In this document: positions 1-64,000 of the stretch, one piece after another | Numbering within the stretch: position 1 is the first letter of the stretch | How the letters are laid out: every line of letters begins with the position of its first letter | Assembly (NCBI GenBank): GCA_945863875.1 | Contig: CAMBBS010000009.1 | Location: forward strand, 64,501-128,500 | Reading direction: 5' to 3' | DNA: 64,000 bases | DNA from: Desulfopila aestuarii DSM 18488 | GTDB taxonomy: Bacteria; Desulfobacterota; Desulfobulbia; Desulfobulbales; Desulfocapsaceae | Made by a program: the position numbers and the translations under genes | Notes under the pieces: generated by a model | Database searches by the model: none | What the model saw: the letters and a program-made list of their open reading frames with translations, nothing else | Told to the model about the DNA's origin: nothing

Positions 1-2
1 AT

Positions 3-728
3 AAAGGCGGCGTCGGCAAAACGGCGACTTCCGTGAATCTGGCCTATGCCAGTGCCATGGCAGGAAGATCGACCCTCTTGTGTGATCTTGACCCGCAGGG
101 TGCGTCGGGCTTTTATTTTCGGGTGAAACCTTCGAAGAAACTGCGGAACAAGGCTTTTTTTAAGGACGTGCAGGGATTTTTAGATGCTATCAGGGCCAGT
201 GATTTTGACAATCTTGATCTGTTGCCGGCCAATCTGACCTACCGCGACTTTGATATCTTTCTCTCAAGGATGAAAAACAGTCGGTCCCGCTTGAAAAAGG
301 CCCTGATGGAGCTTGATAGTGATTACGACGTCATTATTCTCGACTGTCCGCCGAACATCTCGCTTCTTTCTGAAAATGTCTTTAAAACCGCCGACAAAAT
401 TGTCGTTCCGGTCATTCCGACCACTTTGTCCGTGCGCACATTTGAGCAGCTCAATGATTTTTTCAAGGAGAACGAATATCAGCGCAAAAAATTACTGCCG
501 TTTTTTTCCATGGTGCAAAAGAGTAAAAAACTGCATAAGGATACCATGCTCACATTACGAAAAAATTATAAAAGCCTCCTGAAAAATTATATCCCTTTTT
601 CCTCTGAAATAGAGAAGATGGGTGTCTATAGGGCACCGGTAATGACATTTGCCGGCAAAAATTCCGCGGCGGACGCATACAGTAAAATATGGCATGAGAT
701 CGAGGCACAGGTGAAAATCGGCAAATAA
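3..728 (+). CDS. ParA/Soj-family ATPase (5' end outside window)
   Basis: The window opens inside this gene; the first readable codons are the deviant Walker A motif KGGVGKTATS, so only a few N-terminal residues are missing and the track's GTG at 33 is not the start. Walker A' (LLCDLDPQGAS) and Walker B (DVIILDCPPN) follow, as in ParA/MinD ATPases that position DNA or cell-pole structures. About 240 residues is normal for a chromosomal ParA-like protein. No ParB follows directly; the next genes are a small Lys/Cys peptide and a PilZ protein on the other strand. The cargo is unknown: it could be DNA, a chemoreceptor array or a surface machine. Confidence 0.88.
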   Translation, partial: KGGVGKTATSVNLAYASAMAGRSTLLCDLDPQGASGFYFRVKPSKKLRNKAFFKDVQGFLDAIRASDFDNLDLLPANLTYRDFDIFLSRMKNSRSRLKKALMELDSDYDVIILDCPPNISLLSENVFKTADKIVVPVIPTTLSVRTFEQLNDFFKENEYQRKKLLPFFSMVQKSKKLHKDTMLTLRKNYKSLLKNYIPFSSEIEKMGVYRAPVMTFAGKNSAADAYSKIWHEIEAQVKIGK

Positions 729-772
729 GCCGAGTGGGTTTTCGGTTTTCCACTTGCTTCAGGAGGCCTGGC

Positions 773-859
773 ATGGCTAAGAAAAAAAAGAAAAAGAAAT
801 GTTGTGGAAAGTATAAAAAGAAGGAGGGGAAACGTTGTGCTAACTGCCCCAAGGCATAG
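773..859 (+). CDS. 28-residue Lys/Cys-rich peptide
   Basis: This ORF is too short for the track. The ATG at 773 sits 6 bases after a perfect AGGAGG (761-766), and the gene ends in TAG at 857. The peptide starts MAKKKKKKKCC and ends with a second CxxC pair (CANCP), giving four Cys among many Lys. The spacing suggests a tiny metal-binding or nucleic-acid-binding peptide, but no function is known to me. It lies 44 bases behind the ParA gene and may be co-transcribed with it. Support comes only from the ribosome-binding site and the non-random composition; no homology was tested. Confidence 0.5.
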   Translation: MAKKKKKKKCCGKYKKKEGKRCANCPKA

Positions 860-871
860 CGGCTATTATCG

Positions 872-1288
872 TTAGCGCTGAGTACATTCCGCGCCGATTC
901 TTCGGCCTTTGATGGATCTGACTCTATAGCGTTTCTGGCTGAAGAGTTGCGAATTCCATGTACAGCGGAACTGGACTTCCTTGCCCACTGAAACTTTCCT
1001 TATATCTCTCATGGCAATATCGAAGCCGACGCCATTTTGAGAAATGTCGAAAAGATCGACCTCAAGGTACGTACCGTCGCTCAAGGACAGCAGCACTTTT
1101 CCTTTCTGCTGTTCTCGCTGGATCAAACGACGATTAAAGCTGGCCTGGGTAATCTCGCCGCATTTATGACAGCGGATGGACCTTCTCCGCACATCATTGG
1201 GGATGGCGACCATTCGTATACTCTGACATGCATGACATTTGAACCGTATCCGTCCACCGACCACCCGGAAGGTTTGTGTTTTGGCCAT
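872..1288 (-). CDS. Zinc-ribbon plus PilZ-like domain protein
   Basis: The 138-residue protein has two parts. Residues about 15-50 carry two CxxC pairs (CHACQ and CHKCG) typical of a zinc ribbon. Residues about 60-138 look like a PilZ domain, with the DISQNGVGF segment matching the usual D/NxSxxG strand motif and a closing IGAEC. PilZ domains bind c-di-GMP through an RxxxR plus D/NxSxxG pair; the RQREQ/RR region before the domain could supply the arginines, but binding is not certain. It is convergent with the ParA gene. Zinc-ribbon PilZ proteins of this size are common in Desulfobacterota. Confidence 0.75.
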   Translation of the reverse strand: MAKTQTFRVVGGRIRFKCHACQSIRMVAIPNDVRRRSIRCHKCGEITQASFNRRLIQREQQKGKVLLSLSDGTYLEVDLFDISQNGVGFDIAMRDIRKVSVGKEVQFRCTWNSQLFSQKRYRVRSIKGRRIGAECTQR

Positions 1289-1690
1289 TTATTCTTTCCT
1301 CTTTTCTCGAAACTGCTGTCTTGGCGATTTTCCGGTGCCCGCTGACATGCAATCAGCCTGACTTCTACGGCCTACACGTCGTCATAAGTAACGCATATGG
1401 AGGGATTTTTCAACAAATCGGTGAAAAACCTTTTATGTCCCTGTCTTCAACTATCAATGCTTGTAAAAGTAGAGATGTAAAAAAATGCCGTCAAGGTTTT
1501 TTTTTATCGATCTGTAAGTCATTTGCAACAGACTTTTTGTTCTCCTGCTGACAGCAGGAGAAGTTGCACTGCTTAAACAGGTTAGAGATGTTTTCCGGGC
1601 CGATAAGAAAAAAAACAATGTATCTGGTGGATACAAGAGTGGGCTTTGTCTCGTTTTTTTCAAACAAAAAACTGAACAGGGGGAGCGGAC
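1289..1690. other. Intergenic region upstream of the PilZ gene
   Basis: About 400 bases without a convincing gene. It should hold the promoter of the leftward PilZ gene. The clearest structure is the perfect 11+1+11 inverted repeat listed separately at 1540-1562. The two ORFs in the track here lack ribosome-binding sites and recognisable motifs. Confidence 0.5.
1540..1562. promoter_or_regulatory. Perfect 11-bp inverted repeat, 1-nt centre
   Basis: TTCTCCTGCTG and CAGCAGGAGAA flank a single A. The 1-nt centre is too tight for an RNA hairpin loop and there is no U-tract, so a dimeric protein-binding site is more likely than a terminator. It lies about 250 bases upstream of the PilZ start (minus strand) and 130 bases upstream of a tiny membrane ORF (plus strand). 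Confidence 0.45.
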
Positions 1691-1765
1691 ATGTTCTATA
1701 ATTATCAGAAAGTCATTGTCTGCATGTTATTGTTACCCGTTGCACTCAACATTGTTCTGCCTTGA
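1691..1765 (+). CDS. Possible 24-residue membrane peptide
   Basis: An ATG at 1691 follows GGGGGAG with 5-base spacing. The translation (MFYNYQKVIVCMLLLPVALN...) is one hydrophobic helix after a short polar start. It stops at TGA (1763-1765), but the same frame continues with more hydrophobic codons (VMLVVWLLKQL) until TAA near 1870. The gene may be a genuine miniature membrane protein, or a slightly longer one broken by the TGA. It sits next to a decayed regulator, which favours decay. I do not recognise a family. Confidence 0.3.
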   Translation: MFYNYQKVIVCMLLLPVALNIVLP

Positions 1766-1822
1766 GTGATGTTGGTCGTATGGCTTTTGAAACAGCTGGT
1801 GGCGGGAACAGATGCCGGTCAT

Positions 1823-3469
1823 CTATGGTATCCGGTACATTCGAAGCGCTCTGGCGAGATATTCTTTTTTAATGGGCGATGGTGGAGGGATGTCGATCTG
1901 CTGTGCTAACCATGCAAAATGCCGGGCGTCAATCCAGCAGAAGCGACTATCTGAATGCAGTTGACCGTTGCTCAGGACAACAGCCTTGTCACTGCCGAGA
2001 AGTTTACGCAGGCGGTGTAAGGTTGTGTTGAGATTCTGCACTGCCCTGTCGCCGTCGGTATCCGGCCAGGGCCAGAGATCTGAAACGGTCTTTGCATCAA
2101 AAGGACAAAGACGAAAACGCTTTACGACTGCCTTGTCCGTATCAACCTCGATTCCTGCCTCCAGTGTTTTTCTGCATATATTGCCCAATCTTCTGGAACT
2201 GAGACCAAAGGGCTTCAGGCATTCCCGCATCCTTTCTAGGGTAGCCTCTGCCTCACCGAGTTCACCCGCCGCCAGGATGGCACATGCGCTCTGCGCCAAC
2301 ACCATCACATCCTATATATGAATGCCGGTTTTATCTGCCACGGCGAAAGTTTCGACACCCTTTTCCATGCAGCGCCGCTGGTCCCCGGCGATGAAGGCGG
2401 CCAGGGTCAGGGTGTAACTCAAAGTGACCTGCACCCGAGGGGGCACATTGCCGGCATTGCCTAATACCGGCTGACGATCCTCCATACGCTGCGCTTCATG
2501 CACCTGACCAAGCCATTGGCAGGATAAGAAAAGATTTTTCATAAGGTCGACTGTAACCTGCAGGTCATTGCAGCGTTCCAGCAGCACCTCGCATCGCTCC
2601 TGCCATTTTTTCAGGTCCGGATGTCCCAGGCCGAAAAGCAACAGTGCCAGCAGCATACTTGCGGCAAGGCGTCCGGTGAGCTCCGCCGTATCCTCTCCCG
2701 CCGGGAGCAGATGGGCCAAATGTTCACCTGCCTTAATGCAGAGATCCAGGTCGGTGAATCCGCTGCGCACTATAAAAAAGATTTCGACCGCAGTCGCCCA
2801 ACTGAGGATTTGGCCGGACACGTCGCAACTAGTGTTGAACATGTTGAAGGCCGTGGTGCAGAGAGTCTGGCTTACCGGAGCATTCCTTGTCATCTGGGCC
2901 TGGTCCTGCCAAAGAAGCAGCCAGGGATTTTTTTGAATATATTCATCAGGCAGCAATTCTATGCACGCGGAAAGTGTCGTGTCTCGTCTTTTTGCGATGA
3001 GGGCCGGGGCAACGTTTAGAATGATCGAGGCCGCTGATTCATAGGCTCCTGTCTGAGCGTACAGGTTGATTGCCCCTTTCTTCCAGCCTTTTTTCCGTTT
3101 TAAGGTCAGAAGGATGTCTGCTGCTGCCATATCTGTCAGCTCGCTGGCCATTTCTGCGGTCATATGCGGCAAGTGGACGCTCTGCAATAGAAAATGATAG
3201 AGAGAACAAGAAACTTTTTCGAGAATTTCAGCAGAAAAATAGTCAAAATAGCCAAGGACAAAGGTTTCCAGGCTTGGAAGGTACTCTGGCGTGAGCAGCG
3301 GCATCTGCCATGCAGGGGACTCCATGAGCGATGCCGCGGCCTGGCCGAAATAAGAGAAAGAACGTGTCGGCGACTGGTGGTCAAGCAGAGTGAACAGCCG
3401 TTCACGCCGCAGGACCTGTTTGATGACCAGCGGCGATATCTTGCTGACGGTTGCCGGTTTACGTTTCAT
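1823..3469 (-). pseudogene. Decayed SARP/MalT-type transcriptional regulator
   Basis: Two track ORFs (3508-2312 and 2308-1823) are one gene in the same frame, separated by a single TAG at 2312-2314 where relatives have Trp (HI-stop-DVMVLAQ). The protein begins like the large BTAD/MalT ATPase regulators, keeps the LLTPEYLPSLETF segment and the DYFSAEILEKV segment, then TPR-like helices, and ends with a BTAD/winged-helix part (DGDRAVQNLNTTLHRLRKLLG). The whole P-loop NTPase centre is absent through in-frame deletions, so the 560-residue remnant is about half the family's usual length of roughly 1000-1100. The start is best placed at the ATG before KRKPATV. It cannot work as the normal ATP-dependent regulator. 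Family recognition is from memory of conserved segments. Confidence 0.72.
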
Positions 3470-3761
3470 GAGGTGGGATGGGGCTCTAGTTGAAAAGAAT
3501 TCAAGCAAGCCCTTTTTCGAAAAAAAAGACCTGACACCGGATTTCTCTTCTCACCCCTGCAATTTTGGCGGATAATCCAGCCTGACTCAAGCTTTTTCCG
3601 TGGCTCTTTCGCGTCGTGCACCGGCATTCAGACGCCGCCAAGGATCACCTGATTGCTTCGTTACATAATAATTTTTTTTGTGTCTGCGGAAAGTGTGATA
3701 ACATACTATTTAAATTAGGAAGCAGTTGAACACCAAAGGCTTGATAAACAGGAGAAAGTAC

Positions 3762-5924
3762 ATGGTATCGTTTGGCCAAAGAGTTATTCCTTCCAAGGTA
3801 AAGACAAAGCTGCTCTCGGTTCTGGGTATGCTCATTACATTGATGGTCGCGGTTCCGAGCATCGTGTCGTACAGGGCCACCCTCAGCAATACCACCAAAA
3901 GTCTGCAGGAAGAACTGACCGTAACCATCGCCCAGGTCCTTGATACCATCACCACGCAAAAGTCCGAACAGCTTAAGCTTTTGGCCTATACCGTCGCAGG
4001 AATGCCGTCGGTTCAGGACGATGTCATGTTTCAGAGCAGAGATGATCTGCAAAGTGTTGCTGGACCGCTCTACCAGAGCTTGAACAAAATAATCGATCTC
4101 AATGTTTTTCATTTTCATCTGCCGCCGGCTACCTCCTTTTTACGCGTGCAGAAGCCGGAAGAATTCGGTGACGACCTGTCCAGCTTTCGAAAAACCGTGG
4201 TCCAGGTCAATGAGACGCAACAGGATGCCGTGGGAATTGAGGCAGGGGTTTCCGGGTTATCCGTCCGTGCAGTCGTTCCCATTCTGTATCTGAATAAAAA
4301 ACATGCTGGCTCGCTTGAGTTTGGCGCGCCGATAAATGACAAGCTGCTGGCACAGATAAAAGGAAGCATCAATGCTGATCTGTCGGTCATCGTGCCGGAT
4401 GGCGATGGGTTTAAATACCAGGCCAAAACCCACGACTTGACCATCCCGGAACAAAAATTTCCATTCCTAAAAGAAGTTATGCACGCCGATGAAATCGTCG
4501 TGCAGCGGGTTTCGAAAGACGGCCGAGAATTGATGACGGCGTATATGCCGATTCAGGATTATTCCGGCAAAGGTGTTGGTGTCCTGGCCATGCCAAGAGA
4601 TATTGGAACCGTTTTCGCTGCCGCGAAAAGAGCGGCGTTGATTTCGCTTACTCTTGGTCTGGCCGCGCTTGTGGTCATTCAATTCTTTGTCTATTTTCTC
4701 TTTACCAGGATGATAGATCGACCGATCAAGAGCTTTACCCAGCTGCTTGAGTCGGCCAGCCGGGGTGACCTGACAAAAGAAGTCGATGTAACGTCCATCC
4801 TGCCCATTAACTGTTCAGAAAAATTGCAGTGCGGCAAGAAAGATTGTTCGATGTACGGCATAGACGGGTATTGCTGGGAGGAGGCCGGATCGGCGGCATT
4901 AAATGTGCAGTGTCCAAAGATTGTCACGGGTGAGTATTCTTCATGCAGTGAATGCACGGAGGTGTTCAGAGTCGCTGTCCGCGACGAATTTTCCGAGCTG
5001 AGTGCCTATATGCACTCTTTCCTTGCCAACGTCAGGGCCCTTGTCCAAGATGTCAACAGCAATAGCACCAATCTCAACAATTCGTCCCTTGCCCTGGTGA
5101 AAATATCTGAAAAAATTGATGCCGGCTCGACCGATTCCGCCCAGCGGGCCCAGGCCGTAGCGGCCGCCACGGAAGAGATGAGTTCCAATATGGCTTCTGT
5201 CGCCGCCGCAACCGAAGAGGCTGCCGCCAATGTCAATGTCATGACCAGCGCCACCGAAGAAATCAGCGGCAGTGTCGGTGATATCCAGCGTTCGACGATG
5301 AATGCGAAAAAAATTACCGGCGAGGCTGTTCTGCAGGCAGCCGATATTTCTCAAAAGGTTGATGCGCTCGGCAGTGCCGCGCTGGATATAGGTAAGGTGA
5401 CGGAAACCATCACCGATATATCCTCGCAGACAAACCTGCTCGCGCTCAATGCCACCATTGAAGCGGCGCGGGCCGGGGAAGCCGGCAAGGGCTTTGCGGT
5501 CGTGGCCAATGAAATCAAGGATCTCGCCAAACAGACTGCCCAGGCGACCGGGGAGATCAAGGAACGTATCGAAAGTATTCAGCATTCCACCGATGTCACC
5601 GTCACGGGGATTAAGAAAATATCCGATATTATAACAGAGATTGATACTATCGTGTCAAGTATCGCCATTTCGCTCGATGAGCAGAATGCTACGATGACCG
5701 AGTTGACATCAAATATTTTTCAGGCGGGTGCAGGGATCAGTGAAGTGTCTGAAAATGTGGCCCAGAGTGCTGTCGTATCCCAGCAGATCGCGGCCGATAT
5801 CTCGGAAGTGAACAAGGCCGTCGGTGATATATCGATCGGCACCGGGGATGTGCGGCGAAATGCCGAGGAACTGCGGCTGCTCTCGCAAGCGCTCAAAAAC
5901 CTCATAGAAAAATTCCTGATGTAA
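3762..5924 (+). CDS. Methyl-accepting chemotaxis protein with Cys-rich insert
   Basis: A transmembrane chemoreceptor of 720 residues. The ATG at 3762 has AGGAG seven bases upstream, better than the TTG at 3726. The order is: TM helix near residues 17-40, a periplasmic Cache-type sensor to about 285, a second TM ([19 protein letters not shown]), HAMP, a Cys-rich insert around 347-405 containing GYCWEEAG and CSECTEVF, and a long signalling domain with the hairpin tip motif ([19 protein letters not shown]). No C-terminal CheR-binding pentapeptide is seen. The insert has at least seven Cys and may bind a metal or sense redox state; similar CW-type motifs occur in other deltaproteobacterial HAMP proteins. 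The ligand is unknown. Confidence 0.93.
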
Positions 5925-5974
5925 GGTAACCATTCACCGCTAAATACCAAAAGACAGCATGTTTTTCGCACTTT

Positions 5975-8155
5975 TCATGGCCTGCACAGTTCCATGGCGG
6001 TGATCTGCCGGCCCAGACCGAGAATGAGGATATTGCTCGTCTCGCTGGTTATGGCAATGTCACCGCCACTAACCAGAGCGCCGGGGATATGGCCCGATTC
6101 GAGAAAAGAAACAGCCAGTGAGGTCGCCACAGCCGAGGCGGAGGCAAATTCACCGATATAGTTCCGATAGTCGACAACAGGGACGGACAGGTGCGAAAGC
6201 GCCATGAACTGTTCGAGCTGCTGCTTTCCTTCCCGGTGCATGGCGGCCGGGATACCGGCTAGAATAAGCGCATAGCCGGACGGTTTGTTCGGGCGGACGC
6301 CGAGCGCATCGACCAGTGCGGCGATAACGCCTTCCGCCTTGCCGCTTTGATAGAAGGGGATGGAAAGAGCGCAGAGCGCATCTTTCATTTCTCTGGTGAC
6401 GCAAAGGGCGCCGCCGCCATCGGCAAGAACCGTTTCGGGGCGGATCGAAGGATCGAGCAGGCGAGAAAACGGATCGTGCCCTTCGTCGGCGCCAAGGATG
6501 ATTGCCGGCTGCGTCGCATCTTCCAATATAAGATCCGCGGCCATTACCGCCTGTTCGAAAGAATAATCCCCCCCGCTGGTGGTGATATTGGGGCCTGTCG
6601 CGCCGAACATGATCGCCACCTGACTGGCCGGGCCGTTATGAACGGAACCGACAAAATCGGTGGGGCTTGGAAATTGTTCCTTGGATTCCGCCAGGCGGGT
6701 GAGGAAATCATGCGTTTCGGACAGGGCCCCCCAGCCGGTGCCCATAAAAACAGAACCTGGCTTTGGGGCATTGACCGCCGCTGTTGTCGCCTTCTCATAG
6801 GCCGCCGCGGCTAAAGAGAGGGTCATTTTCGGCAGCCGTTTGAGCCGACGTATCATGCGTGGCGGCAGGTTCGCGGAAATTATCTCGATTCCGGCCATTC
6901 CGGCAACCGTAGCACCAGTCTGTGTCTGGGCAATGGTTGCGGCAGTGCCACCAGCTCCGGTCAGGCAGGAATACCCGTGAATGGCCAGTCCTGTGCCTCT
7001 TTGTCGAGATGCTGTTCGTTGAAACACATCGGCGGCGCCGATGATGAGAGAGCCGTTGTTGCCGCCGAAACCAAAGGAGTTGGAGAGAACTGCCCGCGCG
7101 GGAAGCTCGAGCGGGTGGGTCAGCGGCTGCAGGCCAAGGGCCGGGTCAACTGTTCTCAGGCCGGTATTGGCGGGCATCAGCCCACGGGTGATGGTCATTG
7201 TCGCAACGACGGCTTCCACAGCCCCGGCGGCGGCCAGGCTGTGGCCGGATGCCCCTTTGATTGAGGAGAGGGGCGGCGGTAGGCTGAAAAGTCTGCGTAC
7301 CGCTTTTGATTCCGCCAGATCGTTATCTGGAGTTCCGGTGCCGTGCAGATTGATGTAATCAATTTCTTCCGGGCCGAGGCCGGCGTCAGTCAGGGCCTGC
7401 CGCATGGCCATGAATGCCCCCTGGCCGTCCGGGTGCGGTGCGGCGGGATGGTAGGCGTCGCAGGATAGTCCGGCGCCGAGGAGTTCGGCAAAACAGGTGT
7501 CGGTTTTTTGGGTGGTGAGGAGCAGCATACCCGCGCCTTCGGCTACCGCCATGCCCCGCCGGTTCTGGTCGAGCGGTCGGCAGCCTGCCTGGTCGACCAG
7601 TTGCAGGGAATGAAAACCAAAATAGGTGAGACGGCTCAGGGAATCGACGCCTCCGGCAAGAACCGTTTCGGCCTGCCCTCGGCGGAGCATTCTCAAGGCC
7701 AGGGCAATGGCGACAACGCCGGAAGAGCAGGCCGTGGAGACAACAAGGGCCGGGCCGGTACAGTTCAGCTGATCGGCGAGGTAGTTGGCAACGGTGTTCA
7801 GGCCGTGGTGCCGATAGCGGTCTTTTTGTTGGTCGTTGCTGCGCAACAGCTTTTCGGTGGTGAGAATGCCGCCGGTTGTGGTGCCGAGAATTATGGCGTC
7901 GGGCGGGCGAATGCATCCGTCCATGGCCTGCCGGGCGGCAAGAGAAGCGAGCAGATGGGTTCTTGGCACAGTTGCCGAATCGCTCAGTCCGCCAACCTGG
8001 CCAACCGGCAGCGGCGACCCGTGCAGCAGGGGAAACAGGGTCAGGGGCCTTATGGCCGAGCGGTTACCGCGCAGGCTCTTTTCCGTTGCGGCCAGGTGGG
8101 AGCCCATCGAGCTGATTATGCCCGTGCCGCGGATATACACCTGTTTGTCGGTCAA
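5975..8155 (-). CDS. Tandem ketosynthase fusion: KS plus Cys-less KS-like half
   Basis: The 726-residue protein contains two thiolase-fold ketosynthases. The N-terminal one is complete: nucleophile C143 in STACSSG, H271 in HGTGTPDND and H305 in GASGHSLAAAG. The C-terminal half (about 375-726) resembles the Ketoacyl-synt_2/chain-length-factor type: FVGSVHNGPAS is present, but the nucleophile position reads TSGGDYSFEQ with no Cys. In aryl-polyene systems the condensing enzyme is a heterodimer of an active KS (ApeO) and a Cys-less partner (ApeC); here the two appear fused. It starts within the stop of the ACP gene (4-base overlap), so both are translated together. It probably performs the repeated chain extension of the locus. 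Confidence 0.88.
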   Translation of the reverse strand: MTDKQVYIRGTGIISSMGSHLAATEKSLRGNRSAIRPLTLFPLLHGSPLPVGQVGGLSDSATVPRTHLLASLAARQAMDGCIRPPDAIILGTTTGGILTTEKLLRSNDQQKDRYRHHGLNTVANYLADQLNCTGPALVVSTACSSGVVAIALALRMLRRGQAETVLAGGVDSLSRLTYFGFHSLQLVDQAGCRPLDQNRRGMAVAEGAGMLLLTTQKTDTCFAELLGAGLSCDAYHPAAPHPDGQGAFMAMRQALTDAGLGPEEIDYINLHGTGTPDNDLAESKAVRRLFSLPPPLSSIKGASGHSLAAAGAVEAVVATMTITRGLMPANTGLRTVDPALGLQPLTHPLELPARAVLSNSFGFGGNNGSLIIGAADVFQRTASRQRGTGLAIHGYSCLTGAGGTAATIAQTQTGATVAGMAGIEIISANLPPRMIRRLKRLPKMTLSLAAAAYEKATTAAVNAPKPGSVFMGTGWGALSETHDFLTRLAESKEQFPSPTDFVGSVHNGPASQVAIMFGATGPNITTSGGDYSFEQAVMAADLILEDATQPAIILGADEGHDPFSRLLDPSIRPETVLADGGGALCVTREMKDALCALSIPFYQSGKAEGVIAALVDALGVRPNKPSGYALILAGIPAAMHREGKQQLEQFMALSHLSVPVVDYRNYIGEFASASAVATSLAVSFLESGHIPGALVSGGDIAITSETSNILILGLGRQITAMELCRP

Positions 8156-8418
8156 GATGCTGCCTGGCCTGAATGTTCTTTAATATAGGCGGCCAGATTG
8201 GCCAGGGAGGAAAATACCTTTTCGCCGACTTCCTGGTTGTTGATGATAATACCGTAATCTTTTTCCACCATGACGACCATTTCCAGGACATCGATCGAGT
8301 CGATACCGAGTTCACCGCCGACCAGCTGGCTGTCTTCATGAAAATCTTCAGGTGTTACATCTGCCAGATGCAGGATTTCTATAAGTTTGACTTTGAGTTC
8401 TTCTATCAGTTCACGCAT
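8152..8418 (-). CDS. Acyl carrier protein
   Basis: An 88-residue acidic four-helix carrier with the phosphopantetheine site GIDSIDVLEM, Ser41. It carries the growing acyl chain as a thioester for the fused ketosynthase encoded immediately downstream with a 4-base overlap. Length and sequence fit the discrete ACPs of aryl-polyene clusters (ApeE/ApeF) better than housekeeping AcpP, which has the more typical DSLD. It is the first gene of the leftward unit and diverges from the dehydratase-FabG operon. Confidence 0.9.
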   Translation of the reverse strand: MRELIEELKVKLIEILHLADVTPEDFHEDSQLVGGELGIDSIDVLEMVVMVEKDYGIIINNQEVGEKVFSSLANLAAYIKEHSGQAAS

Positions 8419-8512
8419 AATTTTTTGCTTTTAATGTTGGGTTGGATTAATAAAACCGGCAGCAGACTGACACTATGACCGTCTTTTCGGTTTTCCGATG
8501 AACGGGTAGCAT

Positions 8513-8552
8513 AATGCCAACAATACCATAGAATGCCAACAGGAATTTGGCA
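8513..8552. promoter_or_regulatory. Repeated TGCCAA operator-like motifs
   Basis: AATGCCAACA occurs at 8513-8522 and again at 8532-8541, 19 bases apart (nearly two helical turns), and the reverse complement core TTGGCA lies at 8547. Between them is ACCATAGAATG, which is repeated exactly at 18235-18245 upstream of the third biosynthetic unit. Spacing on one DNA face and position between divergent operons suggest a regulator site; this is inference. Confidence 0.4.
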
Positions 8553-8593
8553 GAGGAATTTGTCAGCTACTTCTGGAAATGTTTACCAGGGCT

Positions 8594-8673
8594 GAGATGC
8601 GCGAAAGATTTTTATCCACTGTACTCGCGGTACGTGTAAAAGCCGATGACAAAGCAGATTTGGTGCTGGTGAA
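8594..8673 (+). repeat. Dispersed ~80-bp repeat, copy 1
   Basis: GAGATGCGCGAAAGA starts a segment that aligns with 39274-39353; the best-conserved part is TACGTGTaAAAGCCGATG, then ACAAAGCaGATTTGGTGCTGG. One base insertion separates the copies in the middle. Both would encode a peptide of the form MRxR...DKADLVLxNV. It lies in the divergent control region of the biosynthetic locus. Confidence 0.5.
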
Positions 8674-8743
8674 TGTTGACGCTAATATGGTGGCGGTTTC
8701 TTTCATAGTAAGGTATCTTTTTTGCTCTAAAATTAGGACGACA

Positions 8744-9169
8744 ATGACCTTCTCCGACCTGACCCTGGAAGATTTACTGCCGCATCGCGGCCCCATGCTG
8801 CTTATCGAGAAGGTTCTTGAGGTTGATGCCACGCATGCGCTGACGCTGAGCCGTGTGGCAAAATTCTGGCCCATGGCCGATGAGAAAGGCGTGCATCCGT
8901 TGCTTTTGATCGAATTGGCGGCGCAGACCGCAGGGGTGTGCAACGGCTGGGACAGAATACAGGCCAAGGGGCTTGACTCGGAAAAGATGGGCTGGCTGGT
9001 AGGTATCAAAAAAACGGAAATATTCATTGCTTGCCTGCCGTTTGGCGGCAAAATTATCACCAGTGCCGAAAACAGCTATAAGTTTGAGAACCTTCGCGAA
9101 GTGTCCTGCGAACAGCGCATGGGCAATACATTAATCTGTAAAAGTACTCTGCAGCTCTTCCAGGCCTGA
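8744..9169 (+). CDS. FabZ/ApeP-type hot-dog 3-hydroxyacyl-ACP dehydratase
   Basis: A 141-residue single hot-dog protein. The ATG at 8744 is chosen because it has AGGA six bases upstream and begins with the FabZ-like segment MTFSDLTLEDLLPHRGPM; the track start at 8579 adds unrelated sequence. PHRGPMLLIEKV carries the catalytic-type His (residue 14), followed by the central helix LLIELAAQTAG with the Glu. It would remove water from 3-hydroxyacyl-ACP to give the 2-enoyl chain. It opens the rightward operon and is followed closely by the reductase, as ApeP and ApeQ are in aryl-polyene clusters. Confidence 0.85.
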   Translation: MTFSDLTLEDLLPHRGPMLLIEKVLEVDATHALTLSRVAKFWPMADEKGVHPLLLIELAAQTAGVCNGWDRIQAKGLDSEKMGWLVGIKKTEIFIACLPFGGKIITSAENSYKFENLREVSCEQRMGNTLICKSTLQLFQA

Positions 9170-9174
9170 ATGCA

Positions 9175-9948
9175 ATGATAGTCGAAAACGAACAGAACAA
9201 GCAGAACGATCAGATCAGACCAGACCCGGAGCGGATCGCCATAGTTACCGGCGGCAGCAAGGGAATCGGCAGGGCGATCTGCGTCGAGCTGGCCCGCCGT
9301 GCCTGTTACATCGTCATCAACTATATGGCTGATCAGAAGGGCGCCGAAGAGACTTTGGCCCTGGTTGAAGAAATCGGCGGTCGCGGTGAGATCTGTCAGT
9401 TTGATGTCCGTGATGGACAGGCGGCGGAAAAGGTGGTTGCCGATATTGCCGGAAGACTGGGCAGGGTGGATATCCTCATCAACAACGCCGGCATCGTCGC
9501 CGATGGTTTATTCATGATGATGTCGCCGAAAAACTGGCAGTCGGTCATCGATACCAGCCTGAACGGCTTTTATAACATGACCCGCCCGGTGGTAGAGCAA
9601 ATGGTGCGGAGGCGCAAGGGGGCCATCGTGTCCATTTCGTCGGCCAGCTCGCTGATGACCAATCGTGGGCAGGCAAACTACTCAGCGGCCAAGGCCGGTC
9701 TGAATGCCGCCAGCAGGGTCGTCGCCTCGGAGGTCGCCCGGCTCGGAATCAGGGTTAACGTGGTGGCACCGGGCCTGATTGAGACGGACATGATTGCCGC
9801 GGCCCCGAAGGCGGAAATCAAGGCGATGATCCCCATGGCCCGCATCGGTAGGCCGGAAGAAGTGGCCCGGGTTGTCGGCTTTCTCTGTTCCGATGACGCC
9901 TCCTATGTGACGGGACAGGTCATTTCGGTGAACGGCGGTATGTTTTAA
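9175..9948 (+). CDS. FabG/ApeQ-type 3-oxoacyl-ACP reductase
   Basis: A 257-residue classical short-chain dehydrogenase. The cofactor motif TGGSKGIGRAI starts near residue 24, NNAG follows near 105, and the catalytic Ser and YSAAK motifs are intact; the C-terminal VTGQVISVNGG is typical of FabG. It would reduce 3-ketoacyl-ACP with NAD(P)H before dehydration. The first 20 residues (ENEQNKQNDQIRPD) are an unusual polar tail. It starts 5 bases after the dehydratase and overlaps the LolA gene by one base (TAATG). Being in the cluster, it is likely the pathway-specific copy (ApeQ equivalent) and not the housekeeping FabG. Confidence 0.9.
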   Translation: MIVENEQNKQNDQIRPDPERIAIVTGGSKGIGRAICVELARRACYIVINYMADQKGAEETLALVEEIGGRGEICQFDVRDGQAAEKVVADIAGRLGRVDILINNAGIVADGLFMMMSPKNWQSVIDTSLNGFYNMTRPVVEQMVRRRKGAIVSISSASSLMTNRGQANYSAAKAGLNAASRVVASEVARLGIRVNVVAPGLIETDMIAAAPKAEIKAMIPMARIGRPEEVARVVGFLCSDDASYVTGQVISVNGGMF

Positions 9949-10550
9949 TGCCGGCGCATGTGCCGCATGGGCTGCGCATCACCGTGTGCTTCTTTATTCT
10001 TCTGCTGGTTTCGTCCGGCCGGGCTGCTGAGCAGGATGCGCTTCGTCTGCAGTCGATTCAAGCGGATTTTGTCCAGGAAAAGCATCTGAAGATTCTCGTC
10101 CGGCCTCTTGTTTCAACCGGGACCTTGAGCTTTCAGGCGCCACAGTCCCTGCGCTGGGAATATCATACGCCCGTGGCGTCGGTTTTGCTGCTGCACGGCG
10201 GCAGGGCACAGAAATTTATTGCAAGAGATGGACAGCTTGTGGAAGACAAGGGGATGGGACTTGACTCGATGCGGGTCGTGCTGGGCCAGATCAGCTCCTG
10301 GCTTGACGGCCGCTTTGCCGACAGTGAGATGTTCCGTGTCTCTTTTGCCGATGACCGTACCGTTCTGCTCACCCCGAAGCAACAGGCGCTTGCCGGGGTG
10401 ATCAGCAACATTGAACTTAAGCTCGCCGACAGCAAAGGTCTGCTCGATGCGGTGACCATTTATGAAGGTCCCGAATCGTATACGCGGATGACCTTTAGCA
10501 ACAGGGTTCTGAATAAGGAGCTCCCGGCCACTGTATTTACCGTGCAATGA
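9948..10550 (+). CDS. LolA-like outer-membrane lipoprotein carrier family protein
   Basis: A 200-residue periplasmic protein with a signal peptide (hydrophobic VCFFILLLVSSGRAA, cleavage after about residue 27). The mature part reads like LolA: IQADFVQEKHLKILVRPLVS followed by GTLSFQAPQSLRWEY. In aryl-polyene clusters a LolA-like protein (ApeL) and a DUF3261 lipoprotein (ApeN) sit side by side and are thought to help move the lipid through the periplasm; the same pair is found here. Its start overlaps the FabG stop and its end overlaps the lipoprotein start. Housekeeping LolA is unlikely because of the context. Confidence 0.83.
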   Translation: MPAHVPHGLRITVCFFILLLVSSGRAAEQDALRLQSIQADFVQEKHLKILVRPLVSTGTLSFQAPQSLRWEYHTPVASVLLLHGGRAQKFIARDGQLVEDKGMGLDSMRVVLGQISSWLDGRFADSEMFRVSFADDRTVLLTPKQQALAGVISNIELKLADSKGLLDAVTIYEGPESYTRMTFSNRVLNKELPATVFTVQ

Positions 10551-11233
10551 GACCGTACTCCTTCTTTTGTTCCGTCCTCTTGTTGGGCCTGGTGGCCTGT
10601 GCCGCAGAAAAGCAGCCTCGCCTGCCGCAGTTGATAGGGGTGGCAGAGAGCCTGGGAAAAAATGACTGTGCCGCTGTTTATCCACAAGGAAAACGGCAGT
10701 TTGTCCACGCCATCGACTTTGTCATGCAGGGTGGCTCCGGCACGGCGGTGGTCGGCGTGACCAGCCTGAACGGCAATAATATCGCCTGCGCCCTGGTCAC
10801 CGTCGAAGGGCTGACTCTCTTTGAGGCGGTTTTCCGGCATGACGAAAGTTTCAAGGTCAAGCGGGCTGTGCCTCCCTTTGATGCCCCGGAGTTTGCCACG
10901 GGCCTGATCGGCGACATCCGGGCAATATTTCAGCCGCCTCCGGGCCACGGCAACAGGGGGCAATTACTTTTACCGGCACCGGCAGCAGGGCTAACAGCCG
11001 TCTGCCGCTATAAAGATCCGGCCGGCGGGGTGGTTGATGTGCTGCCGGATGTCGGTGGCTGCTGGCAGATAAGGAGCTATACCCCGGACGGCGTATTGGA
11101 TCGCACTATTGTCGGACGCTCCTGCAGAGAGCAGGGCACCGGCCTGATCCCGGACTACATCGAGCTGAAAACCTACGGCCGGACCGGCTATACTCTGAAA
11201 ATGACCTTGATACGTGCTGATAATGTTTTATGA
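10547..11233 (+). CDS. DUF3261-type lipoprotein (ApeN-like)
   Basis: A 228-residue protein beginning with a lipoprotein signal peptide; the lipobox LVAC places the lipidated Cys at residue 18. The body follows the DUF3261 pattern known from aryl-polyene clusters, where it is encoded next to the LolA-like carrier. An outer-membrane location is inferred because no Asp follows the Cys. It overlaps the preceding gene by 4 bases and the following radical SAM gene by 4 bases, so the periplasmic and radical-chemistry genes are one transcript. Its precise role, perhaps as acceptor of the exported lipid, is not established. Confidence 0.75.
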   Translation: MRPYSFFCSVLLLGLVACAAEKQPRLPQLIGVAESLGKNDCAAVYPQGKRQFVHAIDFVMQGGSGTAVVGVTSLNGNNIACALVTVEGLTLFEAVFRHDESFKVKRAVPPFDAPEFATGLIGDIRAIFQPPPGHGNRGQLLLPAPAAGLTAVCRYKDPAGGVVDVLPDVGGCWQIRSYTPDGVLDRTIVGRSCREQGTGLIPDYIELKTYGRTGYTLKMTLIRADNVL

Positions 11234-12498
11234 AATTTAAACTGATATACCCTAAATGGGCCAAACTGGACCGGCAGACGGAGTTCCACCTGCCGCCGCA
11301 TGGCCCGGTGGTCTTTGCCGCGACACTCCCCGAGTATGTTGACGTCGATTTTGTCGATGAAAATCTGCAGGCGATAGATTTTGACGAGGCCGTCGATTTC
11401 GTCGGTATCTCGATGATGCTCACCGTCCAGGTGAAAAGAGGCTGGGCGATTGCCGACAGGTATCGCAAGAAAGGCGTCAAGGTAATCTTTGGCGGCATCG
11501 CCACCATGCTCCATGCTGAGGAGACCATGGCCCACGCCGATGCGGTTTTTCTCGGGGAAGCGGAAGGCCGGATGGAACAGGTGCTTGCCGATTTCCGCCA
11601 GGGAAAGCTGCAGCCCTGCTATGATTTTATCGACGACAGGCCGGATATTGCCCTGGTCGGTCCGGCGCGCCGGGATATCCTCGATCGCAGGCTCTATAAC
11701 TATAAGGGCGTGCAGATGGTCGATCTGGTGCATGCCTCACGCGGCTGCCGTTTCAACTGCTATCCTTGCGCCGTATCCTATCTGGGCGGAAGACAGTTTC
11801 GCCCCCGCCCCATTGACAAGGCGATAGCCGAGATCGCCGGCATTGACAACAACCGGCTGTTTATTGTCGACAATTCCCTGGCTCAGGATACCAAATGGGA
11901 GATGGAGCTGTTTAAGGAGATGATTCCGCTGAAAAAAAAGTGGTGTTCTCATCCCATTGAAGACAAACCGGAAGTCCTTGACCTGGCCGCCCAGGCCGGG
12001 GCCTGGTATGTCTATCAGGCGGTTTTTGATACCTCGGATTACATCAAGGAGCGCATTAAGCGCTACCACGATCACGGTATCGGTGTGGAGGGCACTATTC
12101 TGCTCGGACTGGACGGCCACAATGAGGATAACATCAAGAAACTCATTGATTTCCTCCTGGAGATCAAACTCGATCTTGCCGAATTTACTGTCCTGACGCC
12201 TTTTCCCCACACCAAGGCCTATGCCGAACTGAACCGGCAAAACCGCATCCTGACCCGGGACTGGAATGATTATTCCGCCGATCGGGTGGTCTTTCAGCCG
12301 AAGAATATGTCTCGGGAGCGACTGCAGGAGCTGTTGGATTACGCCTGGAATACCTTCTATCAGGATGAACCGCAATCGATAAAGATGGCCAGACTTTTCC
12401 AGCAGGTTGTGAAAAAAGAAATGGCCGACAATACCTTCAGGCCGCGGGACAGAGAGCTGAGCGGACAATCTTTCGGCAGGCTGGTAACCAGGGAGTAG
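11230..12498 (+). CDS. Radical SAM enzyme with N-terminal B12-binding-like domain (1 of 2)
   Basis: A 422-residue protein with a Rossmann-like N-terminal domain of the cobalamin-binding type (GVKVIFGGIATMLHAEE) and a radical SAM domain whose cluster Cys are C173, C177 and C180 (CRFNCYPC). The AdoMet cluster would generate a 5'-deoxyadenosyl radical. Family members do methylations, ring contractions or cyclisations; a DxHxxG cobalamin-ligating motif is not obvious, so cobalamin use is uncertain. It lies between the lipoprotein and AMP-ligase genes with overlaps or zero spacing. Typical aryl-polyene clusters have no such gene. The substrate is presumably the ACP-bound or released acyl chain. 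Confidence 0.85.
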   Translation: MKFKLIYPKWAKLDRQTEFHLPPHGPVVFAATLPEYVDVDFVDENLQAIDFDEAVDFVGISMMLTVQVKRGWAIADRYRKKGVKVIFGGIATMLHAEETMAHADAVFLGEAEGRMEQVLADFRQGKLQPCYDFIDDRPDIALVGPARRDILDRRLYNYKGVQMVDLVHASRGCRFNCYPCAVSYLGGRQFRPRPIDKAIAEIAGIDNNRLFIVDNSLAQDTKWEMELFKEMIPLKKKWCSHPIEDKPEVLDLAAQAGAWYVYQAVFDTSDYIKERIKRYHDHGIGVEGTILLGLDGHNEDNIKKLIDFLLEIKLDLAEFTVLTPFPHTKAYAELNRQNRILTRDWNDYSADRVVFQPKNMSRERLQELLDYAWNTFYQDEPQSIKMARLFQQVVKKEMADNTFRPRDRELSGQSFGRLVTRE

Positions 12499-13911
12499 AT
12501 GAACGCTGATTTTTCGCTGGACAGAGAACAGGCCGTACACCGCCTGCTGCAGGGGCCGAAATATCCCAACCAGGAATTTGTCCGCTGCGGTGCCACCTTT
12601 GCCGAGGTGTATGCCATGGCGGACTGGCTGCGTGCTGCGCTGGCCGGCCCGGAGTATCAGGGCGCGGCAGTCTGTCTTGCCGCCGAGAACAAAGCCGTTA
12701 TCGCCGCGGCCCTGTTAGCCTCCCTGGCCGGCGGGCCGACCCTGCTGCTGCCCTATGCGTTTTCCGCCAAGGTGCTGGCCCGGATGCAGCAGGCTGCCGG
12801 GTTTACCACCGTTATCTCGGATGTGCACAGACCTTGGCCGGAAGGGGTACGGGTGATCTGCCCTCAAATGTCAGGGCGGCAAACGGTCGGATCTGCGTTA
12901 TTTTCGATTGACGGCCAGGCGTCACCCCGCGCCGAGCTGCTGAAAATTTTTACCGGCGGGTCCACCGGTACGCCGCAGCTCTGGGCGAAAACCGCCGAAA
13001 ATATTTTCGGCGAAAGCTTTTTCCTGGCCGAGCGGTTCAAGGTGACAGAACGGGACTGTATCATGGCCACCATCCCGCCGTATCATATCTATGGCCTGCT
13101 CTTCTCCGTGGCGCTGCCCCTCGTTTCTTCGGCGGTCGTCGTGGGCGAGACGCCTTCTTTTCCATACGAAATTGCCGAGGCCGCGCGAGCACATCAGGTG
13201 ACTCTTCTCGCCAGCGTTCCGGCGCATTACCGGGCACTGCGCGAGGTGAAAAAAGATATCTCGCTGCGCCTGGCTTTTTCCTCGGCCGGCATGCTCGACG
13301 CCGGCGATAATGAAGCCTTTTGCCGGAGGCACAGGGTGGGTGTGGTGGAGGTGTACGGCTCGACGGAAACCGGCGGCATCGCCACGCGCAACCGGTCGTT
13401 TGGGGAAGATTTCTTTACGCCGTTTCCAACCCTTGACTGGCAGATTATCGAGGAGCGCCTGGCGGTACGTTCGCCTTATATTTCCCCTGATCTCCCCATT
13501 GACTCGGTCGGCTTTTTTACTTCGAGCGATCGGGTGGAGGCGTGCGGGAGAAATGCCTTTGTCCTGAAAGGCCGGGCCGACGCGGTAACCAAGGTAGGAG
13601 GAAAGCGGGTGGATCTCGAAGAAATCCGTGCCCTGATCAAGAAGGTAGCAGGCGTCGCCGACTGTGCGGTCATGGCCTTGGCCGAATCCGGCGGCAGAGA
13701 GCACCACATCGGCGTATTGATTCAGGGGCAAGACGTTGGAGTTGGCATTGACGTTGGGGTTGAGGTTGATACGGAGCTGATCAAAAAAACCCTGGCCGAC
13801 GCCCTCGAACCCTATGCCCTGCCGCGTCGGATGAAAATTGTCGAGCGGATTCCAATGAAAGATAACGGTAAATACGACTGGCCGGGCATCGGCCGGATTT
13901 TACGCACATGA
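12499..13911 (+). CDS. AMP-dependent acyl/aryl ligase (ApeH-like)
   Basis: A 470-residue adenylate-forming enzyme starting directly after the previous stop. The phosphate loop FTGGSTGTPQ, the A5-type VYGSTETGG and a C-terminal NGKYDW segment with the expected catalytic Lys are all present. It activates a carboxylic acid as acyl-AMP and transfers it to CoA or ACP, probably loading the starter unit onto an ACP as ApeH does. A short low-complexity stretch near residue 415 (DVGVGIDVGVEVD) comes from GTTG-type DNA repeats and probably forms a loop. The end overlaps the fatty-acid kinase gene by 4 bases, which couples two acid-activating enzymes. Confidence 0.87.
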   Translation: MNADFSLDREQAVHRLLQGPKYPNQEFVRCGATFAEVYAMADWLRAALAGPEYQGAAVCLAAENKAVIAAALLASLAGGPTLLLPYAFSAKVLARMQQAAGFTTVISDVHRPWPEGVRVICPQMSGRQTVGSALFSIDGQASPRAELLKIFTGGSTGTPQLWAKTAENIFGESFFLAERFKVTERDCIMATIPPYHIYGLLFSVALPLVSSAVVVGETPSFPYEIAEAARAHQVTLLASVPAHYRALREVKKDISLRLAFSSAGMLDAGDNEAFCRRHRVGVVEVYGSTETGGIATRNRSFGEDFFTPFPTLDWQIIEERLAVRSPYISPDLPIDSVGFFTSSDRVEACGRNAFVLKGRADAVTKVGGKRVDLEEIRALIKKVAGVADCAVMALAESGGREHHIGVLIQGQDVGVGIDVGVEVDTELIKKTLADALEPYALPRRMKIVERIPMKDNGKYDWPGIGRILRT

Positions 13912-15626
13912 GCGACCTTCGTCAAAGTTTTGCCGCAGGCTATGGAGGCCTTTCTGCCTGGGCCGATCTGCTCGACCGGATCAATGTCTTCCCTGTCGCC
14001 GATGGGGACACCGGCACCAATCTGCGCATCAGCCTGGCGCCGCTGCGCGATCTTGATGAAGATCGCGAGAATATTCCCGAACTGCTCGCCCGTACCGCCA
14101 CCGGTAATTCCGGTAATATCGCCGCGGCGTTTTTCCGGGAATTCTGCCGGGCAAAAAGCTACGCCGATCTGGCGGCAAAAGCAGCATCCGGCAGGAATGC
14201 AGCCTGGCAGGCCATTGCCGACCCACGTGCGGGGACGATGCTCACGGTTTTCGACAGCCTTGCCAAGGTTCTTGCACTGCATAGTGACATGACAGCAATG
14301 TATATCCCGCTCACTATTGAGATGCAGGATGCCGTCCGTGACACCTCGCAGCTCCTGCCTGAACTCAAGACTGCCGGGGTGGTCGATTCCGGCGCCTTGG
14401 CCATGTACGTTTTTTTCGATGGATTTTTCCGGCAGGTCACCCGGCAAAAAGATGAATCCTGTTCCATTCTTGATCTCTTTGCCGGCAAATTAGTCATCAA
14501 CAGCTCCTTTCGACCGGAAATCAGTGACGGCTATTGTGTTGATGCGGTCATTCAAATGGCTGATACAAACGCCGCGGTTGAAGACTCCCTTGCAGCGATG
14601 GGCGGGAGCGTGGTCATGGTGAAAGATGAAGCGATGCTCAAGGTTCATCTCCACACCACCGACCTCGACCGGTTGCGCGGAGGGCTTGGATCGTTCGGTG
14701 CTATCGTCCACTGGTCTGCTGAGGAAATCAATCAAGGAACCGTGGAGCAATATTCCCAACCTGTGGAGAAATCAGCTCTTCATATTGTCACCGATGCTGC
14801 CGGGTCGACGACCAGGGACATGGCCCGGCAACTTGGTATGACCCTGCTTGACAGTTATATAATAACGGGTGACAGCTCAAGGCCCGAAAGTCTCTATCGC
14901 CCGGAACAGATCTATCCTTTGATGCGGAGTGGCGTAAAGATAACCACCGCCCAGGCCTCTAATTATGAAAGGCATCAACACTATCAGAGTATTGGGCAGC
15001 AGTTCGGCCGTTCCCTGTATCTCTGTGTCGGCTCCGCTTTTACCGGTAACTACGATACTGCCGCGGCGTGGAAGAAAGAACATGATTTCGACGATCTGCT
15101 GAAGGTGATCGATACCGGCGCAGCCTCCGGGCGGCTTGCCCTCATTGCCCTGCTCACCGCCCGGCAGGCAAAGCGTATTGCCAGTCCGGATGACGTCATT
15201 GGTTTTGCACGAAAGGCCATTGCCGATTGTGAAGAGTTTGTCTTCATCGATGAGCTGAAATATCTGGTGGCCGGTGGCCGGATTTCCAGAACAAGCGGAT
15301 TTTTCGGCGACCTGTTGTCGATGAAACCGGTGGTCAGCCCGACCAGTGTGGGCGTGCAGAAAGTGGGGGTGGTCCACAGTAGAAAGGGGCAACTCGCCTT
15401 TGCCATGGCAAGGCTGGAGAAGCGGTTTGAAAGATCCGCCGCACCGGTGGTTATGCTGCAGTATACCGATAATGAACAGTGGGTGGGGGATTTTGTCCGG
15501 CAGCAGATAGAGGTGCTTTTGCCGGAAGCGGAAATCCTGCTTGTCCCGCTGTCGCTGACTTCCGGGGTGCACATGGGGCCGGGAACCTGGTCGATAGCCT
15601 TCAGTTCATCCTCTGCCGAAACATGA
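13908..15626 (+). CDS. Fused fatty-acid kinase: FakA (DhaL plus middle domain) with FakB/DegV
   Basis: A 572-residue fusion. Residues 1-180 are a DhaL/DAK2 nucleotide-binding domain with the Mg-ATP motif VADGDTGTNL (33-39), TGNSGN and AGVVDSGALAMY. Residues about 195-270 match the FakA middle domain (MLKVHLHTTDLDRLRGGLGSFGAI). From about 291 to the end is a DegV fold (VTDAAGSTTRDMARQLGM, then KITTAQAS). In Gram-positives FakA phosphorylates a fatty acid bound to separate FakB; here both are one chain, which should make acyl-phosphate in cis. Placed between an AMP ligase and a glycosyltransferase, it probably activates or recycles a cluster-specific fatty acid. No other characterised pathway of this type that I know contains it. 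Confidence 0.83.
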   Translation: MSDLRQSFAAGYGGLSAWADLLDRINVFPVADGDTGTNLRISLAPLRDLDEDRENIPELLARTATGNSGNIAAAFFREFCRAKSYADLAAKAASGRNAAWQAIADPRAGTMLTVFDSLAKVLALHSDMTAMYIPLTIEMQDAVRDTSQLLPELKTAGVVDSGALAMYVFFDGFFRQVTRQKDESCSILDLFAGKLVINSSFRPEISDGYCVDAVIQMADTNAAVEDSLAAMGGSVVMVKDEAMLKVHLHTTDLDRLRGGLGSFGAIVHWSAEEINQGTVEQYSQPVEKSALHIVTDAAGSTTRDMARQLGMTLLDSYIITGDSSRPESLYRPEQIYPLMRSGVKITTAQASNYERHQHYQSIGQQFGRSLYLCVGSAFTGNYDTAAAWKKEHDFDDLLKVIDTGAASGRLALIALLTARQAKRIASPDDVIGFARKAIADCEEFVFIDELKYLVAGGRISRTSGFFGDLLSMKPVVSPTSVGVQKVGVVHSRKGQLAFAMARLEKRFERSAAPVVMLQYTDNEQWVGDFVRQQIEVLLPEAEILLVPLSLTSGVHMGPGTWSIAFSSSSAET

Positions 15627-16327
15627 AACCAGCCGTCATTATCCCTGTTTACAATCACGGCCGGCAGATTGGCGAGGTTGTCCGGCGAACCCTGAAACTT
15701 GGTTTTGCTGTTTTTGTCGTCGATGACGGCTCAACGGATGGCACAGCCCAGGTTATCGAGGCGATCAGCGGCATCACTGTCCTGCGCCATGCCGTCAACC
15801 TCGGCAAAGGTGCGGCCATTCTTACCGGTTTGGCGGCGGCACATGAAAACAAATGCGATTGGGCCATTACCCTGGACGGCGATGGCCAACATAACCCTGA
15901 AGATGCCGGGGCATTGCTGGATGCGGTGAGTGTTGCGGAGCGCTGCATTGTCATCGGTAAGCGGCAGGGGATGGAAGAGCAACAAAATGTGCCCTGGACC
16001 AGCAGATTCGGTCGCAGGTTTTCTAACTTCTGGGTCTGGGTGGCCGGTGGGCCGCGGGTGGAGGATTCCCAGTCCGGGTTCAGGCTCTATCCTGTTCCGG
16101 AGGCCCTGCAGCTGGGGGTTGAAGCCCGGCGCTACCAGTTCGAGGTGGAAATACTGGTCAAAGCCCGGCAGCATGGGATGAAGACCAAAGCTGCGCCCGT
16201 GTCGGTCGTCTATCAGGCAAAGGGCGAGCGAGTCAGCCATTTTCGGCCCTGGCGTGACTTTATGCGTAATTCAGCCACCTTCAACAGACTGATCTTTGCC
16301 CGTATCTTCAGGGTATTTCGCCGATGA
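15623..16327 (+). CDS. Family 2 glycosyltransferase
   Basis: A 234-residue GT-A enzyme of the dolichyl-phosphate-mannose synthase-like branch. The start at 15623 overlaps the kinase stop (ATGA) and begins MKPAVIIPVYNHGRQIGE; the track start at 15479 lies inside the kinase. DDGSTDGT and the metal-binding DGDGQH are present, and there is no membrane helix. It transfers a sugar from a nucleotide sugar to a lipid-type acceptor. In aryl-polyene clusters a glycosyltransferase fused to an acyltransferase (ApeJ) occurs; here the two activities are adjacent separate genes with a 4-base overlap, suggesting a glycolipid product. Confidence 0.87.
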   Translation: MKPAVIIPVYNHGRQIGEVVRRTLKLGFAVFVVDDGSTDGTAQVIEAISGITVLRHAVNLGKGAAILTGLAAAHENKCDWAITLDGDGQHNPEDAGALLDAVSVAERCIVIGKRQGMEEQQNVPWTSRFGRRFSNFWVWVAGGPRVEDSQSGFRLYPVPEALQLGVEARRYQFEVEILVKARQHGMKTKAAPVSVVYQAKGERVSHFRPWRDFMRNSATFNRLIFARIFRVFRR

Positions 16328-17193
16328 ACGGCTTCTGGTATAAACTGCTTGTCCGGCTTGCCAACCGAACTGGATCGTGGTTCTTTGCCCTTGTCTCGAG
16401 GATTATCGCCGTCGGGTATTTTGTCTTTTCCGGACGGGTTCCTGAAAGTCGCCGTTTCTATGCAGCTCTTTTTCCCGAGCGTGGACGGTTCTACCACCTC
16501 TGGTGCACTTTCCAGCAATTTCAGAATTTCACCACCATCCATTTCGACCGGTTCTTGATGGCCAAAGCCAGACCAACGACTTTTACCGCCGAGGGGTGGG
16601 AGAATATGGCAGCTGTCAGCGGCCAAAAGGGCGGCATTCTGCTTATGTCTCACCTCGGTAACTGGGAAATGGCGGCAACGCTGCTCAAACAACGGGAAAA
16701 AGATCTGCAGCTCCTGCTCTATATGGGCATGAAAGAAAAAGAAGGTGTGGAACGAGTGCAAAAAGAGGAGCTGCGCCGATGCGGAATAACCATCATCGCG
16801 GCAGATAAGGAAAACAGTTCACCGTTTACTGCCGTGGAGGGCATTCGCTTTCTGCAGTCGGGCGGTTTGGTTTCCATGGCGGGGGATATCGTCTGGCGCA
16901 GCGACCAGCGCAAGGTGCGGGTGACCTTTCTGGGACATGATGCCTACCTGCCGGAAGCACCTTTCGTCTTCGCCCTGGTTTCAGGTGCGCCGCTGCTGGT
17001 CTTTTTTGTCTTTCGCACCGGTAAAAGCAGCTATCATTTTACCCTTTGCGAACCGATTGTCATCCAGCCGACATCCCGCCAGGCCCGGCCCGAGGCCATT
17101 GCCCGGGCCGCCCAGCAATATGCCGACCTGCTGGAACAGTCCCTGCGACAACATCCCTGCGAATGGTACCATTTCGGTCGTTTTATTTACTGA
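16324..17193 (+). CDS. LpxL/HtrB-type lipid acyltransferase
   Basis: A 289-residue member of the lysophospholipid/lipid A acyltransferase family, with an N-terminal hydrophobic anchor and the catalytic HxxxxE motif in SHLGNWEM (about residue 108). The family moves acyl chains from ACP onto lipid A or similar glycolipids at the cytoplasmic face of the inner membrane. Its overlap with the glycosyltransferase gene suggests it attaches the pathway's acyl chain to the sugar lipid. It is the last gene of the 8744-17193 operon. A role as housekeeping LpxL is possible but less likely given the context. Confidence 0.86.
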   Translation: MNGFWYKLLVRLANRTGSWFFALVSRIIAVGYFVFSGRVPESRRFYAALFPERGRFYHLWCTFQQFQNFTTIHFDRFLMAKARPTTFTAEGWENMAAVSGQKGGILLMSHLGNWEMAATLLKQREKDLQLLLYMGMKEKEGVERVQKEELRRCGITIIAADKENSSPFTAVEGIRFLQSGGLVSMAGDIVWRSDQRKVRVTFLGHDAYLPEAPFVFALVSGAPLLVFFVFRTGKSSYHFTLCEPIVIQPTSRQARPEAIARAAQQYADLLEQSLRQHPCEWYHFGRFIY

Positions 17194-17540
17194 TGACAAT
17201 GCTGTTTATTCGCTTTATTTTCATTTATTTAAGGGAAATATCCAATATTTTGACCGGTTCCTCGAATGTCTTCCCACCATGACGCTTGCCTGCCGGTATG
17301 AAAGAGCTTTCATCACGTCACGGGGAACTTGTTTCTCCTGGAGCCCCGACCAGAAGGACCGGGCTTTACGGCGTGTTTTTGGTAGTGTAGTCTTCCTGTG
17401 GAGGTACGCGACAACAGGAGAAGGAAATTTGTCTGCATCGAGGATTTGGTTGAAGGAGACGATGCGCTTTAGTGCTACGCCTGCAGCGAAGCCGTTGTCA
17501 AAAAAATAACATGGCCAAGGAGAAACCCACAACGGCATGG
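17194..17540. other. Gene-free stretch with unexplained open frames
   Basis: About 350 bases after the acyltransferase with no recognised gene. Frames on both strands stay open for 60-80 codons (for example TTGEGNLSASRIWLKET on plus) but without ribosome-binding sites, and the composition differs from the neighbouring cluster. It could be a remnant of a transferred or mobile segment. No terminal inverted repeats were found. Confidence 0.3.
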
Positions 17541-17591
17541 GGAGCCGTAACGAAATAGGTTGAAAGGGCCTGGTTATTTCGTAACGGCTCC
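17541..17591. terminator. Long hairpin between convergent genes
   Basis: GGAGCCGTAACGAAATA (17541-17557) pairs with TATTTCGTAACGGCTCC (17575-17591), 16 of 17 positions complementary, around a 17-base loop. It sits between the rightward ten-gene operon and the leftward Cache-protein gene, the expected place for a bidirectional terminator. There is no clear U-tract after the stem, so it may instead be a small repeated palindromic element. Confidence 0.5.
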
Positions 17592-17603
17592 TGGGCCGGA
17601 TAT

Positions 17604-17978
17604 TTAATATCCGCTGCCGACGATTAGATTACCACTCGTCTTTTTGGCATAGGTGTGTTTCAATTTGCCGGTCCATTCATATTCCACCCAAACCCCTTCG
17701 GGGCTGGCCTTCATAAGGGCGTCATACACAGGCGGCGCTTTTTCTTTCAAACTCTCTCCGGCAAGGGTAGGATGAACCAGCATTTTGCCGTTTTCCTCCA
17801 TCACGAAGACATACGGTTCAACGGAGTCAGCTTTAATTGTGGTTACGTCGGTACCCTTTTCAATACTCGCCACAATAGCATCTACATTGTTGCTTATTGC
17901 CGATTCATCAACAGCATAGGCACCACTTACTACAAAAAGCATCACCAGCACTGATACAAACACAGATAGTCTTTTCAT
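17604..17978 (-). CDS. Small secreted Cache-domain protein
   Basis: A 124-residue protein. The start at 17978 has GGAGG six bases upstream and gives a clean signal peptide (MKRLSVFVSVLVMLFVVSGAYA); the track start at 18116 adds a spurious tail. The mature 100 residues form one Cache-type sensor fold (AIVASIEKGTDVTT, then YVFVMEENGKMLVHPTL). It has no signalling domain, so it may be a periplasmic ligand-binding protein working with a chemoreceptor or kinase. It is a single-gene leftward unit between two biosynthetic operons and probably is not part of the pathway. Confidence 0.75.
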   Translation of the reverse strand: MKRLSVFVSVLVMLFVVSGAYAVDESAISNNVDAIVASIEKGTDVTTIKADSVEPYVFVMEENGKMLVHPTLAGESLKEKAPPVYDALMKASPEGVWVEYEWTGKLKHTYAKKTSGNLIVGSGY

Positions 17979-18793
17979 ATTTTCCTCCCATGTTGAGTGC
18001 AGTCTGCAGGGAATCTGTACAATGCAGACACCCGGGCAAACCTGCTTTCCGGTAGCATCTTGTTTCAGAACCTTCCTCTGAAACATTGGAACACATAGTT
18101 TCCGCCGACAATCCACAGTTGATTGAAGTCACCTCCTTTGTTATGGATTGACCAAAAAGGATCAAACGAAGCAGTACCCTTACCGCTCCAAATTGCATGG
18201 ATGGAGTTCTTTTAAAAAAAAATTAGAGCAATAAACCATAGAATGTTAAGCACATACCGTGCCAACTCGAAAGAATGCACAATTCAGGCATCTGCACACG
18301 ATCGGCACCATTAAACTGTTGCGCAGGAACCCATTTTTGCGCTGCCAATGCGCAAAATTTGCCGGTCTGTCCACAACGTTAAAATATCTCCTTCAACAAT
18401 AACCGGGTGGGGTTAAATGCTTGGGAGGTGTAAGAAGACAATGATACGCCAGGAAGAATTCAGAATTCTCCGCAAAAACTGATGAATTGTAGCACCAATA
18501 CAACAAGATAACAATAAATATCTCGGTTTGCCTCCCTTGGCGAAAATTCACCTTCAGCAGTTGAAAATGTCGTTACCTCTGCTCGGTTGCGGCCTTGCTG
18601 TGCATCTCCATCACATGCTCACGTTCACCGTCTGATCGCCTGTTGTACCCCTTTGCCCCCTCGATTCAATATTTCCTTTTGAAATTGCCAAAAACTGTGT
18701 AGTATCCGACTCAACTTTCCGTCTGACCACTGTAATGGTAATGATATAAGTAGTTATTATTTTAGTAATTTTCCTCGTTCGCCGCTTTCTATT
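17979..18793. other. Long intergenic region before the third biosynthetic unit
   Basis: About 815 bases with no convincing gene. It holds the ribosome-binding site and promoter of the leftward Cache gene and the upstream region of the ACP-ketosynthase unit. Notable pieces are ACCATAGAATG at 18235-18245, identical to a motif at 8525-8535, and TGCCAAC near 18261. A 13-codon ORF at 18441 follows GGAGGTG but at poor spacing. The length suggests a regulated or long 5' leader. Confidence 0.45.
18235..18245 (+). promoter_or_regulatory. Motif shared with the 8.5 kb control region
   Basis: ACCATAGAATG here is identical to 8525-8535 and is preceded in both places by CAATA at a two-base offset. It includes TAGAAT, one mismatch from a sigma-70 -10 box, but no good -35 lies 17 bases upstream in either copy. 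Shared control of two biosynthetic units is the simplest reading; chance cannot be excluded for 11 bases. Confidence 0.3.
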
Positions 18794-19051
18794 ATGACCA
18801 GAGATGAATTTAAAGATAAAATCCTGACAATTCTTACCGAAGATTTTGAATTTGAACAGCCGGGCCTGGATGACAACCTCCGGGATGACCATGGTTTTGA
18901 TAGTATCGATGCCATTGAACTGCTGGGGAAAATAGAACTTCTTCTCGGCTTTTCCTTCACCCGGGAAGAAAAGGAAAAGGCTATGGAAATCAGGACGATT
19001 AGTGATATCCTTGATTATGTTGAAGGAATTCAACACTCTCGAAACTCCTAG
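18794..19051 (+). CDS. Acyl carrier protein
   Basis: An 85-residue acidic carrier with the phosphopantetheine motif GFDSIDAIELL, Ser37. It is the second of three discrete ACPs in the locus and starts the 18794-23627 unit, 14 bases before a ketosynthase gene with which it probably pairs. It differs clearly from the ACPs at 8.2 and 26.3 kb, so each carrier may serve a separate stage (initiation, extension or modification). Confidence 0.9.
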   Translation: MTRDEFKDKILTILTEDFEFEQPGLDDNLRDDHGFDSIDAIELLGKIELLLGFSFTREEKEKAMEIRTISDILDYVEGIQHSRNS

Positions 19052-19065
19052 GCTGGCCTCTTTTC

Positions 19066-20325
19066 ATGAAACGACGTGTTGTCATCACTGGTTGCTCGGC
19101 CATTACTCCCATTGGTTACGGAAAAAACGATATTATCGACAGTCTCAGGCAGGGTAAATCCGGAGTCGGCTTCCTGCGTGATGACGGCCTGTTGTCAAAG
19201 CACATCCACTCCCGTGTCTTCGGCACGGTGGATTACCCCATCGACTACGGCTTCAAGCGGCAATACCGCAAAACCATGGGTCCGGTGGCCTACTATGCCT
19301 GTCAGGTGGCCAAAGATGTTCTGGAAAGCTCCGGGCTGAGCCAGGAATTTATTACTTCCGGCCGTCTCGGGGTGGCCTTTGGTTCCACCCATGGCAGCCC
19401 GACCGTGCAGCGGGAAATCTACAAGACCTTTTTCAGCGATCTCGAATCAAAATTTTCTTCCATCGGCGCGGTCGATTATCTGCGTTCCATGGTGCACACG
19501 ACGGCGGTGAACATCAGCCGCATGTTCGGCATCACCGGGCGGATCATTGCCTCGTCCACCGCCTGCACAACCAGCAGTCAATCCATTGGCTTTGGGTATG
19601 AAACGATCAAATACGGCATGCAGGATGCGATGATCTGCGGGGGCGCGGATGAGTATGATACCACCACGGTGGCGGTTTTTGATAACCTGCTCGCCTGTTC
19701 GGTGAAGTACAACCAGACGCCGCAGTGCACCCCGCGTCCTTTTGATGCCGGTCGAGACGGCCTGGTGGTCGGTGAGGGCGGTGGCGCGGTACTACTTGAA
19801 GAGTACGAGTCGGCAAAAAAACGTGGCGCGGACATCCTGGGCGAAGTCATCGGATTTGCCTGCAACAACAACGGCGGAGATCTGATCCTGCCCAACCTCG
19901 ACGGCATTACGGCAACCCTGCGACTCGCCCTTAAAGACGCGGAGATCCTTGCCAAAGATGTCGATTTTGTCAGCGCCCACGCCACGGCGACGAAAATGGG
20001 TGATGTCATCGAGGCCCAGGCCATTGACGCCGTGTATGGCGGCGACCCGCTGAACAGGCCGCTGGTCACTGGTCTGAAAAGCTATATGGGCCATACCATG
20101 GGAACCTGTGGGGTGATCGAGACCATTTTGACCCTGTACATGATGGAACAGAGCTTTATTGCTCCGACGCTGAATCTGGAAAATGTTGATGAACGCTGCA
20201 GCATGCTGCGGCATACCCGTGAATTGACGGAGACTGAGACGAAAATAGCAGCGATTCAAAATTTTGCCTTTGGTGGAGTGAATACCTGTCTGCTTGTGAA
20301 AAATGGCAGAGATGCAGAATTATAA
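19066..20325 (+). CDS. Ketosynthase, FabF-like
   Basis: A 419-residue single ketosynthase. The nucleophile is C167 in STACTTSSQ; the two His appear in SAHATATKMGD (slightly altered from the usual HGTxT) and in GHTMGTCG. All three catalytic residues are therefore present and the enzyme should be active in Claisen condensation. It follows its own ACP and overlaps the PlsC-type acyltransferase by 23 bases. The altered HATAT motif sets it apart from FabF and from the KS at 29.9 kb, suggesting a different chain length or substrate. ApeR-type ketosynthases of aryl-polyene clusters are a plausible analogue. Confidence 0.88.
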   Translation: MKRRVVITGCSAITPIGYGKNDIIDSLRQGKSGVGFLRDDGLLSKHIHSRVFGTVDYPIDYGFKRQYRKTMGPVAYYACQVAKDVLESSGLSQEFITSGRLGVAFGSTHGSPTVQREIYKTFFSDLESKFSSIGAVDYLRSMVHTTAVNISRMFGITGRIIASSTACTTSSQSIGFGYETIKYGMQDAMICGGADEYDTTTVAVFDNLLACSVKYNQTPQCTPRPFDAGRDGLVVGEGGGAVLLEEYESAKKRGADILGEVIGFACNNNGGDLILPNLDGITATLRLALKDAEILAKDVDFVSAHATATKMGDVIEAQAIDAVYGGDPLNRPLVTGLKSYMGHTMGTCGVIETILTLYMMEQSFIAPTLNLENVDERCSMLRHTRELTETETKIAAIQNFAFGGVNTCLLVKNGRDAEL

Positions 20326-21097
20326 CGACTCCAGTCAACCTCAGCTTTGGCTGGATCGAGGTATTGACTGCATTGTCACCCTGATCTGCTGGGGATGGTT
20401 TCTTTTTGGTTTCATCCTCTTTTTTTCCTGGCGTTATCTCGTCGCCGCTCTGGCGGCCAAAGATCCGGAACTGACCTTTCAGAGGTTGAACAGCCGGTTC
20501 TACCAAATATTTTTTCGTATAGTCAGGGTTGCTGCTCCCCGGCAGCGGATAGAAATTGATGACAAGGTTGCGGCGATCAGATCATCGGTTATTGTCTGCA
20601 ACCATCTTTCCTATCTCGATCCATTGCTGCTCATCGCTCTTTTCCCGCAACAGCGGACCATTGTTAAAACTCGATTCTTTACGATCCCGATCTTTGGCTG
20701 GATAATTACTAGGGCGGGGTATCTTCCTGCTACCGGCGGGGGACCGTTTGCCAAACTGATGATCAGGCAGATGGATACAATGCCATCCTATCTGCGAGCC
20801 GGCGGCAATCTGTTCGTTTTTCCGGAAGGAACCAGGAGCCGGGACGGCAAGCTCGGCAATTTGCATAAAGGAGCATTCAAAATAGCCCGATTATGCAGGG
20901 CCCCCCTTTATGTTCTGGACATCTGCAATACCGATAAACTGTTTACTCCAGGTAAATTTCTCTTTAATACCAGGAGGGAAAACAGTATCAGCGTTAAAAT
21001 TATCGATTGTATCGAACCGGACTATCAACGGAACCCAGCCACAACGGCAGAGCTTGAGCTGAGGGTGCGGCAGGCGTACTGCGAGAGACAGAAATGA
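20303..21097 (+). CDS. 1-acylglycerol-3-phosphate acyltransferase (PlsC family)
   Basis: A 264-residue membrane-bound acyltransferase with a hydrophobic N-terminus (ICWGWFLFGFILFF), the HxxxxD motif in NHLSYLDP and the substrate motif FPEGTRSRDG. It esterifies an acyl chain onto a lysophospholipid or related acceptor. The start lies inside the preceding ketosynthase gene; a second ATG at 20312 is equally possible. With the LpxL-type enzyme at 16.3 kb, the locus has two acyltransferases, implying that the product acyl chain ends up in a membrane lipid with more than one ester or amide position. Confidence 0.88.
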   Translation: MAEMQNYNDSSQPQLWLDRGIDCIVTLICWGWFLFGFILFFSWRYLVAALAAKDPELTFQRLNSRFYQIFFRIVRVAAPRQRIEIDDKVAAIRSSVIVCNHLSYLDPLLLIALFPQQRTIVKTRFFTIPIFGWIITRAGYLPATGGGPFAKLMIRQMDTMPSYLRAGGNLFVFPEGTRSRDGKLGNLHKGAFKIARLCRAPLYVLDICNTDKLFTPGKFLFNTRRENSISVKIIDCIEPDYQRNPATTAELELRVRQAYCERQK

Positions 21098-22584
21098 AAG
21101 TTATTTTAATATCCATGCCCGATGTGGTGCCGATCATCATCCACGAGGCAGCAGTTCATCTGCCAAACCACGGAATAGCCTGTATCGGCGGCAATATTGA
21201 CTCGGATCATGATGTGTACCTTATCGACCTGATCCGCAAACGTCGTTCGATTAAAAAATATCTCACCTGGGTGATAAAAAAAATCGCGCCCGACCTTGTT
21301 GGTCTATCCGCCATGGCCTGGCAGTATGACACCTGTATCAAGATTGCTCACCTGATTAAGGAACTCCACCCCGGGGTTAAGATCGTTATCGGCGGATATC
21401 ATGCCACGCTCATGTATGAGGAGACAGCGACATCCAATGAGGCACAATGGATCGATTTTCTGGTCCGGGGAGAAGGGGAGGAAGCCTGTCGGCGCCTGGT
21501 GAACGGGCTGGCCGGACATGATACTCTGGCTGATATCCCCTCGCTGTCGTATAAAATAGATGGTGTGTTTACTCATAATCCCCGGGGTGAAAATCTCGAT
21601 CTCAGTACCTTGAAGCTGCCGATCCGGGACAAGAGAAGACTGACCTGGGGATATCACATACTTCACTCTAAAGTTGAACTTATCGAGACCTCGCGCGGCT
21701 GCACCCGCTCATGCAACTTCTGTTCAATGAAGCATATGTATGGCCGCACTTTCAGGACATATCCGATAAGCAGGGTTCTCGCCGATATTGACGATATTTA
21801 TTATCAACGAAAGACCAAATATATTTTTATCACCGACGATAATATGGTCCTGAAACCCTCCAGGGTAATCGAGCTGTGCGATGCCATCATTGCCAGGAAA
21901 TATGACGATCTTCGCATCATTGTCCAGGCCGATTGTGTCTCCATGGCACAAAATGAGGAGATGGTCGCTAAAATGGCTGCGGCTGGTTTTTGTTCTGTTT
22001 TTCTTGGTATAGAGAATGGCTCGAAAAAGAATCTGAGCGTGGCTGACAAAGGCAACATTGTCGAGTTTGCCAACAAGGCTATTGAAAACTGTCATAAAAA
22101 CGGCATGATGGTTATCGGTGGCCTTATCTTCGGCTTTCCTGAGGATGATGAAGGTTCAATCAGGGAAAATTATGAATACCTCAAATCGATCGATGCCGAC
22201 GCCGCGTACTGCCAGGTGTTGACGCCCTATCCGAAAACCGGAATGCGCCAGTACCTCCTTGACCAGGGCTTGGTCACCAACCAGACTGATTATAAAAAAT
22301 ATAATGGCCTGTGGGCTAATGTGCGGACCAAGTATCTCGATGCGGAACAGTTGCACTATCAATTCTGGTATCAGCGGCAAGTGGTGCTGGGCTGGTGGAA
22401 CCCTCCGGCTCAGGTCAGGAGCCAGGGCTGGGCGTGGATATCCATCTGGCGCTTCCTCTTTAAACCTTTATTAAAACTTCGTTATAGCAGGATTCTGAAA
22501 AAGATCGGCTGGCGGGGCCGTTATCTTAAAGAGGTCACTCGCTGGGAAAATATGAACAAGTTTGCCGATCTTGAGGATTATTGA
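21094..22584 (+). CDS. B12-binding-like radical SAM enzyme (2 of 2)
   Basis: A 496-residue enzyme. Residues 1-150 form a cobalamin-binding-type Rossmann domain (KIVIGGYHATLMYEE), followed by a radical SAM core with C203, C207 and C210 (CTRSCNFC) and a C-terminal helical extension rich in Arg and Trp. It overlaps both neighbours by 4 bases. The overall plan is that of the BchE/methyltransferase superfamily, whose members cyclise or methylate unactivated carbons. It differs strongly from the enzyme at 11.2 kb, so the two are not duplicates. A substrate on the lipid chain is inferred from context only. Confidence 0.86.
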   Translation: MKVILISMPDVVPIIIHEAAVHLPNHGIACIGGNIDSDHDVYLIDLIRKRRSIKKYLTWVIKKIAPDLVGLSAMAWQYDTCIKIAHLIKELHPGVKIVIGGYHATLMYEETATSNEAQWIDFLVRGEGEEACRRLVNGLAGHDTLADIPSLSYKIDGVFTHNPRGENLDLSTLKLPIRDKRRLTWGYHILHSKVELIETSRGCTRSCNFCSMKHMYGRTFRTYPISRVLADIDDIYYQRKTKYIFITDDNMVLKPSRVIELCDAIIARKYDDLRIIVQADCVSMAQNEEMVAKMAAAGFCSVFLGIENGSKKNLSVADKGNIVEFANKAIENCHKNGMMVIGGLIFGFPEDDEGSIRENYEYLKSIDADAAYCQVLTPYPKTGMRQYLLDQGLVTNQTDYKKYNGLWANVRTKYLDAEQLHYQFWYQRQVVLGWWNPPAQVRSQGWAWISIWRFLFKPLLKLRYSRILKKIGWRGRYLKEVTRWENMNKFADLEDY

Positions 22585-22589
22585 GCTCG

Positions 22590-23627
22590 ATGCAGATATA
22601 TAATCTTGAATTTACCGAGCAGGAAATCCGTCAGGCCGTGGCGGCCGACAGACTGCTTTCCATGGAGATCGAGTTCAGCCGGGTCTGCAACTTTCGCTGC
22701 TCCTACTGCTATGTCGATGGTGGGGTAGAATGCACCAACGAGCTTTCCAGGGAAGAAATCAAGGATGTCATTCTGCAGGCAAAAGAGCTGGGTGCACGAA
22801 AAATCATCATCCTCGGCGGCGAGCCTTCCATCTATCCGCATCTTGTCGAAATGCTCCGGTTTCTCGGGCAGGAAGGACTCGAAATCGAGATGTTCACCAA
22901 CGGTTCGGGGATTGATCAGGAACTGGCCAGTGTCCTGGCCGAGGAAAGGGTGCGGATTGCCTTGAAACTCAATTCCCGAGACGAGAAGATCCAGGACCAG
23001 CTGGCCGGGAAAAAGGGCGCCTGGCGGATAATCAATCGGGCGCTGGCCGCACTGCAGGCGGCGGGGTATCCGTCCAAAGAGCTGTTTCTCGCCATCAGCA
23101 CGGTGATCTGCCGGCAGAATATTGCGGAATTGCCGGCAATGTGGCAGTGGCTGCGGCAGGAAAGCATTGAGCCATATTTCGAAGTCATTACCCCCCAGGC
23201 TAATGCTTTTGGTAATAGCTCGCTTGAGGTTGCACCGGGGGAGTTAAAGGAGCTGTTTGTCCGCCTTGCGGCGATTGATCTGGAAAAATTCGGTCGGACC
23301 TGGGAACCGCAGCCGCCATTGGTCGGCAACAAGTGCATGCGCCATCAGGTCTCCTGTGTGGTCACGGCAACCGGTGATGTCATGCCCTGTGTCGGCGTGA
23401 CCATTCCTCTGGATAATATTCGTCACAATATGCTCGCCTCTATCCTGAAAAACAGTGAAGTCGTCAACAATTTGAAGAATTATCGCCAGATGATTAAGGG
23501 ACCATGCCGTAGTTGTGAAAAAGCGGCGGAATGTTATGGCTGCAGAGGTGCGGCCTATCAGCTCACCGGTGATTATCTTGCCTCGGATCCCACCTGCTGG
23601 CGCAATGCCGATTCCGAAAAGTCGTAA
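22590..23627 (+). CDS. SPASM/Twitch-type radical SAM enzyme
   Basis: A 345-residue radical SAM protein; the core Cys are C33, C37 and C40 (CNFRCSYC) and the C-terminal part has the auxiliary-cluster pattern DVMPCVGV, then CRSCEKAAECYGCRG, as in SPASM domains. Such enzymes modify peptides, sugars or other substrates with extra iron-sulfur clusters. The ATG at 22590 is preferred, though a TTG at 22581 overlapping the previous stop fits the ATGA-style coupling. It is the final gene of the 18794-23627 unit and converges on the leftward U32 gene. Confidence 0.84.
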   Translation: MQIYNLEFTEQEIRQAVAADRLLSMEIEFSRVCNFRCSYCYVDGGVECTNELSREEIKDVILQAKELGARKIIILGGEPSIYPHLVEMLRFLGQEGLEIEMFTNGSGIDQELASVLAEERVRIALKLNSRDEKIQDQLAGKKGAWRIINRALAALQAAGYPSKELFLAISTVICRQNIAELPAMWQWLRQESIEPYFEVITPQANAFGNSSLEVAPGELKELFVRLAAIDLEKFGRTWEPQPPLVGNKCMRHQVSCVVTATGDVMPCVGVTIPLDNIRHNMLASILKNSEVVNNLKNYRQMIKGPCRSCEKAAECYGCRGAAYQLTGDYLASDPTCWRNADSEKS

Positions 23628-23662
23628 CGGTGGTAGGGCATGGCCTTCTCTCGGACAGCCTT

Positions 23663-24856
23663 TTAGGGTTGTACGGTCAGGAAATCCTCTAACAGTGCGC
23701 CGATATCTTTTGCCAGTATTTCGGCTTCTGCCCGGTCAAAGCGGACGGCCCGCCCGGCGTACCGATGACAGTAGCGGCAATCGTCGCAGCTGGCCTCCGC
23801 GCAGCGCATTTTCCGAAAGCCATCGAGGAAGTCGGTTAATGCAGCATTGTCGATGGTCAGGTCTAGTGCCAGAAGCCGCCGGCGCAGCTTGAGCATGCGC
23901 AGCATCAGCTGCCTCTCCTCCGGCTGGTAATGCCGCATCCGTTCACGAATCTGCTGTTCTATATCGCTGTGGAAGCCGGCCGGGTCGCCGAGCAGTTCCA
24001 GTGAGAGGATGTCCAGCAGGTTGCCGGTATAGCGCCGATCCGCATAGGCCCTGGTCGCACGCAACAGCCATGGCGTGGAGCGCGAACGGTCGATAATCTT
24101 AAATTCATTAAAGCCCATCGCTTCGTATATATGCAGATCTTCCGGGCGAATCCAGCGACTCATCAAAAAGAGTTCCGGATGCAGCAGGCGCCGGCGGGTG
24201 CATTGCCAGAGATAGAAATCGAGAAAAGAGTTGGGCCGCTGGATATTCTGTGTTAGCTGGGAGGCGTGGCCCACGCTGCAGGCGTGTTCTCCGAGGTAGG
24301 AACAGTTGTAGATACAGGAGACGTTGACAAACAGCTGCATGCCGCAGGACAGTCCTGCCCGGATTTTCGGTAACATCCTGAAGTCACGGTTGAATTCACT
24401 GTATGGGATAATCAGTGGATCAATGCCAAGTGCTTCCTGGTACTTCAGGCGCGGAAGATTGGTCGGCCAGCTGAGTACGCTGCCCCGAATAGCCAGATCC
24501 GGGAAATGTCGCCGGACCAGAGCCACCACGGCGAGGTTGGCGATTGATACGCTGTCGACGCCGATGTCGATCAGCTGTCCCATGAGGCTGAGTATGTGCT
24601 TCTTGCCTTCCTCGGTTTGTTCCAGGTTGCCAAGACAGGGGGCATTGACGAGGTAGCAGAAGGACAGACCCTGCCGATGGGCGGCATCAATGTAGGCTGT
24701 GGCAAAATCCCAATCCACGGACGGCAGGACAATACCGGCTCTGCCTCCGCCGACAACGTCGAAGGGCAGCTTGGCATAGATCGAGGTTACCTCCGGGATG
24801 TCTACCAGGCCGTCGAGCAATTCCATGTCCCAATTCGCAGCAACGCTTAATTTCAT
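23663..24856 (-). CDS. U32-family protein (UbiU/UbiV/RlhA-like)
   Basis: A 397-residue TIM-barrel-like protein of the U32 group. Although named peptidases, characterised members (UbiU-UbiV, RlhA, TrhP) are iron-sulfur proteins that hydroxylate substrates without O2. Here C181, C185 and C193 lie in VNVSCIYNCSYLGEHAC, and more Cys cluster near the end (CDDCRYCHRYAG), consistent with a 4Fe-4S site. Encoded with a methyltransferase (4-base overlap) on the strand opposite to the surrounding biosynthetic genes, it could hydroxylate the chain or aryl head group before O-methylation. This assignment to the pathway is inference. Confidence 0.72.
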   Translation of the reverse strand: MKLSVAANWDMELLDGLVDIPEVTSIYAKLPFDVVGGGRAGIVLPSVDWDFATAYIDAAHRQGLSFCYLVNAPCLGNLEQTEEGKKHILSLMGQLIDIGVDSVSIANLAVVALVRRHFPDLAIRGSVLSWPTNLPRLKYQEALGIDPLIIPYSEFNRDFRMLPKIRAGLSCGMQLFVNVSCIYNCSYLGEHACSVGHASQLTQNIQRPNSFLDFYLWQCTRRRLLHPELFLMSRWIRPEDLHIYEAMGFNEFKIIDRSRSTPWLLRATRAYADRRYTGNLLDILSLELLGDPAGFHSDIEQQIRERMRHYQPEERQLMLRMLKLRRRLLALDLTIDNAALTDFLDGFRKMRCAEASCDDCRYCHRYAGRAVRFDRAEAEILAKDIGALLEDFLTVQP

Positions 24857-25620
24857 GCACTTTCCTTTTCGGTACCATGGAAATTCTTTTTTTGTCCTGT
24901 CACCCCGGAACGGGGCATTACCATGGCCCCCCGCTTGTCGGGATTGGATTCGTTCAGATGACCGTGGGCAGCAAACTGGAAGGGAGTTGCCATGGTCAGT
25001 GTAAGATGTTCAGCCAGGTTTGCCTGCCGTAATTGAGCCCTGACTTCATCGAGGGTAAATGCGGCGCGCAGGGAGAGCAGCATATCGTGGCGCAGCAATG
25101 GCGATCCGTCGGGCAGATAGCTGTCGACGATACGCCGGGCCTCTTGTTCAGTTTTGGGCCGCAGGAGGTCAAGGATCAGAATTGACGCCTTTGGCAAACA
25201 GTATTGGTGAATCGCCTGCCACAAAATCATCGGGTCGGCAAGATGGTGCAGAAAGCTGTTGGAGATGACGATCTCGTAACGGTTGCGTGGCAGCGGCAGT
25301 TTGTCCGGCAGAGTGCCATGGAAAAAAAGCACTTTATCTTCAAGGCCTCTCTGTTGTGCAGCTTTCTTTCCTTCGGTTAGCATATGGGCGGCACCATCGA
25401 CACAGTGTATCTCGCAGGTGTTGAACTGTCGTGCGAGGCGCAGGGGGATGGCAGCCGGGCCGCAGCCAAGGTCGAGAATTGCGCTGTTTGCGACCGGGTC
25501 GGGTAAATATTTGCGAAACAGCTGCACGAAGAGCCAGCAGGCGTTATCCAGCGCTGAGCCTGCATAGGCGGCGGCCTGCTCGGCATCGTTCATAAGTTCT
25601 GGCTCCGGAACTCTCTGCAT
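24853..25620 (-). CDS. SAM-dependent class I methyltransferase
   Basis: A 255-residue methyltransferase with the AdoMet motif ILDLGCGPAAIPLRLA near residue 50 and a post-I acidic residue (CVDGAAHML). The C-terminal part (TLTMATPFQFAAHGH) does not identify the substrate. It is the first gene of the two-gene leftward unit with the U32 protein. Similar methyltransferases act on O or C atoms of small molecules; here methylation of a hydroxylated intermediate is plausible. An inner ATG nine codons in is an alternative start. Confidence 0.82.
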   Translation of the reverse strand: MQRVPEPELMNDAEQAAAYAGSALDNACWLFVQLFRKYLPDPVANSAILDLGCGPAAIPLRLARQFNTCEIHCVDGAAHMLTEGKKAAQQRGLEDKVLFFHGTLPDKLPLPRNRYEIVISNSFLHHLADPMILWQAIHQYCLPKASILILDLLRPKTEQEARRIVDSYLPDGSPLLRHDMLLSLRAAFTLDEVRAQLRQANLAEHLTLTMATPFQFAAHGHLNESNPDKRGAMVMPRSGVTGQKKNFHGTEKESA

Positions 25621-25984
25621 GCTGTTTCTTTCCTTTTCCCGTTGTGCCGGCAGGCGCAGACCGGCAGGTGCATCTGGTGATTATATACCATCACTCTAGC
25701 CTGGCTTTCAATACGTTAAACCGGACAGGAATGAAATCCTCGAATATCCGGCCGGAAAAAGGTGCAGTGCCGATCTCTTACCAAATTCTTTGGCTGAATG
25801 ACGTGATGCCTTGGCTGTCTCAGGGAAATATGGCAAAATGCGTCACGGCTTACCTGTTGTGTATTTCCACCCTAGATGGTATAAACTTTGGTTTTATAAT
25901 TTATTACCCAATATAATGGAGATAGCCAGGTGACCGAGGCAAGGTTTTGTTGTCGGCGTGCGGTCTTGACGAGTTGAAAAAATA
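25621..25984. other. Divergent control region between methyltransferase and dehydratase units
   Basis: About 360 bases between the leftward methyltransferase-U32 unit and the rightward 25985-32513 operon, so two promoters are expected. I see no clear -35/-10 pair; an AT-rich run (TTTTATAATTTATTACCCAATATAATGG) near 25890-25919 is the best candidate for the rightward promoter. The single track ORF here has no ribosome-binding site. Confidence 0.4.
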
Positions 25985-26338
25985 ATGGAAGAAGGTAAGA
26001 TAGTTGCATCCGTGACAACTGATGGCAGTTCTCCCTGGTTTTCCGGTCACTTTCCCGACAACCCGATTTTACCGGGAATCGCCCAGTTGAAGATGGTTGC
26101 CGATCTCATTGCCTTGTCCGGAACAGGTGGTTTATCCATGTCCGGACTCGGCAGGATTAAGTTCAGAAAAATTGTCAGGCCGGGGGATTTGCTTGATATT
26201 CAAATCATATGCGGCGATAAAAAAGATCAATATAATTTCAAGATTACCTGCGGGAACGACGATGTCTGTTCCGGCTGGATGTTTTTTACCAAAGCACAAC
26301 ACGAAAACACGAAAACGACACAAATAACGAATTCATGA
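25985..26338 (+). CDS. ApeI/FabA-like hot-dog dehydratase
   Basis: A 117-residue small hot-dog protein with the motif WFSGHFPDNPILPGIAQL, in which the HFP..PILPG pattern is that of FabA/FabZ-type 3-hydroxyacyl-ACP dehydratases. It is shorter than the dehydratase at 8.7 kb and could be the ApeI-type partner of that ApeP-like protein, as the two form a heterodimer in aryl-polyene systems. The start has no strong ribosome-binding site. It heads the 25985-32513 operon and overlaps the next ACP by 4 bases. Confidence 0.82.
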   Translation: MEEGKIVASVTTDGSSPWFSGHFPDNPILPGIAQLKMVADLIALSGTGGLSMSGLGRIKFRKIVRPGDLLDIQIICGDKKDQYNFKITCGNDDVCSGWMFFTKAQHENTKTTQITNS

Positions 26339-26601
26339 ACAACGATATCACGCAAACTATCACTCGAATCGCTGAAATCATCATTGACGAGCTCAAACTT
26401 GAAGACGTCACCCCCGAGACCTTTGATCCCGACCTGGATTTAGTCAACGAGGTGGGCGTCGACTCCATGGATATGGCCACGGTTGCCCTGTTTCTCAGAG
26501 ATGAGTACGAGATACAGATCGACGAAGACGATTATCCCAAGCTGACCACCGTTCGTATCATTGCCCGGTACATCGACGACAAACTTACCAGTAACGATTA
26601 G
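26335..26601 (+). CDS. Acyl carrier protein
   Basis: An 88-residue carrier, the third of the locus, with VGVDSMDMATV containing the phosphopantetheine Ser44. It is acidic and helical as expected. It overlaps the preceding dehydratase by 4 bases and touches the radical SAM gene that follows directly after its stop. Its place just before two radical SAM genes suggests those enzymes may act on chains bound to this carrier. Confidence 0.88.
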   Translation: MNNDITQTITRIAEIIIDELKLEDVTPETFDPDLDLVNEVGVDSMDMATVALFLRDEYEIQIDEDDYPKLTTVRIIARYIDDKLTSND

Positions 26602-27657
26602 ATGTCCGCTGAACAGCACTACAAATTTTCCGATATCATCGCCGATCCGATTATTAGAGAGCGGTGGGAAAAGGTTCGCCGCTATTTCTTTTTGCGCGAA
26701 TCGACGTATGACATGAGCAACCGGTGTAATATCCGGTGTGAAGGCTGTTATTATTTTGTCGGCGAGAAGCAGTTTGCCGAAGAAAATACCAGTGAAAGTG
26801 CCTGGCGGCAGTTGCTGGAATCGGAAAAAAAGCGGGGCATCACCTTTGTTGTCCTGGCCGGCGCCGAACCCTCGCTGGTGCCGCGGTTGTGCGCGGTGTG
26901 TCATGAAGTCATTCCCCTTGGGGCGATAGCCACCAACGGCCTGAAACAACTCCCTCGGGAGATAGATTACCGCGTCCACATTTCCGTCTGGGGCAATGAT
27001 CAGACCAGCCTGGCCACGCGCAAGGCCCCGGACATGCTCCTCCGGCAGATGGCCAACTATAAGGACGATCCACGGGCGGTCTTTGTCTATACCTTCACGC
27101 CATATAACATCGATGAGGTTCGTCAGGTGACGAAAACCCTGGCGGATAATGGCCAGCAGATCACCTTTAACATGTTTTCCGCCCCTGTCGGGTACGACGG
27201 CCCTCTCCGTCATACCAGCCAGTCCCTGCGGAGAACCGCGGTAATCATGGGCGAAATGTTGGCTGAATATCCGCAAACGGTTCTTTTTTCGCCGTATAAT
27301 ATCGCCGCCCATACCTCGGAAAAGGGGTTGCATGACCTTTTTTCCTGCACCTATCCCCGGATGAATGCGGCAACTGATATCGGCCTCGGCAGATCCTTCC
27401 GGCAGTATCGCACCGATCTGCAGTGGAACCGTGATGCCGCCTGCTGTGTGCCGGATACTGACTGCCGTGACTGCCGGCATTACGCCGCCGGCAGTGCCGT
27501 GGTTACCGCCAGAATGTATCGGCATGCTACCGACCCGGTGACTTTTTCGTCCTGGCTCGACTATGCTGACACCTATCTTGCCGTCTGGGTCAGAGGCTAT
27601 GCCAAGGGGCCGAACCTCTGTGCAGCCATGATCAATCCGCCTTTACCTTATTCGTAA
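26602..27657 (+). CDS. Radical SAM enzyme with C-terminal Cys cluster (tandem copy A)
   Basis: A 351-residue radical SAM protein starting straight after the ACP stop. The core cluster Cys are C42, C46 and C49 (CNIRCEGCYYF). Near the C-terminus the Cys group AACCVPDTDCRDCRHYAAG looks like an auxiliary cluster site. It shares layout and motifs with the next gene: a short N-terminus ending in YDM/YDV, the CNxRCxGC triad and a final Cys group. They are therefore divergent tandem paralogues. The reaction is unknown; a lipid-bound substrate is inferred from context. Confidence 0.84.
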   Translation: MSAEQHYKFSDIIADPIIRERWEKVRRYFFLRESTYDMSNRCNIRCEGCYYFVGEKQFAEENTSESAWRQLLESEKKRGITFVVLAGAEPSLVPRLCAVCHEVIPLGAIATNGLKQLPREIDYRVHISVWGNDQTSLATRKAPDMLLRQMANYKDDPRAVFVYTFTPYNIDEVRQVTKTLADNGQQITFNMFSAPVGYDGPLRHTSQSLRRTAVIMGEMLAEYPQTVLFSPYNIAAHTSEKGLHDLFSCTYPRMNAATDIGLGRSFRQYRTDLQWNRDAACCVPDTDCRDCRHYAAGSAVVTARMYRHATDPVTFSSWLDYADTYLAVWVRGYAKGPNLCAAMINPPLPYS

Positions 27658-27661
27658 CATC

Positions 27662-28660
27662 ATGATAACCGTCAGTTCCCTCCTCGATGACCACTGGTAC
27701 GAGCGTTATAAAAAAATTTCCAAGCTCAACATCCGCAGTTCCATCTATGATGTGACCGATCGCTGCAATCTGCGCTGCAAGGGGTGTTTCTTTTTCTCCT
27801 CCGGGGAGCATGAAGTAGCCTCGGAGGAAAAGGATGTCAGCAAATGGCATACCTTCGTCGAAAAGGAGATGGCCCGCGGGGTGAATCTGGCTATTCTCAT
27901 CGGTGGCGAACCGACGCTGTGCCTTGATCGAGTCGAGGCCTTTTATAAGCGGTTGCCGACCTTCTGCGCGACCAATGGTCTTATCAAGGTGCCCCGGGAT
28001 CGTTTTCCGGACATGATGGTCGGCATCTCCCTGTGGGGCGATGCGGAAGATGAAGAGATTCTGCGCGGTAAAGACACCTTCACGATCTCCAGTGCCAATT
28101 ACGCCGGTGATCCCCACGCCTACTATCTGTACACCATCACCCCGAAACAGCTGGGGAAAACGGAAAAGATCATCCGTAAAGTAAGAGACGTCGGCCTCAA
28201 GGTGCATATGCAGCTGTTGTCCAATGACGAGGATGTGGACGGTTTTTCCTGGCAACCGGACGAACTGCTCGCCGTTCGTCTGGAAATGGATGATCTGCTC
28301 GATAAATATCCGGAGACGGTCATTTCGTCGAAATATTATCACGAGATCATCACCACCGGCAAAATGCTTGGCCGTCCCTTTGGCTGGATGGAATGTCCCT
28401 CGGTGACCGAACCCATCGACAAGAGAGAGCCCCGGCCCAAACGGCTGACCAATTTCATCCGCTGGTCTTCCGACCTGCAGACCATGCATCGCTGCTGCAC
28501 CTCGGAAACCCGGGACTGCAGCACCTGCAAGGATGGTGCGGCGCATATGAGCTGGGTCATGGTCAACAAGCGGGCGCATATCAAGACTCCGCAGGATCTG
28601 CGGAACTGGATCGAGGTCTACGAGATGTTTGCCAAGCTCTATCAATTTATTCCCTGGTAA
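27662..28660 (+). CDS. Radical SAM enzyme with C-terminal Cys cluster (tandem copy B)
   Basis: A 332-residue paralogue of the preceding enzyme, 4 bases downstream. Core Cys C35, C39 and C42 lie in CNLRCKGCFFF and the C-terminal Cys group is HRCCTSETRDCSTCKDG. Both copies keep all cluster ligands, so neither looks like a dead partner; they may act in sequence or as a heterodimer. With three other radical SAM genes, this makes five in the locus, far more than typical aryl-polyene clusters, which have none. Confidence 0.84.
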   Translation: MITVSSLLDDHWYERYKKISKLNIRSSIYDVTDRCNLRCKGCFFFSSGEHEVASEEKDVSKWHTFVEKEMARGVNLAILIGGEPTLCLDRVEAFYKRLPTFCATNGLIKVPRDRFPDMMVGISLWGDAEDEEILRGKDTFTISSANYAGDPHAYYLYTITPKQLGKTEKIIRKVRDVGLKVHMQLLSNDEDVDGFSWQPDELLAVRLEMDDLLDKYPETVISSKYYHEIITTGKMLGRPFGWMECPSVTEPIDKREPRPKRLTNFIRWSSDLQTMHRCCTSETRDCSTCKDGAAHMSWVMVNKRAHIKTPQDLRNWIEVYEMFAKLYQFIPW

Positions 28661-28667
28661 ATGGACA

Positions 28668-29918
28668 ATGGGAGGAAAAGATGCGGTCATTGTCGGCTAC
28701 GACGCTATTTCTCCCCTGGGAAGTGATCTCGACCAGCAATGGCAGCAGGCCCTGGCCGGGAAAAGCGGCATCGGTCCACTGACCCGCTTTTCGTTGCCGG
28801 AAAATTTCCCGGTGCACATTGCCGGGCAGGCGCCGGACATTGACGGGGGAGGCTATCCTTTTCTCTCCGCCCGGCACCAGGCCGCCTGGACCTCGCCGGT
28901 CTTCAAGTATTCCATGCTCTCGGTGGCCAGGGCCCTGCAGCGCAGCGGCATCGAGCTGTCGCCGGATATTGCGCTCAGAACAGCGGTTACCTACAGTTCG
29001 GCGATCGGCGGCCTGGACGCAATTCTGGCCGCTGACCGGCGTCTGCAGGCGGAGAACAGACTGCCGCTGCCCTATGTCAATCCCAACTCCTGTATCAACA
29101 TGATCGGGGGCAAGATAGCGATCCAGACCGGGGCCAAAGGGCCGATCACCTCGACCATCAGCGCCTGCGCCACCGGCCTGACCTCGATGATCATCGGCGC
29201 CATGTTTCTCGCCCAGAACCGTGCCGATGTGGCCATCTGCGGCGCGGTGGATTTTGCCCTGGTCGAGCCGATCGTCGCCGGCTTTTTTACCATGAACGGC
29301 GTGTTTAATCCCCCCAAAGGCCGGGAGAACGATCCGCCGGAAATTGCCAGCCGGCCATTTTCCGTTGATCGTCGCGGCTTTGTCATTTCCGAAGGGGCCG
29401 GGGCGGTGATCCTGACCACCAGGGATTTTGCCGAGGCCCACGGGCTGCATTACCATGCCGAACTGGCCGGCTGGGGCATGACCTCGGATGCCCACCATTT
29501 TGTCGCGCCGTATTTCGACACCGTCCGCAAGTGCATGCTCGATGCCATTACCGATGCCTCGCTGGCACCAGGCGATATCGCGGCTGTAAACGCGCATGCG
29601 GCCTCGACTAAAGTCGGCGATAGGGTGGAACATGAGGCCCTGCGAGCAATTTTCGGCAGTGATCTGCCGCCGGTCAGCGCCAATAAATCGCTTATTGGTC
29701 ATGCCATGGGCGCATCGAGTGTCATTGAATCGATTTTTGCCCTGCAGGGTATGCGGGAGAGTGTTTTGTTGCCGACCATCAATTACACCGCTGATCCGGA
29801 CATCGACATCGACTGCGTCGCCGAGGGGAAACGTTTTCTGGAACAGGAATTTGTCTTGAAAAACTCCTTTGGCTTTGGTGGCTGTAATGCCTGTGCCGTC
29901 TTCAAAAACGTAGCGTAA
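28668..29918 (+). CDS. Ketosynthase, FabF-like
   Basis: A 416-residue ketosynthase. The start at ATG 28668 (MGGKDAVIVGYDAISPLG) is chosen because the track start at 28629 lies in the radical SAM gene. The nucleophile is C167 (TISACATGL). The first His is in NAHAASTKVGD, altered from HGTST, and the second is in GHAMGASS. It is likely active, but the loss of GT after His is unusual and is similar to the HATAT form at 19.1 kb. It pairs with the next ketosynthase 29 bases downstream; both could form a heterodimer like KS pairs in type II systems. Confidence 0.85.
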   Translation: MGGKDAVIVGYDAISPLGSDLDQQWQQALAGKSGIGPLTRFSLPENFPVHIAGQAPDIDGGGYPFLSARHQAAWTSPVFKYSMLSVARALQRSGIELSPDIALRTAVTYSSAIGGLDAILAADRRLQAENRLPLPYVNPNSCINMIGGKIAIQTGAKGPITSTISACATGLTSMIIGAMFLAQNRADVAICGAVDFALVEPIVAGFFTMNGVFNPPKGRENDPPEIASRPFSVDRRGFVISEGAGAVILTTRDFAEAHGLHYHAELAGWGMTSDAHHFVAPYFDTVRKCMLDAITDASLAPGDIAAVNAHAASTKVGDRVEHEALRAIFGSDLPPVSANKSLIGHAMGASSVIESIFALQGMRESVLLPTINYTADPDIDIDCVAEGKRFLEQEFVLKNSFGFGGCNACAVFKNVA

Positions 29919-29947
29919 CTCCAGATAAATATGCAGCACAAAAGCAC

Positions 29948-31213
29948 ATGAAAGCACCGAAAAACAGAAAGGTCCTGGTCGTCGGTTATGACGCCGCCAC
30001 CGCTCTCGGCAACACCTTTGCCGCAACATGGCAGGGGGCGGTGAATGGTCTGGCCGGGTTTCGCCGCCTGACCCGCTGCACCACCACCAGCCGCAGCTAT
30101 GTGGTGGGGGAGATACCCGACTGGGATCCTGATTTGCTACCGTACGTCAACCGCAAAGAGTCTTCTCTCTGGAACGCGGCCTATGTTTTTTTGACCATGG
30201 AGGTGTGCCGCAGAGCCCTTGTCCATGCGGGACTGGAAATAAATGACGACACCGGACCGAGAACCGGCTGTCTCATCGGCTCGGCCCTGAACGGTACCGA
30301 TTCCTACCGGATCGCCATGGATAACTATGTCAACAAAGGGCCGCTGAAGGTCAGTCCCTATCTGCTGCCCAATGTCTGTGCCAATCTTCCGGGCGGCAAG
30401 GCCGGGATGCTCCTGGGCTTTACCGGGCCGATTTTTTCGCCCCAGGGCGCCTGTGCCTCCGGCAACCATGCCATCGGCATCGGGGCGAGGATGATTCGGG
30501 ACGGCGACTGCGATTTCGTTCTTGCCGGTGGCGTTGAGACATGCCTCGTTCCGGAGATCATCCAGGGATTTTCCAACATGCAGGCGACCATCAAAGTCGG
30601 TCCGAATGATCGGGCGGCGGCCGACCCCTGCCAGGCCTCAAGGCCGTTTAGTCTAGACCGGAGGGGCTTTGTCCTGGCGGAAGGCGCCGGCGTTCTGGTG
30701 CTGGCTGCCGAAGATGCGGCCTACTCTCTTGGTCTCGCCCCGAGGGCCGAGATCGCCGGTATTGGCTGGAATTCCGATGCCCTGCATTTTACCCGGCCTA
30801 ATGGAACGACTATTATTCGGGCGATGCATGACGCAGTGGCCGATGCGGAGATTTCCCCCGTAGACATTGGCTCGGTCAATGCGCATGGCACCTCGACACC
30901 GACGGGAGACAGCACCGAGGTCGAATGTCTGCGGGCTTTTTTTGGTAAAAATATATCGAAAATTCCCCTGTCGGCCAATAAATCCCAGGTCGGCCACTCT
31001 CTTGGCGCCAGCGCCGCCATCGAGGCGGCGCTGGCCATCGAGGCCATGGGGCAGGGGATCGTCCTGCCCACGGTCAACCATATCCCGGACCCTCAGTTCA
31101 GCGACCTCGATGTGGTCCCTGATACAGCCCGCAGACATGCGCATGAGTTTGTCCTGTCCAACTCATTTGGCTTTGGCGGGACGAACTGCTGCATTGTCTT
31201 TCGAGGAATATAA
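29948..31213 (+). CDS. Ketosynthase, FabF-like with canonical motifs
   Basis: A 421-residue ketosynthase with C169 (QGACASGNH), His in NAHGTSTPTGD and His in GHSLGASAA, so all three catalytic residues have normal surroundings. It is the most FabF-like of the separate ketosynthases in the locus. It follows the altered KS at 28.7 kb and overlaps the thioesterase gene by one base (TAATG). Together the two resemble the KS/KS pairs of polyene synthesis; which one initiates and which extends cannot be told here. Confidence 0.88.
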   Translation: MKAPKNRKVLVVGYDAATALGNTFAATWQGAVNGLAGFRRLTRCTTTSRSYVVGEIPDWDPDLLPYVNRKESSLWNAAYVFLTMEVCRRALVHAGLEINDDTGPRTGCLIGSALNGTDSYRIAMDNYVNKGPLKVSPYLLPNVCANLPGGKAGMLLGFTGPIFSPQGACASGNHAIGIGARMIRDGDCDFVLAGGVETCLVPEIIQGFSNMQATIKVGPNDRAAADPCQASRPFSLDRRGFVLAEGAGVLVLAAEDAAYSLGLAPRAEIAGIGWNSDALHFTRPNGTTIIRAMHDAVADAEISPVDIGSVNAHGTSTPTGDSTEVECLRAFFGKNISKIPLSANKSQVGHSLGASAAIEAALAIEAMGQGIVLPTVNHIPDPQFSDLDVVPDTARRHAHEFVLSNSFGFGGTNCCIVFRGI

Positions 31214-31689
31214 TGCGACCAAAACCCCTTCTTTACGAATTTCTCGACCAACCAGGCTATATCAAAGAGAGCAGCAGCGGCAAGATCTGGCACCGTTGCG
31301 AACTGCGCACCCTGTATGTCGATACCGATCGTTCGCAGGTTGTCTACCATGCCAACTATCTAAAATATTTTGAATTCGGCCGGGCGTCGTTGATGCGTGA
31401 CGCAGCTTATCCTTATAAGAAAATTGAGGAAAGCGGCTATCTCTATCCGATAATAAAAACTGAGCTCAACTATTACTCGCCGCTCTTTTACGACGACCTG
31501 ATGTATATCTACACCCGACCGGGCAAGCTGGAGATGGTCAAATTACAGTTTGACTATGTCATTACCAGGGCCGACAACGGTGAAATCTGCTGCACCGGTT
31601 TTACCAGGCACTGTGCCGTAAACGGCAGGAGTATCCCGGTTGAGATTGATCAACAGACCATCAAGCTGTGGAATGGGTTTCCCCGTTGA
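31213..31689 (+). CDS. 4HBT/YbgC-type thioesterase (ApeK-like)
   Basis: A 158-residue hot-dog thioesterase. The segment LYVDTDRSQVVYHANYLKYFE holds the 4HBT-family pattern with the catalytic-type Asp near residue 37-39 and the HANYLxYFE helix. It would hydrolyse an acyl-ACP or acyl-CoA, releasing the finished or aborted chain; ApeK plays this part in aryl-polyene clusters. The start overlaps the KS stop and its own stop overlaps the next start, so translation is coupled along the operon. Confidence 0.85.
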   Translation: MRPKPLLYEFLDQPGYIKESSSGKIWHRCELRTLYVDTDRSQVVYHANYLKYFEFGRASLMRDAAYPYKKIEESGYLYPIIKTELNYYSPLFYDDLMYIYTRPGKLEMVKLQFDYVITRADNGEICCTGFTRHCAVNGRSIPVEIDQQTIKLWNGFPR

Positions 31690-32513
31690 TGAGCGACGGG
31701 CGTCTTTCTCTGACAATTCCCCTTAAACCCTGGTATCAGGATCACTGTTTTGCCGGCCGGAGTGTTCTGCCGGCCGTGGAGACCCTGCTTCTGCTCGCCG
31801 CCAGGGCCGCTGAGACTTATCCGGAAGTCGATATCCGGGTCATGGAAGATGTCCGCTTTGCAAAATTCCTGGAAATTCCGCCCACGGCTGTCAGCCTCGA
31901 CTGCTTGGTGCTTTTTGAGGGCGCGGGTGATGGCCGACTGCGGACTCAACTGCTTAGCCGTGTTCAATGTAAAGCGATGAGCAGAATAAAGGAGCATGGT
32001 GAGGTATTTTTTTCTCCAGCTCAGGGGAACGATAGTGCTCACCGGCCGATTGTCCCCCTTGCTGCCGTACCGTTGACCGGCCCGCTCACGGCAATTTCTG
32101 CGGAATATCTCTACCGTGAGCTGGTCCCCTTTGGACCACAGTATCAAACGCTGCGGGAGACGCTGTATCTGTCCGAAGATGAGGCGTGGGGCAAAGTGCA
32201 GGCCCCCGACCTGCCGCAAGCGCCCATCGAAAAAATTGTCGGCTCGCCCTTTCCCCTCGATGGCGCTTTCCATGCTGCCTGTGTGCTGGGGCAGCAATTT
32301 GTCAATTTTGTCCCCTTTCCGGTTGGGTTTGATAAACGGGTCATCACCCGGCCGACGCAGGCGGGCGGTTGTTATCAGATGAAAGTCAGACGAGTTTGTT
32401 GGACCAGTGAGGAACTGGTCTTTGACCTGGCGATATTTGACGGCGAGGGACAGCTGTACGAAACAACCACCGGCGTGCGCATGCGCGATGTGCGCGGAGT
32501 AACAACAAGATAA
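31689..32513 (+). CDS. Free-standing PKS-type double hot-dog dehydratase
   Basis: A 274-residue protein that starts within the thioesterase stop (TGATG); the track start at 31668 is too early. The N-terminal hot dog has HxxxGxxxxP at H19 (DHCFAGRSVLPA) and the C-terminal hot dog has the DxxxH pair at D191 (FPLDGAFHAAC), the two halves of a polyketide-synthase dehydratase (PS-DH) active site. Such domains normally sit inside large PKS or PUFA synthases; a separate gene is uncommon. With the two small dehydratases it gives the locus three dehydratases, suitable for a chain with many double bonds. It ends the 25985-32513 operon. Confidence 0.8.
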   Translation: MSDGRLSLTIPLKPWYQDHCFAGRSVLPAVETLLLLAARAAETYPEVDIRVMEDVRFAKFLEIPPTAVSLDCLVLFEGAGDGRLRTQLLSRVQCKAMSRIKEHGEVFFSPAQGNDSAHRPIVPLAAVPLTGPLTAISAEYLYRELVPFGPQYQTLRETLYLSEDEAWGKVQAPDLPQAPIEKIVGSPFPLDGAFHAACVLGQQFVNFVPFPVGFDKRVITRPTQAGGCYQMKVRRVCWTSEELVFDLAIFDGEGQLYETTTGVRMRDVRGVTTR

Positions 32514-32533
32514 CGGGGTAATGGATTTCCCGT

Positions 32534-32908
32534 TCAACCCGGCTGCCGGTCGGCCCAGCCAAGCAGTTTTTCCATGGAGACCCGGGTCAGCCAGCGAAGA
32601 AAGATCAGGGAGTATTTGGCCCCGGAGAGGTACATGCCGAGCAGGAAAACCACATGCGATAAACCGTAGGTGACAGGCCCGCCCACCGCGACGATCCATG
32701 GATTATGCAGTTTTACCGACAGGATACCAAAAAAAGCAACCGCCGGCCAGCCAATAACATAACTCAAGCCGATGGCAAAGACTCCGGCAAGTACCACCGG
32801 CGTCGGTTTTTGTTTAAAAGCAGACAGGTCGGCCTGCTCGGAAATGGCCGAGCGGACGTAATCGGTAGCAGCGATTTTTGCTATACTCTGCTTCAATAGT
32901 CGAGTCAT
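32534..32908 (-). CDS. Small membrane protein of unknown function
   Basis: A 124-residue protein with about three hydrophobic segments (VVLAGVFAIGLSYVIGWPAVAFF, then VGGPVTYGLSHVVFLLGMYL and a shorter C-terminal one). It is encoded on the opposite strand between the 25985 operon and the exporter unit. I do not recognise the family. The position suggests a link with lipid export or transport, but a separate role is equally possible. Confidence 0.65.
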   Translation of the reverse strand: MTRLLKQSIAKIAATDYVRSAISEQADLSAFKQKPTPVVLAGVFAIGLSYVIGWPAVAFFGILSVKLHNPWIVAVGGPVTYGLSHVVFLLGMYLSGAKYSLIFLRWLTRVSMEKLLGWADRQPG

Positions 32909-32974
32909 ATTGCCAAAGGGAAGGTGTCTGACGGTATTCGGAGACAGGGAGAATGTTGATTTTTTACTTTATAT

Positions 32975-33739
32975 GTGTTTACGAGTGTAGCAACAGTTAA
33001 CCAAACCAGCAACGTGAATCTACCCAAAGCCAACCAACCTGACCCCTGGGCCTTTTTTGACAGGATCTATTGTATTTCTCTGAAGTCGCGCCCGGACCGG
33101 AGGACGTCGGCAGAAAAACAGTTCGCCGCCGTCGGTCTTTTGTCCCGAGTGGAGTTTATTGTCGTCGCCATACATCCGACAAACCGGGAAGAGGGTATTT
33201 TTCAGTCGCATATGATCTGCCTGAACAGGGGTCTGAACGAAAAAGCCCGGCACATCCTCATTTTTGAAGACGACGTCTTCTTTCAGGAGGCGAAGACACA
33301 GGCAATTCGCAAGGTGTGCGGCTATCTGGATGCTGCCGTCAAATGGGATGCACTGTTTCTTGGCTGCATTACCGACGGCAGCAGAAGGATCGAAAGCATG
33401 CCCCTGGCTAAAATCACCTACCGTTGCCTCGCCCATGCCTACGCGCTGAATCGTCCTTTTGCCGAAGAAATTGTGCAGCAAGGCTGGAACGGCGTCCCCT
33501 TTGATGATGTATTGCGTCGTCATAATCGGGAGTTTTATGCCCTGTCTCCAATGTGCGCCTTCCAGGGGCTGGCAGGTTCGGATAACCAGACAGTGATCAT
33601 CGACCGGTTGCGGCGAATTTTCGGCGGGCTGCCGTTTATCCAGAAGGCGAACGAGTTGTATCAGAATCACAAGGTGGTTCTCTTCATTCCTGTGGCTGGC
33701 TTGCTGTTTCTTGCACTTCTGGCTTGCAAATTATGGTAA
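32975..33739 (+). CDS. Family 25 glycosyltransferase with C-terminal membrane anchor
   Basis: A 254-residue protein with a GT25 core: IYCISLKSRPDRR near residue 30 and the metal-binding HILIFEDDVFF near 95 match the LPS galactosyltransferase family. A hydrophobic helix at the C-terminus (VVLFIPVAGLLFLALLA) should anchor it to the inner membrane. The start is unclear; the GTG at 32975 has no good ribosome-binding site. It is the second glycosyltransferase of the locus and overlaps the exporter gene, suggesting that a sugar is added to the lipid just before export. Confidence 0.8.
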   Translation: MFTSVATVNQTSNVNLPKANQPDPWAFFDRIYCISLKSRPDRRTSAEKQFAAVGLLSRVEFIVVAIHPTNREEGIFQSHMICLNRGLNEKARHILIFEDDVFFQEAKTQAIRKVCGYLDAAVKWDALFLGCITDGSRRIESMPLAKITYRCLAHAYALNRPFAEEIVQQGWNGVPFDDVLRRHNREFYALSPMCAFQGLAGSDNQTVIIDRLRRIFGGLPFIQKANELYQNHKVVLFIPVAGLLFLALLACKLW

Positions 33740-36700
33740 GGACAATGGCCAACTATCGTCTCCTCGTGGTTGTTGCGCTGCTGGTCGCTGTTTTAGCCGC
33801 CCTGGGAATGATGCGTCTGGACATCGACACCGATGTGGTTCGCTCCCTGCCATCGAGCGACAAGGTCATCGCCGATGCGATTGATGTTTTTGAGCACCAT
33901 CCTTTGCAGGATCAGATTGCCGTTGACATCATGATCGATGATGACGCCCCGGATACCCTGGTTGACATCGGCATTTTCCTGGAAAAAAAAATGGTCGACA
34001 GCGGCCTCTTTGCCCAGGTCGGCACTGATGCCATTGGGGAGCTGATTCCGCAGCTGGCCCTGCACGCGGCGCGGAACCTGCCGCTGCTGTTCTCGCAACA
34101 GGAGCTGGTGCAAAAAGTTGTCCCCCTGTTGGAGACGGACCGTATTCACCAACGTCTGCAGACGCTGTATAAGGATTTAACCAGTATGGACGGGATTGGC
34201 CAGGCTGGGTTCATTAATCTTGATCCCCTTGGTCTGAAAGATCTGGTCCTGGCGAAAATGGCGCCTCTGGCGCCCTCGTTAAACTCCATGTTTTACCGCG
34301 GCAGCCTCCTCTCGGCCGATGGCAGGCATCTGCTCGTCACGGCCAGGCCGCTGGCCACGGGGACCGACACGGCCTCAGCGCGCAGGATTACTGAGCTCCT
34401 GGCTGAGGGCTCCAGCGAGCTCACCGAAAAATATGGCCCGTCGGGATTGCAGGTAACCCTTACCCCCGTCGGCGGCTATCGGGCTGCTCTGGATAATGAG
34501 CGTATCATCCGTCATGACGTGCAGCTGGCGCTGCTGCTCGCCACTGCCGGTATTGGATTGCTGCTGCTTTTTGCCTTTCCCAGGCCCCTGATGGGATTGT
34601 TGTCCCTGGTGCCGGCCCTTGCCGGTACGGCTGCCGCTCTTTTCGTCTATTCCCTGTTCCATGCATCGATCTCGGTTATGGTCCTCGGTTTTGGCGGGGC
34701 GATAATATCCATCACCGTCGATCATGGCATCGCCTACCTGCTTTTCCTTGATCGCAACAGAGAAACCAGCGGCAAGGAGGCGTCACATGAGGTTTCGTCG
34801 ATCGGCACCATGGCGGTCGTCACCTCAATTGGCGCCTTTTTGATTCTCAGCTCAAGTGGGTTTTTGATTTTTGCCGAGCTGGGACAATTTACTGCCCTGG
34901 GTATCCTCTTGTCCTTTCTCTTTGTCCATACGGTTTTCCCAAAAATTTTTCCGGTCATGCCGCGCAGCAGTGGCCGTGTTTTGCCGCTTCGTGGTTTTGT
35001 CAGTATCTTGTACAGCACCGGCAAACCTGGTGCACTCGCCGCGGCTCTGCTGGCGCTTGGCCTGCTTTTTTTTGCCAGGCCGCAATTTTATGTCAGCCTC
35101 GGCAGTATGAACACGGTGAGTGAGGAAACCCTTGCCGCCGATGCGCTGTTTACCGAGGTCTGGGGGAGCATGGGGCAGCGCGTCCTGTTGATGAACTCGG
35201 CCGAGGCCATCCTGCCGATCCAGGCGGATAACGACCGGCTACTGGAAAAGATCGAACGAGATATAGAAAGAGAGGTGCTGGCTGGTGCTTTTGTGCCGTC
35301 GATGATTTTCCCCGGCCGGGCCAGATGCGAACAAAACCGGGCCGCCTGGCGCTCCTTCTGGGATGAACAGCGCATCGAACAGCTCAAAGAGGCATTGCGC
35401 ACGGCTGGAAGGGCATTCGGTTTCAGTCCCGATGCTTTTTCTGATTTTTATTTTCTCCTCGACCCGGCCTTTAACGCCGACCCCCAACCGATTCCAGCTG
35501 AATTTCATAGTCTGCTCGGGATATCAAAGAACGACAAAGACTCCGGTCTTCTGCAATTTATCACCCTTTTGCCGGGAAAAAAGTATGACGGAGCCGGTTT
35601 TCTGCGCCGCTACGGCGAGGACGGCAAAATATTTGATGCGGTGTTTTTTACCGAGCGCCTGGCGAAGATCCTCTTTTCAACCTTCACCACCATGCTGGCG
35701 ATCATTGCCGGCAGTGTGGTCCTGCTGCTGTTCTTTTTCTATCTGAACCTGCCCCTTACTCTGCTCACCTTGTTGCCCCCATTCTTTGCCTATATCTGTA
35801 CCTTGGGCACCTTGAACATACTCGGCCATCCTCTTGATATTCCGGCGCTGATGCTGTCCGTGGTCATCCTTGGTATGGGGGTTGATTACTCTATTTTTTG
35901 TGTCCGCGCCCATCAGCGTTACCGCGATATTACCCATCCTAGCTATGTCCTGGTGCGTGTTGCTGTTTTCATGGCCGGTGCTTCCACCTTGATCGGCTTT
36001 GGTGTCCTCTGCTTTGCCGAGCACTCTCTGCTGAAAAGTATAGGCATCACCTCCCTGCTTGGTATTGGTTACTCCCTGCTCGGGACTTTCCTCCTGCTGC
36101 CGCCCCTGCTGGAGAGATATATGGCCTGGGAAAAGCAAAAGATCGGTCGTCTGCGCAAGAAAGACAGTACGCTTTCGTTTCGGGTGCGGCTTCGGTTTAT
36201 AACCCTGGAGCCGTATCCACGGATGTTTGCCCGCTTTAAGATGCGGTTTGACCCGATGTTCGACGATCTGCCGCGAATGCTCGCCGAACGAAAAAATATG
36301 ACAACCATTCTGGATATCGGCTGCGGCTATGGCGTGCCGGCCTGCTGGTGCCTGGAACGGTATCCGGCTGCACAAATCTACGCCATTGACCCCGATTCCG
36401 AGAGGGTACGGGTGGCCGCCCTGGCCATCGGCGACCGGGGGGTGGCCACCGTCGGCTGGGCCCCGGAAATACCACCTGCACCGGGTCCGGCTGATGTCGT
36501 CCTGCTTCTTGACATGTTTCATTATCTCGATGACGAGACGGCGACTGCGGTCATCAACGGCAGCTTTCAGGCACTTGGCGATAAAGGTATCCTGGTGACA
36601 CGGTTTGTCCTCCCGCCGACGGACCGGCCTTCCTGGTCCTGGCGCCTGGAGGACAGCCGGATAAAAATGTGTGGCGGGCGGCCCTGGTACCGTTCCTCCG

Positions 36701-36834
36701 AATACCTGGCGAAATGCATGAGAAGCGCGGGTTATACTGTCATCATACACGAGGTCTCGGCGGCGAATCCGGAGTTGGTCTGGATGGTCTGTCGGGCGGA
36801 AAAAGAGTCGACCGGTGCTGGAAAACATTCGTAA
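33724..36834 (+). CDS. MMPL/RND-type exporter fused to a methyltransferase
   Basis: A fusion of up to 1036 residues. Residues 1-830 are an MMPL-type RND transporter of 12 TM helices in two halves, each with a large periplasmic domain; ApeM of aryl-polyene clusters is of this type and is thought to flip or carry the lipid across the inner membrane. From about 850 the chain continues as a class I methyltransferase (TTILDIGCGYGVPACW near 860, then YAIDPDSERV). No stop or internal ribosome-binding site separates the parts. ATG codons at 33733 and 33745 are alternative starts. The fusion suggests that methylation is coupled to export. Confidence 0.86.
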   Translation: MQIMVRTMANYRLLVVVALLVAVLAALGMMRLDIDTDVVRSLPSSDKVIADAIDVFEHHPLQDQIAVDIMIDDDAPDTLVDIGIFLEKKMVDSGLFAQVGTDAIGELIPQLALHAARNLPLLFSQQELVQKVVPLLETDRIHQRLQTLYKDLTSMDGIGQAGFINLDPLGLKDLVLAKMAPLAPSLNSMFYRGSLLSADGRHLLVTARPLATGTDTASARRITELLAEGSSELTEKYGPSGLQVTLTPVGGYRAALDNERIIRHDVQLALLLATAGIGLLLLFAFPRPLMGLLSLVPALAGTAAALFVYSLFHASISVMVLGFGGAIISITVDHGIAYLLFLDRNRETSGKEASHEVSSIGTMAVVTSIGAFLILSSSGFLIFAELGQFTALGILLSFLFVHTVFPKIFPVMPRSSGRVLPLRGFVSILYSTGKPGALAAALLALGLLFFARPQFYVSLGSMNTVSEETLAADALFTEVWGSMGQRVLLMNSAEAILPIQADNDRLLEKIERDIEREVLAGAFVPSMIFPGRARCEQNRAAWRSFWDEQRIEQLKEALRTAGRAFGFSPDAFSDFYFLLDPAFNADPQPIPAEFHSLLGISKNDKDSGLLQFITLLPGKKYDGAGFLRRYGEDGKIFDAVFFTERLAKILFSTFTTMLAIIAGSVVLLLFFFYLNLPLTLLTLLPPFFAYICTLGTLNILGHPLDIPALMLSVVILGMGVDYSIFCVRAHQRYRDITHPSYVLVRVAVFMAGASTLIGFGVLCFAEHSLLKSIGITSLLGIGYSLLGTFLLLPPLLERYMAWEKQKIGRLRKKDSTLSFRVRLRFITLEPYPRMFARFKMRFDPMFDDLPRMLAERKNMTTILDIGCGYGVPACWCLERYPAAQIYAIDPDSERVRVAALAIGDRGVATVGWAPEIPPAPGPADVVLLLDMFHYLDDETATAVINGSFQALGDKGILVTRFVLPPTDRPSWSWRLEDSRIKMCGGRPWYRSSEYLAKCMRSAGYTVIIHEVSAANPELVWMVCRAEKESTGAGKHS

Positions 36835-37621
36835 AGTATCTTTTTCTCCTGCGGAAAAAACCGGTCTCGCTGTCTTGGCGGCGGCACTACTGCTCTTTTT
36901 TTTGAGCCCATCGCTCGCGGCCATACCGCTTGCTCTTTTTCTCCTGCTCTGTGCCGCGGCGCCATTTTTGCCGGGGTGGGGCTTTTTCCTGCCGGTCATC
37001 AGCCGCGCGCAGCGAGGAATACCATCGGTTTGCCTGACCTTTGACGATGGTCCATGCCCCGCGTCGACCCCCCTCTTGCTTGACCTGCTTGCCCGTTATC
37101 GACTGCCGGCCACATTTTTCCTGGTCGGTGAAAAAGCGGCAGGATATCCGGAGCTGGTGGCGGAGATCCTGCGCCGGGGGCACAGCATCGGTAATCATTC
37201 CTGGAGTCACGACTATTTTCTTATGCTGCGCAGTGGGAAAACTCTGCGGCAGGATATCCATAAGACACAAAATATACTCAAGAAATCAGGGATACAACCC
37301 CTGGTCTTCCGACCGCCTGTCGGCATCACCAGTCCCCGACTTCGTGAGGTGTTGGCCATGGAAGGCCTCATCACCGTTACCTACAGCTGCCGCGCCTTTG
37401 ATCGGGGGAATCGAAATATCCACCGGCTAGCCGACAAAATTTTACGACGTCTGCGGCCTGGAGATATTATCATGCTCCATGACCTGCCGACCTGTCGGAA
37501 CGCCGAATCGGACGAATGGGTAAAGGAACTTGAGCAGCTTTTTGTTGCTCTGGCCAAGGATTATGATGTTGTGCCCCTGGCACAGCTCATTGATCGCCCG
37601 GTCAATATCGCCGTAAAATGA
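36815..37621 (+). CDS. Polysaccharide deacetylase (NodB fold), membrane-anchored
   Basis: A 268-residue protein starting at GTG 36815 inside the exporter gene. Two hydrophobic stretches at the N-terminus (LAVLAAALLLFFLSPS and IPLALFLLLCAAAPF) anchor it. The NodB catalytic motifs are intact: TFDDGP with the Asp pair, metal-binding GNHSWSHDYF, RPPVG, and MLHDLPT near the end. It removes acetyl groups from amino sugars or glycolipids. As the last gene of the cluster, it could deacetylate an N-acetylated sugar on the exported lipid. A peptidoglycan role is an alternative. Confidence 0.85.
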   Translation: MLENIRKVSFSPAEKTGLAVLAAALLLFFLSPSLAAIPLALFLLLCAAAPFLPGWGFFLPVISRAQRGIPSVCLTFDDGPCPASTPLLLDLLARYRLPATFFLVGEKAAGYPELVAEILRRGHSIGNHSWSHDYFLMLRSGKTLRQDIHKTQNILKKSGIQPLVFRPPVGITSPRLREVLAMEGLITVTYSCRAFDRGNRNIHRLADKILRRLRPGDIIMLHDLPTCRNAESDEWVKELEQLFVALAKDYDVVPLAQLIDRPVNIAVK

Positions 37622-37670
37622 GCGGTCAGCTGGAAGAGAGAAGTTTCCCTCCCCGAAAAATTGCACAAGC

Positions 37671-37697
37671 CCTGCCGTGTGGGGAACCTGCGGCAGG
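37671..37697. terminator. Possible hairpin between convergent genes
   Basis: CCTGCCG (37671-37677) pairs with CGGCAGG (37691-37697) around a 13-base loop, between the deacetylase and the leftward EAL-HDOD gene. There is no U-tract, so intrinsic termination is doubtful. Confidence 0.3.
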
Positions 37698-37738
37698 ATC
37701 GATGGCCAGTCTTTCTGGGCGGCCGGATGATGTCATGA

Positions 37739-38950
37739 TTACAGGTTGACAAAAGTATCGGCAAATTCCAGGGAAGAGAGATAGAGAGGGTAGATTTTTT
37801 CTTTACGAATACCCATTGGTTCCAGGGCCTGGAAACAGGCTTCAATGCTGCCTCGTTCGTAGGCAATGACAATAGTCAAAAATATGGCCAGAGGTCCTCT
37901 TTGATCCGTCAGTGCTCGTTTGATATCATCGGACACGGGAATTTTGTTCAATATATCTTTTATTGGCGTGTCGAGCATGGCATGGAGCAGGCTGAACAGG
38001 CCAAGCATGAAAAGTTCATTCGGCTTGGTCTGTTGAGAGCTCTCCTGACCAAGCTGTTCACAGAATTTTGCCCGCACTGCTGCCAGTCGAACCAGCTCGG
38101 CAGGTTTCTTGTGAGATATTTCCGAAATGACCGCCAGGGTGACGAAGCGTCTGATTTCATTTTCACCCAGATAGGTCACCGCGTGGTGAATGGAGTCAAT
38201 TTTCTTGATGAGATAGAAATAAGCTGAGTTGATGTAGCGCAGTAATCGGTAGGAAAGCGAGACATCGGCGGCAATCATCGCCGTCATTTTTTGAGATGAG
38301 AAAGATGGTTTATTTATCTCGGAGAGGAGGTTGAGAAGGGTTATTTTTGAAGTTCCCATCTCTTTAATCCTCAATTCTTCAGGTTTTGCGAAGAAATATC
38401 CCTGAAAATACTTGAAGCCGAGTTGCCGGGCTTCGGCAAACTCACCATGTGTTTCTACTTTTTCGGCAAGATAGTCTATCTTGTGTCGGGACAGACAGTC
38501 GAGGGTCGTGCGAATTTCGTTGATAGGGGTGAGGCGGAAGTCGATTTTGATGATATCCGCCAGTTCGATCAGGGGTATGAAATTTTTATGGTATACAAAA
38601 TCGTCGAGGGCAAGAAGATAACCAAGCCGCTTAAGATTCCTGCAGGCCCTGATGACTTCATCGGTGGGGTGAACGTCTTCAAGGATTTCAACGACAATGC
38701 TGGTGACGGGGAAACTTTCCACAATGTTTTCAAGCAGCAGTTCTTCGGTAAAATTCACAAAACAAGGTTTGTTGCCGCTGATTCTATCCAGGCCCTCGGT
38801 TAAAAACGAACTGGTGATCAGGGAGCTTGTTGCCCGGTTTCCTCCGACGTCGGCCAGACTCAGGGCACCCCCCCCTCTGTACAGCAGTTCGTAAGCAAAG
38901 AGATGCCTTTTTTCGTTGAATATCGGTTGCCTGGCAATGATTGTTTCCAA
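37739..38950 (-). CDS. EAL-HDOD (YuxH-family) signalling protein
   Basis: A 403-residue two-domain protein. The N-terminal half is a degenerate EAL domain: the usual EAL is YELLYRG, and LALDDF and KIDF remain, so c-di-GMP hydrolysis is unlikely while binding is possible. The C-terminal half is an HDOD domain (SLSYRLLRYINSAYF, then IHHAVTYLGENEIRRFVTLA). Such YuxH-family proteins act in motility or stress signalling. It has its own promoter in the 440-base gap upstream and converges on the biosynthetic locus. Confidence 0.9.
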   Translation of the reverse strand: METIIARQPIFNEKRHLFAYELLYRGGGALSLADVGGNRATSSLITSSFLTEGLDRISGNKPCFVNFTEELLLENIVESFPVTSIVVEILEDVHPTDEVIRACRNLKRLGYLLALDDFVYHKNFIPLIELADIIKIDFRLTPINEIRTTLDCLSRHKIDYLAEKVETHGEFAEARQLGFKYFQGYFFAKPEELRIKEMGTSKITLLNLLSEINKPSFSSQKMTAMIAADVSLSYRLLRYINSAYFYLIKKIDSIHHAVTYLGENEIRRFVTLAVISEISHKKPAELVRLAAVRAKFCEQLGQESSQQTKPNELFMLGLFSLLHAMLDTPIKDILNKIPVSDDIKRALTDQRGPLAIFLTIVIAYERGSIEACFQALEPMGIRKEKIYPLYLSSLEFADTFVNL

Positions 38951-39401
38951 TCGGAATCTCTTTTATTATGGGTTTATTTTTTTTTAAAAAAGATGCTGTC
39001 AAAGCCTAGGCCTTTTATAGAAAAAAATCAAGAATCAGTGAGGAAGAATGCTTTTGAAGAAGAAAAGTGCATCAAGGTCGATTTTTTGTTGAGATATATA
39101 TTGACAGACGTAAATTTTTTCAGAGTGGGATAGTTTGTCAGAGAAAACCTGTGGATGTTCAATTCCGTTTCTTTTTGGCGAAATGCCGGGTAAAAAAAAG
39201 CAGCAAGGGAACTGTTCAACGGAAAATCGAAAAGACTCTCTCTCCTCCGAGCCGAAAACGTTTTCCCGTGACGGAGATGCGCAAAAGAGGTTTTTTCACA
39301 GTTGAGTTGTACGTGTCAAAGCCGATGGACAAAGCTGATTTGGTGCTGGGAAACGTTTTCGAAGAAATGATCAAGCAACTGGAAATAATCGGGTGAGATC
39401 T
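38951..39401. other. AT-rich intergenic region with a second repeat copy
   Basis: About 450 bases between the divergent EAL-HDOD and transporter genes. It is more AT-rich than its neighbours, with a long T/A run (TTTATTTTTTTTTAAAAAAG) near 38970-38993 that probably belongs to the leftward promoter. The segment 39274-39353 is a diverged copy of 8594-8673. A 39-codon ORF at 39277 covers this copy but has only a weak ribosome-binding site. Confidence 0.5.
39274..39353 (+). repeat. Dispersed ~80-bp repeat, copy 2
   Basis: This copy shares TACGTGTcAAAGCCGATG and ACAAAGCtGATTTGGTGCTGG with 8594-8673, and it also begins GAGATGCGC. In frame from ATG 39277 it reads MRKRGFFTVELYVSKPMDKA and ends at TGA 39396, giving 39 residues. 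It may be a fragment of a small gene family or a mobile cassette remnant. No flanking inverted repeats were found. Confidence 0.5.
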
Positions 39402-40259
39402 ATGGCGTCGACACGCCTTCAGGGTGTCCTGTTCGTCCTCTTTTCTGCCACCGGCTTCGGGGCGATGGCTATTTTCGGCAAGGTTGCTTTTGCCTCAGGG
39501 GCATCGACCACCACAGTGCTTTTTTTTCGGTTTTTTTGTGCCGGCGCCTTGATGGTTGCCCTGATGACGGTTCTGCGCTTACCGTGGCCGAGAGGACGGG
39601 ACCTGTATATTTTGATAGCCATGGGCGCGTTCGGGTATGCCGGTCAGTCTTTTCTGTTCTTTTCGGCCCTGCACCATGCCACCGCCGGCTTGACCGGCCT
39701 GTTGCTGTACCTTCATCCTGCCCTGGTAATTATCGGTTCAGCGGCAATTGGTCGCCGCAGCCTGACATTGACCAAGATGCTGCTCGCCCTTGCTTCGCTC
39801 TTTGGTATTCTTTTGACTGTCAGCGATGGGCTTGCCGGGACACCGACAGGGATAGCGTGCGGCATTGGTGCGGCTCTTGTCTATACCGTCTATATTCTGG
39901 TGGGGGAAAAAGTCACTGCAAAGACCGGGGCCATCAGCGCCGGATGCGTTATCATGCTCTCGGCAGCTACGGTTTTTGGGACGGCTATGCTGCTTGAAGG
40001 ACCAAGTTTGCCACAGGCATCGATTGGCTGGCTGGCCGTGGCATCGATTGCTGTCTTTTCGACACTGATGCCCATCGTCTTTTTCTTTGCCGGGATGCGG
40101 CGCATCGGCGCCAATGACGCGTCAACCCTGTCCACCCTGGAACCGGTGGTAACCCTGCTGCTTGCCTATGTTTTTCTTGCGGAGACCCTTGGCGCGGTGC
40201 AGGCCCTTGGCGCTGCCATGGTTATTGTCGCCGTGGTCACCCTCAGCCGTATCCCTTGA
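39402..40259 (+). CDS. DMT-superfamily (EamA) transporter
   Basis: A 285-residue membrane protein from ATG 39402 (a GTG at 39393 is also possible) with ten predicted hydrophobic helices in two EamA repeats (LFSATGFGAMAIFGKVAFASG, and the second half ending VFLAETLGAVQALGAAM). The family exports amino acids or other metabolites. The substrate cannot be inferred. It is followed 12 bases later by the DUF3820 gene. Confidence 0.88.
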   Translation: MASTRLQGVLFVLFSATGFGAMAIFGKVAFASGASTTTVLFFRFFCAGALMVALMTVLRLPWPRGRDLYILIAMGAFGYAGQSFLFFSALHHATAGLTGLLLYLHPALVIIGSAAIGRRSLTLTKMLLALASLFGILLTVSDGLAGTPTGIACGIGAALVYTVYILVGEKVTAKTGAISAGCVIMLSAATVFGTAMLLEGPSLPQASIGWLAVASIAVFSTLMPIVFFFAGMRRIGANDASTLSTLEPVVTLLLAYVFLAETLGAVQALGAAMVIVAVVTLSRIP

Positions 40260-40271
40260 CAGGAGAAAAAC

Positions 40272-40499
40272 GTGCACGACCTTCCTTTTGACCACCGGCA
40301 GCTCCTCGATTTGACGGAAATGAAAATGCCTTTCGGTAAGTACGCTGGGCGGCTGCTTATCGACCTGCCCGAACCCTATGTGGTTTGGTTCGCTCGAAAA
40401 GGTTTTCCGAAGGGCAGACTGGGGGAGATGCTGGCTATCGTTTATGAGGTAAAAGTCAATGGCTTGGAGTTTCTATTTGATCCGCTGAGAAAAGACTGA
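40272..40499 (+). CDS. DUF3820 family small protein
   Basis: A 75-residue protein with the DUF3820 signature: MPFGKYAGRLLIDLPEPYV, then a KGFPKGRLGEML segment and a final NGLEFLFDPLRKD. The family is related in pattern to the exonuclease-associated quorum-like DUF3820 domains, but its function is not known. It starts at a GTG preceded by AGGAGA (RBS about 40260) and ends just before a strong terminator. Confidence 0.85.
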   Translation: MHDLPFDHRQLLDLTEMKMPFGKYAGRLLIDLPEPYVVWFARKGFPKGRLGEMLAIVYEVKVNGLEFLFDPLRKD

Positions 40500-40504
40500 A
40501 TAAG

Positions 40505-40542
40505 AAAATGGCCTGGGATCACCCGCATTTTCAGGCCATTTT
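40505..40542. terminator. Bidirectional intrinsic terminator
   Basis: AAAATGGCCTG (40505-40515) pairs perfectly with CAGGCCATTTT (40532-40542) around a 16-base loop. A-rich sequence on one side and T-rich on the other let it act in both directions. It lies between the rightward DUF3820 gene and the leftward M20 peptidase gene. Confidence 0.8.
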
Positions 40543-40576
40543 TCAAAGCAGCAGCTGGCGCATGCCGCAATGGCTG

Positions 40577-41971
40577 TTATCCGGCATGCTCCTGGCCGCA
40601 AGTCAAGCGGCCCAGAAAATCAGCAACCGTCTTCATACCCTTCCTGAATTGCTCCAGGCTGAATTTCTCGTTTGGCGCATGGATTGTGTCGTCAGGCAGT
40701 CCGAAGCCCATTAAAACCACTGGTACATTCAACACTTCATTAAAAAGCGAGGCAATGGGGATGGATCCGCCTTCACGCATAAATACCGGGGTCTTGCCGT
40801 ATATCGATTCGAGGGCGTCGGCAGCGGCCAGAAGTGCGGGGGCGCCGGGGGGTATATAAAAGCCTTTTCCGGCGTGCAGATTGGTCACCTGGACAATGTG
40901 TCCCGCCGGCATGTGCCGCTGGACCGCCTTGTCCAGCCAGCCGAATACCTCGTTTGGCTCGAGACCGGCCGGGAGGCGTAAACTGATTTTGGCCACGGCC
41001 GATGCCGGAATAACGGTTTTTGCCCCTTCTGCAGTGAAACCACCTCGAATACCGTGGACTTCCAGAGTTGGCCGCAGACCTATCCTTTCCAGGGGGGGGT
41101 AGTCTTTTTCGCCGGCCAGCTCAGTCACACCCATCTCAGTGCATAAGGCTTTCTCGATGTGCAAGGGATCTTCCTGCCAGAAAAGCTTTTCGGCTGCCCC
41201 GGCCGCCGGGATGGCTGAGGCAAGTTCGGGGATGTGAATGACCCCGTCTTCACCTTTGAGTCGGCTGATCAGTACGCAGAGCGCATGGATGGGGTTCGGG
41301 GCAACACCGCCATAACTGCCGGAATGCAGGTCGGTCTTCGCTCCGGTTACGGCGATTTCGGTATAGAGCACGCCGCGCAGGCCGGTAACCAGTGACGGTT
41401 GATCAGCACGGACCATATGGGTGTCGCAGATTAAAACCGCATCGGCCCGGAGATGTTCCGGATTTTCCTGCACATAGGCGGCAATTGATGCGCCGCCGGC
41501 CTCCTCTTCACCCTCGAGGAGAATTTTAATATTCACCGGCAGGGCGCCGTCCACTTTGATCCATGCCTCAAGAGCGGCAAGGACGAGCATGATCTGCCCC
41601 TTATCATCACTTGCGCCTCGACAGTAGATGTTGCCGGCACGGATGGTCGGTTGAAAGGGCGGACTGTTCCACTGCTCGATCGGGTCAACCGGTTGCACAT
41701 CATAATGGCCGTAGATGAGCAGGGCCGGTTGCCTGTCGTCGACCTGCCACTCGGCAAAGACTAAAGGATGTCCTGTGGTTGCTATTATCCGAGATGTAGG
41801 GAAACCGATTTCCGCCAACCTGTTTCTGACCCAGTCGGCAGCATTGCGGACGTCGTCTTTATGCTCGGAAAGGGTACTGATACTCGGTATTGCCAGCCAC
41901 TCCATCAATTGTTCGATGAACCTGTTCTGGTTGTCATCCAGATACTTATTTCGTGTTATGGCAGATGTCAT
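40577..41971 (-). CDS. M20-family metallopeptidase / dipeptidase
   Basis: A 464-residue zinc peptidase. The start at 41971 is chosen because GGAGG lies five bases upstream; the track start 12 bases earlier overlaps the thioesterase stop. The metal and catalytic motifs are in place: YGHYDVQPVD, RGASDDKGQ and LEGEEEAGG. It cleaves dipeptides or small amide substrates in the cytoplasm, and belongs to the branch with carnosinase/PepV-like enzymes. It is the second gene of a two-gene unit with the PaaI thioesterase. Confidence 0.92.
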   Translation of the reverse strand: MTSAITRNKYLDDNQNRFIEQLMEWLAIPSISTLSEHKDDVRNAADWVRNRLAEIGFPTSRIIATTGHPLVFAEWQVDDRQPALLIYGHYDVQPVDPIEQWNSPPFQPTIRAGNIYCRGASDDKGQIMLVLAALEAWIKVDGALPVNIKILLEGEEEAGGASIAAYVQENPEHLRADAVLICDTHMVRADQPSLVTGLRGVLYTEIAVTGAKTDLHSGSYGGVAPNPIHALCVLISRLKGEDGVIHIPELASAIPAAGAAEKLFWQEDPLHIEKALCTEMGVTELAGEKDYPPLERIGLRPTLEVHGIRGGFTAEGAKTVIPASAVAKISLRLPAGLEPNEVFGWLDKAVQRHMPAGHIVQVTNLHAGKGFYIPPGAPALLAAADALESIYGKTPVFMREGGSIPIASLFNEVLNVPVVLMGFGLPDDTIHAPNEKFSLEQFRKGMKTVADFLGRLTCGQEHAG

Positions 41972-41982
41972 GTGCTCCTCCA

Positions 41983-42423
41983 TTAGTATTCAACGCTCCT
42001 TTTTCCCCGTCCTTCGCGCTGCATGAATCTGCCCTTGCCTTTACAGACTATTTTGTCGCCGATCCGAATCTGTGACTTGAGGTGATAGAGCGGCGGCAGG
42101 GACGAATCTATCCAGGCCTTGATGTCCAGTGTACCGTCGCAGTCGACCTGTTCGAGATACCGGACAGTCAATTCTCCGGTCACCGCTTCAATATTCTGAT
42201 GCAATAAACATTGCGCCATGGCCGTGTCGAGCAGGGCCGAAAGGACGCCACCGTGCATGACACCGGTGTATCCCTGCAGGTTGCGATTCCCGGTGAAAGT
42301 AGTCGAGACGGCGCCGTCATCATTTTTTTTGAACTTCAGGCCGAAGGATAAGGGGTTATCCTGCCCGCACATGAGACAAAAACGGTGGCTTGCGTGGGGC
42401 GATGGGGAATCTGTCTGTTCCAT
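41983..42423 (-). CDS. PaaI-type hot-dog thioesterase
   Basis: A 146-residue hot-dog protein. GYTGVMHGGVLSALLDTAMA is the PaaI signature with the catalytic-type HGG and Asp. An N-terminal CLMCG pair resembles the small Cys motif seen in several bacterial relatives. It hydrolyses acyl- or aryl-CoA thioesters in the cytoplasm. It is transcribed leftward with the M20 gene and shares its upstream region, with a 54-base perfect palindrome, with the SBF transporter gene. It is separate from the cluster's 4HBT thioesterase. Confidence 0.85.
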   Translation of the reverse strand: MEQTDSPSPHASHRFCLMCGQDNPLSFGLKFKKNDDGAVSTTFTGNRNLQGYTGVMHGGVLSALLDTAMAQCLLHQNIEAVTGELTVRYLEQVDCDGTLDIKAWIDSSLPPLYHLKSQIRIGDKIVCKGKGRFMQREGRGKRSVEY

Positions 42424-42468
42424 GGTGTTCGTGTAGGAGAAGATTTGTAAGATTGTAAAAGTTGTCGT

Positions 42469-42522
42469 GTTGTGTCAAGACAGCAATTAAAGGTTTTTCT
42501 TTAATTGCTGTCTTGACACAAC
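42469..42522. promoter_or_regulatory. 24-bp perfect palindrome holding divergent -35 boxes
   Basis: GTTGTGTCAAGACAGCAATTAAAG and its exact reverse complement flank a 6-base loop (GTTTTT). Each arm contains TTGACA facing outwards, so both the leftward PaaI-M20 unit and the rightward transporter have a consensus -35 box inside the repeat. On the leftward side TACAAT follows 15 bases after TTGACA; on the rightward side AATATA follows after 18. It is upstream of both genes and therefore not a terminator. A dimeric regulator or cruciform could act here. Confidence 0.6.
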
Positions 42523-42599
42523 TATAAAAGTGATTCAATATAGCATATGCACAATTTCAGTCCATCTCTCTTTTTTAAAAACAGTATACCCAAGGGTGA

Positions 42600-43583
42600 A
42601 TGATTATGTGGAAAATTCTCATGCGTATCAATAAAAATCTCGTTTATGCTATTCCACTGTTTCTCCTCGCCGGGTTTTTGTTTGGCGCCGGAGTTGATGC
42701 GGCGTTTACACGAAAAATGAAGGTGTTGATTCTTCCACTCACCTTTCTCATGGTCTACCCGATGATGGTCACCCTGAATATCCAGCATCTCAAAGAGGGA
42801 TTAAACCTGAAACTACAGGGTGCGGCCCAGTGTATCAATTTTGCGATTATTCCTTTTGTCGCGTTCTTCCTCGGCAGGTGGTTTTTTCCTGAACAACCGT
42901 ATATGGCTCTGGGGCTTCTGCTTGCATCCCTTTTGCCGACCAGCGGCATGACCATCTCCTGGACTGGTTTCGCCAAAGGTAATATGGGCGCGGCAATTAA
43001 TATGACGGTTATCGGTCTCACCCTTGGTTCGCTGGCGACACCCTTCTATGTGAACTGGCTGCTTGGGGCAACGGTCGAGGTGGATGTACAGAAGGTGATG
43101 CAGCAGGTTCTTATTATAGTCTTTTTGCCGATGGGGCTTGGGTATGTTACTCGACAGGCCTTATTGAAAAAACATACCATGCAGGAGTTTAAAGAAAAGA
43201 TCGTGCCCCGCTTTCCCGCGCTGTCAACCATCGGCGTCCTGGGCATTGTCTTTGTCGCCATGGCTCTGAAGGCACGAACTCTTGTTGAGAGCCCTGGTCT
43301 GCTTCTCGTTATCTTCATACCCCTGCTGCTTTTGTATCTCATTAATTTTGCTCTTTCTACCCTGACAGCAAAGTTGTTTTTTACGCGAAACGATGGTATC
43401 GCTTTGGTATACGGAACGGTTATGAGGAATTTATCCATCGCCCTGGCCATAGCCATTAATGCCTTCGGCGAAGCGGGAGCCAATGCGGCGCTGGTTATCG
43501 CCCTTGCCTATATCATTCAGGTGCAGTCGGCTGCCTGGTACGTTCAATTCACCGATCGCCTGTTTGGCGTTGCGGCAAAATAA
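42600..43583 (+). CDS. SBF/ACR3-like sodium-symporter family transporter
   Basis: A 327-residue protein with about ten TM helices of the bile acid:sodium symporter/ACR3 superfamily (LLASLLPTSGMTISWTGFAKGN; VMRNLSIALAIAINAFG). The ACR3 arsenite exporters have a Cys in the first of these regions (APCT); here it is LPTS, so arsenite export is not supported. It is followed 17 bases later by the rhodanese-ferritin gene, which suggests a sulfur, selenium or oxyanion substrate. Confidence 0.8.
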   Translation: MIMWKILMRINKNLVYAIPLFLLAGFLFGAGVDAAFTRKMKVLILPLTFLMVYPMMVTLNIQHLKEGLNLKLQGAAQCINFAIIPFVAFFLGRWFFPEQPYMALGLLLASLLPTSGMTISWTGFAKGNMGAAINMTVIGLTLGSLATPFYVNWLLGATVEVDVQKVMQQVLIIVFLPMGLGYVTRQALLKKHTMQEFKEKIVPRFPALSTIGVLGIVFVAMALKARTLVESPGLLLVIFIPLLLLYLINFALSTLTAKLFFTRNDGIALVYGTVMRNLSIALAIAINAFGEAGANAALVIALAYIIQVQSAAWYVQFTDRLFGVAAK

Positions 43584-43600
43584 CTCGAGGAGGGCACACC

Positions 43601-44443
43601 ATGAAATGGATGCAGTTTTTCACCCCCGTCTCTTCTATAAACTGGGAAGAGGCGCTTCAGTTCGCCGAGCAGAAGCCTGATGGTGAGGTCATCTTTCTCG
43701 ATGTCCGTCAACCAAAAGAATATAACCACGGTCATCTTCCCGGTGCCAAGCTCCTGCCGCTTGGCGATCTGGACAGCCGATCGGCAGAACTCGGCAAGGA
43801 CAAACCGATCGTCATCTACTGAGCCAGTGGCGGACGCAGCCGGGTCGCTGCGCAGATGCTCGCTGGTAAGGGTTTTCGCAAGGTATATAATCTCACCGGT
43901 GGAATAAAGGCCTGGAAAAAGGAGGTCGCGGTCGGTCCCGAGGAGACCGGCCTGCATCTTTTTACCAGGGAAGAGAGTCCCGAAGAGGCGGTAGTAATCG
44001 GTTTTGGCCTGGAAATGGGACTGCGAGACTTCTATCTGTCCATGCAGTCGAAGGTTTCCCTTGAAACGACCAAGGTACTTTTTGGCAAACTTGCCGACAT
44101 TGAGATCCTGCATCAACAGCGATTAGTCGATCTCTATCGCGAGATTACCGGGACATCACTGACAATGACCGAGTTTGCCGGAAAAATTGCCGAACCGGCA
44201 CTGGAAGGCGGTCTGACTACAGAGGAATATCTGCAGCTGTACGCAGTTGATGTCGATTCTGAGATCGAAGTGCTCGGCCTGGCCATGGCCATTGAAGCGC
44301 AGGCGCTTGATCTGTATCTGCGAGCTGCTGAGCGAAGCGATAAACAGGCAACAAAGCAGGTTCTGCTTCAGATTGCCGAGGAAGAGCGCAGCCATATTGC
44401 CCGGTTGAGCAGTTATATCGATCATCAGCAGGAGCTTGTCTGA
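43601..44443 (+). CDS. Rhodanese-ferritin-like fusion with UGA at the active-site Cys (probable selenoprotein)
   Basis: The track splits this into two ORFs (43601-43822 and 43856-44443), but both are in one frame, separated only by TGA at 43820-43822. The rhodanese domain ends its fold with KPIVIY-UGA-ASGGRSR; in relatives this position is the catalytic Cys (YCxxGxRS). A 6-bp hairpin with a GGTC loop follows 12 bases later, as in bacterial SECIS elements. So codon 74 is probably selenocysteine. Residues about 120-280 are a ferritin-like four-helix domain with two ExxH motifs (ILHQQ, EERSH). GAGGAGGG precedes the ATG. If the UGA is not decoded, this would be a broken gene. Confidence 0.78.
43820..43852 (+). 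promoter_or_regulatory. UGA Sec codon and SECIS-like hairpin
   Basis: TGA (43820-43822) is followed by CGCAGC (43835-43840), loop CGGGTC (43841-43846) and GCTGCG (43847-43852). The 6-bp stem is perfect, the loop contains the GGUC seen in the E. coli fdhF element, and its first G lies 20 bases after the UGA. An outer pair CCAG (43824) with CTGG (43863) extends it. SelB would bind this hairpin. Confidence 0.7.
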
Positions 44444-44444
44444 C

Positions 44445-45581
44445 ATGTCGAAACAACTGGTTCTCATCGGCGGCGGCCATGCCCACATGGTCACTTTGGC
44501 CAACCTGCATGTCTTTGTTGAAAAAGGCTATGGGGTGACCGTCATTCAACCGTCCGAATACCATTATTACAGCGGTATGGGGCCGGGGATGCTCGGCGGG
44601 ACGTATCGCCCGGATGATATCCGTTTTGCCACCCGCAGGCAGGTCGAAGCCAAGGGCGGCAGGTTTGTTCTCGGCAAGGCATTTCGCATCGATCCGGACA
44701 AGCAATTGGTCCACGTGCAGAAAATAGTTGGGGGAAAAGAGCAGAAAACAGAGGAAGAAATCCCCTACGACGTTCTTTCGTGTAATGCCGGTTCCTATGT
44801 CCCGCAGGAAATGGTCCGGGGGGACTACGACGATATTTTTACCGCCAAGCCCATAGAAGCTCTGCTCACTGCCAGAGAGCGAATCCTTGAGCTTGCCGCG
44901 ACGAAAAAGATCACCATTGCTCTGGTCGGCAGCGGGCCGTCGGCCATTGAACTTGCCGGGAATATATACCAGCTGTGCCGCCGGCAGGGCGTGACGATGC
45001 CCCGGGTCCAGTTGTTTGCCGGGCGAACGTTTATGTCCGGCCGGCCGGCGCAGGTTCGTCGCCTGACGAGAACCATCCTCGAGAGAAAGGGGGTTGAGAT
45101 TATTGAGGCGGGATATGTCAGGGAGATAGAAAGCGGACGACTCCTGCTGGAAAATGACCGGAGTTATCAGGCCGATATTATTTTTCCGGCCGTAGGTGTC
45201 CGACCATCGCCGATCTTTGCCGTATCGGGGCTGCCCACCGGTCCGGACGGCGGATTGCTGGTCGACGAATATCTGCGCTCAACCGGGTATAACAATATCT
45301 TCGGCGGCGGCGACTGCATCTCTTTTGCCCCACAGCCCCTTGACAAGGTCGGGGTCTATGCCGTGCGGCAGAATGGTGTTTTGTACAACAATCTGCTGGC
45401 CTGCCTTGATGAAAAAGAGCCGGAGAAATTTTCTCCCGGAGGAACCTATCTCCTCATCTACAATCTCGGCGATGGAGAAGGGGTTCTCGCCAAATGGTTT
45501 ATAACTTTTTCCGGGAGGCTGGCTTTTCGTATCAAGGATTACATCGATCGCAAATTTATTCGATCCTTTCAGAATACCTGA
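44445..45581 (+). CDS. FAD-dependent oxidoreductase resembling the domain fused to SelD
   Basis: A 378-residue NDH-2/sulfide-quinone-reductase-type flavoprotein. LVLIGGGHAHMVTLANLH, YYSGMGPGMLGGTYRP and the second dinucleotide motif IALVGSGPSAIELAG are those of the family that occurs N-terminal to selenophosphate synthetase (SelD) in some bacteria. The ATG at 44445 has AGGAG 10 bases upstream and the TTG at 44436 is too close to it. Its gene directly follows the probable selenoprotein with a one-base gap, so a role in sulfur or selenium redox, perhaps with quinone, is likely. A SelD domain itself is absent. Confidence 0.8.
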   Translation: MSKQLVLIGGGHAHMVTLANLHVFVEKGYGVTVIQPSEYHYYSGMGPGMLGGTYRPDDIRFATRRQVEAKGGRFVLGKAFRIDPDKQLVHVQKIVGGKEQKTEEEIPYDVLSCNAGSYVPQEMVRGDYDDIFTAKPIEALLTARERILELAATKKITIALVGSGPSAIELAGNIYQLCRRQGVTMPRVQLFAGRTFMSGRPAQVRRLTRTILERKGVEIIEAGYVREIESGRLLLENDRSYQADIIFPAVGVRPSPIFAVSGLPTGPDGGLLVDEYLRSTGYNNIFGGGDCISFAPQPLDKVGVYAVRQNGVLYNNLLACLDEKEPEKFSPGGTYLLIYNLGDGEGVLAKWFITFSGRLAFRIKDYIDRKFIRSFQNT

Positions 45582-45584
45582 TAT

Positions 45585-45616
45585 GGTGCATAGAGGGCAT
45601 ACGCCCTCTATGCACC
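45585..45616. terminator. Perfect 14-bp hairpin after the oxidoreductase gene
   Basis: GGTGCATAGAGGGC (45585-45598) pairs exactly with GCCCTCTATGCACC (45603-45616) around ATAC, four bases after the oxidoreductase stop and 37 bases before the sigma-54 activator gene. The strong stem should pause or stop transcription although no U-tract follows. Confidence 0.6.
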
Positions 45617-45652
45617 TGTGTGAAATGGCCTGTTTCATGCTTCGGATGAGGG

Positions 45653-47059
45653 ATGATGTATAATATTCTCATTTTTGGTCTTAAAGAAAAAGGCGAGAAA
45701 CTCCTCGTCGATTTTTCTTCGATGCCGTGCCGTTTTTTGCGTGTCAATTCCTCCGCTGAATTTTATTCAACGGCGTTTTCCCGTATTTTCGATGTGTGGA
45801 TAATCGAAGCGGGACACCCGGACTTTGCCGAGCTGGCCCTTGCCGAGCTGGCAGCGACCCACAACACACCGCAGATTTTTCTGATAGGTGCCGGAGAAGC
45901 AAAGGATCAGCAACTGGCCCGCAGCCATACAAACAAAGCGCATGTCCTGGCCAATGAAGATATCGGACGCTGTGGAGAGCTTTTCGCCAAGCTGATGCGT
46001 GACATGCGCGAGCGAAACCGGGAAAGGTATCTGGCCGGTTACATCCAGGCCCAGCCGGGACGAGAGGCCATTGTCACCAAGAGCCCGCTCATGGAAAAAT
46101 TGCTGGACCTGCTCAAAGACATTGCCCCGACCGAGTCGCCCATTTTTTTACAGGGGGAGACGGGAACGGGCAAAGAACTCCTGGCCAATATTTTTCACAA
46201 TGAATCACGCCGCCGCTCAGGACCTTTCATGGCAGTCAACTGCGGCGCCCTGCCTGACAGTCTGCTTGAATCGGAACTTTTTGGTTATGAAAAAGGCGCC
46301 TTCACCGGGGCCACCAGTCGCCGTATCGGCAAGATTGAACATGCCGCCGGAGGGACGCTCTTTCTCGATGAAATTGAATCGATGTCGCCGGCCATGCAGG
46401 TACGTCTGTTGCGTGTTCTGCAGGAAAAAAGTTTGCAGCGTCTGGGCGGGAATACGGAAGTGAGTACCGATTTCCGCGTGATCGGGGCCACGAATACCGA
46501 TCCTGTTGAACTTCTCACCTCCGGACGACTGCGCTCCGACCTCTATTATCGTTTATCGGTTTTTCAGATTCATGTGCCGCCGCTGCGTGACAGAATCGAA
46601 GACATTCCGCTGCTGACGCAGCATTTAATCAATAAGAAAAAGAAAGATGGGCGGGATTATATCAAAGGATTGGATCGACAGGCCAAGAAAATTCTTCTCT
46701 CCGTTCCCTGGTTCGGCAATATCAGAGAGCTGCAAAATGTTATCGAAAGGGCGGTTATGCTCGCCGACAGCGAGATTATCAGCGCCGACCTCATCCATAT
46801 TCCGGGCTTGCCGGTCGCCCCTTCACCCCTGTCTGATAGCGTACTGCATGAGCACGCCTTTCGACCCGGAACGACATTGAAATCATATAAAACCTTTCTC
46901 TCCCAGGCCGCGGAACGAAAGTACCTCGTGGAGCTGCTCGATTATACCAGTGGACGCATCGGGGAATCGGCGCAATTCGCCGGGATGACCCCGCGAGCCC
47001 TCTATAACAAAATGAAAATCTATGGCTTGAAGAAAGAAGATTTCAGGAAATCGGAATAA
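45653..47059 (+). CDS. Sigma-54-dependent activator with pseudo-receiver domain
   Basis: A 468-residue NtrC-type regulator. Residues 1-125 form a receiver-like domain in which the phosphorylation site reads DVWIIEAGHP, with Glu where Asp is expected, so phosphorylation is unlikely. The AAA+ core has GETGTGKE, the sigma-54 contact loop GAFTGA and the Walker B-type LFLDEIE. A Fis-type helix-turn-helix closes the protein (FAGMTPRALYNKMKIYGLK). A sigma-54-like promoter lies 174 bases beyond its stop, in front of a small zinc-ribbon gene, which is a likely target. Confidence 0.9.
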   Translation: MMYNILIFGLKEKGEKLLVDFSSMPCRFLRVNSSAEFYSTAFSRIFDVWIIEAGHPDFAELALAELAATHNTPQIFLIGAGEAKDQQLARSHTNKAHVLANEDIGRCGELFAKLMRDMRERNRERYLAGYIQAQPGREAIVTKSPLMEKLLDLLKDIAPTESPIFLQGETGTGKELLANIFHNESRRRSGPFMAVNCGALPDSLLESELFGYEKGAFTGATSRRIGKIEHAAGGTLFLDEIESMSPAMQVRLLRVLQEKSLQRLGGNTEVSTDFRVIGATNTDPVELLTSGRLRSDLYYRLSVFQIHVPPLRDRIEDIPLLTQHLINKKKKDGRDYIKGLDRQAKKILLSVPWFGNIRELQNVIERAVMLADSEIISADLIHIPGLPVAPSPLSDSVLHEHAFRPGTTLKSYKTFLSQAAERKYLVELLDYTSGRIGESAQFAGMTPRALYNKMKIYGLKKEDFRKSE

Positions 47060-47232
47060 TTAAAGTATATCGGAAAAGTAAAGTAAGTTCTTGTAGTCAA
47101 ACAATATTACCCCTTTGCTGTCAAACGGTTGCCCTGTCTGTCGGAATTCCTGCTGTCCTCGTACATTGTGCATAAATCGCCAGTCGAGCTGTCTTGTTAC
47201 GTAAATACAACTGGATAGCTGAGCGGCGAAAG

Positions 47233-47247
47233 TGGCACGCTTCTTGT
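47233..47247 (+). promoter_or_regulatory. Sigma-54 promoter
   Basis: TGGCACG-CTTC-TTGT matches the consensus TGGCACG-N4-TTGC at all but the last base. It lies 51 bases before the ATG at 47298 and directly after the gene of a sigma-54 activator, making local control likely. Confidence 0.65.
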
Positions 47248-47297
47248 TATGTGCATTCTGAAGACTATCCATGACTAATTACGCAGAGGAGGATGCC

Positions 47298-47525
47298 ATG
47301 GGCAAGTTTAATAAACATCAGGGTGACAGGGAACGTTATGGAAAATGCGAGATCTGTATGGAATATATTCCAATTGAATACTATTTCAGCAAGGGTGATG
47401 CGATCGTCTGCTATGAATGCGGCACGGAATACGTTCTCACCTCGAAGGAGCCGGTTAAATTGACCATGCTGGAAGTCGATTATGACCCGGACGATTATTA
47501 CGGCGAGACGCTGTTCAATGATTAA
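47298..47525 (+). CDS. Small zinc-ribbon protein
   Basis: A 75-residue protein. The start at ATG 47298 follows AGAGGAGG with 5-base spacing; the track start at 47271 is upstream. Two CxxC pairs (CEICM and CYECG, 26 residues apart) form a zinc ribbon, followed by an acidic tail (DYDPDDYYGET). The gene follows a sigma-54-like promoter and encodes a soluble protein, perhaps a regulator or chaperone-type adaptor. I do not recognise a named family. Confidence 0.7.
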   Translation: MGKFNKHQGDRERYGKCEICMEYIPIEYYFSKGDAIVCYECGTEYVLTSKEPVKLTMLEVDYDPDDYYGETLFND

Positions 47526-47649
47526 ACAATCTCTTTCTTGATAAAGTCGTAAAAGTCGGATTTCAAGATGGTTAAGTAAAAAACTTCATACGGGTACGAT
47601 CAATCTGCCGGGCAGAGGTGTCCCTTCGCATTCAAACCGGTGCAGCAGA

Positions 47650-49404
47650 TTATGCGGTGGATGTCCGGGAGTGAGACTCGACACCGGGAAGATAGATATG
47701 CAAAGCAGCGCCTTTTGCCGGGCTGCTTTGCACGGTGACGGCTCCACCGAGGGAGCGAAGAATACCAAGAACCACCGCCAGCCCCATGCCGCGGCCTTTG
47801 AATTTAGTGGAAAAAAAGGGATCAAAGAGATTGCCGATCTTCTCACTCTCAATGCCGTGGCCGCTGTCTCGTACCTCAATGCAGAAGTAGGTCTGCCTGT
47901 TCGGTTGCCACTCAGGAGGGAAAAGATGTTTCTGAGGTATTGCCGCTGTCTTGATAGGCGTGACACTGAGTCGGATGCTTCCTGGTCGCTCCTCGATAGC
48001 CTCCCAGGCATTTGTCATCAGATTGGTGATTATCTGCTGAATTTGTTCAATATTTGCATTAACAATCTGTCCGGGTGGTGCCTGGCCGATAGTAATCTCA
48101 ACGTCAGGTGGCTTGGCTTCCTGCAGAGAATCAATACTCAGGAGGCATGCTGCAGCGAGATCCAGCGGCTTTTTTTTGATCAGTGTCTGCCCGAGGTAGG
48201 TCAGCATCAGGCTGCTCATCTCCGAGGCCTTCCAGGCCGCCTGCATTGCCGCCTTTATATTGTGCAGCACTCTGCTGTTCTCCGGCAAACCGGAGAGCGC
48301 GAGTTCCAGATTGCCGACAACAACCGTCATGATGTTGTTGAAGTTATGGGCAACGGCCCCGGCCAGGCGGCTGAGGCTCTCGGTCTTTTCCCGCTGATTG
48401 ATCTGATTTTGCAGTTCCAGTTCCTTTTTTTCCAGTAACTTACGCTCGGTGATATCCTCATGGGCAACCACGGCGTATTTATGGATGCCATCCGTCAGTG
48501 GAGTGACGCGGCCGATAAACCAGCATTGATTGCCTTCCGGGTGACAGGGATATTCCAAACTGAAGAAATCTTTTTGTTCTTCAAGAACAGCGGTGATGCC
48601 TTCGGCCAAGGCTAAGGCGATATGTGCATCTTCTCCTTCGGCTTGACGGCAGATGTCGAGGTAATTTGTGCCCTCGATACTGCTGTCTCCCGCTAATGGA
48701 CTGGTGGCGGCGAATTTCCGCCAGGTCTGGTTGACAGTGATAATGGTACCCTGTTCATCAAGCACACAGACATGGGACGAGAGGGCATCAATAACCGCAA
48801 AGATAAATCTGTGCGATGCCTTTAACGCCTCCTCTGCCTTGGCCCTTGCGGTCATATCTGTCACTGTGACAAGAAGTTCGTCTCCCTGTTTATCTGAAAA
48901 TGACGGAGGCCGGTTTTGAGAAATCGCCGACAGGTGCACATGGAAATTGGTTTTTATGGCCGTTCCCAACCGCACCTCGATCTGTTTATCAACGGGTCTT
49001 TTGAAAAACGCCCGTAAACGTGCCCGAAAGATCGGCCGGTCTTCGGGGACGAGAAATTCGGCAAACGGTAGACCGTGCAGCATAGCTGCCCCATGGTCGA
49101 CCATCCCGGCAAAAGTACCGTTTGCCTCAATGATGATGCCGGCACTGTTCAGAACAACATAGCCCACCGGCGCATTATGATAGAGCTGCATATAGCGCGA
49201 GCGGCTTTCCTGCAGGTTGACCTGGGTTGTCCGCAGTTCGTCGTTCTGCAATTCCAGTTCAATCTGGTGTACCTGCAGCTCATGGAGCAGCTCCTGGTAT
49301 TCGACAGAAGTAAATGTCTTACCGGCAGTATGTGAGGCATTTAAAAAGGCTTCTGCCTTCTCCCGAAGACTGCCGCCCGGAAAATCTGGTTTTTTTGTCG
49401 TCAT
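47650..49404 (-). CDS. PAS-domain sensor histidine kinase
   Basis: A 584-residue soluble kinase. After a short coiled N-terminus (ELQVHQIELELQNDELR, typical of such kinases), there are two PAS domains (about 60-170 and 195-320), a phosphorylation helix AGAVAHNFNNIMTVVVG with the His, and a HATPase domain (NLMTNAWEA; GHGIESEKIGNLFDPFF; GRGMGLAVVLG). No receiver is attached. It lies 75 bases after the CheB-CheR-PAS protein and is probably co-transcribed; together they resemble the fused CheB/CheR/PAS/kinase proteins of other bacteria, divided over two chains. Confidence 0.9.
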   Translation of the reverse strand: MTTKKPDFPGGSLREKAEAFLNASHTAGKTFTSVEYQELLHELQVHQIELELQNDELRTTQVNLQESRSRYMQLYHNAPVGYVVLNSAGIIIEANGTFAGMVDHGAAMLHGLPFAEFLVPEDRPIFRARLRAFFKRPVDKQIEVRLGTAIKTNFHVHLSAISQNRPPSFSDKQGDELLVTVTDMTARAKAEEALKASHRFIFAVIDALSSHVCVLDEQGTIITVNQTWRKFAATSPLAGDSSIEGTNYLDICRQAEGEDAHIALALAEGITAVLEEQKDFFSLEYPCHPEGNQCWFIGRVTPLTDGIHKYAVVAHEDITERKLLEKKELELQNQINQREKTESLSRLAGAVAHNFNNIMTVVVGNLELALSGLPENSRVLHNIKAAMQAAWKASEMSSLMLTYLGQTLIKKKPLDLAAACLLSIDSLQEAKPPDVEITIGQAPPGQIVNANIEQIQQIITNLMTNAWEAIEERPGSIRLSVTPIKTAAIPQKHLFPPEWQPNRQTYFCIEVRDSGHGIESEKIGNLFDPFFSTKFKGRGMGLAVVLGILRSLGGAVTVQSSPAKGAALHIYLPGVESHSRTSTA

Positions 49405-49478
49405 GTTTATCGTGTCGTGCTCTATTTATCTGTGTAGCCGCCCCATCTGGAGAATCGGGCCTCTTCACCAAACTTCAT

Positions 49479-52400
49479 TTACAAGACTCCCATGGGAGGC
49501 ATTTTTTCTGAACCATTGTACAGGGTGTGTCGTGCGGTTATATCTTCTAAAGTGGTAAAGACCTGGCACGGCTGTCTGGCGCCGTCCTGAAACTGCGGAC
49601 TGGCATTGACCAGAATCCACCGGATCCCCTCAAAGGCAGAGCAATGGATGCCCATGACAAAACCGAAGACCGGTTCACCACTCGCCAGAGCAACCATTGC
49701 CGGATGCTCTTCGCCCGGGAGCGAGGAGCCGTTTTCCCTGATGGCCTGCCAGCGAGGATCAAGAGAGGAAATTCCGCGCATCTGATCAAAGGTCATACCA
49801 AGTATCTGTTCCGCGGCAGGATTGGCGGAGATTATCCGGCCATCACGATCCTGATAGACAACCCCCTGCGCCATGGTTTCAAAAAGAGTGCGATAGCGGC
49901 TCTCGCTCTCTTCGAGCTCTTTTCGCATCTGCCGACGTTCGGAAATATCTTCAACACTGACCGCCAGACGTCTGTTCGGCAGCCGAAAGGCGCTGACGCG
50001 AAAGCCACCATCGAGGCGCGCATCCTTGTAATGCAAGTCCTCAAAATGAATTGGTTGTCCCGAAGCCATCACCGAGGCAAATTTTGCGCTGATACCATTT
50101 TGCCTGGCCTCCGGCCAGATCTCATCAAACGGTTTTCCACCCCACTCGGAAAAGTTTATGTTGGTTATCCGTTCCGCCTCGGGATTGCAGCTCTCAAGCA
50201 ACAGCTCCCCGTTGCTGTTTTCGGCATAGATGAACAATCCGGCCGGCATGTTCAAACTGATATCCAGGGCAGTCTGTTTGCTGTTGGCCAGATGGCTTCG
50301 GGTGGTTCGTGCTTCGGTAATGTCGATAAAGGTCAGGACAACTCCGGAGTAGGTTTTCGGCCCGATGGAATAGGGAAGAACCCGGGTCAGGTACCAGTTG
50401 CCTCCTTGAATCTGCACCTCTTGCTCGATCTGTTTATTGGTTTGCAAAACTGTCTTGATCATCTGCAGCGGGTCGGCGTCGAGCAGACGATGGGTGATAT
50501 GGTTGATCGGCCGACCGATATCCTTGTCCAGGATATGGAAAATATTGGAAATCTCCGGAGAGAATTTGCGAATCTCCAGATTTTCATCGAGCAGCAGGCT
50601 GCCTATGCGGGAACTGGAGAGAAGATTTTCCACATCATTGTTCAGTTCGGAGAGTTCGATGATTTTGTTTTGATGCTCAGCGTTGACGGTGTAGAGTTCC
50701 TCGTTTGTCGACTGCAGTTCTTCGTTGGTACTCTGCAATTCTTCATTGCTGGCCAGCAGCTCTTCGTTGGTGGCCTGCAGCTCTTCGTTCGAAGTTTCCA
50801 GCTCTTCAATGGTCGCCTGCAGGTTTTCCCTGGCGAACTGTAACTCGTGTTCAAGGTCATTGATATGCTGCTGTGCCTCTTTGCCGACATCGTAGGAAAT
50901 GGTGGCATTCGGTTTCGTCGCAGTTGTTTTGCTTATTTCTTCTAAAAAAACGGCGACGAGCGGTTCGAGACTTTTTACTTCGGGCAAGGGGATGATACGC
51001 ACGCGAACAGTGTTGTTCTCGCCGCGGTGCTGGAGCCGAATATTGGAATAAACAGCCTCTTCCCCGGTGCGGAACACTTTCTGGATGCCGTTGGCAAGAG
51101 GTATGGCCAGTTCTTTTGCCGCCATCTTGGCGATGTCGTACTCGGCCGGACCTGAAGGCAAGCGCAGGTAGCCCTCTGCGTTGCCGACGATATGGACGAT
51201 GCGCAGCTGCTCGTTGACGATGATGGAGAGTGGCAGGAAGTGCTCGATCGCCACCTCCATATAGCGCTGGACAATTTTACTGCCATCGTTGTCCGACCGG
51301 CGGCGATTCCACAGGCGAGCCTCTATGGCCGATGGGGGGAAATGTTTGTCGTCACGCGCTTTAATCTGTACATCTCGATGCATCGGTTGGGTTTTGCCAT
51401 AAGACCGATAAATCTTATGTTTCGCGTGCAGTGTCTCAAAAAAATTTTCACGATCCCCGACGGTTTCACTACTGCCGAGAAAGAGCAGGCCGGCATTGTT
51501 GAGGGAAAAGTTAAACAGATCAAAGGCCTTCTGCTGCAGGACAGGCTGCAGATAAATGAGTAAATTACGACAGGATACCAAGTCAATATTGGTAAAAGGC
51601 GGATCCCGGATGAGATTATGCTGGGCGAAGACCACCAGCTCGCGCAGATGCCTCGCTATCTGGAGTTTTTCTTCCTTGTGATAAAAATATTTCGTGACAA
51701 TTTTTGGGCTGAGATCAGCGACAATACTTTCGGGATAAATACCTGTGCTTGCTTTGATCACGGCATCTTTATCGATGTCGGTGGCAAAAATCTTTACATC
51801 GCGGCTGATACCTATCTTCTCCATCACTTCCTTGACGATAATGGCCAGGGTATAGGCCTCCTCACCGGTAGAGCAGCCGGCCACCCAAAAGCGCACTTCG
51901 CGATTTTTGACGCGGCTAAGCAGTTCTGGCAACCACTTCTCCTCCAGATCCTGCATCGCTTCAGGATCCCTGAAAAAACGGGTGACACCGATGAGCAGGT
52001 CGCGGTACAGGGCCATGACTTCGCCGGGATAACTGTGCAGATAGTTGGCATATTCTTCAAAATCACTGATCTGGTTCACCGACATGCGGCGTTCAATTCT
52101 GCGGGTGATCGTACTCGGCTTATAAAAGGTGAAGTCGACTTTGGTTTTATCGCGTAACTCAGCAAAAAGTCGGGTCAAGGCGTCGCCGTCTTTCAACAGC
52201 AAATCGGTCTGCTTCGCGCCGGACACGTAGGGATGCGCCACATAGGCAAGAAGTTGCTGCGGCATTTCCTCCGGAGGCAAGATAAAATCGGCCGCTCCTG
52301 TGGAAATAGCCGAACGGGGCATACCGTCGAACTTGGCGCTTTGTTCGTTCTGTACCATGACCATGCCGCCCAGTTCCTTGATGGCTCTGACACCGCGGGT

Positions 52401-52826
52401 GCCGTCACTGCCGGTGCCCGAGAGGATGATGGCTACGGCCCGTTCGGCCTGGTCTTCTGCAAGTGAACGGAGAAAAATGTCTATGGGGAGATTTATGCCA
52501 AGGGTGCTGTCTTTGTCGTTGAGCAGCAGTTTTTGGTGAAAAATTGTCAAGTTCTTCTTGGGCGGGATGAGATAGATGCTATTGGCGCAGACCTCCATGC
52601 CATCTTCGGCGCGATAAACCGGCATCTCGGTTTTTTTCGACAGCAGTTCGACCATGAGGCTCTTATAGTCGGGGGAAAGGTGTTGGACGACGATAAAGGC
52701 CAGGTTGCTTTTTGGTGAGATATTTTTGAAAAAAGTCTCGATGGCTTCCAGCCCTCCGGCGGAGGCACCTATGCCCACATAATGGGAGGGGCCGGAAGAA
52801 ACTTCATTGTTGTTGCGGGTAGTCAT
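49479..52826 (-). CDS. CheB-CheR-PAS fusion protein
   Basis: About 1115 residues from the ATG at 52826 (the track start adds 18 residues). The order is: CheB methylesterase ([16 protein letters not shown] with the Ser; [15 protein letters not shown]), CheR methyltransferase ([22 protein letters not shown]), a long coiled coil of near-perfect ELQSTNEEL repeats, and two or more PAS domains. Such hybrids combine receptor methylation and demethylation activity with PAS sensing. The protein ends without a kinase; the kinase gene follows. In the coiled coil the heptads repeat so closely that the DNA also repeats (around 50690-50830). Confidence 0.9.
50690..50830 (-). repeat. Tandem heptad-coding repeat in the CheB-CheR gene
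   Basis: The coding strand repeats units of about 21 bases that give [27 protein letters not shown] heptads (roughly six in a row). This is a normal feature of the coiled coil in CheB-CheR-PAS proteins; slippage could change the number of units without loss of frame. Confidence 0.7.
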
Positions 52827-53126
52827 GTTGTCACCGTTAAAAGGAATGGTCAAAAGTGTGCACGCCCAATGACCGGGCAAGGTCTTTGTTGCAGATCTTG
52901 CAAGTTTTTCAAAGTTTGGTAAATTTCACTCCCACTCCGACGACTTTTTTATATATTAAAGAATAACCCGGTAAATAAGCAAGTGGTAAATAAGAATAAT
53001 TCTTATTTTTGGTACTGCAACACTTGATTTTTCAGTCCTGAAAACGGCCCCATCTTCTATGGCATAGCACATCATTGTCCATTTGTCGAACGTGCATAAA
53101 ACATTACCTCTTTTGGAGATTGCTCG
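52827..53126. other. Divergent control region of CheB-CheR and SET genes
   Basis: Exactly 300 bases without a gene. AT-rich centre with a 19-base palindrome at 52989-53007 (listed separately) and TTTGGAGATTGCTCG ahead of the SET gene as ribosome-binding site. No other signal is clear. Confidence 0.5.
52989..53007. promoter_or_regulatory. 9-1-9 palindrome resembling a Fur box
   Basis: AATAAGAAT-A-ATTCTTATT is a perfect 9-1-9 palindrome and matches the E. coli Fur consensus GATAATGATAATCATTATC at 13 of 19 positions. It lies between two divergent genes, 137 bases ahead of the CheB-CheR start and 120 bases before the SET gene. Another regulator of the Fur or MarR type could bind. Confidence 0.35.
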
Positions 53127-53729
53127 ATGATTCACCCCGATACGGAAGTGCGCTTTATAGATAAAAATAAAGGCTATGGTCTCTTTGCGGTCAGTTTCAT
53201 TGCCTGCGGGACAATAACCTGGTGCCTCGATGCACTTGACCGGGAAATACAACCGACCGAGCTGGCGTGCTATGATGCCGTTTATCAGGAAATCCTGTTG
53301 AAATATTCTTTTCGCAACAGGAGGGGAAATTATATCTTCTGCTGGGATAACTGCCGCTATACCAATCACAGCTTCAGGGCGAACTGCTGTCTCACCCCTT
53401 ATGAATTCCAGATCGCCATTAGAGACATCCAGCCCGGTGAAGAGATAACCGATGATTACGGCTACCTGAATATCATTGAGCCGTTCGAGGCGGATGCGGA
53501 AGGAGGTGATCGGACGGTTGTTTATCCCGACGACCTCCTGCGTTTTGCCGAGAAATGGGACGGACAGCTGGTGGCAGCCTTCCCCAGGATGATGCAGGTA
53601 GTGCAGCCACTGCAGAAATTCCTGCCGGGGAAAACATGGGAAACAATACAGGCAATTGATCAGGGAAAGATCAAACCGCTGTCCATAAGCACCTGTTACT
53701 ATGCGGCAGAGGGTCCAGAGCTGAGCTGA
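53127..53729 (+). CDS. SET-domain protein
   Basis: A 200-residue protein with a SET domain, the protein-lysine methyltransferase fold. The N-terminal part has KNKGYGLFAVSFIACGTIT, and the core motif NHSFRANC plus the closing ITDDYGY gives the knot that binds AdoMet. Bacterial SET proteins are infrequent and often transferred; targets are mostly unknown. It has a ribosome-binding site (TTTTGGAG) seven bases before ATG. It stands alone between two signalling genes. Confidence 0.85.
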   Translation: MIHPDTEVRFIDKNKGYGLFAVSFIACGTITWCLDALDREIQPTELACYDAVYQEILLKYSFRNRRGNYIFCWDNCRYTNHSFRANCCLTPYEFQIAIRDIQPGEEITDDYGYLNIIEPFEADAEGGDRTVVYPDDLLRFAEKWDGQLVAAFPRMMQVVQPLQKFLPGKTWETIQAIDQGKIKPLSISTCYYAAEGPELS

Positions 53730-53885
53730 AAGGCGGCAAGCAGGCTTTCGGAAATGTCCCATTGCGCCGTGTTGCTTGATTTTTTGAGCAATTATTTTCC
53801 GGGGTAATTTGTAAAGTGCAGAGGACAGTGCTACACTCGAAAAAAGACATAATTATTGCGTGTTTTCTCTCAGACCCTTGTTCTT

Positions 53886-56324
53886 ATGCCAAATTCACGT
53901 TCATTTTCGCAGCAGGTGGATATAGATACTTTACAAAATAACCTGTTGCAGCTTTATCGTGCCGCGGATATTCCTTCGCTGGTTGTTGATCTTGACGGTA
54001 ATGTCCTGGTCAAAGGCGGCGGAATGCGGATCTGCGATGAATTCCACCGCAAGCATCCAAAGGCGGAAAAGCTCTGTCGGCAGGCATTGGACGAGGCGGT
54101 CGATGGCGAATCCTCAGTGATTTATACCTGTCCCCATGGTTTGCTCGAGGTCTGTTGCCCCGTTACTTTTGATGGAATACGGGTGGCCTACGTTTTCACC
54201 GGACAATTTCTGCGCGAACCGATAAACGATGTGATGATCGAACGGTTCAGGATGCAGGCGAAAAAATACGGTTTTGACGAGGCAGACTATCTGGCTGCCC
54301 TGCATGAACTGCCGGTTGTTTCCGCTGAAAAACACCGGGAAATGCTCAAATACCTCGAGGCACTGGTCGAACAGAGTTGCCGGTCATCCCAGACCGGCCT
54401 TCTGCGCCAGGAACCAGGCCCGCAGGTCAACCAGAACGAGGAACTGCTGCGGCTGACCTTTGATGCCATGAGTGATGGTATCTGGGACTGGGATGTCCAG
54501 AGAAATATCGTCAGCTGGAGCCCACAGTGCTACAGGATGCTCGGCTATGCCCCGGATGACTTTGCCGTCACCTACGATACCTGGAAGGATCTTATTCATC
54601 CCCTGGATAGAGACAAGGCTGTCACTCTGCTGCAAAGTGCCATTGCCGAAGATGTGACCTATACCTGTGAATTTCGTTTTAAAACCGCTACAGGCGACTA
54701 TCTGTGGGTTTTGGGCCGGGGGAAAACGGTTGAGTATGACGGCCATGGCGCCATAAAAAGGGTGGTGGGAACACATACCGATATCTCGAAGACGAGAACC
54801 GCTGAGGAAATGTTTGAAAAAGTTTTTGCCAGCAGCCCGATTATGATGACCATCAGTGAAATCAGTTCCGGCCGCTTTCTGAAGGTGAATAATTACTTCG
54901 AAAAAATTACCGGTTACAGCAGGGAACTGGCCGTCGGCAGCAGGTCGATAGACCTGGGTCTCATTGCCAGGGAGGACCGTCACCGACTGGTGCGTAATAT
55001 CAATAGCGATGGCCAGATTTCCGGCATGGAGCTGTGCATGAAAAAAGCCAATGGCGACGAGTTCCCCACTTTTTATTCGGGCGTGCTGGTGGATATCGGC
55101 GGCCAACAGCACCTCCTGTCCCTCGCCCATGATCTGAGCGAAAAAAAACAGGCGGAGGCGCACACAAAACAGCTCGAAAAACAACTGCAGCAGGCGCAAA
55201 AGCTTGAGGCTATCGGCACGCTTGCCGGAGGTATTGCCCACGACTTCAATAATATACTTGGCGTGATGATCGGTTTTACCGACATGGTGCTGGACGATGT
55301 GCCGCAGGGCAGCAGGATCAGGGAAGATCTTGAAAAAGTTCTGCGGGCCGGATACCGCGGCAAAGATCTGGTCGGACAGATCCTTGCCTTCAGTCGTCAG
55401 TCGCAGGATGAGCGCATGCCGCTGCAGCTGCGCTCGATCATCAAGGAAGTGTTGAAGATGCTGCGCTCGTCCCTGCCGACAACGATCAAAATCAAGCAGA
55501 AACTCGATGCCGATTGCGGCCCTGTCGAGGCCGATCCGTCGCAGATTCACCAGATCTTAATGAATCTGTGTACCAATGCGTACCATGCCATGGAGGAAGA
55601 AGGAGGTATCCTGACCATTGAATTCCGCCCGGCCCGGCGCCTCCCGGCCGGCCTCGACGACCAGGTAGTACAGCAAGCCGGAGGACGATTTCTTGAGCTG
55701 ATCGTCAGCGATACCGGCGTGGGCATCGCCCGCGATATCATCGATCTGATCTTTGATCCTTTTTTTACCACCAAGGCCAAGGGGAAGGGGACGGGGATGG
55801 GGCTGTCCATCGCCTATGGCATCGTCAAGAAATACAACGGCACGATAACTGTGGAAAGTGTCGTCGGCAGCGGCACCGCCTTTCATATCTATTTGCCGGA
55901 AACTGGTCGGAAAGTGGTTGAATTCGCCGCTGCCGAGGCGTCTTCCCTTTTCGGCAAAGAGCATATTCTCCTCGTCGATGATGAACAATTGCTCGTTGAA
56001 ATGGGCAAGACCATGCTCGAACGCCTTGGCTATACCGTCGAGGGTCTGACCGACAGCGGGCAGGCACTGGAGGTTTTCTCCGCCTCGCCGGATGATTTCG
56101 ATCTGGTCATAACCGACCAGACCATGCCCGACATGACCGGCCTCGAGCTGGCCGGGGCGATGCTGCGGCTGCGGCCATCCCTGCCGATTATCCTGTGCAC
56201 CGGCTATAGTTCACGTGTCAATGAAGAAGTTGCCAAAAAACATGGTATTCGCAGCTTTCTCTATAAACCTATCGTCAAGGGTAATATCGCCCAGGTGATA
56301 AGAGAAATATTTGCCGACGGCTGA
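53886..56324 (+). CDS. PocR-PAS hybrid sensor kinase with receiver
   Basis: A protein of about 812 residues from ATG 53886 (the track uses a TTG at 53856). Domain order: PocR sensory domain (about 10-170; YTCPHGLLEVCCPV with the Cys pair typical of PocR), two PAS domains (about 190-320 and 330-430), a kinase core with GGIAHDFNNILGVMIG and GMGLSIAYG, and a C-terminal receiver (ILLVDDEQLL; LVITDQTMPD with the Asp). PocR domains sense small organic ligands such as diols or hydrocarbon-related compounds. No partner regulator is directly adjacent, though the next operon encodes an NtrC regulator. Confidence 0.9.
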   Translation: MPNSRSFSQQVDIDTLQNNLLQLYRAADIPSLVVDLDGNVLVKGGGMRICDEFHRKHPKAEKLCRQALDEAVDGESSVIYTCPHGLLEVCCPVTFDGIRVAYVFTGQFLREPINDVMIERFRMQAKKYGFDEADYLAALHELPVVSAEKHREMLKYLEALVEQSCRSSQTGLLRQEPGPQVNQNEELLRLTFDAMSDGIWDWDVQRNIVSWSPQCYRMLGYAPDDFAVTYDTWKDLIHPLDRDKAVTLLQSAIAEDVTYTCEFRFKTATGDYLWVLGRGKTVEYDGHGAIKRVVGTHTDISKTRTAEEMFEKVFASSPIMMTISEISSGRFLKVNNYFEKITGYSRELAVGSRSIDLGLIAREDRHRLVRNINSDGQISGMELCMKKANGDEFPTFYSGVLVDIGGQQHLLSLAHDLSEKKQAEAHTKQLEKQLQQAQKLEAIGTLAGGIAHDFNNILGVMIGFTDMVLDDVPQGSRIREDLEKVLRAGYRGKDLVGQILAFSRQSQDERMPLQLRSIIKEVLKMLRSSLPTTIKIKQKLDADCGPVEADPSQIHQILMNLCTNAYHAMEEEGGILTIEFRPARRLPAGLDDQVVQQAGGRFLELIVSDTGVGIARDIIDLIFDPFFTTKAKGKGTGMGLSIAYGIVKKYNGTITVESVVGSGTAFHIYLPETGRKVVEFAAAEASSLFGKEHILLVDDEQLLVEMGKTMLERLGYTVEGLTDSGQALEVFSASPDDFDLVITDQTMPDMTGLELAGAMLRLRPSLPIILCTGYSSRVNEEVAKKHGIRSFLYKPIVKGNIAQVIREIFADG

Positions 56325-56711
56325 CACGTTCTGTGCGCCCTGCCTGCTTTTTCACAAAGGAGGTAGAAAAACCCCCCCTGTGTCAACCGCAGTTTCATCG
56401 AGAAAAATCAAAAAATATCTAGTGATGCATAAGAGATATGCAGCACCCTCACGGTGACCGGCAGAATGTGCTGGGGGATGGATTATTTTTCTGATGACGA
56501 CAGGGGAGGTAAAAATGCCACCCGGCCTAATGGGGATGAACATTCAGGCCGTCAAGGTTTGCTGGAGAATCGTGTTGCAAGATGTTTAAGTGGTTGGAAA
56601 AGAATAATAAATGTATATTTTTAATTCTTTGGAATGAGATTTGCTTGTTTTCTGTCAAGATGGTCCGTCAACTGCTGACCAGAGCCATACAACAACCAAA
56701 AGGTGGCATGA
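56325..56711. other. Intergenic region upstream of the kinase operon
   Basis: About 390 bases between two kinase genes. It contains a 24-codon ORF at 56515-56589 (listed), and a TTGCTTG-like run near 56641. The track's minus-strand ORFs are shadows. The promoter of the 56712-61316 operon must lie here, but no clear -35/-10 or sigma-54 match is seen. Confidence 0.4.
56515..56589 (+). CDS. Possible 24-residue peptide
   Basis: ATG 56515 follows GGGGAGGT with four-base spacing, a very good ribosome-binding site, and the frame ends in TAA at 56587. The peptide (MPPGLMGMNIQAVKVCWR...) has no known motif. It could be a leader peptide for the following kinase operon. Evidence is only the site strength. 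Confidence 0.25.
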   Translation: MPPGLMGMNIQAVKVCWRIVLQDV

Positions 56712-58760
56712 ATGGATCAAGTGATCTCTCTCCAGTCGAAGAGTAAAAGTGCCGTCATTGTGACCAATGATGCAGTGCAGCGCCGCCACTTGTCGACCCT
56801 GCTCGGCAATGCGGGTTGGCGGGTAACCCCTTTCAGAAATGCCGGACAGGCGTTGCGGGGAATGGTGACCGAGAAGCCACCGGATATCATTATAACCGAT
56901 CTGCATCTGGATCAGCTCGATAGCTGGAGATTTTGCCATCTGTTGCGATCGTCTGACTATGCCCTGTTTAACAGCCTGCCGATTCTCATTGTTTCCGCCT
57001 CTTATTCTGCCGATTATGCCGCGGCAATTACTGAGGATGTCGGCGCGGATGGCTTTCTTTCCCTGCCGGTTCAACCGGAGGTCTTCTGTCGCACTGTGGT
57101 TTCTTTGACCGAACAGAGCCGTTGTTCGCCCTCCGTAGCGGTGCTCGTTGTCGAGGATAACCCGGTGACCGCGACCATGCTCGATCGTGCCTTGCAGGAA
57201 TGTAACTGGCTGGTACGCCTGGCCCGGTCCGGGGAAGAGGCGCGGGCCTGTTTTTTCTCGACTGAAATTGATCTGGTTATTATCGATTATCACCTCCCCG
57301 ACGAAAAAGGCGATCAGCTGCTCCTTGCTTTCAAGGATTGGCGGCCGAGCGCGGTATGCATAATGATTACTGCAGATTCGACACCGGAGCATGCCCTTGA
57401 CTGGATGGAAAAGGGTGCCTCGGCCTATCTGCGCAAGCCCTTTTCGGCCAAGTACCTGGTGGAGATGTGTCTGCGTGCCCGGCGTGAACGGGCCTGGCTG
57501 CGGACAGAGCGTGATCTGGACCTCAGGAGCAGATGTTTACAAAGACGTGAGGAATTTATCGAGGATTTTGAGAACCGTTCCATGCAGGCACAAAAGCTCG
57601 AGGCTATCGGCACTCTGGCGGCGGGAATTACCCACGATTTCAATAATATTCTCAGCCCGATAATTGGTTATGCTGATCTTATTAAAATTAAGTACGCCGA
57701 TGATGCAATCCTCAGGCAACATGTCGAGCAGATACTTCTCGCCGGATCACGGGCCAAAGAGCTGGTGCAGCAGATTCTGATTTTTTCCCGCTCGGAAAAA
57801 AACCGTCAGCAGCCGCTTGCCCTGCAGAGCCTGGTGAAAGAATGTGTCAAAATGGCCCGAGCCTTTCTGCCGACCCGTATTGCCGTCGTCAGCAAGATAG
57901 CGGAAGACTGTCCGGCAGTCATCGGCGACCCGGCGCGCTTTTGTCAGTTGCTAATGAACTTGATAACCAACAGCTATCATGCCATGGAAGAAAAGGGCGG
58001 AAAATTGACCATCGCCCTTTCCTTCCGTCCGGTAAAGGCAGCAGGAGAGGAAAGCCGTGAGATGGTTCGTCTCCAGGTGATGGACAGCGGTAAAGGTATT
58101 GGCGACGAGATCGCCGGCCGGATCTTTGAACCCTTTTTTACCACCAAAGAGGCGGGCAAGGGTACCGGCCTTGGTCTATCGGTTGTCAAAACAATCGTCA
58201 CCGACTTTGGCGGCACTATTGCCGTGCGCGGCAATATGCCTGCGGCGGGAACAACGTTCATCATTGATTTCCCGCCTTTTCGAGAAAAAACCGATGATTT
58301 GCACGAAGTCAAACGTGAAAATAAATATTTTAATGGGAATAATCGTTGTATTCTGCTGGTTGATGATAATGAAGATGTTTTGGATTACCTGACCGAGGTG
58401 CTGCGACGGTTACAGTTCAGGCCATTTGCCGAGCATGATAGTGTCACGGCCCTGGCCGCTTTTCATGCAGCGCCCGACTCCTTTGCCCTTCTTTTTACCG
58501 ATCTCGATATGCCGGATCTTTCCGGGCAGGAGCTGATTAAGGAAGTGCTGAAGGTCCAGCCGCACATGCCGGTCATTGTCTGCACCGGCAATGGCGACTA
58601 TAGCGATGTCGACCTCGGAGAGCAGGCGGAACGGCGTATAATCCTGCAGAAACCGGTCACCATGCACGATGTATCATCGGCCATGGAAGCCGCATTGCAC
58701 TGGCCGGTTTCTGCGCTGCCGAAAAGAGAGTGTCGTGATAATTTGGAAGAAGTGCTATGA
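56712..58760 (+). CDS. Hybrid kinase: two receivers, kinase core, receiver
   Basis: A 682-residue soluble protein. The first receiver (residues 13-130, Asp in [10 protein letters not shown]) is followed by a second (142-255, [14 protein letters not shown] and [12 protein letters not shown]), then a kinase core ([35 protein letters not shown]) and a C-terminal receiver ([24 protein letters not shown]). It has no sensory or membrane domain, so input must come by phosphorelay or protein contact. It overlaps the next gene by 4 bases and belongs to a three-gene operon ending in an NtrC regulator. Confidence 0.9.
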
Positions 58761-59929
58761 AACAAGAGAATCAGCCGCTGCATGCATTTCCCACAAAGGC
58801 AAGTCAGCAGGATTTTTTGATGGAATACAAGTATTTTCAGTCACTTTGTCTGATGGCACGGGGGGTGACCCATGACTACAATAATATTTTCACCGGCTTG
58901 TCGGGGCAGTTGAATTTGATTACCCAGGAAGCGGCGCTCGGTTCCATCGGCGAGCACCGTATTCAGCTGGTCAGTGACCTTTTGATCAGGGGGGTTGACC
59001 GGACGTCGATTCTTTATGAATTTTCCCGCTACATCGCTGCGGAAAAAGCCGACCACTCCCTTGATCGAATCCTCGAGCTGGCCGTTCAGTCGTTGAATAT
59101 ACTTTCCCGTTCGCACCAGTTTGTCATCGAAAAACATGGGAAACTGCCACGATTGTTCTGCAGCATGAAAGACCTGGTGATGATGCTTTTTTATCTTGGT
59201 GAAAATGGCCTGGAGGCAACACCGGAAGGGGGCACGCTCACCGTCCAGGCGGCGTTGCATCACGGCCGGGATGAAGCGGTCATTCTCTCGGTACGTAACA
59301 GGGGCTGTACCGTTTTGCCTCTTGTCCGTGCCTCGCTCTTTCAGCCCTTTGTGACAACCAAAAAACCACAGCAAGGGCTGCGAGGGCTGGGCCTGTACGC
59401 CGCCCGAAATATCGCCAAAGAGCATGGCGGGACCTTGTTTTTCTCAGACGATAAAAACGAAGAAACTGTTTTTTCCGTCCGCATCCCCCTGCCTGGTCCA
59501 CCTGCGGATAAAAAGCCTATTCCAGGACGGGAAGCGGTCTTTTCGACACGGCCAGGGGAAAGAATAACCGGCAGAAAAAGGGAGATTTTCTTTGTCGTGG
59601 AAGATGACGAGGCTATGCGGGATCTGATTGTCAGCAGTTTGCAGCGCCGGGGACATGTGGTCTTTTCCGCCGAGACCTGCAGCGAGGCAGTCGAGGATTT
59701 TGAGCTCGTCCATGAAGCGGTGACTGTGTTGCTCATCGATGTCGGTTTGACCGATAGCGACGGCTTTGAATGTCTGGAGAAAATGTCGGTGATCAGCGAT
59801 CGGGCAAAGGTTATTTTTATGTCGGGAGAAGATATCGGCGAACAGCAATGCTGCAGGCATAAGGCCCTGTTTTTAAAAAAACCATTTACCGCGAAAGATA
59901 TTGAACAACTGGTGATGCATGCTGAATAA
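58757..59929 (+). CDS. Kinase-like protein with receiver domain
   Basis: A 390-residue protein. The phosphorylation helix is ARGVTHDYNNIFTGLSG with the His, but the HATPase part is atypical: an ENGLEATPEGG N-box is present, and the G boxes are reduced to LRGLGLYAARNIAKEHGG. A receiver follows (VVEDDEAMRDLIV; LLIDVGLTDSDG). It starts inside the preceding kinase gene and ends inside the regulator gene (11-base overlap). It may serve as phosphotransfer link between the hybrid kinase and the NtrC regulator. Confidence 0.85.
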   Translation: MKQENQPLHAFPTKASQQDFLMEYKYFQSLCLMARGVTHDYNNIFTGLSGQLNLITQEAALGSIGEHRIQLVSDLLIRGVDRTSILYEFSRYIAAEKADHSLDRILELAVQSLNILSRSHQFVIEKHGKLPRLFCSMKDLVMMLFYLGENGLEATPEGGTLTVQAALHHGRDEAVILSVRNRGCTVLPLVRASLFQPFVTTKKPQQGLRGLGLYAARNIAKEHGGTLFFSDDKNEETVFSVRIPLPGPPADKKPIPGREAVFSTRPGERITGRKREIFFVVEDDEAMRDLIVSSLQRRGHVVFSAETCSEAVEDFELVHEAVTVLLIDVGLTDSDGFECLEKMSVISDRAKVIFMSGEDIGEQQCCRHKALFLKKPFTAKDIEQLVMHAE

Positions 59930-61316
59930 GGCTGTCAAGGCAAACAGAAACGTACGGGTCCTTGTTGTTGACGACGAAACCTCCATTGCCGATTTTATCG
60001 ATGAGGTGTTGACGGCCCACGGCTATGAAGTGACCTCGTTTTCCGACCCGCAGGAGGCCTATGCTGTCGCCGATCGCCAGGAATTTCAAGTCGCCCTCAT
60101 CGATATCAACATGCCGCTTATCAATGGCGTGCAGCTGTCGAAAAGAATTCTCGAGTGCTTCCCGGATACGGAAATCATCATTGTCACCGGCGTGCCGGAA
60201 GAGAACAATCTCGATCCCTGTTTGAAAATGGGCCTGACGCATTATCTCTTCAAGACCTTCAATGAATCACAGCTGGTCTATACGGTGTACGCCGCGCTGC
60301 ATTTTCAAAGGCTGCGTAACGCCTATATGATGGACTCCGACAAGGTCAGCGGCTGCAATCTGATCGGCGTGTCGATGTCGACCCGGGATGTCCGCCAGGA
60401 GATCCTTTCCGTCGGCAAAACCGACCTGCCCGTCCTGATCATGGGGGAGTCGGGGACGGGTAAAGAGATTATTGCCCGGGATATCCATCGAAACAGTGAA
60501 CGCAGCGGCAAGGCCTTTGTCCCCATCAACTGCGCCATGCTTGGGTCGCTGGCCGAGTCGGAGCTTTTTGGCCATGTCAGCGGGGCCTTTACCGGTGCCT
60601 CGAAAACAACCGGCGGCTACGTCGGTGCGGCCGATAAGGGGACACTGTTTCTTGATGAAATCGGCGAACTTCTCCCGGAAATTCAGGCCAAACTGCTGCG
60701 CTTTCTCGATGATGGAGAATATTGCAAAGTAGGCGATACCGTTATCAGGCATGCCGAGGTGCGCATTGTCGCCGCGACCAACCGGGATCTTGATAAAATG
60801 TGTGCTGAAGGCAGCTTTCGGTCCGATCTCTTTTATCGACTGTCGGGGACCATCATAAAGACAACGCCGCTCTGTGAACGAAAAGCGGATATTCTCCCGC
60901 TGATCTGGCATTTTCTCGCTCTTTTCGGCACGGCGAAAAATATTACCTACGATATCTCGGCCGATGCCTGTTCCCGGCTGGTGGAAGAGGAGTGGCCAGG
61001 CAATGTGCGTCAATTGAAACAGACGTTGTACAAGATATCCCAGGTAGCCGATACTCGCAAGATATCGCTGGCCGATGTGCAGCGGGCTCTCGGGAGCACC
61101 GGTGACAAGCAGTCCTTTAAATCCTATAAGGATGCTAAAAGAGACGTGTTACTCGATTTTGATAAAGAGTATCTGATGAAAACGTTGTACCTCGCCAAGG
61201 GCAGCCTGAAAAAAGCCCTTGATTTGAGTGGCATGCACAAGAAAAACTTTTACACAAAAATCAAAGAGCTTGGCCTCTCCGTCAAAGATTTTTCTCGGGA
61301 AACAGAAGAAAATTAA
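59919..61316 (+). CDS. NtrC-family sigma-54 response regulator
   Basis: A 465-residue regulator: receiver (VRVLVVDDETSIADF; VALIDINMPL with the phosphorylated Asp), AAA+ core (GESGTGKEI, GAFTGAS, GTLFLDEIGE) and a Fis-type DNA-binding end (LKKALDLSGMHKKNFYTKIKELGL). All residues for phospho-activation and sigma-54 contact are present, in contrast to the pseudo-receiver at 45.7 kb. It is the output of the three-gene operon. Target promoters were not identified in the window. Confidence 0.93.
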   Translation: MLNKAVKANRNVRVLVVDDETSIADFIDEVLTAHGYEVTSFSDPQEAYAVADRQEFQVALIDINMPLINGVQLSKRILECFPDTEIIIVTGVPEENNLDPCLKMGLTHYLFKTFNESQLVYTVYAALHFQRLRNAYMMDSDKVSGCNLIGVSMSTRDVRQEILSVGKTDLPVLIMGESGTGKEIIARDIHRNSERSGKAFVPINCAMLGSLAESELFGHVSGAFTGASKTTGGYVGAADKGTLFLDEIGELLPEIQAKLLRFLDDGEYCKVGDTVIRHAEVRIVAATNRDLDKMCAEGSFRSDLFYRLSGTIIKTTPLCERKADILPLIWHFLALFGTAKNITYDISADACSRLVEEEWPGNVRQLKQTLYKISQVADTRKISLADVQRALGSTGDKQSFKSYKDAKRDVLLDFDKEYLMKTLYLAKGSLKKALDLSGMHKKNFYTKIKELGLSVKDFSRETEEN

Positions 61317-61863
61317 GATTTGACGGCTGGTCGTCACAAACTGTGGTAGGTAACTTTACCACCCCCCTGGAAATATCCTTGTAGGCGCATTCTCCTCGGC
61401 AGACTTCGCCGGCCGGCGAGAAGAAAAATGCGCAGCCCTCTTCTTTCCTTCCCGCAAAACCGTAGTTGGTAAAAAAGCCACCCACGGAATCCTCTATAAT
61501 CGCCTGTCTGAATCCTTATTAGTTGCTTTATTACAAGAGGATAAAAGGTCTTTTCTGACGTGGCCAGGGCTGGTCACCTGCATAGGAATGAATCGTCATT
61601 GCCGGCAGGTGGTTTCTTTGCCTCCTTTACCTGGCTGTTGCCTTGCCTGTCTGGTGTCGGTGCAGTCCTGTGCTGCTGGCATATTGTCATAAGCGACTGT
61701 TTTGATACAATTATTAAATATTTCTTAGTCATTTTCTGCCGATGGTATGTTTTATGCAATCGACTGCTCATGAAGAGACATGCCGCATATGGGCTGGGGC
61801 AGGAGATAAACAGAAAATTATGAAGAAACGGTTTTGCGCATTGCTCGATAAAAAGGACCGGAC
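61317..61863. other. Intergenic region with two short hairpins
   Basis: About 550 bases without a supported gene. TGACG-GCTGGT-CGTCA (61321-61336) and GTGGTA...TACCAC (61343-61362) directly follow the regulator gene and could end the transcript, though neither has a U-tract. The track's 87-residue ORF at 61560 is Cys/Trp-rich, lacks a ribosome-binding site and is not convincing. Confidence 0.4.
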
Positions 61864-62394
61864 ATGCATTTGATTTGTTCCTATTGCGGCAGGTATATCA
61901 AAGAAAAAAAACCTTACGAGGTTACCAGGGCAACCCATGGCATATGCCCGGAGTGCTATCTCTCGCTGATGCAGAAAAACGAAAGCCTGTCCTATGACGA
62001 CTACCTGGAAACATTCGCCGTTCCTGTTCTCGTCGTTGATGCGGCGCGAAGAATCACCGCGGCAAATCAGGCGGCCCTGGCCATGGTCGGGCAACCGGCG
62101 GAGCGGGTTGTCGGGCTGCTCGGCGGCGAGGCAATGGAGTGTCTTCATGCGCGATTGCCAGGAGGGTGCGGCCAAACAACCCACTGTGAAACGTGCACCA
62201 TTAAGAATCTGGTTATGCGTACCATGGAACAGCGGAAATCATTTCACAATGAGGTTGTTTCGATAGTGACAGGGCGCGGTAAAGGCGATTTTCTGGTCTC
62301 CACTCTTTTTCATGCCGGGCTGGTTCAGATAGTTTTTGAAGCGAGTCTGCTTCATGCAGGCGAGGCAGGGCAGCGGACAGGTGGAAACCGGTGA
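61864..62394 (+). CDS. Zinc-finger/PAS sensory protein
   Basis: A 176-residue soluble protein. Two CxxC pairs at the N-terminus (CSYCG and CPECY) make a zinc site. A PAS domain covers about 50-170; within it GGEAMECLHA and CGQTTHCETCTI form the Cys-containing loop seen in many deltaproteobacterial PAS domains. It has no output domain, so it may feed a partner such as the MCP-like protein encoded 70 bases downstream. Confidence 0.8.
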   Translation: MHLICSYCGRYIKEKKPYEVTRATHGICPECYLSLMQKNESLSYDDYLETFAVPVLVVDAARRITAANQAALAMVGQPAERVVGLLGGEAMECLHARLPGGCGQTTHCETCTIKNLVMRTMEQRKSFHNEVVSIVTGRGKGDFLVSTLFHAGLVQIVFEASLLHAGEAGQRTGGNR

Positions 62395-62464
62395 CAAATC
62401 TTTATGGAAAAAGCCTGAAGACAGCGATGGTAAAAACCCCAGGGCAGCTAGAGATACAAGCGAT

Positions 62465-64000
62465 ATGACAGATCATGGTCTACTGAAAATATTCAATCTC
62501 GATAAGATTGTCGACTGTGCCAAAGGGCTCAATGCCCTTGGTCCCGACACTGAACCGGAGTTTTTGAGCATCGGCAGGGTGCTCAACACCCTGGCAACCA
62601 TCTGTTACGGCATGACCGGTAATGCCGTCAAGCTCAGCACCCTGGCGAATTTTGCAGCAGATAGATCTGATTCCGGCACTGGCTCATTTCTTGACGAGAA
62701 TACGAAAATATTTGCTGCGGTAGCCGATCACGTCAAGGCAACGCTTACCTCGCTCGGCAGCGGCGAGCACCTTTTGATCGAGTTGCTCGCCCAGATGAAA
62801 AAACTCCGCGAACCCATCCGCAAATTACACAGTATCGGCAAGACGTTTCGTGTGTTGGGGATCGGCATCAAGGTTGAAAGCGCGAGAAATCGCCAAGGCA
62901 TGCAGGGCTTCACTCTTCTCGCCGGTGAGGTGGTGGATATTGCCCGGCTGGTCCAGGATAATTGCCGTTACTGTATCGATAAGGCGGATCTCGTCGAAAA
63001 TGGCATATCCATGTCGCAGCGGGTGCTGAACAGTGGCGATACTTCCTACGACGACAGCGGGGAAAAGGCAATCTACAACATCCTGCAGTCCCTGGAGGAT
63101 ATCGGGCGTAGGTCGGATCAGCTGGCGGCGGGCATCCATGAGCGTTCAACGGCGATGGTACAGGGTATAAGCGATGTTGTCATGGCCATGCAGTTCCATG
63201 ATATCACGAGGCAGCAGCTGGAGAACGTTTCTTCCGCACTCCTTGAAGCGGCTGATAAGGCGGGAAAACTCACCGCCGAAGATACCACCGGGGCAAGTGA
63301 GCAGGTCGTGCTGGAGATATACTCCATTCTGTCCATCCAGGCGGCGCACCTCAACTCGATTTATGAGCAGATCTTCAGCGCGCGAAAACAGATTGAGGCC
63401 GGCCTTGGTAAAACCATGAACCAGGCGTTGATTCAGGCCAAAGACGCGAAGACCTTATTGGAGATGGATAGCCGAAGTGAAAACAAGTCCGTTGTCGCCA
63501 GTCTTGAAAAAGAAATAGATAACGTCGTTTTATCACTTAATAAAGCGTTGCAGGTTGTCAACACGGCGGCGGAAGTCAGTCGGGAGGTCTATGACAATGT
63601 GCTGGAGATCGGGAGTTTTGTCAGTAAAATTGAAGAGATTGCCTTTGACGTGAAGATCCTGGCCATCAATGCCATGGTGGAGGCTATTAAAACAGAAGCT
63701 GCCGGGAACACCTTAATTGTCCTGGCCAAGGAACTCAGTACCCTGTCGCAGGAAACCCGAGGTGGGGCGACGGAATCCATCGAAATGCTGCAGATGATCA
63801 TGGAAGGCACGGAAAGGCAGCTGGAGTTTTCGGTACGTCTTGACCAGAACAGTGCGGTGGTCGATGAGCTGATTGAAAGGGCGAAAGGATTTACCGCGAC
63901 AATTCTATCCTCCCTGCAGGAAGTGAGCATGATTGGCCAGCAGATGGACAGCTCCAGCCGGGATCTCTCCGCCCGGATAACCCGGCTTATTCCAGGTATA
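62465..64000 (+). CDS. Soluble MCP-like signalling protein (3' end outside window)
   Basis: Missing from the track because it stays open to the window end (512 codons from ATG 62465). It has no membrane helix. The first 350 residues are largely helical (KLREPIRKLHSIGKTFRVLG; FHDITRQQLENV), and near residue 395-430 there is a degenerate chemoreceptor tip (EEIAFDVKILAINAMVEAIKT) where the usual [14 protein letters not shown] is altered. It may join a receptor array or act as a stand-alone scaffold. The final residues and any further domain are unseen. Confidence 0.8.
   Translation, partial: MTDHGLLKIFNLDKIVDCAKGLNALGPDTEPEFLSIGRVLNTLATICYGMTGNAVKLSTLANFAADRSDSGTGSFLDENTKIFAAVADHVKATLTSLGSGEHLLIELLAQMKKLREPIRKLHSIGKTFRVLGIGIKVESARNRQGMQGFTLLAGEVVDIARLVQDNCRYCIDKADLVENGISMSQRVLNSGDTSYDDSGEKAIYNILQSLEDIGRRSDQLAAGIHERSTAMVQGISDVVMAMQFHDITRQQLENVSSALLEAADKAGKLTAEDTTGASEQVVLEIYSILSIQAAHLNSIYEQIFSARKQIEAGLGKTMNQALIQAKDAKTLLEMDSRSENKSVVASLEKEIDNVVLSLNKALQVVNTAAEVSREVYDNVLEIGSFVSKIEEIAFDVKILAINAMVEAIKTEAAGNTLIVLAKELSTLSQETRGGATESIEMLQMIMEGTERQLEFSVRLDQNSAVVDELIERAKGFTATILSSLQEVSMIGQQMDSSSRDLSARITRLIPGI

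Follow-up and report, generated by a model that had tools for sequence, protein, structure and literature searches.

A predicted single-chain acyl kinase of the FakA-FakB type encoded within an aryl-polyene-like gene cluster of Desulfopila aestuarii

The fusion gene and the cluster around it

The window, i.e., the whole 64,000-nucleotide stretch of Desulfopila aestuarii DSM 18488 DNA that was analyzed, carries a set of genes resembling the aryl polyene (APE) cluster of Escherichia coli CFT073, and an open reading frame with the features of both FakA and FakB lies among them. The relevant features are as follows.

5975..8155, minus strand: ketosynthase fused to a chain-length-factor-like half (ApeO and ApeC in one chain)
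8579-9169, plus strand: ApeP-like dehydratase
9175-9948, plus strand: ApeQ/FlxB-like ketoreductase
9948-10550, plus strand: LolA-like carrier
10547-11233, plus strand: hypothetical protein without a family match
11230..12498, plus strand: B12-binding radical SAM protein (B12-rSAM), the near-obligate partner of the fusion
12499..13911, plus strand: AMP-forming acyl ligase, ApeH-like (E 4e-30 against CFT073 ApeH)
13908..15626, plus strand: putative single-chain acyl kinase, a DhaL - FakA middle domain - DegV/FakB fusion (ATG start, 572 aa)
13992..14426, plus strand: DhaL/Dak2 (FakA_N-like) ATP-Mg domain of the fusion (PF02734 and 65-row conservation)
14529..14729, plus strand: FakA middle (FakA_L-like) domain of the fusion (PF21645 and 65-row conservation)
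14778..15605, plus strand: predicted DegV/FakB-like acyl-binding domain of the fusion (PF02645, 65-row conservation and fold match)
15623..16327, plus strand: GT2 glycosyltransferase, homologous to the N-terminal part of ApeJ (ATG overlapping the fusion stop)
16324..17193, plus strand: LpxL-like acyltransferase, homologous to the C-terminal part of ApeJ
18794-19051, plus strand: acyl carrier protein
19066-20325, plus strand: ApeR-like ketosynthase
20303..21097, plus strand: PlsC-like acyltransferase, ApeD-like
25985..32513, plus strand: block of an ApeI-like dehydratase, an ACP, two radical SAM proteins, two ketosynthases, a thioesterase and a PKS-type dehydratase
31213..31689, plus strand: YbgC/4HBT thioesterase, ApeK-like, a candidate source of free acid
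33724..36834, plus strand: MMPL/RND exporter (ApeM-like) with a C-terminal methyltransferase domain

The original prediction that the DhaL, FakA middle and DegV domains are contiguous in one frame is borne out by the Pfam analysis of the 572-residue product, in which Dak2/DhaL (PF02734) matches residues 29-173 with an E-value of 9e-17, FakA-like_M (PF21645) residues 208-274 with 1e-9, and DegV (PF02645) residues 291-566 with 3e-36, the last over nearly the full length of the profile. All three domains exceed the curated Pfam cut-offs and are well past chance. The FakB-docking domain FakA_C (PF13684) gives no match in the fusion, and DegV occupies its place. Among the NCBIfam models, the DegV model exceeds its cut-off, and the FakA_VfrB and YloV models fall below theirs (92.8 bits against 975 and 148.8 bits against 396.1, respectively). 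Homologues span the fusion from end to end, and the majority are unbroken, with one in-frame stop present in 4 rows. ATGA overlaps join the gene to both neighbors, the ligase stop ending at 13911 with the fusion ATG at 13908, and the fusion stop ending at 15626 with the GT2 ATG at 15623. Across the 4.7 Mb genome, the fusion is the sole Dak2/DhaL match and the sole DegV match, and no separate FakB is found there. As there is no second DegV protein in the genome, the fusion would have to be a one-chain kinase, provided that it is a Fak at all.

The placement of this gene inside a biosynthetic cluster, as originally proposed, is also confirmed: 14 of the 17 CFT073 Ape proteins (ApeO, ApeC, ApeP, ApeQ, ApeL, ApeH, ApeJ, ApeE, ApeF, ApeR, ApeD, ApeI, ApeK and ApeM) have homologues encoded between 5975 and 37621, and ApeB, ApeG and ApeN have no match in the window in the same comparison. 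The APE-type set is thus jointly present, with KS/CLF, KR, DHs, ACPs, ligase, thioesterase, GT/acyltransferase, PlsC-like, MMPL and LolA homologues, and several radical SAM proteins are encoded among these genes. The idea that two acid-activating enzymes lie side by side holds insofar as the AMP ligase adjoins the putative kinase; however, the ligase is a homologue of ApeH, which loads the aromatic starter in E. coli-type pathways (PMC8253772), and is therefore probably an ordinary starter-loading enzyme. It is plausible that the ligase and the kinase act on two different acids.

Active-site residues and predicted fold

Conservation was scored on an alignment of 65 rows of the fusion family, using the nucleotide-site and Cys-His-His residues of FakA (PMC9136124) and the Thr/Ser/His/Arg network of FakB1 (PMC8892158) as references. 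Residues N26, D32, D34, T35, N67 and D160 of the fusion correspond to N32, D38, D40, T41, N82 and D185 of FakA, with the equivalence of D160 set via the VVDSG motif; in the DhaL nucleotide/Mg site, N67 is present in 64/65 rows and the other five residues in 65/65. The catalytic triad C240, H282 and H284 of FakA corresponds to C210, H247 and H249 in the middle domain, the first two of which are invariant (65/65) and the third nearly so (64/65). In the DegV half, T347, S376, R458 and H555 were taken as the equivalents of T62, S95, R173 and H270 of FakB1, and this carboxylate network with its catalytic Arg is retained in 64/65, 61/65, 65/65 and 65/65 rows, respectively. The original prediction had named missing ATP-binding Asp or DegV lipid-pocket residues as counting against it; D32, D34, D160, R458 and H555 are present in all 65 rows, so that, at the level of sequence, the active site is conserved. 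The position of Ser171 in FakB1 is occupied by Gly456 in the fusion, and the same Gly is found in the DegV protein 1pzx. W561, in the motif GVHMGPGTW that also carries H555, is invariant in the fusion family and has no match in the compared DegV proteins.

A profile built from 16 fusions matches the structure of S. suis FakA (7w7h) at 8e-58 over positions 5-288 and solved FakB/DegV proteins over approximately 290-570. An AlphaFold2 model of the fusion reached a mean pLDDT of 72.5 and a pTM of 0.50, a moderate confidence explained by the input alignment of only nine sequences. The model superimposes on FakB/DegV structures with a target TM-score of approximately 0.75-0.84 and on the FakA N-terminal domain with 0.61-0.66, its domain-to-domain placement being unreliable.

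Linkage to the cluster and to a PlsY paralogue

Within the order Desulfobulbales, the fusion is present in 100 of 258 genomes (104 give a match, 4 of them only via other DegV proteins). Its distribution closely follows that of a high-identity orthologue of the B12-rSAM protein, whose relatives share 78-90% identity: both genes occur in 93 genomes, the fusion alone in 7 and the partner alone in 3 (p about 2e-57, with genome kinship ignored), and the exceptions to this pairing in 93 of the 103 genomes having either gene are mostly fragmented assemblies. The order [B12-rSAM]-[AMP ligase]-[fusion]-[GT2] is almost fixed in Desulfobulbales and in two Chromatiaceae. Of 46 loci from both groups, 43 have the ligase as the upstream neighbor of the fusion and 39 have the GT2 as the downstream one, and the possibility raised earlier that the fusion would be found mostly outside lipid loci does not apply in this clade.

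The two Chromatiaceae, Allochromatium palmeri and Thiorhodococcus mannitoliphagus, have a gene order identical to that of the Desulfobulbales loci, and their fusions are nested among those of Desulfobulbales with strong support in the tree, which indicates that the cluster and the kinase were probably transferred together. A search centered on the order of Allochromatium (210 genomes) revealed one distant fusion besides these two. A sister B12-rSAM protein of 56-62% identity is encoded in 35 Desulfobulbales genomes, one of which (G091) also carries the fusion. The 20 sister loci that were read contain a related "type B" cluster with no fusion nearby, and the one inspected closely encodes a ligase of its own together with an amine oxidase. 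Not all pathways of this kind therefore require the kinase.

These distributions bear on whether the fusion is instead a housekeeping salvage enzyme, the general Fak of the lineage, which would channel free fatty acids into phospholipid via PlsX/PlsY and owe its position in the cluster to chance or co-regulation. No other Fak-like protein is encoded in the genome, and the ordinary PlsX and PlsY encoded there could be fed by its acyl-phosphate. However, among the 258 genomes the distribution of the fusion matches that of a single cluster type almost exactly, most of the other genomes lacking it; its neighbors are nearly fixed, and it apparently traveled with the cluster to Chromatiaceae, which makes a salvage role unlikely.

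Nineteen fusion genomes outside Desulfobulbales were also examined. In 13 of these 19 loci, a 4HBT thioesterase gene adjoins the fusion on its upstream side, and an aromatic ammonia lyase (PF00221), which often precedes the thioesterase, lies close upstream in 11 of 19. The lyase fits an aromatic starter for an APE-type product, and an alternative in which the acid phosphorylated by the fusion is that starter (cinnamate, coumarate or hydroxybenzoate) and not one of long chain length could also draw on the invariant W561, which lies near the carboxylate-binding histidine and could mark a changed pocket. Nevertheless, the window already encodes an ApeH-like ligase that would serve the starter, structurally characterized DegV/FakB proteins carry long acyl chains, and the usual direct neighbor is the thioesterase and not the lyase; this alternative is accordingly regarded as improbable, and an aromatic starter as a less likely substrate of the kinase.

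To follow the idea of an acyl-phosphate intermediate, PlsY (PF02660), an acyltransferase with acyl-phosphate as the donor (PMC9136124), was sought. A scan of the loci for PlsY and PlsX within 10 kb on either side first yielded one PlsY match, and a distinct PlsY paralogue was detected near cluster genes of fusion-bearing Desulfobacterota. In a search of the phylum with one member of the paralogue, its relatives score at least 165 bits and ordinary PlsY proteins at most 85. The paralogue is present in 16 of 395 genomes, and 15 of these 16 also carry the fusion (Fisher p 5e-18 overall and 2e-22 outside the window's own order, values that overstate independence owing to the kinship of the genomes); the sixteenth (G460) has the paralogue outside an APE-like locus. 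Among the 19 fusion genomes outside Desulfobulbales, 15 have the paralogue, mostly among APE-like genes, and four are without it. In ten loci that were read, it follows a KS-KS-thioesterase-dehydratase block homologous to 28629-32513 of the window.

The paralogue matches PF02660 and keeps the SGNxGxxNVxR and GGKGVA motifs, and it differs from ordinary PlsY, with which it shares approximately 30% identity, in a GH to GN change and the loss of the C-terminal GxE. Both forms are clearly present in three genomes (G303, G338 and G340), and in twelve fusion genomes the paralogue might be the housekeeping PlsY, because it is the only PlsY found there. Since PlsY uses acyl-phosphate and the paralogue tracks the fusion, a presumed producer and a presumed consumer of acyl-phosphate co-occur, which supports, by sequence association, an acyl-phosphate step in the APE-like pathway. 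The original prediction that the kinase hands acyl-phosphate to adjacent enzymes thus gains backing, as an in-pathway hand-off, from other Desulfobacterota; it does not carry over directly to the window's genome, in which ordinary PlsY and PlsX were found and the paralogue was not.

Proposed role and comparison with known systems

In light of the architecture, the conserved active site and the linkage to the cluster, the 572-residue fusion is probably an acyl kinase complete in one chain and specific to a lipid pathway of the aryl-polyene type. The DegV domain would hold a free long-chain acid with its carboxylate exposed, the DhaL domain would provide ATP-Mg, the Cys-His-His triad would come from the middle domain, and the acid would be converted to acyl-phosphate with no need of a separate FakB. 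The free acid would most likely be released from its carrier protein by a 4HBT thioesterase encoded in the cluster. It may be the polyene acid or else an ordinary fatty acid that forms part of the lipid anchor, both readings being compatible with the data. The acyl-phosphate would then serve as the acyl donor for building the anchor, via the PlsY-type acyltransferase in lineages that have it and, in the order to which the window belongs, via ordinary PlsX/PlsY or another acyltransferase. We infer the activity, the acid and the acceptor from these features. Against a dedicated role, two fusion loci (L075 and L079) have no further cluster gene nearby, and a third (L071) has part of the cluster only. 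That the DegV part is instead a FakA_C-like docking or sensing domain for another, substrate-carrying protein is highly improbable: although FakA_C is a structural relative of FakB that holds the same position in FakA (PMC9136124), and the fusions of Listeria and Acetoanaerobium have matches to PF13684 as well as to PF02645, the window fusion matches nearly the whole DegV profile and not PF13684, FakB-type T347, R458 and H555 are conserved, and the DegV half cannot dock another DegV-type FakB because it is the sole DegV in the genome.

Extending the dedicated-kinase reading to the phylum gives a more tentative model, held at slightly less than even confidence, in which the APE-type lipids of Desulfobacterota are assembled via acyl-phosphate: the one-chain kinase would activate an acid released by the pathway, and in many lineages the PlsY paralogue, with its altered acceptor site, would transfer the acyl group to the anchor. 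In E. coli, the roles of ApeK, ApeD and ApeJ in releasing aryl polyene acids and attaching them to the lipid anchor are proposals, and hydrolysis by ApeK was not observed in vitro (PMC8253772). An acyl kinase tied to the pathway, together with the PlsY-type enzyme that accompanies it, provides a specific and testable route by which aryl polyene acids could be attached; if correct, it would represent an acyl-phosphate branch for a specialized lipid rather than for membrane phospholipid. Additionally, a Fak in one chain would lend itself, through its compactness, to studies of how DhaL phosphorylates a DegV-bound acid. In the literature searched, which most subscription papers lay outside, no paper treating DegV together with aryl polyenes and nothing relevant on fused DAK2/DegV proteins was found. 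Within that literature, both the fusion clade bound to this pathway and the PlsY partner of that clade seem to be new, and the data suggest an acyl-phosphate route to APE-type lipids in sulfate-reducing bacteria and their relatives, a step not described there.

The clusters for ladderanes and for the polyunsaturated hydrocarbon of Desulfotalea are likewise ketosynthase clusters of anaerobes with radical SAM genes, and the paper describing them mentions neither a kinase nor DegV (PMC2649909). An assignment of the window to the ladderane type was rejected, as its B12-rSAM proteins score 42.1 and 96.2 bits against a TIGR04072 cut-off of 360 and the gene content also argues against it; in contrast to ladderane clusters, no amine oxidase was seen among the scanned cluster genes of the window.

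The one-chain architecture is not itself new, because DhaL-DegV fusions with the same three-domain order occur in Listeria, Acetoanaerobium and a gammaproteobacterium. These proteins share 22-25% identity with the window fusion, and a very long branch sets them apart as a clade of their own; tblastn against plasmids found only distant fusions of <30% identity. The Listeria copy sits among unrelated genes, so that restriction to lipid loci is strict in the present clade but does not extend to distant fusions elsewhere.

The E. coli CFT073 ape cluster resembles that of the window in the 14 of 17 Ape homologues, including the ligase ApeH, the thioesterase ApeK, the GT/acyltransferase ApeJ and the exporter ApeM. 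It differs in having neither such a kinase nor radical SAM genes, whereas in the window KS and CLF are fused, ApeJ is split, and several radical SAM proteins are encoded. With the FakA-FakB systems of Staphylococcus aureus and S. suis (complex 7W7H), the fusion shares the DhaL ATP-Mg domain, the Cys-His-His middle domain, the FakB-type acyl-binding fold and the Thr/Ser/His/Arg network. Unlike FakA-FakB, it is a single chain in which a FakB-like domain stands in place of FakA_C and no separate FakB is present, and it is linked to an APE-like cluster rather than to general fatty acid uptake.

B12-binding radical SAM proteins and the sister cluster

The B12-binding radical SAM protein encoded in the aryl-polyene-like cluster (11230-12498), which matches known families weakly, retains 78-90% identity across Desulfobulbales, whereas the values for its neighbors are nearer 50-70%. 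As judged from sequence, this protein is unusually constrained. In the sister cluster (type B; loci L084-L103), a second B12-binding radical SAM protein occupies the place of the AMP-forming acyl ligase and the DhaL-FakA middle-DegV kinase, and this sister protein is found in 35 genomes of the order. One type B locus, L088, has a ligase of its own and also encodes a PagL-like protein as well as an amine oxidase.

Other proteins of the cluster in the window are as follows.
5975-8155, strand opposite to the operon: single polypeptide that joins a ketosynthase to a chain-length-factor-like half
23663-25620, minus strand: peptidase U32-like protein and methyltransferase, a pair recurring, among the loci compared, in L049 only
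33724-36834: MMPL exporter with a C-terminal methyltransferase domain in the same chain (residues about 841-1007)

Distribution of the fusion

The same cluster is present in Allochromatium palmeri and Thiorhodococcus mannitoliphagus (L039 and L040), and their fusions nest within Desulfobulbales, which suggests horizontal transfer. Further fusions are listed below; of these, at least the Listeria one does not lie in an aryl-polyene-like locus, and no recognized cluster genes are found within 10 kb of the divergent fusion, near which an EPSP synthase gene is located.
L079:8441-10171: divergent fusion (43%)
L133:5977-7746, L132:5977-7752, L136:1261-3228: DhaL-FakA middle-DegV fusions of Listeria, Acetoanaerobium and a gammaproteobacterium

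A distinct PlsY paralogue

Desulfobacterota other than Desulfobulbales that carry the fusion possess, in several loci, a distinct paralogue of the acyl-phosphate-dependent acyltransferase PlsY, usually at the end of a ketosynthase-ketosynthase-thioesterase-dehydratase block. The following are examples among others.
L146:9894-10484, minus strand: PlsY paralogue
L144:9325-9894: PlsY paralogue
L142:8661-9248, minus strand: PlsY paralogue
L148:8469-9083: PlsY paralogue

In this paralogue, GH is replaced by GN and the C-terminal GxE is lost, which suggests a change of acceptor.
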